The position numbers and the translations under genes are program-made. A stretch of 32,607 nucleotides of DNA from Candidatus Krumholzibacteriia bacterium (GTDB lineage: Bacteria; Krumholzibacteriota; Krumholzibacteriia; JAJRXK01), in assembly GCA_035268685.1 (NCBI GenBank), contig DATFKK010000035.1, positions 1 through 32,607 on the forward strand. Reading direction: 5' to 3'. The notes under the pieces were generated by a model. It was given only the letters and a program-made list of their open reading frames with translations. It did no database searches and was not told the DNA's origin. This document shows positions 1 through 32,607 of this stretch, piece by piece. How positions within the stretch are numbered: position 1 is the stretch's first letter; each line of letters begins with the position of its first letter.

Positions 1-281
1 AGGGTCTTGTAGCCCACCTGCGTCGCGTGGACGCTGTCGGTGTAGTAGTGGCCGAGCTCCGGCTGGTGGCACAGATCGGCGCACTTGTTGTTCTCGCCCT
101 CACTGGGATCCACGTCGAAACCCTCGTGAGCGACGTCCTTCGTGTTGCGGCCCTCGTTGCCACCGTGGCAGCCGATGCAGCCCAGACGCATGTGGACTTC
201 GGTGTCGTTCAGGAATTCTTCTCCGCCTTCACCGGTGATGAAGACCTTGGCCCATGCCTCCACCGGAGGCACCGAGCCGCC
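1..281 (-). pseudogene. multihaem cytochrome, continuation downstream of the in-frame TGA; partial at left edge
   Basis: After the TGA the same frame stays open for 93 codons to the window edge and still reads as cytochrome. It holds a CxxCH motif (CIGCH) inside a Gly/Asn-rich context and then CADLCH, a three-residue-spaced variant (CX3CH). His, Tyr and Gln residues follow, typical of multihaem cytochromes. No frameshift is needed to join it to 282-518. Possibilities are a nonsense mutation (GGA to TGA would restore a glycine linker), a sequencing error, UGA read-through, or a separately initiated gene from GTG 272. I prefer one interrupted gene. Confidence 0.55.
254..272 (-). repeat. hairpin just downstream of the in-frame TGA
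   Basis: On the minus strand GTGCCTCC and GGAGGCAT pair around a GGU loop: seven Watson-Crick pairs and one G-U. The stem starts 9 nt after the TGA and the loop starts 17 nt after it. That spacing, and a G at the start of the loop, fit the loose rules used for bacterial SECIS elements. Such hairpins are also frequent by chance in GC-rich DNA, so the sequence alone does not show function. Confidence 0.4.
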
Positions 282-518
282 TCAGCCTTCGCCTTCGGCT
301 TCGCCCTCTCCCCCGTGCGGATCCTCTTCTTCCGACACGGTGGCGCGCAGGGCCTCTTCGCTGGTGTGGCATTCGATGCAGGTCAGCTGCACGTCCGCCG
401 TGATGGGGCCGGTCAGGCCGCCGTTGTCGTCGATGTCGTCGTCGTCGCTGCAGCCGACGGGGCCGAGCGTGAAGGCGAAGGTCACGACGAGCAGTGAGAG
501 CAGCGCTCGTTTCGACAT
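282..518 (-). CDS. c-type cytochrome lipoprotein, N-terminal part, ending at an in-frame TGA
   Basis: A 78-residue reading frame starts at ATG 518, preceded on the minus strand by GGAGAG. The first ~22 residues form an export signal (MSKR, then a hydrophobic run) ending in GPVGC followed by acidic residues. This looks like a lipoprotein signal, although the residue three before the cysteine is Pro rather than the usual Leu. One haem-binding CxxCH motif (CIECH) lies near residue 50. The tail is low-complexity Gly/Glu. The frame stops at TGA 284-282, but the same frame continues open to the left edge with two more haem-type motifs (see 1-281), so this is probably the N-terminal part of one multihaem protein. 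Expected location is periplasmic or outer-membrane anchored. Electron transfer is inferred from the haem motifs only. Confidence 0.7.
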   Translation of the reverse strand: MSKRALLSLLVVTFAFTLGPVGCSDDDDIDDNGGLTGPITADVQLTCIECHTSEEALRATVSEEEDPHGGEGEAEGEG

Positions 519-670
519 GGGCTCTCTCCGTTGCTTCCGTCTCGAGTCGGGGGAAACCCGGGACCGCGGGTCCACGGGTGGCGGGACGGGGGTCCCGAGC
601 GTTCGGAGGGGGACGGAAGCGAAGGCGGTGCCGACCGCGGGTCGGGAATCGTGACAGGGCGTACAACCTA

Positions 671-688
671 TATTCCGGCCACGGAATA
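671..688. promoter_or_regulatory. inverted repeat TATTCCG-N4-CGGAATA, operator-like
   Basis: Two perfect 7-bp arms flank GCCA in the 391-bp gap between the divergent cytochrome and response-regulator genes. It lies about 150 bp upstream of the cytochrome ATG and 220 bp upstream of the regulator ATG. It is the most AT-rich spot in the gap. I could not place a convincing -35/-10 pair for either direction. Binding by a dimeric regulator is inferred from symmetry only. Confidence 0.35.
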
Positions 689-806
689 CAGCGGTTTCCG
701 CCCCCCAACGCGTGGTTTCGGGGAGGCCCGGAATTCTGCGCGCAGCCCGGCGTTCACGATTTCACACCATGGCCGAGCGATCCGGGCTGGCGGGAACCGG
801 GGGGCA

Positions 807-823
807 GTGGACATCCTGTCCAC
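807..823. promoter_or_regulatory. GACA-N3-TGTC operator, upstream copy (response-regulator promoter)
   Basis: GTGGACA-TCC-TGTCCAC is a perfect 7-bp inverted repeat with a 3-bp centre at 815. It is the first of a pair: the second is centred 42 bp further on. The same arrangement recurs upstream of the ferredoxin oxidoreductase operon (3583-3638). The bound protein is unknown; the adjacent NtrC-type regulator is the obvious candidate. Confidence 0.55.
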
Positions 824-851
824 CGGACCCGGGCCGACCGCACCCTCCCCT

Positions 852-862
852 GACAAACTGTC
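852..862. promoter_or_regulatory. GACA-N3-TGTC operator, downstream copy (response-regulator promoter)
   Basis: GACA-AAC-TGTC is centred on 857, 42 bp from the centre of the 807-823 site, about four helical turns, so both would lie on the same DNA face. Symmetry does not extend beyond the 11-bp core. It ends 47 bp before the response-regulator ATG. Confidence 0.5.
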
Positions 863-909
863 GAGCGGATGCGAACGTCCGGGCCCGTCCTTCATCGCGT
901 GGTGGAAGT

Positions 910-2301
<1,392 letters not shown>

Positions 2302-2338
2302 GGACGGGAGCGACGACCGCCGCCCGGCCCCGCTTCGA

Positions 2339-2755
2339 TCACCTCGGACCGTCCTTCAGCCGGCCTCTGAGCACGACCCGGACGTCGTCGACGTCGAGGC
2401 CCTCGAGCTCGTGGATGCCCGAGACGCGCAACCGGTCGATGGGGATGTCGACGATCCGCCCCGTCTCCTCGTCGATGAAGTGATGATGGGGCTCGGTGTT
2501 GGCGTCGAACACCCCGGCGCCGTCGTCGAAGCTGTGCGACTGCAGCAAGCCCTTCTCGGCGAACAGGTTGAGCGTGTTGTACACGGTCGCCCGCGAGATC
2601 ACCGGGAAGTCCCGCCGGACCTCCGACCAGACCTGGTCGGCGGTCGGGTGGTCGTCGGTGAAGAGGACGTATCGCGCCACCGCCACCCGCTGGGCGGAGG
2701 GCTGGATCCCCTCGGCGCGCAGGAGCTCGGTGATGTGGAGGGCATCATGGGCCAT
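2339..2755 (-). CDS. Fur-family regulator, PerR-like, without cysteines
   Basis: A 138-residue Fur-superfamily repressor. The N-terminal winged helix includes the recognition helix SRATVYNTLN at about 54-63. The C-terminal half has the family His cluster PHHHF. Residues H36, D84, H90, H92 and D103 match, with a shift of one, the five ligands of the Bacillus PerR regulatory metal site (H37, D85, H91, H93, D104). Asp rather than Glu at the last position is the PerR-type choice. There is no cysteine at all, so the usual CxxC structural zinc site is absent. The HHH motif also recalls Irr. Peroxide or iron sensing is therefore likely, with PerR-like preferred. The gene is divergent from bfd/bfr and convergent with the response regulator. 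Its start has no clear ribosome-binding site, and a promoter (2762-2790) predicts a leaderless transcript. Confidence 0.88.
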   Translation of the reverse strand: MAHDALHITELLRAEGIQPSAQRVAVARYVLFTDDHPTADQVWSEVRRDFPVISRATVYNTLNLFAEKGLLQSHSFDDGAGVFDANTEPHHHFIDEETGRIVDIPIDRLRVSGIHELEGLDVDDVRVVLRGRLKDGPR

Positions 2756-2761
2756 GAGATT

Positions 2762-2790
2762 GGAATATGTCCAAAGGAGGACCCTGTCAA
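2762..2790 (-). promoter_or_regulatory. predicted promoter of the PerR-like gene, with inverted repeat
   Basis: On the minus strand a perfect -35 TTGACA (2790-2785) is followed after 17 bp by TATTCC (2767-2762). Transcription would start at about 2755, the A of the ATG, giving a leaderless mRNA. The inverted repeat TTGGA-N5-TCCAA (2760-2774) covers the -10 and start region and could be an autoregulatory operator. The -10 is weak (3 of 6). Confidence 0.45.
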
Positions 2791-2836
2791 CGGACGTGGG
2801 TCACATCACCGGACTGGCGCGTCAGGAGGATGAAAG

Positions 2837-2851
2837 AGATATTCAGTATCA
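2837..2851. promoter_or_regulatory. Fur-type 7-1-7 box overlapping a -10 element
   Basis: AGATATT-C-AGTATCA matches 11 of the 14 specified positions of the Fur 7-1-7 consensus TGATAAT-N-ATTATCA. It overlaps TATCAT (2847-2852), a good -10 for the bfd/bfr operon, so a bound Fur-family protein would block initiation there. It also lies upstream of the divergent PerR-like gene. No clear -35 is visible for bfd. Confidence 0.5.
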
Positions 2852-2902
2852 TCGAATCGAGGCCGAAGACCCGGGAACCGGTCCCCGACGGAGGAATTCC
2901 CC

Positions 2903-3097
2903 ATGATCATCTGCCATTGCCGCGGCATCACCGATCGTGACGTCCAGGCCGCGATCGACCGCGGCGCCAGCTCCATGCGGCAGGTCACCTGCCACGGCCC
3001 GGCGAAGGGATGCTGCGGGTCGTGCGGAACGACGATCCGCGGTATGCTGTGCGAATCCCTGCAAACCTCCGATCATCCCGGGAGCGAATCCGCATGA
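2903..3097 (+). CDS. bfd: bacterioferritin-associated ferredoxin (Bfd-like, [2Fe-2S])
   Basis: A 64-residue protein opening with the Bfd signature MIICHCRGITDRDV. C4 and C6, followed by the CCGSC cluster near residues 38-42, supply the four cysteine ligands expected for the BFD [2Fe-2S] fold. Bfd proteins dock on bacterioferritin and pass electrons to the haem to release stored iron, and here the gene lies directly before bfr. The start is well supported by GGAGG 8-9 bases upstream. Its stop overlaps the bfr start (ATGA at 3094-3097), implying translational coupling. A Fur-type box lies about 50 bp upstream, consistent with iron or peroxide control. The cytosolic iron-release role is inferred from family and neighbour. 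Confidence 0.9.
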   Translation: MIICHCRGITDRDVQAAIDRGASSMRQVTCHGPAKGCCGSCGTTIRGMLCESLQTSDHPGSESA

Positions 3098-3570
3098 AGG
3101 TCGACGCCGCCATCGTCGAAGCGCTGAACGACGTCCTCACCGCTGAACTCACCGCCATCAACCAGTACTTCATCCACCACAAGATGTGCGCGAACTGGGA
3201 GTACCAGCGCCTGGCCAAGCTCTTCTACGACGAGTCCATGGAAGAGATGCAGCACGCCGACAAGGTGATCGATCGCATCCTGTACCTGGACGGCGTTCCG
3301 AACATGCAGCGCTACTTCAACGTGCTGGTGGGCGAGAACGTGAAGGAGATGCACGAGGTCGACCTGAAGCTCGAGACGACGCACGTCGAGCGCCTGAACA
3401 AGGCCATCGTCCTGTGCCGCGAACACGGCGACAACGGTTCGCGTCTGATGCTCGAGGAGATCCTGGCCGACACCGAGGAGGCCGTGGACTGGAACGAGGC
3501 CCAGCTCGAGCAGATCGAGACGATGGGGATCCAGAACTACCTCTCCCAGCAGATCCGCCCCGAAGCCTGA
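3094..3570 (+). CDS. bfr: bacterioferritin, haem-binding type with altered ferroxidase site
   Basis: A 158-residue four-helix ferritin of normal bacterioferritin length, ending in the typical [10 protein letters not shown]. Haem ligand M52 ([10 protein letters not shown]) is present. Of the six E. coli ferroxidase ligands, E18, E51, H54 and E94 are kept, but positions 127 and 130 are Thr and Ala instead of Glu and His (the stretch reads DTEEAVDW). This resembles the haem-bearing, ferroxidase-deficient subunits of two-subunit bacterioferritins such as those of some pseudomonads. No second ferritin gene is in the window. ATG 3094 overlaps the bfd stop and is preceded by GGGAG. Role: iron storage, with iron release through Bfd. 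Iron oxidation may need a partner subunit encoded elsewhere. Confidence 0.93.
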
Positions 3571-3582
3571 TCCGGCTCCGGG

Positions 3583-3597
3583 CGGACAACCTGTCCG
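3583..3597. promoter_or_regulatory. GACA-N3-TGTC operator, upstream copy (oxidoreductase operon)
   Basis: CGGACA-ACC-TGTCCG is a perfect 6-bp inverted repeat centred on 3590. It starts 13 bp after the bfr stop and is the first of a pair. The arrangement matches that at 807-862, with the more extended palindrome upstream in both cases. Confidence 0.55.
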
Positions 3598-3627
3598 AGG
3601 CTTTTCGGAGCCAGATCGTGGACTGCA

Positions 3628-3638
3628 GACAAATTGTC
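3628..3638. promoter_or_regulatory. GACA-N3-TGTC operator, downstream copy (oxidoreductase operon)
   Basis: GACA-AAT-TGTC is centred on 3633, 43 bp from the first copy. Its right half continues as TGTCCGAG, shared with the upstream copy. The ferredoxin ATG is 187 bp further on, leaving room for an activator-type promoter. The only GG-N10-GC match I found there is at 3762-3775 and it is a poor sigma-54 site. Confidence 0.5.
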
Positions 3639-3648
3639 CGAGCGCTCG

Positions 3649-3678
3649 AATCGCACCGGGAGGACACCCGGTGCGATT
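3649..3678 (+). repeat. perfect 12-bp hairpin upstream of the ferredoxin gene
   Basis: AATCGCACCGGG and CCCGGTGCGATT form a perfect 12-bp stem with a 6-nt loop (AGGACA). It is followed by TTTCGCG, not a T-run, so it is not a textbook terminator. It may end bfr transcription, act as an attenuator or 5' leader structure for the oxidoreductase operon, or be an operator. Position between the paired operators and the first gene favours a regulatory role, but this is inference. Confidence 0.5.
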
Positions 3679-3824
3679 TCGCGTATCCCCCGCGCCAAGT
3701 CGCGCAGTTCCAAGGGCTTGGGCCTGTGTCACAACATTGGCCGATCGGCGCGGATCGGCGAGGTGCGCACCGTGCTGCATCGAGAAGTGCCCGAACACAC
3801 CAGCAGCGCAAGGAGCTCCTGGAC

Positions 3825-4061
3825 ATGGAAACCACCAAACATCAGCAGGATCGTGGCACGGTCGAGATCGAGGCGGATCTCTGCAAGGGATGCGGCCTTT
3901 GCATCGCCATGTGCCCGAACGATCTCCTGGTCCGATCCGAGGACCTGAACCGCCGCGGATACCGGTACGCGCAGTACGTCGGCTCCGGCTGCACCGGCTG
4001 CGGGATCTGCTTCCACGCCTGCCCGGAGCCGGGCGGCATCACCGTGACCCGCTTCCGCTAG
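3825..4061 (+). CDS. 2x[4Fe-4S] ferredoxin, delta subunit of 2-oxoacid:ferredoxin oxidoreductase
   Basis: A 78-residue ferredoxin with two [4Fe-4S] motifs. C20/C23/C26/C30 lie in [12 protein letters not shown] and C56/C59/C62/C66 in [13 protein letters not shown] spacer of about 25 residues separates them. This is the form of the delta (ferredoxin-like) subunit of VOR/KGOR-type enzymes, which carries electrons from the TPP subunit to external ferredoxin. The ATG is preceded by AAGGAG. The alpha subunit gene starts 19 bp downstream with its own strong site, so the three genes form one operon in the order delta, alpha, beta-gamma. Regulation is probably through the 254-bp leader with paired palindromes and a long hairpin. 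Confidence 0.9.
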
Positions 4062-4080
4062 GGCGCGTCGAGGAGGAATC

Positions 4081-5295
4081 ATGAGTTCGACCCGAACCGA
4101 ATCGAACGGCACGCCCGCGAAGACCGAACGCCGTGGCTTCCGGTGCAAGGACGCGCGCGAGGCGTCGACCGGCACCCTCGACACCGCCGGGCGCAAGGTC
4201 CCCTTCACACCTCCCGCCGACGCGGCGCCCGTCTTCATGAAGGGCAACGAGGCCATCGTGCACGGCGCTCTGCTCGCCGGCGCTCGCAGCTTCTTCGGCT
4301 ATCCGATCACGCCGGCGAGTGAGATCGCCCACACCGCGGCCGCTCTGTTCCCCGCCACGGGCGGGGTGTTCCTGCAGGCCGAGAGCGAAGTCGCCGCCAT
4401 CAACATGGTCTACGGCGCCGCCTCGTCCGGGGTCCGTTGCATCACGGCGAGCAGTTCGCCGGGCATGAGCCTGAAGCAGGAGGGCATCAGCTACTCCGCG
4501 GGCAGCGAGCTGCCCATGGTCATCGTCGACATCATGCGCGGCGGCCCCGGCCTGGGGAACATCGCTCCCGAGCAGGGCGACTACTTCCAGATGGTCAAGG
4601 GCGGCGGTCACGGCTGCTACAAGATGCCGGTCCTCGCGCCGAACAGCGTGCAGGAGATGTGCGACCTGACGATGACGAGCTTCGACATCGCCGATCGCTA
4701 CCGTACGCCGGTGATCGTCCTGGCCGACGGTCTCGTGGGCCAGATGAAGGAGCCCGTCTACCTGCCGAAGCCGGTCACCGACCTGCCCGACAAGACGAAC
4801 TGGAGCGTGCAGGGCACGCCCGAGACGCGACAGAACCTGGTGTGCTCGATCTACCTGAAGCCCGACGAGCTCGAGGCACACATCGAGCACCTCGAGCAGA
4901 AGGCGGCCACGATCGCCGAGCGTGAGACGCGCTGGGAAGAGTACCGCACCGACGATGCCGAGATCGTCCTCGTGGGCTACGGCATCGTGAGCCGCATCCT
5001 CAAGGGCGTGGTCGACGCCGGCCGCGAGCAGGGCATCAAGCTCGGTCTGGTGCGCCCGATCACGCTGTGGCCCTTCCCGGTCGACGCGCTGCGCGCGGCC
5101 GTCGAGGGCAGTGATGCCTGCATGGTCGTCGAGATGAGCACCGGCCAGATGGTCGAGGACGTCCGCCTCTCGGTCGGCGACCTCGCTCCGGTGTGGTTCT
5201 ACGGACGCGCGGGCGGCAACGTGCCGGCCGAGGAAGACATCCTCGAGGAGATCGTCGTCAATCGGGCCAAGGCCACTGGGGAGGCGAAGTCATGA
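4081..5295 (+). CDS. 2-oxoacid:ferredoxin oxidoreductase alpha subunit (VOR/KGOR type)
   Basis: A 404-residue alpha subunit. It carries the substrate-binding signature GYPITPASE near residues 77-85, the stretch [19 protein letters not shown], and KGGGHGCYK, all hallmarks of VorB/KorA proteins. The enzyme oxidatively decarboxylates a 2-oxoacid with CoA to an acyl-CoA and reduces ferredoxin, and can run in reverse in reductive metabolism. The substrate (branched-chain 2-oxoacid or 2-oxoglutarate) cannot be decided from sequence alone. The first ~50 residues are polar and not part of the conserved fold. ATG 4081 follows GAGGAGG, and the stop overlaps the next start (ATGA at 5292-5295). Cytosolic. 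Confidence 0.92.
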
Positions 5296-6743
5296 AGACC
5301 ATGCACAAGCCCGAGAGCTTCTACGGGAACTTCGAACGCAAGGGCGGCGCCGAACCGGCGGCCACGCACTACTGCCCCGGCTGCGGGCATGGCGTGATCC
5401 ACAAGCTCATGGCCGAGGTGATCGACGAGCTGGGCATCCGTGATCGCGTGGTCCTGATCAGCCCCGTCGGCTGCTCGGTCTTCGCCTACTACTACTTCGA
5501 CACCGGCAACGTGCAGGTGGCGCACGGTCGCGCACCGGCGGTGGCGACGGGCATCAAGCGCTCGCGCCCCGACAGCATCGTGATCAGTTACCAGGGCGAC
5601 GGAGACCTCGCGGCCATCGGCGGGAACAACATCCTGCAGGCCGCCAACCGCGGCGAGAACATCAGCGTGATCTTCGTGAACAACGCGATCTACGGCATGA
5701 CCGGCGGTCAGCTGGCGCCCACGTCGCTGCTGGGCATGAAGACCACGACCACGCCGGAGGGCCGCGCCTTCGCCGACTACGGCGCACCGATGAAGGTCGC
5801 CGAGTTGATGAGCGGTCTCGATGGTGTGAGCCTGGCCGCGCGCCACAGCTTGACCACGGCCGGCAACATCACCAAGACGAGGAAGGCCATCAAGAAGGCC
5901 CTGAAGTACCAGATGGAGGGCAAGGGGTTCTCGTTGGTCGAGATCCTGAGCCAGTGCCCGACCGGTTGGAAGATGGACCCCGTCGACTCGCTCGACTGGA
6001 TCGAGGAGAACATGGTCCCGATCTTCCCGCCGCAGACCTACAAGGACGAGCCCCACGAGCGGCCGACGCCGCCGGACCCGGGTGTCTACGACCCAAAGCT
6101 CGTCGACGAGGTCGTCCGGGGGGGCGGACGTGGTGACGAAGTGATGCGGACGCACGAGGGAGTGCCCTGGGCCGCCGCCTTCGAGAAGGGCGAGCAGGTC
6201 GAATCCTTGAAGATCAAGGCGGCCGGTTTCGGTGGCCAGGGCATCCTCATGCTCGGTGAGCTGGTGGCCAAGGGGAGCACCCGCGAGGGCATGCAGTCGA
6301 CCTGGTTGCCCAGCTACGGGCCCGAGATGCGCGGAGGGACCGCGAACTGCTCGGTGGTCGTCAGCCGCAACGAGATCGGCAACCCCACGGTGGTCGAGTC
6401 GAACGTGCTGATCGCCATGAATCGCCCGTCGCTCGAGAAGTTCGAGGCCGAGCTCGAACCGGGCAGCGTGTTGATCTACGACAACAGCCTGATCGACGTC
6501 GAGCCCACACGCGACGACCTGCGGGTCTTCGCCATTCCGGCGACCAGGATCGCCGACGGGCTCGGCAGCGGGAAGGTCGCGAACGTGGTCATGGTCGGAG
6601 CCCTGATGAAGGTGCTGGGCTTCCCGGGCCAGGACGCGCTCGAGAACATCGTCGGACAGCTCGGCCGCACCGAGCAGATCCGCGCGGCGAATCTCGAGGC
6701 GCTGAAGGGTGGAGCCGACGCCGTCGAGTTGGCGACCACCTGA
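5292..6743 (+). CDS. 2-oxoacid:ferredoxin oxidoreductase, fused beta and gamma subunits
   Basis: A 483-residue protein joining two subunits that are often separate. Residues 1 to about 275 are the TPP-binding beta subunit, with CPGCGHG (C28, C31), the TPP/Mg motif GDGD at 102-105 with N130/N131, and [10 protein letters not shown] after it. A charged linker follows. From about 305 the gamma subunit begins with [11 protein letters not shown] and contains the typical [13 protein letters not shown] stretch. No stop or frameshift separates the parts. The start overlaps the alpha subunit stop, so the subunits are made in stoichiometry. The beta part transfers electrons to the ferredoxin subunit encoded at 3825. 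The histidine kinase gene faces it 51 bp away. Confidence 0.92.
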
Positions 6744-6790
6744 TCACGCTGGGGAGTGGTCTTCGGTTCGGGCAAAGGTCTGATGCCCGT

Positions 6791-6817
6791 CGGCTCACGA
6801 AGGCGAGACGTGAGCCG
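6791..6817. terminator. hairpin between convergent oxidoreductase and kinase genes
   Basis: CGGCTCACG and CGTGAGCCG form a perfect 9-bp stem with a 9-nt loop. The kinase stop codon (6797-6795) lies inside it. It sits 48 bp past the oxidoreductase stop. There is no T-run on either side, so termination is plausible but not shown. Confidence 0.4.
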
Positions 6818-8219
6818 GCAGCCAGACGAGGAAGGCCGCTCCCCCCGTTTCCGCTCGTCCGGCCGTGAGGTGGCCCCGGTGATCCTCCACGATGCGCTTG
6901 CAGACGGCGAGCCCGAGCCCCGTTCCGTTGGGCTTGGTGGTGTAGAAGGGGTGGAAGATGCGTTCCAACCCCTCGGGCGGGATTCCGGGCCCGTCGTCGA
7001 GGACCCGCAACAGGACACCATCTTCGTGCGGACCGAGCTGCAGCTCGACGCGACCACCCTCTTTGAGCGCCTGAAGAGCATTCATCGTGAGATTCAGGAC
7101 GACCTGCTCGAGCTGGTTCGCGTCGCCGTGGACCGTCGGCAGGTCCTCCGCCACCGTGAACGCGAGCTCGGTCTTCTGCTTGCGGGCAGTGTGGCGGACG
7201 AGGCGTTCGATCCGCTCGAGCACGTGCTCGAAGCGGAGTTCCTCCATCTCCGGCTTCTCCGGGCGCGCGAACTCGAGCAGGTCGCGCACCAGGCCGCCGA
7301 TGCGTTCGGCCTCGTGAAGCATGACCTCGAGGTCCTCACGGCGCGGATCGTCGTGGTCGAGATCGAGCAGCAGGAACTCGGCGCTGTTGCTGATCACGCC
7401 GAGCGGCGTGCCGATCTCGTGGGCCAGCGCAGCGGCCATGTTGCCGACGGCGCTCATGCGCTCGGTGAAGGCCATCTTCTCGGCCGCGCGTCGGCGTTCG
7501 GTGACGTCGCGCAGCACGAAGCTGAAACCGTTCGGCCGGCCGCTGCCGTCCAGGAGCGGAGTGCGGCTCAGTTCCACCCACACCGCGGCGCCGGTTCGGG
7601 CGACCAACTCGATCTCGCGTTTGGCGATCGTCGCGTGCGGATCGCTGGGCGTGAAGACCTGCAGCGTGTCGTCGTCGACCTCGTCGAAGAGTTGATGAAT
7701 GGAACGTCCGACGGCCTCCTCGATCGACCAGCCGAAGATCGACTCTGCGCCCCGGTTCCAGAAGCGGACGGTGTTCTGTCGATCGACGGCGAACACGGCG
7801 TCGTTGCCGTTGCGGATCGCGCTCACCAGGAAACGTTCGCGCCAGGCGTGCCCACCTGTCCGGCTCGGGTCGGGAAGCGGAATCAGGATCGCCGCGACGC
7901 TTCCGCTGCCGTCACGAATGGGCGTGAGGACGACACGGAACGAATGGATACGACCGGACTCGTCCCGAATGGTGCGCACGGTCTCGATCGTGCGGCCCGT
8001 GCGTTGGACCTGCGGGGGAATGCAGTCCTCGCACCGTGTGTCGCCCGGGTTGAGGCCGGTGAAGCAGTGCTTCTCACACACCTCGAGACGCGAAGCCATC
8101 GATTCGCGGTAGGCGCGATTGGTCCAGACGGGGCGCAGATCCCCGTCGAGCACGATCACGCCGGTGTCGAGCGCGTCGAAGAGCGAGCGTGCGGAATCGA
8201 GAGCCGTGAGGTCGATCAT
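6795..8219 (-). CDS. PAS-PAS sensor histidine kinase with a four-cysteine PAS domain
   Basis: A 474-residue soluble kinase with no membrane segments. The first PAS domain (about 8-125) contains C48, C52, C63 and C66 in a CX3C...CX2C arrangement that could hold zinc or an Fe-S cluster, or act as a thiol switch. A second PAS domain (about 130-250) follows. The dimerisation helix has H267 in ALAHEIGTPLG, and the ATPase domain has N-box, DDGPGIP and GTGLGLAVCK motifs. There is no receiver domain, so it needs a separate partner; the NtrC-type regulator at 910-2301 fits this kinase class. ATG 8219 was chosen because the PAS domain begins just after it. An upstream in-frame TTG at 8291 would overlap the divergent gene more deeply. 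The ribosome-binding site is weak. Confidence 0.88.
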   Translation of the reverse strand: MIDLTALDSARSLFDALDTGVIVLDGDLRPVWTNRAYRESMASRLEVCEKHCFTGLNPGDTRCEDCIPPQVQRTGRTIETVRTIRDESGRIHSFRVVLTPIRDGSGSVAAILIPLPDPSRTGGHAWRERFLVSAIRNGNDAVFAVDRQNTVRFWNRGAESIFGWSIEEAVGRSIHQLFDEVDDDTLQVFTPSDPHATIAKREIELVARTGAAVWVELSRTPLLDGSGRPNGFSFVLRDVTERRRAAEKMAFTERMSAVGNMAAALAHEIGTPLGVISNSAEFLLLDLDHDDPRREDLEVMLHEAERIGGLVRDLLEFARPEKPEMEELRFEHVLERIERLVRHTARKQKTELAFTVAEDLPTVHGDANQLEQVVLNLTMNALQALKEGGRVELQLGPHEDGVLLRVLDDGPGIPPEGLERIFHPFYTTKPNGTGLGLAVCKRIVEDHRGHLTAGRAETGGAAFLVWLPAHVSPS

Positions 8220-10236
8220 GGATGACAGGGTCGCCTCGACGGTCGCGGCCGTCAACTCGGCGCAGGCGCCCTGGGCGGGCTCGGCGCGCAACGGCGTGTG
8301 CCCGGCGTGCCGCGCCGAGATGGGCGATCCTCGGTCGCGCCGTTATCGCTACGCGTTCATCGCGTGTCCGGAGTGCGGGCCGGGCTACACGGTCACCCAT
8401 CGCCTGCCCTTCGCCCGGGTGAACACCACCTTCGCACCCTTCGAACCCTGCGAGGACTGCTGGGAGGAATTCGAGGATCCCGGCAGCCGCCACTTCGGCT
8501 CGACCACCATCTGCTGCCCGGACTGCGGTCCGAGCTATTGGATCGAGCCCGCGCCTCCGATCGACGACGCGATCGACGAGATCGACAGTGCCGTCCGTGC
8601 GCTACGGTCGGGAGCGATCCTGGGCCTGAAGGACACCTGCTGCTTCCGCTTCGTCGCCCGGGCGCGCGACGTGCAGGCGGTCGAGCGTCTGCGGAGACGC
8701 ATGGAGGAACCCGACACGACCTTCGGGCTGATGGTCGCCGACGTTGCCGCGGCCCGGGAGATCGCCGACGTCAGCGAGTCCGCGGTCACACTCCTGGAGG
8801 ATCCGTCGGCGCCCCTGGTCCTGCTGCCTCGGCGGGAGTTCGGCGGCTGGCTCGACGCCGCGACCGCCCGCGGCGGCGAGGTGGCCGTCATGCTGCCGCG
8901 GGCCGCTGTCCACTTCCTGCTGATGGATTCCCTGGGCGAACCCCTGGTCGTGGCCCGGGCGGCGCGTCGCGACGACGTGGCGGTCCTGGAGAACGACGAC
9001 GCGCGCGAAGACCTCATGGACGTCGCCGACGCGCTCGTGCTGCACGATCTCGACCTGCACGCCGGCTGCGAGGACTCCGTGCTCCGCGTCGAGGACGACC
9101 GGCCGGTGGTCCTGCGCCGTGCGAGCGGCCTGGCGCCGCGTCCGCTGCTGCTGCCGTGGGAGGTTCCTCCCATGCTCGCGATCGGCGGGACGCACGAGGT
9201 CGCGATCGGCGTTGCCGAGGGGAACACACTGCGGTTGAGCCAGCCCGTCGGCGACCTCGGCACTTCGCGGGCTGCGGCCGCCTTCCGGCGCACCGTCGAC
9301 CGGATGCTCGCCCTCTGGGGGTGCGAGCCCAGGTGCGTGGTGGCGGACCCGATCCGGGAGCAGCCGGCGCGGGCCCTGGCCGCCGAGCTGGGAGCCCGGA
9401 CCGTGCTGGTCGATCATCACCACGCCCACGTGGGGTCGATCCTGGCCGAGCACTGCATCGAGTCTCCGGTCCTCGGGGTGTCGCTCGACTCCTCCGGCCA
9501 ACTGGTCGATCCGGAGCTCGGTGCCGGCCGCATCCTCCGGATCGAGGCCGGCCATGGTGATCTCCTGGAGACGATCCCCGGCTTCCGGGTGCCCGGCGCC
9601 GACGCAGCGCCGCGCGATCCGTGGCGGGTGGCGGTCGGCCTGATCCACGATGCCTGTGGTCCGGCACTCGCCGAGTTGTGGGCGCACCGGTTGGCCACCG
9701 ATGCCCAGACCGCGGACAGTGCGCTGTCCATGCTCACCCATGACGTCGGCTGCGTGACCGTCCACAGCTTCGGGAAACTCTACGACGCGGCTGCCGCCGT
9801 GCTGGGCGTGGCGCGCCGCACGTCGTCGGCCGGTGTCGCGGCCCGGCGCCTCGAACTGGTGGCCGGCGTTGCCGACGCCGAGTCGACCGACGTCGAGACC
9901 GCCCGTCTGGAGCCGGCCAGTTTCCTCGCCGCCTGGATCGAACGCCTCCTCGCCCGGGCCGAGGACGACGGCGATCTCGTGGAGGACGCGCGCTGGGTGC
10001 AGCGTTCCCTGTCGGCCTGGGTGGCCCGGCGCGCCTTCGACATGGCCGAGTGCCAGGGTCTCGACGTGGTCGCCGCCGGCGGTGGCTGCTTCTCGAACCC
10101 CTGGCTGCGCCGGGGATTCCACGTGCGCGCCCGGGAGACGGGCCGGCGTCTGGCCCTGAACGAGAGCATCCCGGCCGGGGATTCCGGACTCGCCGTGGGC
10201 CAGCTCTGGATCGCCGCGCGCCGGGCTGCGTGCTGA
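8218..10236 (+). CDS. HypF-like carbamoyltransferase homologue, without acylphosphatase domain, probably altered function
   Basis: A 672-residue protein with HypF domain order but no N-terminal acylphosphatase domain. Two intact HypF-type zinc fingers come first (CX2C-X18-CX2C twice, starting C28). A YrdC-like domain follows, and then a Kae1-like domain with the HHHAH metal motif and the C-terminal DSGLAVGQ. Several signatures are altered. The YrdC stretch KGxGGFHL reads KDTCCFRF, the following KPF motif is lost, and the Kae1-like DGTGYG reads DSSGQL. Normal HypF makes the CN ligands of NiFe hydrogenase; no hyp or hydrogenase gene is nearby. The role is unknown. ATG 8218 follows GTGAGG and overlaps the divergent kinase start. 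A starting point further in is possible. Confidence 0.75.
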   Translation: MDDRVASTVAAVNSAQAPWAGSARNGVCPACRAEMGDPRSRRYRYAFIACPECGPGYTVTHRLPFARVNTTFAPFEPCEDCWEEFEDPGSRHFGSTTICCPDCGPSYWIEPAPPIDDAIDEIDSAVRALRSGAILGLKDTCCFRFVARARDVQAVERLRRRMEEPDTTFGLMVADVAAAREIADVSESAVTLLEDPSAPLVLLPRREFGGWLDAATARGGEVAVMLPRAAVHFLLMDSLGEPLVVARAARRDDVAVLENDDAREDLMDVADALVLHDLDLHAGCEDSVLRVEDDRPVVLRRASGLAPRPLLLPWEVPPMLAIGGTHEVAIGVAEGNTLRLSQPVGDLGTSRAAAAFRRTVDRMLALWGCEPRCVVADPIREQPARALAAELGARTVLVDHHHAHVGSILAEHCIESPVLGVSLDSSGQLVDPELGAGRILRIEAGHGDLLETIPGFRVPGADAAPRDPWRVAVGLIHDACGPALAELWAHRLATDAQTADSALSMLTHDVGCVTVHSFGKLYDAAAAVLGVARRTSSAGVAARRLELVAGVADAESTDVETARLEPASFLAAWIERLLARAEDDGDLVEDARWVQRSLSAWVARRAFDMAECQGLDVVAAGGGCFSNPWLRRGFHVRARETGRRLALNESIPAGDSGLAVGQLWIAARRAAC

Positions 10237-10249
10237 GCAGACCGTCGCG

Positions 10250-10278
10250 TTTCCACCGACGACCGATCCTGTTATGTT
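10250..10278 (+). promoter_or_regulatory. predicted promoter for hemL-ubiX
   Basis: TTTCCA (10250-10255) and TATGTT (10273-10278) are separated by 17 bp, each matching 4 of 6 consensus bases. They lie in the only AT-richer patch between the HypF-like gene and hemL, leaving a leader of about 57 nt. Confidence 0.4.
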
Positions 10279-10341
10279 GCCCGTTCGGCGACGCGGCCGT
10301 GTCGCCGACATGCATCGCCCCCGTGTTCCGACGGAGCCCCA

Positions 10342-11628
10342 ATGGATCAGACGAAGAGCCAGTCCCTGCTCGAACGCGCGCGCAAGGTCATCCCCGGTGG
10401 TGTGAACTCGCCGGTCCGTGCCTTCGGCGGCGCGCACGTGGTGTCCCCGTTCATCGTCCGCGGTGAAGGGGCCTGGTTCGAGGACGAGGACGGGAACCGC
10501 TACGTGGACTACATCGGGAGCTGGGGTCCCCTGGTCCTGGGTCATGCCCATCCGGCCGTGGTCGACGCGGTGAAGGCCGCCGCCGAGCGCGGCACCAGCT
10601 TCGGCACCCCGACCGCGTCGGAGATCGAACTCGCCGAGCTGCTGTGCGAACGCGTGCCGAGTCTCGACATGGTCCGCCTGGTGAGCAGCGGAACCGAGGC
10701 CACGATGAGCGCGGTCCGCGTGGCCCGCGGCGCCACCGGGCGCGACAAGTTCGTCAAGTTCGTCGGCTGTTATCACGGCCACGGCGACGCCTTCCTCATC
10801 GAGGCCGGCAGCGGCCTGGCGACCCATGGCACGCCCAGCAGTCCGGGCGTCCCCGCGGCCACGGCGCAGGACACGTTGACCGTTCCGTACAACGACCTCG
10901 AGGGCGTGACGAAGCTCTTCGAGCAGAACCGCGACCAGGTCGCCGCCGTGATCGTCGAGCCGGTGGCGGGGAACATGGGCCTGGTGAAGCCGAAGGAAGG
11001 ATTCCTCGAGGGTCTGCGGAGTCTGTGCGACGAGCACGGTGCGGTACTGATCTTCGACGAGGTCATGACCGGCTTCCGGGTCGGGCCCCAGGGGGCGCAG
11101 GGGCGCTACGGGGTGACACCCGACATGACCACGCTGGGCAAGGTGATCGGGGGCGGTCTGCCCGTGGGTGCCTACGGGGGCCGCCGCGAACTCATGGAGC
11201 AGGTCAGTCCTGCCGGTCCGATCTATCAGGCCGGGACCCTGAGCGGCAATCCGCTCGCCGTGGCCGGCGGTCTCGCCGCGCTCACCGAGCTCTTCCGCGA
11301 TCCGTCGATCTTCGACCGGGTCGAGGAGACCACGAAGATGCTCGGCGAGGGACTCGAGAGTGCCGCGTCGGACGCAGGCATCCCGCTCCGGGTGCAGAGC
11401 GCGGGAAGCATGGGGTGTGCGTACTTCACCGACCGTCCGGTCGAGGACTTCGCCGGCGCCGCGGCGTGCGATGCCGAGCGCTTCTATCGTTTCCATGCGG
11501 CCATGCTGGAGCGGGGCGTCTACCTCGCACCGTCTCCCTTCGAGGCCTTCTTCGTGGGAGCGGCCCACGGTCCCGACGAAGTGGCCCACACGCTGAACGC
11601 CGCGGCCGAGAGTTTCGCCCTGCTGTAG
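10342..11628 (+). CDS. hemL: glutamate-1-semialdehyde 2,1-aminomutase
   Basis: A 428-residue PLP enzyme that converts glutamate-1-semialdehyde to 5-aminolevulinate in the C5 tetrapyrrole pathway, in the cytosol. Family marks include the N-terminal VIPGGVNSPVRAF, SSGTEATMSA, GCYHGH, IFDEVMTGFRV and the PLP lysine K267 in TTLGKVIGGGLP. Length is normal and no key residue is missing. ATG 10342 is preceded by GGAG with a C-rich spacer, a pattern shared by several genes here. ubiX starts 18 bp downstream, so the two are probably co-transcribed. Haem supply fits the cytochrome and bacterioferritin genes nearby. Confidence 0.97.
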   Translation: MDQTKSQSLLERARKVIPGGVNSPVRAFGGAHVVSPFIVRGEGAWFEDEDGNRYVDYIGSWGPLVLGHAHPAVVDAVKAAAERGTSFGTPTASEIELAELLCERVPSLDMVRLVSSGTEATMSAVRVARGATGRDKFVKFVGCYHGHGDAFLIEAGSGLATHGTPSSPGVPAATAQDTLTVPYNDLEGVTKLFEQNRDQVAAVIVEPVAGNMGLVKPKEGFLEGLRSLCDEHGAVLIFDEVMTGFRVGPQGAQGRYGVTPDMTTLGKVIGGGLPVGAYGGRRELMEQVSPAGPIYQAGTLSGNPLAVAGGLAALTELFRDPSIFDRVEETTKMLGEGLESAASDAGIPLRVQSAGSMGCAYFTDRPVEDFAGAAACDAERFYRFHAAMLERGVYLAPSPFEAFFVGAAHGPDEVAHTLNAAAESFALL

Positions 11629-11646
11629 CCCCCTCGACGGAGCCCC

Positions 11647-12273
11647 ATGGCCCCGAACGCAGAAGATCGTCGCCCGCTGGCACTGGGAATCACCGGCGCC
11701 AGCGGCGCACCCTACTGGGTGCGCTTCGTCGAGGTCGCCGTCCGCGCGGGCGTGGAGCTGCACGTGGCGGCCAGCGGCAACGTCGACACCGTCTGTCGCG
11801 CCGAGCTCGGGGACGACTTCGAGACCTGTCTGGAGCGGGCGATCGAGCGCTCCGGCGTGGGAGACGATGGCGCGAAGCGCGTCCGGGTCTTCGACAAGCG
11901 CGACTACCACAGTCCCATGGCCAGCGGCAGCGCCCGCTACGCCGGCATGGTGATCCTGCCCTGCAGCATGGGGACCATGGCCCGCATCGCCCACGGGACC
12001 AGCGACGACCTGATCAGCCGTGCGGCCGACGTCGCCCTGAAGGAGCGTCGGAAGCTCGTGCTGGTGCCCCGCGAGACCCCGCTCAGCCTGGTCCACCTCG
12101 AGACCATGTCGAAGGTCACCCGCGCCGGTGCCGTGGTGCTTCCCGCCATGCCCGGCTTCTACCACCGGCCGGAATCGATCGACGACCTGGTCGACTTCGT
12201 CGTCCAGCGGATCGCCGACCAGCTCGATCTGGACGTCGAGCTCACGCGACGTTGGGGCCAGCGGGGCCGCTGA
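11647..12273 (+). CDS. ubiX: flavin prenyltransferase, UbiX family
   Basis: A 208-residue flavoprotein-fold enzyme. It has the FMN-binding start LGITGASGAPYWVRF and the typical central VILPCSMGTMARIAHG. The C-terminal half contains LVLVPRETPLSLVHLE and AVVLPAMPGFYH. UbiX attaches a dimethylallyl group to FMN to make the prenyl-FMN cofactor of UbiD-type decarboxylases. In organisms with the futalosine route, UbiX/UbiD-like enzymes serve menaquinone synthesis; a UbiA-like prenyltransferase and mqnA lie about 9 kb downstream, which favours that role. No ubiD homologue is in the window. ATG 11647 follows GGAG. Confidence 0.95.
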   Translation: MAPNAEDRRPLALGITGASGAPYWVRFVEVAVRAGVELHVAASGNVDTVCRAELGDDFETCLERAIERSGVGDDGAKRVRVFDKRDYHSPMASGSARYAGMVILPCSMGTMARIAHGTSDDLISRAADVALKERRKLVLVPRETPLSLVHLETMSKVTRAGAVVLPAMPGFYHRPESIDDLVDFVVQRIADQLDLDVELTRRWGQRGR

Positions 12274-12336
12274 CCCGGAATCGGATGGATGCCAGTCCTC
12301 CGACCCGCGGCACACGGGATCGCCCTTCCCGCAGTT

Positions 12337-12352
12337 CGTCCGAGATCGGACG
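12337..12352. promoter_or_regulatory. 16-bp palindrome before a -35-like TTGACG
   Basis: CGTCCGA-GA-TCGGACG is a perfect 7-bp inverted repeat, followed by TTTG and TTGACG (12357-12362, 5 of 6 to the -35 consensus). A matching -10 is not clear. As RNA, CGTCC/GGACG with a 6-nt loop and TTTGTT after it could also be a weak terminator for ubiX. It lies in the 154-bp gap before the first CheB-CheR gene. Confidence 0.35.
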
Positions 12353-12427
12353 TTTGTTGACGGGATCCCGGCGTTCGTACACCATTCCGGCGGCCTGCGC
12401 TTCCCGACATGATTCCGGAGAGGACTG

Positions 12428-15400
12428 GTGATACGCATGGGCGGATCCCCTCGGCCCGAACGTGAAGCGGAATCGCCGTCCGGCGCTCCCGCGCATCCGG
12501 CCGGCGACACGGTGCCCGAAAGCGACTCCCCCCCGAGGACACGGTCCCGGGTCTCCCTGCCGGTCGTGGGGATCGGCGCGTCCGCGGGTGGGCTGCAAGC
12601 GCTCGAGCAGTTGTTCACGAATCTGCCCGCCGACACCGGCGGGGCCTTCGTGGTCGTCCAGCACCTGTCGCCGGATTTCAAGAGCCTCATGGACGAGCTG
12701 CTCGCCAAGCACACGAGCATGCGGATCAAGGTCGTGCACGAGGACCAGCGCCTCGAAGCCGATCACATCTACCTGATCCCACCCCGCTGCGATCTGAAGC
12801 TCGACGGCGATCACGTCCGGGTCACCCGTCAGGACCGCGAAGCCGTGCCGGCGGCTCCGATCGACGTGTTCCTGAGCTCCCTGGCCGAGGACCGCGGCAA
12901 CGAGGCGGTGGCGGTGATCCTGTCCGGCACGGGCAGTGACGGCAGCCGGGGCGCCGCCCAGGTCAAGGAGAGCGGGGGCGTGGTGCTCGTCCAGGAGCCC
13001 TCCACCGCTGCGTTCAACGGCATGCCGCACAGCGCCATCGACGCCACCGAGGTCGACGCGGTGCTCGAACCCGGCGAACTGGCCGTCCGGCTGGCGCGCT
13101 ATCTCCACGAGCCCGAGCGGCGGCTCCTGCGTGGGGAGAAGCAACCGATCGGCGAGGACATGGCGCCTCTCGACGCGATCCTCGACGTGCTGCGGGCGAG
13201 TTACGGGATCGATTTCCATCTCTACAAGCCGAACACGTTGCTGCGACGCATCGAGCGACGCATGTCGATGCATGCCTGCGGCACTCTCGCCGAGTACTCG
13301 AAGAAGCTGCTGGAGTCGGAGCAGGAGCAGAAGATGCTCTACGGAGACCTGTTGATCCGGGTCACCGAGTTCTTCCGCGATCCCGAGAGTTACCAGGCGC
13401 TGCTCACCGAAGCACTGCCCGACCTGGTGGCCGAGAAGCAGCGGCAGGACGAGGAGCTCCGGATCTGGGTCGCGGGGTGCGCGTCGGGCGAGGAACCGAT
13501 CTCGCTGGCGATCCTGCTCGACGAGTACCGACGCACGCTCGACCAGCCCTTCGAGTACCGCATCTTCGCCACCGACATCGATCCCGAAACGGTGAGCCAG
13601 GCGGGTCTCGGTCACTTCCCCGCCGAGATCGCGGCGTCGATGGGCGAGGAGAGGCTCGACGCCTACTTCGAAGCGACCGATCACGGTTATCAGCTGGTGC
13701 CGGCCATGCGCGACCGGATCGTGTTCGCCCAGCACGACCTGGTCCGCGATCCTCCCTTCACGCGCATGGACCTGATCAGCTGTCGCAACGTGCTGATCTA
13801 CTTCCGGGCCGATCTGCAGAACCGGGTGCTGGGTCTGCTGGACTTCGCGCTGAATCCCAACGGTGTGCTCTTCCTGGGTCCGAGCGAGACCATCGGTGAG
13901 TTGAGCACCCACTTCGGGGCGCTGAGCTCGCGTTGGAAGATCTTCCGCAAGAGCGCCCAGGCGGGGCGGAAGATCACGTCGGAGGTGCTGCGGCGGGGCA
14001 TGTCGGCCTCGTCTTCGAGCACGGCGGGCATGGGATCACGGCGCGCCGCGGTCGTCCCGCCGGCCGAGCGTGTGGACTATTCGGCCGTCGCCACTGCCAT
14101 CGCCAACGAGTACCTGCTCGTCTGCCTGGTACTCGACGGCAACTTCCACGTGCGCTACGTACTGGGCGATCCGGCCGGCCTGCTGCGCATCCCACTGGGA
14201 ATGACCACCTACGACGTCTTCCGCATGCTCGACGGTGACCTGCGTCTGGCCGTCGGCACCGCCCTCCATCGGACGGAGAAGACGGGCGAGGACAGTGTCT
14301 GCCGACGCGTCCAGGTGACGGGGCTCGACGAGTTGGTCGACGTCAAGGTGAAGGCGCTCGACACCCGATCGAACGGCTCGGGCGCCTACGCCCTCATGGT
14401 GCAGCGGTCGAGGCTGCCCGAAAAGGTCGTGCCCGAGGACGAGGTGACCTTCGAGGTCGACGAGCGGGCTCGGGAGCGGATCGACCAGCTCGAGCACGAG
14501 CTGTCCTCGACGAAGGAACACCTGCAGGCCACCGTCGAGGAGCTCGAGACGGCGAACGAGGAGCTGCAGGCGGCCAACGAGGAACTGCTGGCCAGCAACG
14601 AGGAGCTGCAGAGCACCAACGAAGAGCTGCACTCGGTGAACGAGGAGCTCTACACGGTGAACGCCGAGCACCAGAGCAAGATCCGCGAACTCACGGTGCT
14701 CAACGCGGACATCGAGAACCTCTTCCAGAACCTCGACATCGGAATCGTCTTCCTCGATCCGGAGCTTCGGGTGCGCAAGTACACGCAGCGTGCCACCGAG
14801 ATCATCAAGTTGATCCCGCAGGACGTGGGGCGGCCGCTCGAGCATCTGAACCAGAACGTGCTCGACGTGGATCTCGTGGACACGACGCGCGCGGTGCTGA
14901 CGCGTGGAGAGATCCGGGAGCAACGCGTGCAGACCGCGAACGGTTCCTGGCTGTTCGTGCGAGTGCTGCCCTACCGGGACGGGTACGGCGAGACCCGCGG
15001 CGCGCTACTGACCCTCGTCGACATCACCGACGTCATCGAGGGCGAACGGACGCGGAACCGACTCGAAGAAGAGTTCCGGCAGTTCGCCGAGCACATCACC
15101 GACGTCTTCTGGCTCACCGACGCCACCGGCGAGCACGTCCTGTACGTGAACCCGAACTACGAGCTGTACTGGGGCAAGGCACCCGACCACGAACTCGGCC
15201 GCGACATACTCTTCGACGGTCTCCACCCCGAGGACCAGTCGAAGGTGCGCGCAGTCCTGGAATCGCCACAGTGGGCCGCTTTCGACCTCGAGTACCGCGT
15301 GCAGCTCGACGACGGGAGCGAGCGCTGGCTGCACAACCGCGCCTTCCCGGTGACCGATCGTCAGGGCGATGTTGCGCGTGTCGCCGGCGTCATCAGCGAC

Positions 15401-17068
15401 ATCACCCAGCGCAAGCAGGACGAGATCTCACTGCGACGGCTCGCCTCGATCGTCGAGTCGTCGAAGGACGGCCTGTTCAACCTGGACTCGCAGGGTGTGA
15501 TCCGCACCTGGAACCCGGGTGCCCAGGATGTCTTCGGGGTGGAAGCCGAACAGGTCGTCGGTCAGCCACTCACCTCCCTGTACCCGGACGAGTCCGAGTC
15601 CGAGTTCGAGGCGCTGTTCGAGCGGCTCCGTCAGGGCGAGTCCGTCGTCGACTACCAGTCGGCGCGCCACACTCCGGGCAAGGATCTCCGACACGTGGAG
15701 CTGACGGTGTCGGTGATCCGTGGCAACGGAGCGGGAGGCGGCGGTTTCGCCGTGGTCGCCCGCGACGTCACCGAGCGTCTCGCCCGGGAGACCGAGTTGC
15801 ACAAGCTCACGCAGAGCCTCGAGCGACAGGCGAACCACGATCCGCTGACGGGACTGCTCAACCGCCGCGGCCTCGAGAAGTTCCTGTTCGTCGAACTCGA
15901 GCGGACGCGGCGCGAGGGCCAGCGCGTGGGCGCGGTCCTCATCGACTGCGACAACTTCAAGCGGATCAACGACCAACTCGGCCACTCGGTCGGCGACGTC
16001 GTCCTGCAGAGCATCGCCAAGCGATTGCGCGCGGCCTTGCGTCCCTCCGACTTCCTGGGACGCATCGGTGGGGACGAGTTCATGGTGCTGTTGCCGAACA
16101 CGCGCCTGGCCGAGGCCCTGCAACTGGCCGAGCGCCTGCGCCTGGTGGTGGCGGAATCGCCTCTGCAACTGCAGGAGCAGATGATCGGGATCACGGCCAG
16201 CCTGGGCGTGACACTGGTACCGGAGAACGTCATCTCGATCGAGGAGATCGTGAGCCACTCCCAGCACGCGCTGTCGCAGAGCAAGAGCGCGGGAAAGAAT
16301 CGAGTGTCTCTACGCGAGGGGGACGACGATGCCCAACGCGAGGAGATCAGCGACGCCACCCGCGACGTGGGCGACCTCGTCCAGGCGCTCACCTCGGAGT
16401 CGGCCTTCCGGACCGTGGTCCAGCCGATCTTCGATCTGGTCAGCGAGCGTGCGGTGGCGTACGAGTTGTTGTCCCGGGGGCCGGAAGGAGCCTTCGAGAG
16501 CCCCGACGACTTCTTCCGGATCAGCGCCGAGAACAACATCCTCACCACGGTCGACCTGCTGTGCGCCAAGCGAGCCATGGACTGGGTGTCGAAGCACGCC
16601 AACGGAGTGCGCTACCACGTGAACCTCTTCCCGTCGACGCTCCTGGAGACCCCGGCCGAACGTCTGGAGCAGATGTTCGAGGTGCTGGGCGATCCGTCGC
16701 GCTTCTGCGTGGAGATCAGCGAGCAGCAGTTCGTGGGCGACGCGCACTACCTGCTCGAGAAGGTACGCCGGCTCCGCGAGTTCGGCGTGAGCGTGGCGCT
16801 CGACGACGTGGGATTCGGACGCAGCTCGCTCGAGTCGCTGATCCTGCTCGAGCCCGACATCATCAAGATCGACCAGTCCTTCGTCCGTGGTGCCCACGCC
16901 GACCCGGGGCAACAGCGGTCGCTGCAGCGGCTGGTCATGCTGAGCAAGAACCTCGATACCACCCTGGTGGCCGAGGGGATCGAGGAACACCGGGACATCG
17001 ACGTCCTGGTGGACATGGGCGTGCGCATGGGACAGGGCTTCCTGTGGGGCGAGCCGAGAGCCAACTGA
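12428..17068 (+). CDS. CheB-CheR-PAS-GGDEF-EAL hybrid signalling protein
   Basis: A 1546-residue soluble multidomain protein without membrane segments. Order: CheB methylesterase (about 45-225; S in GASAGG, H in VQHL, D in GTGSDG). CheR methyltransferase (about 245-520; [28 protein letters not shown]). A heptad-repeat coiled coil (about 680-760). Three PAS-like segments (about 760-1120). GGDEF (motif 1214-1218, with inhibitory-site RxxD five residues before). EAL (YELLSR at about 1345, then N, E, DD, K, E, Q all present). It could therefore both make and break c-di-GMP and act on methylated receptors. No chemoreceptor gene is nearby. GTG 12428 follows GGAGAGG; ATG 12437 is an alternative. A paralogue follows 25 bp downstream. 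Confidence 0.92.
14555..14665 (+). repeat. 21-bp coding repeat for an NEEL heptad coiled coil
   Basis: An Asn codon AAC recurs every 21 bp at 14555, 14576, 14597, 14618, 14639 and 14660, mostly followed by codons for Glu-Glu-Leu. The repeats encode a regular parallel coiled coil linking the CheR part to the PAS part. The paralogue at 17094 has the same array at 19119-19226. Confidence 0.8.
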
Positions 17069-17093
17069 TCGCCGTGTGCGCCGAGGTGGAGAG

Positions 17094-20000
17094 GTGACGA
17101 AGCCGAACGAGCACGATGCAGGCGCCGATCCGGCCCCGAGCAAGGGCGTGCGGCGCGACGAATTCCACGTCGTCGGGATCGGTGCGTCCGCCGGCGGCAA
17201 CGACGCTCTCTGTGCCCTGCTCGCCGGGCTCCCGCCGGACAGCGGGGCGGCCTACGTCGTGGCGCAGCACCTCGCGCCGGAAGCGCGCAGTCACCTGGCC
17301 GAACGCCTGGCCCGCCACACGTCCATGCCCGTGGACTGGCTCGACGAGCCGCGATTGCTCGAACCCGATCGCGTCTACCTGGCTCCGGCGCGCAGTCGGG
17401 TCCTCTTCGTCGACGGTCGGGTCGAGGCCCGGGTCGACGACGAGCGGGCGACGAACACCCATTCCGTCGACGTCCTCTTCGGCCGTCTGGCGCGCAGCTA
17501 CGCCGAACGAACCGTGGCCGTGGTCCTCTCGGGGGCCGGCTCCGACGGCAGCGCCGGCGTGCGGGCGGTGAAGAGCGCCGGTGGGACGGTCGTCGTCCAG
17601 GATCCCGATGAAGCTGCGTTCGACGGCATGCCGCGCAGTGCGATCTCCACCGGCGTCGTCGACGCGGTCCTGAGTCCTGCGGAGATTGCCGACCGACTCA
17701 GCACCTACCTCGGCCGGTTGGGGGCGGTTCTCCAACCGTGGTCCGAAGACGGCGACGAGCACGCCGTCGATCCCCTCGAGACCCTGATCGAGGTGCTGAG
17801 GCGCAAGAGCGGCTTCGACTTCCGACTCTACAAGGAAGGAACCATCCGGCGGCGTCTGGAGCGCCGGATGGCCCTGACCCAGGTCGGACGCTGGCAGGAC
17901 TACCACGAGCGGCTGATGGAATCGGCGGCCGAGCGCGACGCCCTGTGCCGCGACCTCTTGATCAACGTCACTTCGTTCTTCCGCGATCGCGATGCCTTCG
18001 CGGCGCTCGAGGAGCGCGCACTGCGCGACATCGTGGAGCAGGCCGACGAAGGTGGAGAGATCCGGGTCTGGGTGCCCGCCTGCTCCACCGGTGAGGAAGC
18101 CTTCTCGATCGCGATTCTCCTGCAGAAGGTGGTCGACGAGTCGCAGCGCGACCTGCGCTTCCGGATCTTCGCCACCGATCTCGACACCCGGGCGATCGAG
18201 ATGGCGTCTTCCGGACTCTTCGACGCCTCCATCGAGCAGCGCATGCGGCCCGAGGTGCTCCGTCGGTGCTTCGACGATCGCGGTGGCGGCTACGAAATCA
18301 AACGGCCGCTGCGCGAGAAGGTCGTGTTCGCCGCCCACGACGTCGCCCAGGACCCACCGTTCACGCGCATGGACCTGGTCAGCTGCCGCAACCTCCTGAT
18401 CTACCTGCGCCCGGAGCTCCAGGCGCACGTGCTGTCGTTGCTGTACTTCGCGCTCAGGCAGAAGGGTTATCTGTTCCTCGGGAGCAGTGAGACCCCGGTG
18501 TCGATCGACGAACACCTCGAAGTGGTGGACACCGAGATGCGTCTGTACCGCCGGATCGGCCCCGACGGAAGGCCGCCCCGGCTGCGTTCGCTCGACCGGA
18601 TCCTCGACCACGACGACCGTCACCCACCACCTGCCCGCCGGATCTCGGCCAAGGCCGTCGCGCAACACGCGGCGATCGCCCAGTCGCTCGTGGAACGCGA
18701 TTCCCTGTTCGCTCTCGTGGTCGACGGCCGACTGCATCTACAGCACGTCTACGGCGACCCGGGTCAGGCCCTGCGCGTTCCGAGCGGCACGGTGACCAAC
18801 GAGATCTCGGCTCTGACGCGCGGGGACTTCCGGTCGGCGGTCCTGGCCTCGGTGCCGCGAGCCCAGCGCACCGCGCGGGAGGTCGTCAGCCGCTCGGTGG
18901 CGCTCGATCACGGCGGTGCGGTGGAGCACGTGGACGTGCGCGTGGTGCCGGTGATCGAAGGGGAAGAGACGATCGATTCCTTCATCGTCCTCGTGAGCCG
19001 GATCGACCTCGGTGCAGTCGGTGACCGCGAGCTCCAGCACCGGGTCCACGACCTGGAGGTCGAACTCCACGGGGCGCGCGACGACCTGCGGCACACGGTG
19101 CAGGACCTGGAGCGCTCGAACGAGACCCTGCGCTCGACCAACGAAGAACTGATGGTCACCAACGAGGAGCTGCAGAGCGCGAACGAGGAGCTGCACTCGA
19201 CCAATGATCAGCTCTTCCGCACCAACCTCGACCACGAGGGGCGCATCTCGGAGCTGAGCGAGGTCACGCGAGACCTGGAGAACCTGTTCGTGGGTTCGGA
19301 GGTCGGAATCGTCTTCCTCGACGAGCACCTCTGCGTGCGCAAGTTCACGCCCGTGGCGGCCGCGGTGATCCACCTGCTCGACCAGGACGTCGGACGTCCG
19401 CTGCACCACCTGGCCCACGGGCTCCGTGACGTCAGGTTGGAGAAGGTGGCGGAGACGGCCCTGCACAGTGGACAGGATTCGTCGCAACGCGTGTGCACCG
19501 AGCAGGGGGAATGGTACCTGTTGCGCGCGCTTCCCTACCGCATCGAGGACGGATCGACGGCCGGAGTGCTGCTCACGTTGACCGACGTCACCGAGCTCCA
19601 GCGCGTGACCGATGCCATGCGCGCCTCGGTCGACCGTTTCCACGGATTCCTCGATGCCCTGCCCGACCGATTCCTGTGGCTGAACCCCGACGGGACCTGG
19701 CTGCGTCTGCGTGACGTCGCTTCTTGGCGCGACGAACCGCCGCGCGTGCTCGGGCACGACGAGCTGGCCGCCTTCCTGTCGGGTCCGGCCCGTAGCGCGG
19801 TCGAGGAGGCCGCGCGGCGCTCGGTCGAGAGCCAGGAACTGCAGACGGTGAGTTTCGACCAGTACCGCGGCGACACGCTCCAGTCCTACGAGGCCCGTCT
19901 GCTCGCGGTGGGCGATCAGGGTACGCTGTGCGTCCTGCGCGACGTCTCGGAGCTGCGCCGCAGCGAGCGCGAACTCGTCCACCTGACCCGCCACCTCGAA

Positions 20001-21239
20001 CAGCAGGCGAACTGCGACCACCTCACACAGCTACCCAACCGTCGTGGTCTGGAGAAGATCCTCTTCGCCGAGCTGGAGCGCTGCCGACGCCTCGGTGTGT
20101 GGTTGTCGGCGATCCTCGTCGACTGCGACGACTTCAAGCGCGTGAACGACACCCTGGGCCACGCCACCGGCGACGTCGTGTTGAAGGAGATCGGCAAGCG
20201 ACTGCGCCGCGTGTTGCGGCCCAGCGACACGCTCGGTCGCGTCGGGGGCGACGAGTTCCTCGTGCTGCTGCCCGACACCCGCGTCGCCGAGGCCATGCAG
20301 CTGGCCGAGCGTCTGCGCCTGGCGATCCACGAGTCACCGCTGACCTCGGGACGAGACGTCATCGCGGTCACGGGGAGCCTGGGCGTGGCCGGGGTCCCGC
20401 ACGACGTGGTCAGCATCGAAGAGGTGATCAGCCACGCGCAGCACGCGCTGCAGTACAGCAAGAACATCGGCAAGAACCGCGTCTCGACACGGGGCGACGA
20501 AGGCGACCAGGCCCTCGAGGACCCTCGCGAGGAGCTCATGTCGGTGCTCGAGACGGGTCGGGGCTTCCGCACCTTCGTCCAGCCGATCTTCGACCTGCGC
20601 AACGGCGAGACCACCGGCTACGAGTTGCTGACGCGCGGCCCGGGGGGAGCGCTCGAGAGTCCCGACGACATCTTCCAGCTCTCGTCGGAGAACAACATCC
20701 TCACCTCGGTCGACCTGCACTGCGTGAAGCGCAACGTGCAGTGGGCGCGCGAATACCTCGACCGCGGACGCTTCCACCTGAACCTCTTCCCGACCACGAT
20801 CCTCGACACGCCGGCTGCGCGGCTGCTGGCGGTGTTCGGCGAGCCCGACCTGCTGCAGCACTTCTGCGTCGAGATCAGCGAGCAGCAGTTCATCGGCGAC
20901 CCGAACTACCTGCGTCCGCACGTCGAGGAGTTGCGGCGCGAGGGCGCGCGGATCGCGCTCGACGACGTGGGCTTCGGGCGCAGCTCGCTCGAGTCGCTGC
21001 TGCTGCTCGAACCCGACACGGTGAAACTCGACAAGAGCGTGGTGAACGGCGCGGCCACCGACACGGCCCAGCGACGCACACTGCAGCGGCTGGTGAAGGT
21101 GATCCGGGGCATCGACGCCGACATCGTGGCCGAGGGGATCGAGACCGAGGCGGACCGCGACCTGCTGCTCGACCTGGGCGTGCCCTTCGGGCAGGGCTAC
21201 CTGCTGGGCCGCCCACGCGACTCGATCCTGGCGAACTGA
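17094..21239 (+). CDS. CheB-CheR-PAS-GGDEF-EAL hybrid signalling protein, second paralogue
   Basis: A 1381-residue paralogue of the preceding gene, about 160 residues shorter because one PAS segment is missing. CheB residues are present (GASAGG, AQHL, GAGSDG). CheR has VTSFFRD, PACSTGEE and MDLVSCRNLLIYL. The heptad coil is at about 675-710. PAS-like segments follow, then GGDEF at 1051-1055 with RxxD before it, and an EAL domain ([41 protein letters not shown]). All catalytic residues I can check are kept. GTG 17094 is chosen because AGGTGGA lies just upstream; GTG 17076 would add six residues but lacks a ribosome-binding site. The 25-bp gap suggests an operon with the first paralogue. Confidence 0.91.
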   Translation: MTKPNEHDAGADPAPSKGVRRDEFHVVGIGASAGGNDALCALLAGLPPDSGAAYVVAQHLAPEARSHLAERLARHTSMPVDWLDEPRLLEPDRVYLAPARSRVLFVDGRVEARVDDERATNTHSVDVLFGRLARSYAERTVAVVLSGAGSDGSAGVRAVKSAGGTVVVQDPDEAAFDGMPRSAISTGVVDAVLSPAEIADRLSTYLGRLGAVLQPWSEDGDEHAVDPLETLIEVLRRKSGFDFRLYKEGTIRRRLERRMALTQVGRWQDYHERLMESAAERDALCRDLLINVTSFFRDRDAFAALEERALRDIVEQADEGGEIRVWVPACSTGEEAFSIAILLQKVVDESQRDLRFRIFATDLDTRAIEMASSGLFDASIEQRMRPEVLRRCFDDRGGGYEIKRPLREKVVFAAHDVAQDPPFTRMDLVSCRNLLIYLRPELQAHVLSLLYFALRQKGYLFLGSSETPVSIDEHLEVVDTEMRLYRRIGPDGRPPRLRSLDRILDHDDRHPPPARRISAKAVAQHAAIAQSLVERDSLFALVVDGRLHLQHVYGDPGQALRVPSGTVTNEISALTRGDFRSAVLASVPRAQRTAREVVSRSVALDHGGAVEHVDVRVVPVIEGEETIDSFIVLVSRIDLGAVGDRELQHRVHDLEVELHGARDDLRHTVQDLERSNETLRSTNEELMVTNEELQSANEELHSTNDQLFRTNLDHEGRISELSEVTRDLENLFVGSEVGIVFLDEHLCVRKFTPVAAAVIHLLDQDVGRPLHHLAHGLRDVRLEKVAETALHSGQDSSQRVCTEQGEWYLLRALPYRIEDGSTAGVLLTLTDVTELQRVTDAMRASVDRFHGFLDALPDRFLWLNPDGTWLRLRDVASWRDEPPRVLGHDELAAFLSGPARSAVEEAARRSVESQELQTVSFDQYRGDTLQSYEARLLAVGDQGTLCVLRDVSELRRSERELVHLTRHLEQQANCDHLTQLPNRRGLEKILFAELERCRRLGVWLSAILVDCDDFKRVNDTLGHATGDVVLKEIGKRLRRVLRPSDTLGRVGGDEFLVLLPDTRVAEAMQLAERLRLAIHESPLTSGRDVIAVTGSLGVAGVPHDVVSIEEVISHAQHALQYSKNIGKNRVSTRGDEGDQALEDPREELMSVLETGRGFRTFVQPIFDLRNGETTGYELLTRGPGGALESPDDIFQLSSENNILTSVDLHCVKRNVQWAREYLDRGRFHLNLFPTTILDTPAARLLAVFGEPDLLQHFCVEISEQQFIGDPNYLRPHVEELRREGARIALDDVGFGRSSLESLLLLEPDTVKLDKSVVNGAATDTAQRRTLQRLVKVIRGIDADIVAEGIETEADRDLLLDLGVPFGQGYLLGRPRDSILAN
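19119..19229 (+). repeat. 21-bp coding repeat for a heptad coiled coil (second paralogue)
   Basis: Asn codons recur every 21 bp at 19119, 19140, 19161, 19182, 19203 and 19224, the same number and period as in the first paralogue. Three units read NEEL; others have diverged (NETL, NDQL). Confidence 0.75.
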
Positions 21240-21336
21240 CGCGGCCGGGCTGGGCGATCTTGGCCGACGGGATTATCTGTTCTGCTCGACCGCGGTGTCG
21301 TGCGCGGCGGTCGGCCGCCACCCCGCCGGGAGTCCC

Positions 21337-22188
21337 ATGCGTCCGCTGCTGCTGATCCTTCGTATGATCAAGTGGGAGCACACCATCTTCGCGCTCCCCT
21401 TCGCCCTGGTGTCGCTGCTGGTGGCCAGCGACGGCGTGCCGGCCTGGAGCACGCTGGGCTGGATCCTCGTGGCGATGATCGGCGCCCGCTCGACGGCCAT
21501 GGCCTTCAACCGGCTCGTCGACGCGCGGATCGACGCCGCGAACCCGCGAACGGCCACCCGCGAGATCCCGAGCGGTGCGCTGAGTCGCACCGCGGTGCTC
21601 GTGTTCACCCTGGCCACGGCGGGGCTGTTCGTGTTCGCCGCCTTCATGCTCAATCCGCTGTGCTTCGCGCTGTCGCCGGTGGCCCTGCTGATCGTGTGGT
21701 TCTACTCGCTGACCAAGCGCTTCACGGCGCTCAGCCACCTGTTCCTGGGTCTGGCGCTGGGCGTGGCGCCGATCGGGGCGTGGCTGGCCGTGCAGGGCGA
21801 GTTCGCGGCCTTCCCTCTGATCCTGGCCTTCGCGGTGCTGTGCTGGGTCGCTGGTTTCGACGTTCTGTACGCCTGTCAGGACGTCGATTTCGACCGGAAG
21901 GCCGGACTGCGTTCGATTCCCGCCGCGATCGGGCAACGGGCCGCCCGTTGGGCCGCACGCGGATTGCACGTGCTGGCGGTGGGGGCGTGGGCGTGGGCCT
22001 TCCTGTCGGTCGGCCTGGGGGCGGTGGCCCTCGCCGGCGTCGTGGTGACCGCGGTGTTGCTCGGCTACGAGCACTGGCTGGTCCGCGGCGACGATCTGAG
22101 CCGGATCGACCGGGCCTTCTTCGAGGTCAACAGCTGGATCGGGATGGTCCTGCTCGGGTCGACCCTGCTGGAGCTCTACCTGGTCTGA
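21337..22188 (+). CDS. mqnP: UbiA-family polyprenyltransferase, MqnP-like
   Basis: A 283-residue integral membrane protein with about eight hydrophobic segments. It carries both UbiA Asp motifs: NRLVDARIDAANPRT early, and QDVDFDRKAGLRSIP near residue 190. These bind Mg-diphosphate and transfer a polyprenyl chain to an aromatic acid. The neighbours (an MqnE/C-like gene and mqnA) favour the futalosine-route prenyltransferase MqnP over ubiquinone UbiA. ATG 21337 follows GGGAG; it is preferred over an upstream start at 21295, where the extra 14 residues look non-native. The gene is separated by 97 bp from the signalling genes and by about 75-90 bp from the next gene in the same direction. Confidence 0.9.
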   Translation: MRPLLLILRMIKWEHTIFALPFALVSLLVASDGVPAWSTLGWILVAMIGARSTAMAFNRLVDARIDAANPRTATREIPSGALSRTAVLVFTLATAGLFVFAAFMLNPLCFALSPVALLIVWFYSLTKRFTALSHLFLGLALGVAPIGAWLAVQGEFAAFPLILAFAVLCWVAGFDVLYACQDVDFDRKAGLRSIPAAIGQRAARWAARGLHVLAVGAWAWAFLSVGLGAVALAGVVVTAVLLGYEHWLVRGDDLSRIDRAFFEVNSWIGMVLLGSTLLELYLV

Positions 22189-22275
22189 GCCGCGACGCGG
22201 CGGTGGCGTGGGAATCGACCGGGCCTACCTTTTCCGCTCGACCCCACGCCTCCGGTACGCCCCTTGGAGCCCATC

Positions 22276-23283
22276 TTGGTCAGTCATCCCGATCGGGACG
22301 AGCTGCGCGCGCTGCTCGACCGCCCGAACATCCACGACATCACCGCGGCCGCCGACGAGGCTCGCCGGGAACGGCACGATCGGACCACGACCGTGTCCGT
22401 GGTCGAGCCCTTCGATCCGCGTCAGGCCTACACCCGATGCCCGCTCACGGGCATCGGGGCCGGCGAGGGGGGCTTCGCAAGGGCACTCGACGACATCCAC
22501 GACATCGTGACCGACCTGCTGGTCCTGGTGCCGGAGGGTGCCTCGGCCGACGAGGTGCGCTCGATCTGGCGTCTGCTGCCGCTTCCGCCGGCCGACGGTG
22601 GCGACGAGATGCTGCCCACGGTGCAACTGGGTACGACCGACACCTGGATCGAAGCCGGCATCGACCACGACCTGGCCGCCTGGATGGAGCAGGGCATGCG
22701 GGTGGTGAGCGACGGGATCGATCCGCGCAACCACCCTGCCCGCGGCATCGACCCGGCGGCGCGCTGGACCTCGTTCTGGCACACCGCCGCCAACGCCGGG
22801 CTGCGCGGCCACGCCACGGTCCTCTTCGGACCGGACCACGACCTCGATTCCGTCTTCGCGCAGATCGACGCCATCAACGCGGTGCAGGCCGACACCGGCG
22901 TGTTCCTGTCGGTGAGCCCCTGCGTGATCGGATCGGGGCCCGCCGGTGACGACGACGATGCGCTGACGCACGCGAGCTTCGACCTGCGGGTGCTCGCCGC
23001 CTGCCGTCTGGGCCTTCCGGGGGTCGACCACCTCAGCCTGCGCTACGAACGCAGCGACCTGAAGACCGCGCACACCTCGCTGCTCTGCGGCGTCGACGAC
23101 CTGATCGGGCACCTGTTCCTGGGGGCCCGCGACCGCAAGGCCGACACCGAGGCCAAGGATCTGTCGCTGCGCGAGATGCGGGCGTGGCTGGAGGAAGCGG
23201 ACTTCACCGCCCGCGTGCGCAACGGTGTGTTCGAGACCGAGGACTTCGCCGCGTTGCTGAACGCTCCGGAGGAGCCGGCGTGA
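22276..23283 (+). CDS. MqnE/MqnC-like barrel protein lacking the radical-SAM cysteine motif
   Basis: A protein of about 335 residues that aligns by eye along its length with aminofutalosine synthase MqnE and the related MqnC. The N-terminal helix reads ITAAADEARRERH. The centre has GIDPAARWTSFWHTAANAGL and GHATVLFG, and the end has GVDDL and an EADFTARVRNGVF-type tail. The CX3CX2C motif that binds the radical-SAM cluster is missing: at its expected place only C55 remains (YTRCPLTGIG). It is thus probably a non-radical paralogue with a new or structural role, not a working MqnE. Lying between mqnP and mqnA and overlapping mqnA by GTGA, it is surely tied to menaquinone synthesis. The start is uncertain: TTG 22276 follows GGAG, TTG 22264 is an alternative, and an ATC after GGAGCCC mimics the local pattern. 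Confidence 0.75.
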   Translation: MVSHPDRDELRALLDRPNIHDITAAADEARRERHDRTTTVSVVEPFDPRQAYTRCPLTGIGAGEGGFARALDDIHDIVTDLLVLVPEGASADEVRSIWRLLPLPPADGGDEMLPTVQLGTTDTWIEAGIDHDLAAWMEQGMRVVSDGIDPRNHPARGIDPAARWTSFWHTAANAGLRGHATVLFGPDHDLDSVFAQIDAINAVQADTGVFLSVSPCVIGSGPAGDDDDALTHASFDLRVLAACRLGLPGVDHLSLRYERSDLKTAHTSLLCGVDDLIGHLFLGARDRKADTEAKDLSLREMRAWLEEADFTARVRNGVFETEDFAALLNAPEEPA

Positions 23284-24095
23284 AGTCCCGGGGCCTCCGC
23301 GTGGGTGCCGTGGGGTTCCTGAACACGGTTCCGTTGATCGAGGGCCTCGACGACGAGCACGGGATCGAGGTGAGCCGCGACCTGCCGTCGCGCCTCGCGC
23401 GCTCGCTCGCAGCCGGGGACATCGACGTCGGCCTCATTCCCGCCGCCGAGTACCTGCGTGGTGTCGGCAGCTCCATGGTTCCCGGGCTTTGCATCGGTGC
23501 CCACGGCACCGTTCGCACCGTGAAGGTCTTCAGCCGCGTGCCCCTGCGCGAGGCCGAGCGCGTGAGTGTCGACCGCGGATCGCGCACCAGCGTGGCCCTG
23601 CTGCGGATCCTGCTCGCCGAGCTGCACGGGATCACGCCGGAGCTCGAGGAGTTCGAGCCCCGTCACGAGTCGCTCTTCGACCGCGCGCCCACCGCCCTGG
23701 TGATCGGCGACCGGGCCGACGAGATCGACGGGACCGACTTGCACGTCCACGACCTGGGACAGGTGTGGAACGATCTCACGGGGCTGCCCTTCGTGTTCGC
23801 CGCCTGGGTGTTCAGCGACGAGCTCGGACGCCCGGAACGGGCCGACGACCGCCGACGGCTGGTCACCGCCCTACGCCGGGCCGCCGAGCGCGGGCGCGGC
23901 GACCTCGACCGCCTGGCCCATCGCGAGGCGACGACCAGCGGCTGGGACGTGGGCCGGATCACCAGCTACTGGCGCGAGTTCGTCCAGTTCGACCTGGGCG
24001 CCGCCGAACTGGCCGGCCTGCGGCGGTTCGCCGAGCTGGGCGCCCGCCACGGCGTGATCGAACACCCCCGCGAGGTGGCCGTCGCGGAGGCCTGA
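23280..24095 (+). CDS. mqnA: chorismate dehydratase MqnA
   Basis: A 271-residue enzyme of the periplasmic-binding-protein-like MqnA/MqnD fold. It opens with RVGAVGFLNTVPLIEGL, followed by LARSLAAGDIDVGLIPAAEYL, the substrate pocket region. VSVDRGSRTSVALLRILL and VWNDLTGLPFVFAAWVF are further family marks. It dehydrates chorismate to 3-enolpyruvylbenzoate, the first step of the futalosine menaquinone pathway, in the cytosol. GTG 23280 overlaps the preceding stop (GTGA) and follows GGAGGAG, so translation is coupled to the MqnE-like gene. A strong terminator follows 24 bp after the stop. Confidence 0.94.
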   Translation: MKSRGLRVGAVGFLNTVPLIEGLDDEHGIEVSRDLPSRLARSLAAGDIDVGLIPAAEYLRGVGSSMVPGLCIGAHGTVRTVKVFSRVPLREAERVSVDRGSRTSVALLRILLAELHGITPELEEFEPRHESLFDRAPTALVIGDRADEIDGTDLHVHDLGQVWNDLTGLPFVFAAWVFSDELGRPERADDRRRLVTALRRAAERGRGDLDRLAHREATTSGWDVGRITSYWREFVQFDLGAAELAGLRRFAELGARHGVIEHPREVAVAEA

Positions 24096-24118
24096 GCGCG
24101 GTTCCGGCCGGTTGCAGC

Positions 24119-24151
24119 CCGCCCCGGAGGCCTTCCGGGGCGGATTTTTCT
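24119..24151 (+). terminator. rho-independent terminator after mqnA
   Basis: CCGCCCCGGA and TCCGGGGCGG form a perfect 10-bp GC-rich stem with a 5-nt loop, followed by ATTTTTCTT. This is the clearest intrinsic terminator in the window and closes the menaquinone gene group. Confidence 0.9.
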
Positions 24152-24158
24152 TGCCATG

Positions 24159-24207
24159 GATCTTGACATCAAGATCATGACACCTTAGTGTCTCGATCGA
24201 GGTGTCA
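24159..24207 (+). promoter_or_regulatory. promoter and palindromic operators of the MerR gene
   Basis: GATCTTGA-CA-TCAAGATC (24159-24176) has perfect 8-bp arms and contains a consensus -35 TTGACA (24163-24168). A weak -10 (TAGTGT, 24186-24191) lies 17 bp on. A second inverted repeat, TGACACC (24178-24184) and GGTGTCA (24201-24207), encloses the -10, with GACAC-N4-GTGTC nested in it. The start GTG follows two bases later. Autoregulation by the MerR protein is likely. Confidence 0.6.
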
Positions 24208-24209
24208 AC

Positions 24210-24653
24210 GTGGAACGACGCTACAAGATCCAGGATCTGGTCCAGGTCTCCGGCATTCCCCGCCGCACGATCCGCTACTACGTGCAGCGGGGCCTGCTGC
24301 CGGCCCCGCACGGATCCGGCCGCGGCCACTACTACACGCAGGACCACCTGCAGCGGCTGCAGCGGATCCGCGAGATGCAGCGGGCCGGGCGTTCGCTCGA
24401 GGAGATCGGCGTGCTGCTCGACGAGCCGGCCGTCGAGGCGAGCGACGAAGCGCCCGTGCTGCGCAGCGCTCCGGAGCCCGGAGACCGCGCTCCCGACCCG
24501 GTCGATCTGGATCTGGTGACCCGCGTCCGCCTGGCCGAGGGTGTGGAGTTGAGCTTCGCGCCGCCGGCCCGCGTGCCCTCGCCGGCCCGCCTGCGCGCCC
24601 TGGTGGCCGCCGCGCGCCGGATCCTCGAGACCGAAGGAGACGGGAGCCCATGA
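24210..24653 (+). CDS. MerR-family transcriptional regulator
   Basis: A 147-residue protein with an N-terminal MerR winged helix-turn-helix (YKIQDLVQVSGIPRRTIRYYVQ, given here as start and end of the motif at residues 5-26). A wing with GRGHYYTQDHLQRL and a first dimer helix follow. The C-terminal half is Pro/Ala-rich and has no cysteines, so a metal-sensing MerR is unlikely; the effector is unknown. GTG 24210 was chosen because the conserved fold starts at once. No clear ribosome-binding site is seen and a leader of only ~12 nt is predicted. Its stop overlaps the ATG of the VIT-VWA gene (ATGA at 24650-24653), so the two are coupled. Palindromic operators lie at the promoter. Confidence 0.87.
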   Translation: MERRYKIQDLVQVSGIPRRTIRYYVQRGLLPAPHGSGRGHYYTQDHLQRLQRIREMQRAGRSLEEIGVLLDEPAVEASDEAPVLRSAPEPGDRAPDPVDLDLVTRVRLAEGVELSFAPPARVPSPARLRALVAAARRILETEGDGSP

Positions 24654-26965
24654 ACGAGACCACGCCCCTCGGATGCGTGATCCTGCCCGACGACGTGGAC
24701 GAGCAGGCGAAGGCCGTGCCCCTGACCGGCGTCGACGTGCGCGTGCAGGTGGTCGGACCCACCAGCCGCGTCACCGTGACCCAGAGCTACGAGAACCGCG
24801 AAGACGTCCCCGTCGAGGCCACCTACCTCTTCCCGCTCGAGGAGGGCGCGGCCGTGTGCGGCTTCACCGCCACCATCGACGGCCACCGGCTCGAGGGCCG
24901 GGTCGAGGAACGCGAAGAGGCCTTCGACGAATACGACGACGCCATGTCCGAGGGTCGCGCCGCCTTCCTGCTCGACCAGGAGCGGCCCAACCTCTTCACC
25001 GCCAGCGTCGGCAATCTGCTCCCCGGCCAGACGGTCGACATCGAACTGACCTACGTGGCCGAGCTGCCCCGGGAGGGCCGGGGCTACCGGCTGGCCCTTC
25101 CGCAGGCGGTCACCCCGCGCTACGTCCCCGACCACGGTGGCGACGACGAGCGCATCGACGACGAGGAACGCCTGCGCGGACCCCGGACCCACGGCCGGCT
25201 GGGCTACGCATGGAACCTGACCGTCGACGTCGATCTGCTCGGACCGATCGGCGAGATCGCCTCGCCCTCGCACCGGATCGAGACACGCTTCGACGGCCGC
25301 CGCGCGACGGTCACGCTGGCCCACGACGAACGGCGTCCCGACCGCGACTTCGTCCTGAAGCTGGTCCCGCAGGAAGCCGGCTCGCGCGCGGCGCTCGTGG
25401 AGCACGAGGGCGAGCACTACGCCGTCTTCGACGTCCGCGCCGATCTTCCCACCGACCGCCACGCCGTCGACGTGAGCTTCGTGGTCGACTGTTCGGGCAG
25501 CATGTTCGGCGACTCGATCCGCGACGCCCGCCGCACGCTGGACCTGTTCCTGCGCTCGCTGCATCCCGGCGATCGCTTCCGGGTGGTGCGTTTCGGATCG
25601 GACTTCGAGCGCTGGTCGAAGGGGTTCGTCGACTACGACGACCGCTCTCTCGACACGGCCAGCCGTCGCGTCGAGGACATGGAGGCCGATCTCGGCGGGA
25701 CCGAGATCCTGGCCCCGCTGCGCGAGGTGCTCGAACGCTCCGACCGCGAGCGGCGCCACCGCGTGGTGCTGATCACCGACGGCGCCGTGGGCAACGAGGA
25801 CGAGGTGATCGACCTGTGCCGCCGCCACGCCGGCCACGCGCGCATCTACGCCTTCGGCGTGGGCCACGCGGCCAGCGAGCACCTGGTGCGCGGAGTGGCC
25901 CGCGTGACCGGCGGCGCCGCCGAATTCGTGGTCCCCGGCGAGCGTATCGAGGACAAGGTCCTGCGCCACGCCGAGCGCATGGCGCGCGACGCGGTCGAGG
26001 ACCTGGTGATCGAGGGCGAGGGACTGCGGCTCGACGACGTGCAGCCGACACCGTTGCCCACGATCGATCCGACCACCCCGGCCACGATCTACGCGCGCGT
26101 GCGCGGCGACGGTGTGGACGGGGCGGTCCGTCTGCGCGGCCGGTGCGGGGAAGGCGTATGGGAGCCACGCCTGGAACTCGCACCGGCCGCCTCCGGCCTC
26201 GACGGCGCGGTGGTGGCCACGCTCTGGGCCCGCCATCGCATCCGCCAGCTGGAGGACCACGGGAGCTGGGTCGAGCGCCGCGGCAGCCAGCAGGAGCACC
26301 GGCACCGCGCCCGCGAACGCAACCGCGCCCGCAAGGTCGAGCAGGAGTTGATCGAGCTCGGTCGCCGCTTCGGCCTGACCAGCCGGGCGACCAGCTACGT
26401 CGTCGTCGACGACCGTCCCGATGCCCCCCGCGCGAAGCAGCCGGCCGATCTGCGCGAGATCGCGGCGGCGATGCCGCGGTCGTTCGGCGGGACCTTCGAC
26501 GCGATGCCGGTGGTGGCGCGGATGTCGCCCGCCTCCATGGGCAGCGACGTGGTCGAATGCGCCGCGGACATGGACGCCGGCCTCGAGCGGTCGGCCGACC
26601 TCCGCGAACTGCTGCGGGCATCACCCGCCGCCCGCAGCGACTGGGCCGACGCCGAGGGCTGGGCGCTGATCCGGCACCAGGGCGCCGACGGCTCGTTCCC
26701 CGTCGACGACACGGTGCTCGGCGCGATCCACGTCGACCGCTCGGTGCTCGACGGCCTCGACGCCGACACCGCCCGCGTCGCGGTCACCCACCTGGTGCTC
26801 GGCGCGCTCGACCGGCGCGACGACGTCCCCGCGTCGTGGCGGCCCGCCCTCCAGAAGTCGCGGGAGTGGCTCGCCCAGAGGACCGAGGCGGCGCCCGCCG
26901 GCCACGCCGACTGGCCGGCCTTCGTCGCCCACGTGCTCGACGCAGGGGGCGAGGCCGAGGCCTGA
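24650..26965 (+). CDS. VIT and von Willebrand factor A domain protein
   Basis: A 771-residue protein without a signal peptide or membrane segments, so probably cytosolic. Residues about 15-150 form a VIT domain (VTVTQSYENREDVPVEATYLF, residues about 42-62 shown in part; then TASVGNLLPGQTVDIELTY). The VWA domain (about 270-440) has an intact metal site: DCSGS at 280-284, Thr in GGTEIL and Asp in ITDGAVG. The C-terminal third includes an Arg-rich helical stretch and TSRATSYVVVDD, a common end of bacterial VIT-VWA proteins, then an Ala-rich tail. VWA domains bind partners through Mg; the partner is unknown. Function cannot be named. It is co-expressed with the MerR regulator. Confidence 0.88.
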   Translation: MNETTPLGCVILPDDVDEQAKAVPLTGVDVRVQVVGPTSRVTVTQSYENREDVPVEATYLFPLEEGAAVCGFTATIDGHRLEGRVEEREEAFDEYDDAMSEGRAAFLLDQERPNLFTASVGNLLPGQTVDIELTYVAELPREGRGYRLALPQAVTPRYVPDHGGDDERIDDEERLRGPRTHGRLGYAWNLTVDVDLLGPIGEIASPSHRIETRFDGRRATVTLAHDERRPDRDFVLKLVPQEAGSRAALVEHEGEHYAVFDVRADLPTDRHAVDVSFVVDCSGSMFGDSIRDARRTLDLFLRSLHPGDRFRVVRFGSDFERWSKGFVDYDDRSLDTASRRVEDMEADLGGTEILAPLREVLERSDRERRHRVVLITDGAVGNEDEVIDLCRRHAGHARIYAFGVGHAASEHLVRGVARVTGGAAEFVVPGERIEDKVLRHAERMARDAVEDLVIEGEGLRLDDVQPTPLPTIDPTTPATIYARVRGDGVDGAVRLRGRCGEGVWEPRLELAPAASGLDGAVVATLWARHRIRQLEDHGSWVERRGSQQEHRHRARERNRARKVEQELIELGRRFGLTSRATSYVVVDDRPDAPRAKQPADLREIAAAMPRSFGGTFDAMPVVARMSPASMGSDVVECAADMDAGLERSADLRELLRASPAARSDWADAEGWALIRHQGADGSFPVDDTVLGAIHVDRSVLDGLDADTARVAVTHLVLGALDRRDDVPASWRPALQKSREWLAQRTEAAPAGHADWPAFVAHVLDAGGEAEA

Positions 26966-26998
26966 CCTCGACGATCCGCCCGCACGGTGGCAGCATGG

Positions 26999-27024
26999 AG
27001 GCCCGGACCCGACCGTCCGGGCCT
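26999..27024 (+). terminator. hairpin between the VIT-VWA and GH13 genes
   Basis: AGGCCCGGAC and GTCCGGGCCT form a perfect 10-bp stem with a 6-nt loop, 33 bp after the VIT-VWA stop. Only TT follows, so it is terminator-like rather than textbook. The GH13 gene starts 43 bp further on. Confidence 0.55.
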
Positions 27025-27067
27025 TCGTGCGTCCACGCGCACGCGTCTGCGTCGGAAGGGGAACGAA

Positions 27068-29590
27068 GTGGCCGGGATCGAGGTCCTGTTCGAATGGAAG
27101 ACGGGGGTGCCGCGGGCGATCTTCTGCAACGCGCGTCTGCGCGTCAGCGCCGACTCCCGGGGTCGGTCCACCGACGGTCCGTGGACCGAGACCCCCATGG
27201 AGGAGATCCGCGCCGACGACGGCTGCCCGGCCTTCCGAGCCCGCGTGCGCTTCGACTCCGCCGAGGTCGGAACCACGTTCCGCTGGTCGGTGAGCGCCGA
27301 CACCGATGCCGACGACGACGTGTGCGTCATGACCTTCGAGACCGGTGATCCGGACTCCCAGGATCTTCACCGCAGCTTCGTGCTCGAGCCCGGAGGCGTG
27401 CAGCCCCAGTACGAGTGTTACACGCTGACGCTCGAGCGGGTCTTCGGGGCGCGCAAGCGATACTGGGACGACGAGCAGCCCGGTTTGCAGTTCGCGCTGT
27501 GGGCGCCGAACGCCCGGGCGGTCGAGGTGCTGTGGGCCGACTTCGACGAAAGCGACTCGACCCGTCAGACGGGCTACGTCGACGATCACGACCCGCCCGG
27601 CGGTGTCGATCCCGACCATCCGCCCATCGTGCTCGTACGCGATCGCGCCGGCGTGTGGCGCAGCCGCCCCGACGAGCCGACGCTGCGTCGCTTCTCCGAC
27701 CACGTGAACCGCCCCTACGTCTACCGCATCACCCGCAGCGACGGCAGCGTCCGGATCCGCACCGACCTCTACGCCCGTACGCAGATGGGCCGCGGAGACT
27801 TCGACCCGGCCGACGCCTCCGATCCGCGTCATGCGGACGGCATCTACCGCGGCCATTACCGCGACCTCGACGGGACCAAGAGCTGCTCTCTGGTCGTCGA
27901 CATCGATCGCGTGAACAGCGAGTTCGACACCGCCTGTTGGCCCGAGCCACGACCCATCCCGGCCGACGCCTTCTGGGCCGACGACCACGTGATGGACCGA
28001 CCGCGCCGGGTCCAGGACCTGGTGATCTACGAGCTGCACATCGGGTCGCTGGGTTGGGGAAAGGCCACGTACGGATCGTTCTTCGATGCGCTCGAGCCCG
28101 ACTTCATCGAGCACCTGGTGTCACTCGGGGTCAATACGGTCGAGCTGCTCCCCGTACTCGAGTTCCGCGGCAAGCAGGACTGGGGCTATTCGACCTCGCA
28201 CTACTTCGCGATCGAATCGAGCGCGGGTGAGCGAGACCAGTTCAAGCACTTCGTGCGTGCGCTGCACGCGCGCGGGATCTCGGTGATCTGCGACCTCGTG
28301 TTCAACCACTACCACCACGATGCCGAGCGCGCGCAGTGGCACTACGACTCGCCCCACGACCAAGAGAACTGCTACTACTGGTACGAGGGTCGGCCGACCG
28401 ACTACACCGAGTACGCCCAGGCCATGCTCGCCGATCCCGCGACCGCGCACCGGGCCGACCACGGCGGCTACGTCGACAACGGCTCGACGGGTTGGGCTCC
28501 GAACTACCGCGAAGAGATGGTCCGGCGCATGTTCGTGAGCAGCGCGCTCATGCTGGTCGAGGAATTCCATGCCGACGGCTTCCGTCTGGACCTGACCAAC
28601 GCCATCCACCAGAACAACGTGCGCCACGCCGACGGCGTGTCGATGCCCGAGGTCAACGCCTTCGGTTGCAAGCTCCTGCGCGAGCTCACCCGCACCCTGA
28701 AGCTGGTCAAGCCCGACGTGATGCTGATCGCCGAGGACCACTCGGGCTGGGACGGGGTGATCGCATCGATCGCCGAGGGCGGGCTGGGCTTCGATGCTCG
28801 CTGGGACTCGGCCTTCTACCATCACCTGATCGGAGACGCTCGGGATCGCGGCCCCGGCGACGCCCGCCTGATCGCCACCGCCGGCCTGGGCGACGACCGC
28901 GCCCTGGCCGTGAGCCGCTTCGCCCACTGCCTCGCAGAGACGAGTTCGCAAGAGGTCGTCTATTGTTCGTCCCACGACGAGGTCGGCAATGCCCACGGCA
29001 CCCGCCGCACCCTGGTCGCCGCCGTGAACGGCGCCCCGATGACCGGCGAGACGCGGGCCTGGGCCGAACGCCGCGCCGGTTTCGCCGCCGCCATGACCGT
29101 CTTCAGTGCCGGCGCACCCATGCTCTTCATGGGCGAGGAGGTGGGCGCCACCCGCGAGGTCCAGTTCGACCGCGCTTTCGAGGGCCGTGAGGACATCGTG
29201 GGCACGGCCACGGGAGACGGCGCGGTGCTGTTCCGCTGGTGGAAGACCTTGATCGGTCTGCGGCGCCGTTCGCGTTGCCTGCGCGAAGCACCCGTCGAGA
29301 TCCTGGGCGCCAGTGACCTCGACCGAACGATCGTGTTCCGCCGCAGCTCCGGGTTCGAGGAGTTCGTCGTGGTCGCTTCGCTGCGCAACCACCCCACCCA
29401 GGGACCGAGCGACTTCGAGTCGCCGCTGATCGAGGACGGCTCCTGGAAGGTGGTGGCGACGAACGTCGCCCCGGAGAGCTGGGGCAGCCCGGCGATGCCC
29501 GTCGGTGCGGTGCTGAGGAGCCGAGCGGGGAAGTTGCAGTCGGTGGTGCCCGTGGCGGGGGTCGTGGTGCTGGAGAGGGTGGAGGGGTAG
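27068..29590 (+). CDS. GH13 enzyme, 1,4-alpha-glucan branching-type
   Basis: An 840-residue GH13 protein. An N-terminal region of about 135 residues comes first, then a CBM48-like segment (LQFALWAPNARAVEVLW). The catalytic barrel has all four conserved regions: DLVFNHY, GFRLDLTNAI with nucleophile D508, LIAEDHSG with acid/base E556, and SSHDEVGN with D637. HDEV in the last region favours a branching enzyme (glycogen metabolism), while the overall form also recalls trehalohydrolase, so the symbol is left blank. GTG 27068 follows AAGGGGAA and is the first start in register with the fold. No other glycogen gene is in the window. Cytosolic. The N-terminal extension includes four cysteines and is not recognised. 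Confidence 0.85.
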   Translation: MAGIEVLFEWKTGVPRAIFCNARLRVSADSRGRSTDGPWTETPMEEIRADDGCPAFRARVRFDSAEVGTTFRWSVSADTDADDDVCVMTFETGDPDSQDLHRSFVLEPGGVQPQYECYTLTLERVFGARKRYWDDEQPGLQFALWAPNARAVEVLWADFDESDSTRQTGYVDDHDPPGGVDPDHPPIVLVRDRAGVWRSRPDEPTLRRFSDHVNRPYVYRITRSDGSVRIRTDLYARTQMGRGDFDPADASDPRHADGIYRGHYRDLDGTKSCSLVVDIDRVNSEFDTACWPEPRPIPADAFWADDHVMDRPRRVQDLVIYELHIGSLGWGKATYGSFFDALEPDFIEHLVSLGVNTVELLPVLEFRGKQDWGYSTSHYFAIESSAGERDQFKHFVRALHARGISVICDLVFNHYHHDAERAQWHYDSPHDQENCYYWYEGRPTDYTEYAQAMLADPATAHRADHGGYVDNGSTGWAPNYREEMVRRMFVSSALMLVEEFHADGFRLDLTNAIHQNNVRHADGVSMPEVNAFGCKLLRELTRTLKLVKPDVMLIAEDHSGWDGVIASIAEGGLGFDARWDSAFYHHLIGDARDRGPGDARLIATAGLGDDRALAVSRFAHCLAETSSQEVVYCSSHDEVGNAHGTRRTLVAAVNGAPMTGETRAWAERRAGFAAAMTVFSAGAPMLFMGEEVGATREVQFDRAFEGREDIVGTATGDGAVLFRWWKTLIGLRRRSRCLREAPVEILGASDLDRTIVFRRSSGFEEFVVVASLRNHPTQGPSDFESPLIEDGSWKVVATNVAPESWGSPAMPVGAVLRSRAGKLQSVVPVAGVVVLERVEG

Positions 29591-29714
29591 GGGGCGGTTC
29601 CGATCCCGAGAAGGGTTGGGGGAGAATGCCGGCTTCGAGTCGTCGCTTCCCGCTCGCGCCGGATGCTCTACACTGGGAGACCGCTGCCCCGACCCCGAAC
29701 CCCGTCACAGCCCC

Positions 29715-30479
29715 ATGCCCGAGCGCGTCTTCTACGTGGTCCTGTCCACCCAACGCAGTGGGTCGACGTGGTTCCGGCGGATGCTGGACAGCCATCCGGA
29801 GATCCGCGACTTCGGGGAGATCTTCCTCCTGCGGCCGTGGGAAGGGTGGCGTGCCGAGGACCTGGTACCCTTCAGCCACCACCTGCGGGACCACGGCGGC
29901 CGACGGCCGGCGGTGACTGCACGCTACCTGCGGCGATTGCGCGAGAGCCCGACCCCGGCGAAGGCCGTGGGCTTCAAGCTGATGTACGGACAACTCGCCC
30001 GGTTCCCCGAGTTGCTGCCGCTGCTGCTGCGCCACCGCTTCCGCCTGATCCATCTGGTTCGCGACAACCACCTCGACATGGTCATCTCGCGCGAGCGCGA
30101 CGAGAGACTGAAGATCACCCATACCCGCGAGAAGGTCGAGGTTCCGGCCCTGCATCTCGACCCGGTGCGGCTACGGCAGCGACTGCGGCGGATCGGGGTC
30201 AGCGTGAGGGCCGGGCGCGGCTTGACCGCCGTGTGGCCGCACCCCGTGTGCACGGTCCGCTACGAGGACCTGGCCGCCGATCCCTCGGCCGTCCTGCGGC
30301 CGGTGGTCGAATTCCTGGGGCAGCGGGCCGAGGGTGTCGAGCTGCAGAGCCGGATGCAACGGATCGCTACGGGGACCTACCGCGACCGGATCGCGAACTA
30401 CGACGAGATCGCGCCGTTGCTGCGGGAGTGGGGGTACGGGGGGTTTCTGGGAGAGCAGGGCCGGGTCTCGGATCGCTAG
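29715..30479 (+). CDS. PAPS-dependent sulfotransferase
   Basis: A 254-residue sulfotransferase. The 5'-phosphosulfate loop STQRSGSTWF is at residues about 11-20. The 3'-phosphate strand, LIHLVRDNHLDMVIS, lies about 100 residues further, with Arg and Ser present. The rest fits the compact bacterial Stf0/Sulfotransfer family. It should transfer sulfate from PAPS to a glycan, lipid or small-molecule hydroxyl or amine; the acceptor is unknown. ATG 29715 is directly before the conserved first strand but has no clear ribosome-binding site; an in-frame upstream start at 29616 is less likely. It is convergent with a second sulfotransferase gene 69 bp away. Confidence 0.88.
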   Translation: MPERVFYVVLSTQRSGSTWFRRMLDSHPEIRDFGEIFLLRPWEGWRAEDLVPFSHHLRDHGGRRPAVTARYLRRLRESPTPAKAVGFKLMYGQLARFPELLPLLLRHRFRLIHLVRDNHLDMVISRERDERLKITHTREKVEVPALHLDPVRLRQRLRRIGVSVRAGRGLTAVWPHPVCTVRYEDLAADPSAVLRPVVEFLGQRAEGVELQSRMQRIATGTYRDRIANYDEIAPLLREWGYGGFLGEQGRVSDR

Positions 30480-30548
30480 GAAGGCGCTGCTGCTTCCCGC
30501 ACGAGACAGCACCCCCCTCCGGCTCCGGCAATCGGTGGAGTCTCGCGA

Positions 30549-31382
30549 TCAACGAGCGCCCACGGTCTTGACCGCAATCCCCGTCAGGGCCCGATGGAGG
30601 TCCTCGCACAGTTCGTGCACCTCGGGGGCGAGGTCGGGCGCCGGATTCCGCCCCACCGAGCGGGCGTGCACGTGGCGTACGGCGTGGGCCGAGGGCTCCA
30701 GCCCCGCCCAGGTCAGGATCTCGTTCACGCCCGGACGCCCCGATTCGACCAGATCCTCGTAGGGCTGCAGACGTAGTCGAGGGTGCTCGTGCAGGCCCTG
30801 CTCGAGCACGATACGGTTGCGCCCCCACCAGCGCAGGCAGGCGAGATCCGCCTCGGTCAGATCGGACCGGTAGAGGTCGTGCATCGCGGCCAGACTGTCG
30901 CCGGAGATCTCCCGGCGCATGTGGTCGCCACCCGGTTGGCCCTCGAGGATCCGACGCAGGTTGACGTTTGGATCGGCGAATCGGTGAAGCGTGGAGTTCG
31001 CTACATCGGTGTAGTGGCGCAGCATCCAGAGGACGCGGCTCTCGGCGAAGTGCTCGAGGAGCTCGCCGGCGCGGTAGCTGTCCATGAGCGGCTTGAAGCA
31101 CACCACCGGGGCCCGACTGCGGATCACCAGGTGATCGAGCGTTTCCAGGTCGCGCAGGCAGTAGCGGTGGAAGGCCGCCGAGTCGGGGTGCTCCTGGAAG
31201 ACCTCGGTGTCGGGATGGATCTGCAGGACCCGCATCATCATGGTCGTCCCCGACCGCTGCTGACCACAGACGAACAGGCAGTGGGAAGCGACGGGAGGGC
31301 GGTTCAGTCGACGGAGTGCCTTCGTCCACTGAGAGCGACGTTCGTCCCATTTTTCGGCGCTGCGGGGAAGGCGTAGTCGCAC
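30549..31382 (-). CDS. PAPS-dependent sulfotransferase, second family member
   Basis: A 277-residue sulfotransferase. It has the phosphosulfate loop CGQQRSGTTMMMRVL at about residues 39-53 and the 3'-phosphate motif LRHYTDVANS near 120-130. A short basic N-terminal segment precedes the fold. It differs enough from the facing sulfotransferase that it is not a recent copy. The acceptor is unknown; the neighbouring deacetylase gene suggests a surface glycan. GTG 31382 follows GGGAG on the minus strand. No hairpin terminator was seen in the 69-bp convergent gap. Confidence 0.87.
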   Translation of the reverse strand: MRLRLPRSAEKWDERRSQWTKALRRLNRPPVASHCLFVCGQQRSGTTMMMRVLQIHPDTEVFQEHPDSAAFHRYCLRDLETLDHLVIRSRAPVVCFKPLMDSYRAGELLEHFAESRVLWMLRHYTDVANSTLHRFADPNVNLRRILEGQPGGDHMRREISGDSLAAMHDLYRSDLTEADLACLRWWGRNRIVLEQGLHEHPRLRLQPYEDLVESGRPGVNEILTWAGLEPSAHAVRHVHARSVGRNPAPDLAPEVHELCEDLHRALTGIAVKTVGAR

Positions 31383-31706
31383 AGAGACTCCCGACGGATG
31401 GACTCGAGCCAGCTGAAGCTACGAGGATAGCACGGCTGTTTCGTGGCGCTCAAGGCTCCCGGACGACTGGCGGGCCGCAGTGTGTTATGATGGAGCAGTT
31501 TGGCGACGAATCTCGATTTCTGGCTCGAGCTGGCGAAGAAGCCGCCGAAACGATACCCGTACGATCGACTCGTGGTCTCGGCGAATCCGATCCCGTTGGA
31601 GGCGTGCTCCCGCGCGGGGTCGGTCGCCGCTCACGATTCGTCTCGACCGTCGGCGACACTCCCCACTTCCACCCGGATCCACGGGTCGACTGCTTCGGAG
31701 CTCCCC
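31383..31706. other. 324-bp gap between divergent sulfotransferase and deacetylase genes
   Basis: The gap holds an extended -10 (TGTTATGAT, 31483-31491) pointing right. In the deacetylase frame it is open from TTG 31500, which follows GGAG, up to ATG 31707. That stretch starts with a protein-like segment (FWLELAKKPPKRYPYDRLVV) but continues as a Ser/Thr-rich linker. So either the deacetylase has a 69-residue N-terminal extension or the gap is a long 5' leader of about 210 nt. No separate small gene could be supported. Confidence 0.4.
31483..31491 (+). promoter_or_regulatory. extended -10 promoter element
   Basis: TG-T-TATGAT is a 5-of-6 -10 hexamer with the TG extension that can compensate for a missing -35; no -35 is evident 17-18 bp upstream. 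Transcription would begin near 31498 and run to the deacetylase gene. Confidence 0.45.
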
Positions 31707-32607
31707 ATGCAGCTGCCGTACACGCAGAACGACGTGCGGCCGGTCCTTCGGCCGCACGTACGTGTCGAGCGCAACCAGGTCTACTTCCTCCAGTCACGGC
31801 GACCCTGGCTGGAATGGAGTCCGCATCTCGAGAAGGCACTCGAGGTCGTCGACGGGGATCGTACGGTCGAGGAGTGTAGCCGGGCCGCCGGGACCGATCT
31901 CTCCGTCACCTTCGAGGCGATGTGGTCGGCCGGTATGATCGAGTTGCTCGAGCCTCCACCCGTGGGACCGCGGCAGAAGATCCTCGTGATCGAGCCCCAC
32001 ATGGATGACGCGATCCTGAGCCTGGGCGGAACCATGTTCCAGCGACGGAACGAAGTCGAGTTCACGATCCTCACCATGGCCGGGCGCAGCAACTTCACCA
32101 GTTACTACTACCTCGACCGACCGTACCTGAATGCGGATACGGTGTCGGCACTGCGCATCGCCGAGTCACGCCTCGTGGCCCGGATGCTCCACGGTCAGCA
32201 CGTCGAACTGGGGCTGCTCGAGGCTCCGTTGAGATATCACTCCGACGTGGACTGGGACCTGGACTGGTTTCGTGTCCGGCGCCGCCATGTCGGAGCTTTC
32301 ATTTCGCACGTTTCCCATCCACGGGAGGAAGCGCAATGGAGCGAGGCTCTCGAGGATCACCTCGATTCCAGCCGATACGATGAGCTTTGGTTCAACCTGG
32401 GAGTGGGCACACACACGGATCACGACCTGACGAGGAACGCGGTTCTGCGTCTGATGACCCGACGTCAGGAGCTCTTTCGACGTCAGCCGGTTCGCTTCTA
32501 CCAGGACGTGCCCTATGCGGGGCAGTTCCCCCATCACACGCAGCTACTCGTCACGGGGTTGTCTCGTCTCGGCCTGGAGCTGCGGCCCGAGGTCGTCGAG
32601 GTGGAGG
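31707..32607 (+). CDS. PIG-L/LmbE-type deacetylase with PqqD-like N-terminal domain; partial at right edge
   Basis: Open for 300 codons to the window edge. Residues about 10-85 resemble a PqqD-type winged helix: hydrophobic strand, VVDGDRTVEEC, then AMWSAGMIEL. From about 92 the PIG-L fold begins with IEPHMDDAILSLGG, giving metal ligands H98 and D101. H236 and H239 in GTHTDH supply the remaining metal-binding motif. PIG-L enzymes remove acetyl groups from N-acetyl sugars or related amides, with zinc. With two sulfotransferases beside it, a glycan-modifying role is plausible. ATG 31707 follows GGAG with the local C-rich spacer; an in-frame TTG at 31500 would add 69 residues. The base composition looks less GC-rich than the rest of the window. 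Confidence 0.8.
   Translation, partial: MQLPYTQNDVRPVLRPHVRVERNQVYFLQSRRPWLEWSPHLEKALEVVDGDRTVEECSRAAGTDLSVTFEAMWSAGMIELLEPPPVGPRQKILVIEPHMDDAILSLGGTMFQRRNEVEFTILTMAGRSNFTSYYYLDRPYLNADTVSALRIAESRLVARMLHGQHVELGLLEAPLRYHSDVDWDLDWFRVRRRHVGAFISHVSHPREEAQWSEALEDHLDSSRYDELWFNLGVGTHTDHDLTRNAVLRLMTRRQELFRRQPVRFYQDVPYAGQFPHHTQLLVTGLSRLGLELRPEVVEVE

Follow-up and report, generated by a model that had tools for sequence, protein, structure and literature searches.

HypF is the carbamoyltransferase of NiFe-hydrogenase maturation that starts cyanide synthesis, and its presence is commonly taken to indicate this maturation. The window, i.e., the whole 32,607-nucleotide stretch analyzed in this work (contig C35; the assembly comprises 202 contigs and 4.59 Mb), carries a HypF-like gene which, according to an earlier sequence-only reading, lies apart from any hydrogenase or hyp gene and encodes a protein with altered signature residues. 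This raises the question of whether the protein still serves cyanide synthesis or has been repurposed, as that reading proposed, for carbamoyl or adenylate transfer.

Domain composition and genomic context of the HypF-like gene

The features discussed below are as follows (coordinates in the window, strand, description):

8218..10236, +, HypF-like paralogue without an acylphosphatase domain, 672 aa (ORF and Pfam)
8296..8526, +, two HypF-type zinc fingers, residues 27-103, 8/8 cysteines kept
8599..9123, +, YrdC-like domain, residues 128-302, KxR...SxN lost (K162M, R164E, T246A, S247R, N249A)
9166..10206, +, Kae1-like domain, residues 317-663; H400, H404, D424 and D655 kept; G425S, E438R, R520K
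6798..8219, -, divergent PAS sensor histidine kinase; C52, C63 and C66 common to the ortholog's kinase
5292..6743, +, 2-oxoacid:ferredoxin oxidoreductase, fused beta-gamma subunit; 67.5% identity to the ortholog cluster
4081..5295, +, 2-oxoacid:ferredoxin oxidoreductase alpha subunit, VorB type; 69% identity to the ortholog cluster
712..2301, +, sigma-54 response regulator, AtoC/NtrC type; 64% identity to the ortholog cluster

Reading of the frame confirmed that both CX2C-X18-CX2C fingers (C28xxC31-x18-C50xxC53 and C78xxC81-x18-C100xxC103) and the HHHAH motif of the Kae1-like domain (H400HHAH404) are intact, and Pfam recognized two zf-HYPF domains, Sua5_yciO_yrdC, HypF_C and HypF_C_2. The loss of the acylphosphatase domain noticed from the sequence proved correct as well: PF00708 was not found by Pfam in the window protein or in its ortholog L005 (described below), and in the profile search proposed for placing the gene relative to HypF, the TIGR00143 model matched the window protein over model positions 99-740 only, with 396.9 bits, i.e., below the cut-off of 466.1. 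The order of domains (fingers-YrdC-Kae1) is that of HypF (TIGR00143; 3TSP, 3VTH, 4G9I) and the opposite of that in class III carbamoyltransferases, and the identity to HypFs is mostly about 25-33%. Structure prediction likewise returned a HypF-type fold: the AF2 model (mean pLDDT 89.6, pTM 0.90) is closest to the solved HypFs 3VTH, 3VTI, 3TSP and 4G9I (TMq 0.82-0.88), although its 47-row alignment consisted mostly of HypF sequences and favours such a fold, so the model shows compatibility, not independence. By domain order and fold, the window protein is a HypF homologue, which keeps the zinc cysteines and metal ligands of HypF but has no acylphosphatase domain, has lost KxR...SxN, carries G425S and R520K and lies outside a hyp operon. 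As it lacks four HypF features (a score above the cut-off, the acylphosphatase domain, the adenylation signature and the operon context), it was not filed as HypF.

The start codons of the divergent kinase (8219, minus strand) and of the HypF-like gene (8218, plus strand) overlap within CATG at positions 8217-8220, and hemL and ubiX are localized downstream. Neither hyp nor hydrogenase genes were found among the window ORFs scanned (all but the frame at 24167-26962), in agreement with the initial description of the locus. An antiphage role of the HypF-like gene was considered and rejected, as PADLOC gave no match.

The search for hypCDE and NiFe hydrogenase genes, also recommended by the sequence-only reading, showed that they are present in the genome on another contig (C172), where a full-length HypF (674 bits) with an acylphosphatase domain is accompanied by HypA, HypE, HypD, HypC, a maturation protease and a NiFe hydrogenase. 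With this HypF encoded within a hyp operon, the window gene is an extra copy and not the sole HypF. Two more NiFe large-subunit loci, on contigs C104 and C167, give three in the genome, with one HypE above the cut-off, and a stand-alone acylphosphatase gene is localized on contig C34.

The ortholog and the distribution of the pair

Among 80 genomes of the phylum, of which 61 gave some match, one ortholog was identified, i.e., L005 on contig C53 of genome G002, 39% identical to the window protein. When candidates were scored with the profile of this pair, only its two members stood out (1304-1342 bits; 2/80 genomes). According to the kinship table, G002 belongs to the same family as the window genome and to another genus, and it also has a complete HypF (L046). 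The closest relative in the named collections, whose contigs were scanned non-exhaustively with two peptide patterns, is a Candidatus Krumholzibacteriia MAG (L068), and it carries the same gene as G002.

The block of L005 matches that of the window, with the sigma-54 regulator, the alpha and beta-gamma subunits of the oxidoreductase, the divergent PAS kinase and the HypF-like gene; the identities of the first three are listed above, and those of the kinase and the HypF-like protein are 53% and 39%, respectively. It should be stressed that the pair comprises two members from MAGs or draft assemblies, and "conserved" denotes here one comparison. The start codons of the kinase and the HypF-like gene are 26 bases apart at the ortholog locus, and the PAS kinase was detected at E <= 1e-60 in 2/78 genomes, exactly the two with the HypF-like gene. 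Reading of the genes neighbouring L005 revealed no hyp or hydrogenase genes. The genes downstream of it differ from those in the window, the nearest being, by eye, a CxxCH cytochrome-like frame. Thus, of the two neighbours to which attention was initially drawn, the redox-type kinase is conserved in the ortholog block, whereas hemL adjoins the gene in the window and not at the ortholog locus, and hemL was rejected as a functional partner on these grounds. The divergent adjacency to the kinase may, for its part, mean shared regulation only.

In the tree, the window protein and L005 form a clade (support 100/99) that is placed with weak support (79/83) among HypFs, and their branches are long (1.65 and 0.88, respectively). 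No further pair-like members were found in the phyla of an Eisenbacteria genome (0/47 genomes, best 499 bits), an Acidobacteria genome (0/396, best 523 bits) and a Gemmatimonadales genome (0/395, best 535 bits); in the latter two scans at most three candidates per genome were scored, and a weak second copy could escape there. The best candidates from outside the phylum (L139-L144) have N-termini like those of acylphosphatase-bearing HypFs and possess TSGN, while the motifs of L145-L150 were read in the enlarged alignment only (see below). A tblastn search of plasmids yielded, among the 15 of 133 matches listed, ordinary-looking HypFs only, of about 32-34% identity.

Residues lost and kept in the two members

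Conservation was assessed in an alignment of 68 unique rows, each 560 aa or longer, picked by the double-finger pattern with a spacer of 22-30 residues, in which 110 columns were conserved in at least 90% of the 66 other HypFs. The window protein keeps 70 of them, L005 89 and the canonical HypF of the window genome 105, the median of all rows being 108, which bears out the alteration of the YrdC and Kae1 signatures claimed from the sequence. The losses are distributed unevenly, as 23/26 conserved columns are kept in the fingers, 20/40 in the YrdC-like domain and 27/44 in the Kae1-like domain; the preferential retention of the fingers (23/26 vs. 47/84 elsewhere) is significant (Fisher p = 0.0023). 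The picture was unchanged (64/99, median 97) in an enlarged alignment with 29 rows missed before (52 loci considered, 50 with matches and two without, duplicates removed). The short HypF frames L020 and L030 begin at contig ends, and are therefore no evidence of domain loss.

The KxR...SxN motif has been reported as the catalytic motif of YrdC domains including those of HypF and TobZ (PMC9654439). Its residues are nearly invariant in the canonical rows (K162 in 61/66, R164, S247 and N249 in 66/66 each), and the picture was the same with 95 canonical rows; the window protein has M, E, R and A at these positions (0/4 kept) and L005 has M, R, A and K (1/4 kept). In the E. coli HypF, a threonine has been described as binding the ADP beta-phosphate (PMC10321239), and by our reading of the TS-N motif T246, which appears as A in the window protein and T in L005, aligns with it. 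Because KxR...SxN is lost, no carbamoyl-adenylate formation is expected, and judging from these residues the paralogue should not be able to make this intermediate. Consequently, an adenylate-transfer role, one of the two initially suggested, was not borne out, the adenylation signature being the part most clearly destroyed.

In the Kae1-like domain, the metal ligands H400, H404, D424 and D655 and the oxyanion position G425 were assigned by homology to GdmN, for which an iron site formed by two His and two Asp residues and an oxyanion hole of backbone amides after the first Asp have been reported (PMC9633730). All four ligands are kept in both members, together with the eight zinc cysteines, G622, G623 and N627. 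However, G425, which adjoins D424 and is G in 95/95 canonical rows, is S in both members, and R520, kept in 94/95 canonical rows, is K in the window protein and V in L005; such changes argue against normal HypF transfer by the Kae1-like site. The window protein shows further changes in this domain (E438R, W435G and G429L).

The test of the altered residues in homologues thus showed that they are near-invariant in other HypFs and that several are lost in L005 too. Both members have lost K162, S247, N249, D285, R303, G425, R520, H595 and others, and in nine columns the replacement is the same (H94G, K162M, L274V, D285E, G425S, F522Y, F594V, H595Q and L620A). Only the window protein has lost R164, T246, K167 and E438. 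L005 keeps these four, as well as KGTGGFH, KPM and NDGG, and with a TIGR00143 score of 535.3 it passes the cut-off of 466.1; it could be an active HypF variant.

These data bear on the possibility that the pair represents a second, specialised HypF isozyme maturing one of the three NiFe hydrogenases via HypE, the protein whose C-terminal Cys HypF carbamoylates. In its favour would speak the three large-subunit loci with one HypE above the cut-off, the passing score of L005 and the ability of truncated HypFs to work in Cupriavidus necator, reported in PMC9100943. Nevertheless, we consider it improbable, as the adenylation signature is lost in both members, both genomes possess a complete HypF and no hyp or hydrogenase gene lies beside either copy (among the window ORFs scanned and the neighbours of L005).

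Even less credit is given to a decaying HypF duplicate on its way to becoming a pseudogene, despite the loss of 40/110 conserved positions in the window copy and its branch of 1.65 changes per site. The 672-codon frame is intact, with coding-type GC values by codon position (0.74/0.54/0.89), and under neutrality this branch should have accumulated about 34 nonsense changes, while none was seen. Decay is unlikely because losses are shared with the ortholog from another genus, synteny is conserved and the frame has remained intact on a long branch; the preferential retention of the fingers points in the same direction, and simple decay was rejected. Frameshifts, named in the sequence-only reading as a sign of decay, were seen neither in the window copy nor in L005.

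Possible role of the paralogue

The proposed repurposing is supported by the ortholog in another genus, which shares the domain loss, the catalytic-residue losses and a location outside hyp operons, and it also fits the presence of a canonical HypF elsewhere in both genomes and the absence of frameshifts in either copy. The explanation that we tentatively put forward is a neofunctionalised HypF paralogue that serves the kinase/oxidoreductase module as an accessory which binds metal and nucleotide and has little or no catalytic activity. The acylphosphatase domain and the key YrdC adenylation residues would have been lost in the ancestor shared by both known members, and the paralogue would no longer make carbamoyl-adenylate from carbamoyl phosphate for cyanide synthesis, a task presumably covered by the canonical HypF on the other contig. 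With its zinc fingers, general fold, Kae1-like metal ligands and nucleotide-loop glycines retained, it may accommodate ATP, AMP or an acyl-adenylate in the cleft of the Kae1-like domain, and the bound state may be passed to the PAS kinase or a partner protein. The module served would be the cysteine-containing PAS kinase, the sigma-54 regulator and the 2-oxoacid:ferredoxin oxidoreductase.

The kept metal ligands and nucleotide-loop glycines fit catalysis as well as binding, and the main rival is an active Kae1-type carbamoyl- or acyltransferase, in which the YrdC domain is a scaffold and the adenylate comes from elsewhere (e.g., from the canonical HypF) to be used on a new, oxidoreductase-linked acceptor. 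A precedent is HypF1 of C. necator (394 aa), a Kae1-only HypF which reportedly works without acylphosphatase and YrdC activity and is thought to need carbamoyl-adenylate from outside (PMC9100943); it resembles the window protein in having Kae1-like metal ligands and no acylphosphatase domain or predicted YrdC activity. The four metal-ligand positions, G622-G623 and N627, kept in both members, are in line with such an enzyme. Unlike the window protein, which retains the fingers and the YrdC fold and keeps 27/44 conserved Kae1 columns (35/44 in L005), HypF1 lies in a hyp operon and keeps 40/44, including G425 and R520. As this functional one-domain protein keeps so many, the Kae1 changes in the window protein exceed the effect that truncation has had in HypF1. 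Considering that both members carry G425S in the oxyanion loop as well as R520K/V, that E438R, W435G and G429L are found in the window protein, and that no acceptor candidate was identified, we regard an active transferase as rather unlikely. The carbamoyl-transfer role initially proposed may still hold for the Kae1-like domain alone, the metal ligands of which are kept, but both members show changes at its near-invariant G425 and R520.

The window protein may also be compared with the class III enzymes TobZ and GdmN, which share with it the YrdC and Kae1-like domains, the two-His two-Asp ligands of the Fe site and the lack of an acylphosphatase domain. These enzymes differ in having the Kae1 domain before the YrdC domain (PMC9654439), no zinc fingers and a conserved KxR...SxN. 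Literature searches on HypF homologues and paralogues, pseudoenzymes and links to kinases, oxidoreductases or HydF indicated no such protein in the titles and abstract openings of the matches listed.

Whether accessory or enzyme, we see an even chance that in Krumholzibacteriota a HypF scaffold has become a non-cyanide metal/nucleotide switch or a new acyl- or carbamoyltransferase serving a redox kinase/2-oxoacid:ferredoxin oxidoreductase module. If so, some annotated HypFs are not cyanide-synthesis enzymes: L005 passes the curated cut-off and would be named HypF by TIGR00143 despite the loss of 3/4 signature residues. Such proteins would also provide a natural test of which HypF parts (e.g., its zinc fingers or the metal site of the Kae1-like domain) have functions separable from carbamoyl-adenylate synthesis.

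Another degenerate HypF, L117, was observed in a Lentisphaeria MAG, where it starts two bases after a confident hydF. One of the 29 added rows, it keeps 58/99 conserved columns (the window protein 64/99) and the zinc cysteines, together with a weak acylphosphatase remnant, and it has lost SxN and the Kae1 His ligands. At the positions read it has none of the specific replacements of the window/L005 pair, and its degeneration looks independent. With two independent degenerate HypFs in which the fingers are kept, there is a hint that this scaffold lends itself to reuse, and proteins of such a "post-HypF" kind may have emerged repeatedly.

Divergent kinase and HypF-like gene

The start codons of the HypF-like gene and of the divergent PAS sensor histidine kinase overlap in a CATG (window 8217-8220), and at the ortholog locus (L044, 10180-10207) they are separated by 26 bases; therefore, for one of the two genes or both, the promoter has to sit within the neighbouring gene. 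In the kinase (window 6798-8219, minus strand), the first PAS region carries C52, C63, and C66 (motif HCFTG...RCEDC.PP), which are also present in the ortholog. This three-cysteine region may be an FeS or thiol redox sensor.

Flanking genes

Genes surrounding the HypF-like gene and the kinase in the window
2342-3570, divergent pair: Fur/PerR-family regulator and bacterioferritin, flanked by the sigma-54 regulator and the oxidoreductase
10342-12273 and 21295-22188, plus strand, downstream: hemL, UbiX-type flavin prenyltransferase, UbiA-type prenyltransferase
12428-17068, plus strand: giant CheB-CheR-PAS-GGDEF-EAL fusion, 1546 aa
17076-21239, plus strand: giant CheB-CheR-PAS-GGDEF-EAL fusion, 1387 aa

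Neither the Fur/PerR-family regulator nor the bacterioferritin was seen in the matching stretch of the ortholog locus, and none of the three tetrapyrrole/quinone type genes (hemL, UbiX type, UbiA type) was seen adjoining the ortholog. The two neighbouring fusions probably represent a tandem duplication.

Degenerate HypF in Lentisphaeria

Adjacent genes of L117, a Lentisphaeria MAG
6433-7674, plus strand: HydF gene (TIGR03918, 530.9 bits)
7677-9983, plus strand: degenerate HypF, zinc fingers kept

Only 2 bases separate these genes. The degenerate HypF has lost the YrdC SxN and the Kae1 His ligands, retaining, besides the fingers, a weak remnant of the acylphosphatase domain; it is possibly a HypF-derived partner in FeFe-hydrogenase maturation.

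Follow-up and report, generated by a model that had tools for sequence, protein, structure and literature searches.

Introduction

It is well established that some metabolic enzymes of eukaryotes are regulated by dead paralogs. The AdoMetDC prozyme (PMC5201418) and the dead paralog of DHS (PMC3663545) act on their active kin, and so does the pseudoenzyme PDX1.2 in vitamin B6 synthesis (PMC6829848). The sequence signal of the radical-SAM family does not stop at the cysteine motif but continues for 200-250 residues towards the C terminus (PMC1282579), which fits the recognition of a relative that has no such motif. A limited and partial literature search turned up neither a cluster-less MqnC/MqnE paralog nor any dead paralog of the radical-SAM enzymes that act in menaquinone synthesis. 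Here, we analysed a window of 32,607 nucleotides (contig DATFKK010000035.1, the whole stretch studied) from a Candidatus Krumholzibacteriia bacterium, in which a degenerate MqnC/MqnE paralog is kept as an intact protein in a menaquinone (vitamin K2) operon, probably either as a non-catalytic helper or as a repurposed protein.

Organization of the locus

The features of the locus are as follows, in window coordinates.

21295..22188, + strand: mqnP, UbiA-family prenyltransferase gene, first gene of the unit (PF01040, 1.5e-59)
22266..22269, + strand: GGAG, likely ribosome-binding site for the TTG at 22276 (TTGGAGCCCATC-TTG)
22276..23283, + strand: degenerate MqnC/MqnE paralog (pseudo radical-SAM protein), 335 aa (hhalign, Foldseek; no CX3CX2C; conserved in four species)
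23280..24095, + strand: mqnA, chorismate dehydratase gene, whose start overlaps the stop of the degenerate paralog (GTGA; PF02621, 4.2e-51)
24119..24143, + strand: terminator-like hairpin with a T-run 3' of mqnA, likely end of the unit

The best NCBIfam matches of the upstream gene were UbiA-like polyprenyltransferases, including MqnP models, and its product was 62-68% identical to MqnP of the three relatives described below. A consensus scan found no promoter-like site between mqnP and the degenerate-paralog gene, and a hairpin follows mqnA, which suggests that the three genes form a single unit. Judged from the sequence, the start of the degenerate paralog with the best support in all four species is a TTG that follows a purine-rich site. 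An antisense reading of the locus was rejected, because the forward frame has a coding GC pattern (0.73/0.47/0.91) and conserved homologues. Further upstream, the window also contains two very long adjacent ORFs of 1546 and 1387 aa (12428-21239); the second, just upstream of mqnP, resembles a signalling fusion of CheB/CheR type that also has GGDEF and EAL parts.

The host genome (G000) belongs to one Krumholzibacteriota family, f1, together with three other genomes (G001-G003), and gene order was compared among the four. The order mqnP, degenerate paralog, mqnA was found in G000 and G002. In G001, mqnP is followed after about 6.5-6.7 kb by degenerate paralog, mqnA and mqnC, and the spacer (L061:3237-9743) holds very long open frames. 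In G003, mqnP and the degenerate paralog are followed by a hairpin and a convergent gene, and mqnA-mqnC is on another contig. Thus, mqnP is the steadier neighbour, which adjoins the degenerate paralog in three of the four species and lies upstream of it in the fourth. The junction with mqnA is GTGA in G000, ATGA in G002 and a 4-base gap in G001. An earlier note on this DNA had set the gene between mqnP and mqnA with a GTGA overlap, and the PF01040 and PF02621 matches and the stop/start read agree with it; the position next to mqnA, whose conservation in relatives it proposed to check, held in three of the four species and failed in G003, where the convergent gene follows.

Homology and fold of the degenerate paralog

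The degenerate paralog matched no Pfam family at E values up to 1 and was absent from the PF04055 (Radical_SAM) matches of its genome. Its NCBIfam matches all lay over the C-terminal half and far under the cut-offs: MqnC (TIGR03699) was the best (residues 154-324, 1.2e-13, 50.6 bits vs a cut-off of 428.1), whereas the separate true MqnC of the same genome scored 474 bits, and it was followed by CofH (6.8e-08) and MqnE (TIGR03700, 1.7e-07, 30.5 bits vs a cut-off of 434.55). The hhalign comparison with an MqnC/MqnE profile extended over residues 13-333 (306 columns, E 7.4e-26), and the C-terminal half gave a profile match to MqnE 6xi9 (E 1.1e-11).

The AlphaFold model was built from four sequences and had a pLDDT of 65 and a pTM of 0.68, with a pLDDT of about 40-65 in the N-terminal half. 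Its best Foldseek structure was MqnE of Pedobacter heparinus (6xig, E 4e-15, TM 0.68), and the matches ranking after MqnE were HydE, ThiH, BioB and PylB, all of them radical-SAM barrels, so the best match was not an unrelated barrel family. A second structure prediction with MqnC added brought no gain (pTM 0.65 vs 0.68). The hhalign range and the Foldseek match of the AlphaFold model to MqnE therefore support the proposed MqnE/MqnC fold from the N terminus to the C terminus, and the protein belongs to the MqnC/MqnE/CofH homology family along the barrel, by sequence as well as by fold.

Like MqnE (6xi9, 6xig), the degenerate paralog has the barrel fold and, in its C-terminal half, the W before helix 5, AT(V/M)(L/M)(Y/F)G, Q..TG.F, G.DDL.G and the Arg near the end, but it is without CX3CX2C, the PGGGAE loop and GH.E, and the identity in the structural alignment is 17%. 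In a tree of the C-terminal half, the degenerate-paralog family grouped as a single clade with 100/100 support, set on a branch 4.25 changes per column long. Taken together, the evidence for the origin and structure of the degenerate paralog is strong.

Lost and replaced residues

Residue losses were read from a comparison with 38 active MqnC/MqnE homologues of the class. The segments concerned are as follows.

22414..22452, + strand: cluster-site remnant D47-PRQAYTR-C55-PLT-G59, where active enzymes have NxxNxCxxxCxxC (alignments)
22693..22734, + strand: family-specific conserved motif G140-MRVVSDGIDPRN-H153, where active enzymes have AGLxSxPGGGAE (PGGG loop deleted)

C55 is the sole cysteine of the stretch that aligns with CX3CX2C, and three other cysteines are far off. 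The reduction of the motif to one cysteine had been noticed before and is correct, but the loss is broader than was claimed, since the PGGG loop has gone too, along with many further invariant residues. Neither CX3CX2C nor a variant of it, as expected of an active radical-SAM enzyme, was present in any of the four members: the first cluster cysteine is missing from all four and the third from three, and three have kept a Cys at the second position. The PGGG columns, which we take to be part of the SAM site, are deleted in all four. Two invariant Asn before the cluster site, the GG after beta2, GH.E and several invariant His, Glu and Trp of the active homologues are also lost.

In place of the PGGG region, the four degenerate paralogs have in common a new motif, G(L/M)xV(I/V)SDG(I/V)xPxxH, and at (near-)invariant positions all four carry the same swaps, namely H186 to P, H196 to Q, G209 to V and W257 to Y; H172, (near-)invariant in the active homologues, is A or G. 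The uniform new residues of the family are D47, D146, H153, Y257, D261, K263 and H266, and G140, W164, G175, G185, Q204, R244, L269, G272, D275 and R315, likewise (near-)invariant in the active homologues, are kept. The uniformity of the replacements over four species argues that this is not unconstrained decay.

Distribution and constraint

The degenerate paralog was present in all four f1 genomes (identity 39-51%), the relatives being metagenome-assembled genomes named Candidatus Krumholzibacteriota/Krumholzibacteriia. A profile of the four members scored 500-580 bits with them and 70 bits with the next best protein in the class, a true MqnE. No degenerate paralog was found in 76 other genomes of the phylum (E <= 1e-20) or in a wider set of 383 non-f1 genomes (E <= 1e-22). 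A peptide-pattern search over about 85,000 species genomes, which used two conserved peptides and detects only stretches matching them, returned the three relatives only, and an earlier genome-contig scan with a single degenerate-paralog sequence had found nothing.

In radical-SAM barrels, the N-terminal half holds the cluster and most of the SAM site. The two halves of the degenerate paralog differ in conservation, as follows.

22705..23283, + strand: better conserved C-terminal half-barrel of the degenerate paralog (between-species identity of 46-60% in the C half vs 31-40% in the N half)

No such asymmetry was found in true MqnC and MqnE, whose halves have 68-81% and 70-84% identity. The pN/pS of the degenerate paralog was 0.59-0.78 and below 1 in all pairs, which is a weak test because synonymous sites are near saturation. 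Its pN was 0.37-0.44, vs 0.24-0.29 for MqnP, which means that it evolves faster than its neighbours. There were no internal stops in the frames of any of the four species. The motif-less form is shared by all three relatives, which do not carry the cysteine motif as they would if the gap here were a sequencing error; such an error was rejected, because four separate assemblies carry intact frames.

Radical enzymes of the futalosine pathway in the same genomes

A true MqnE (471-491 bits) and a true MqnC with CX3CX2C were present in each of the four f1 genomes. MqnA and UbiD also occurred in each, as did another PF02621 protein, of the MqnD type. The genome search for CX3CX2C-bearing mqnE and mqnC elsewhere, which the earlier note had proposed, thus found both of them (contigs C173 and C116). 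Since MqnC and MqnE are intact in all four genomes, the degenerate paralog replaces neither radical enzyme, and its candidacy as a replacement was rejected.

Some other proteins of this type have unusual motifs. In family f4, MqnE-type proteins have CX5CX2C in place of CX3CX2C and otherwise look intact; they are encoded at L055:290-1426 (-), L030:589-2001, L045:6801-7928 (-) and L038:1366-2463 (-), and the motifs are CVYAKSCQFC, CIYAKNCTFC, CVNHGSCRFC and CIYSGDCKLC. Genome G010 has a divergent MqnC/MqnE-like pair with long branches and overlapping ORFs (L049:5925-7043 (-) and 7004-8101 (-)), of which the first protein keeps CIIGCRFC and has lost the PGGG loop, perhaps another partial decay.

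Discussion

The reading that we prefer, to which we give about an even chance, is that a fast-diverged MqnC/MqnE paralog, unable to cleave SAM, acts non-catalytically in the futalosine pathway; the evidence for the mechanism is moderate. The gene arose when an MqnC/MqnE-type radical-SAM enzyme was duplicated, either in the common ancestor of the one Krumholzibacteriota family or earlier; the copy lost the [4Fe-4S]/SAM site and retained the barrel, the C-terminal half above all. The product would most likely be a prozyme-like partner, forming a hetero-oligomer with MqnC or MqnE via surfaces common to the paralogs, or a putative ligand-binding regulator, with a futalosine-type intermediate held in its altered barrel. 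How much of the degenerate paralog is made relative to MqnA would be set by its TTG start together with the stop/start overlap. The earlier note had already put forward a regulatory or scaffolding pseudo-enzyme, or a partner of a true MqnE/MqnC, and its interpretation is supported in part. Homology, loss of the site, the uniform swaps, the asymmetry between the N and C halves, constraint, linkage and intact MqnA, MqnC, MqnD and MqnE all count for a non-catalytic paralog, and the protein is what is expected of a pseudoenzyme paralog: catalytic residues are lost, the protein is under constraint and an active paralog is present. On the other hand, the new uniform residues could equally form a new catalytic site, and the faster evolution than in the neighbours and the low model confidence of the N half also count against it. 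To our knowledge, MqnC and MqnE in other lineages work without such a partner. More specifically, we tentatively suggest, as a possibility and no more firmly than that, a radical-SAM prozyme, in a putative hetero-oligomer with MqnC/MqnE and needed for activity, stability or protection, or else a barrel switched to another step of the pathway.

The main rival, which we consider unlikely, is a neofunctionalised barrel with a non-radical activity, e.g., the nucleosidase step from aminofutalosine or futalosine to DHFL, which is normally carried out by MqnB/MTAN. Canonical MqnB/MTAN was not found in the four f1 genomes (G000-G003; L110-L116), where all PF01048 matches are purine-nucleoside phosphorylases by NCBIfam, and the new polar residues of the degenerate-paralog family (SDG, H153, DLK..H) are invariant. 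However, MqnB over the cut-off was found in none of the 78 genomes of the class, some of which have MqnC and MqnE and lack the degenerate paralog. A correlation of the degenerate paralog with MqnB loss was thus unsupported, and this class-wide gap, being unlinked to the degenerate paralog, favours the nucleosidase reading only weakly. Nucleosidases were also missing from the best structural matches and from the family matches (Pfam, NCBIfam), and a phosphorylase could perform the step; a second, divergent purine-nucleoside phosphorylase, present in all four f1 genomes (one on contig C87), is a candidate.

It is rather improbable that the protein has a role outside menaquinone synthesis, or on prenylation beside MqnP, with the link to mqnA and to the ancestral pathway being incidental. 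MqnP is indeed the most constant neighbour and mqnA is not adjacent in G003, but the homology to MqnC/MqnE and the stop/start overlap with mqnA in two species argue against it. Redox chemistry by a metal or a non-standard cluster, still bound via C55 and other residues, is highly improbable: G003 retains CGIC (CX2C) and three of the four have a Cys at the second position, but none of the four has the first Cys or the PGGG loop, the Cys of G002 is shifted by one, and the site has no common set of cysteines. A decaying relic or a sequencing or assembly error, with which only the divergence faster than in the neighbours would agree, is hardly credible: the frames are intact in four separate assemblies that are about 40-50% identical here, the new motifs recur in all of them, pN/pS stays below 1 and the GC pattern is that of coding DNA.

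The degenerate paralog provides a clean case: its active paralogs coexist with it, constraint has eased on the SAM half but not on the other, and its linkage to the pathway is conserved. It would allow a test of whether oxygen-sensitive radical enzymes can recruit their own dead copies as partners. It is also a warning for annotation, which means that MqnC-like matches beside mqnA need not be enzymes.

The trypanosomatid AdoMetDC prozyme, the DHS regulatory subunit and plant PDX1.2 are likewise dead paralogs beside active kin, in the same pathway and in one clade. Those three are eukaryotic and were studied experimentally, whereas in Krumholzibacteriota we infer the role, and the parent is a radical-SAM enzyme.
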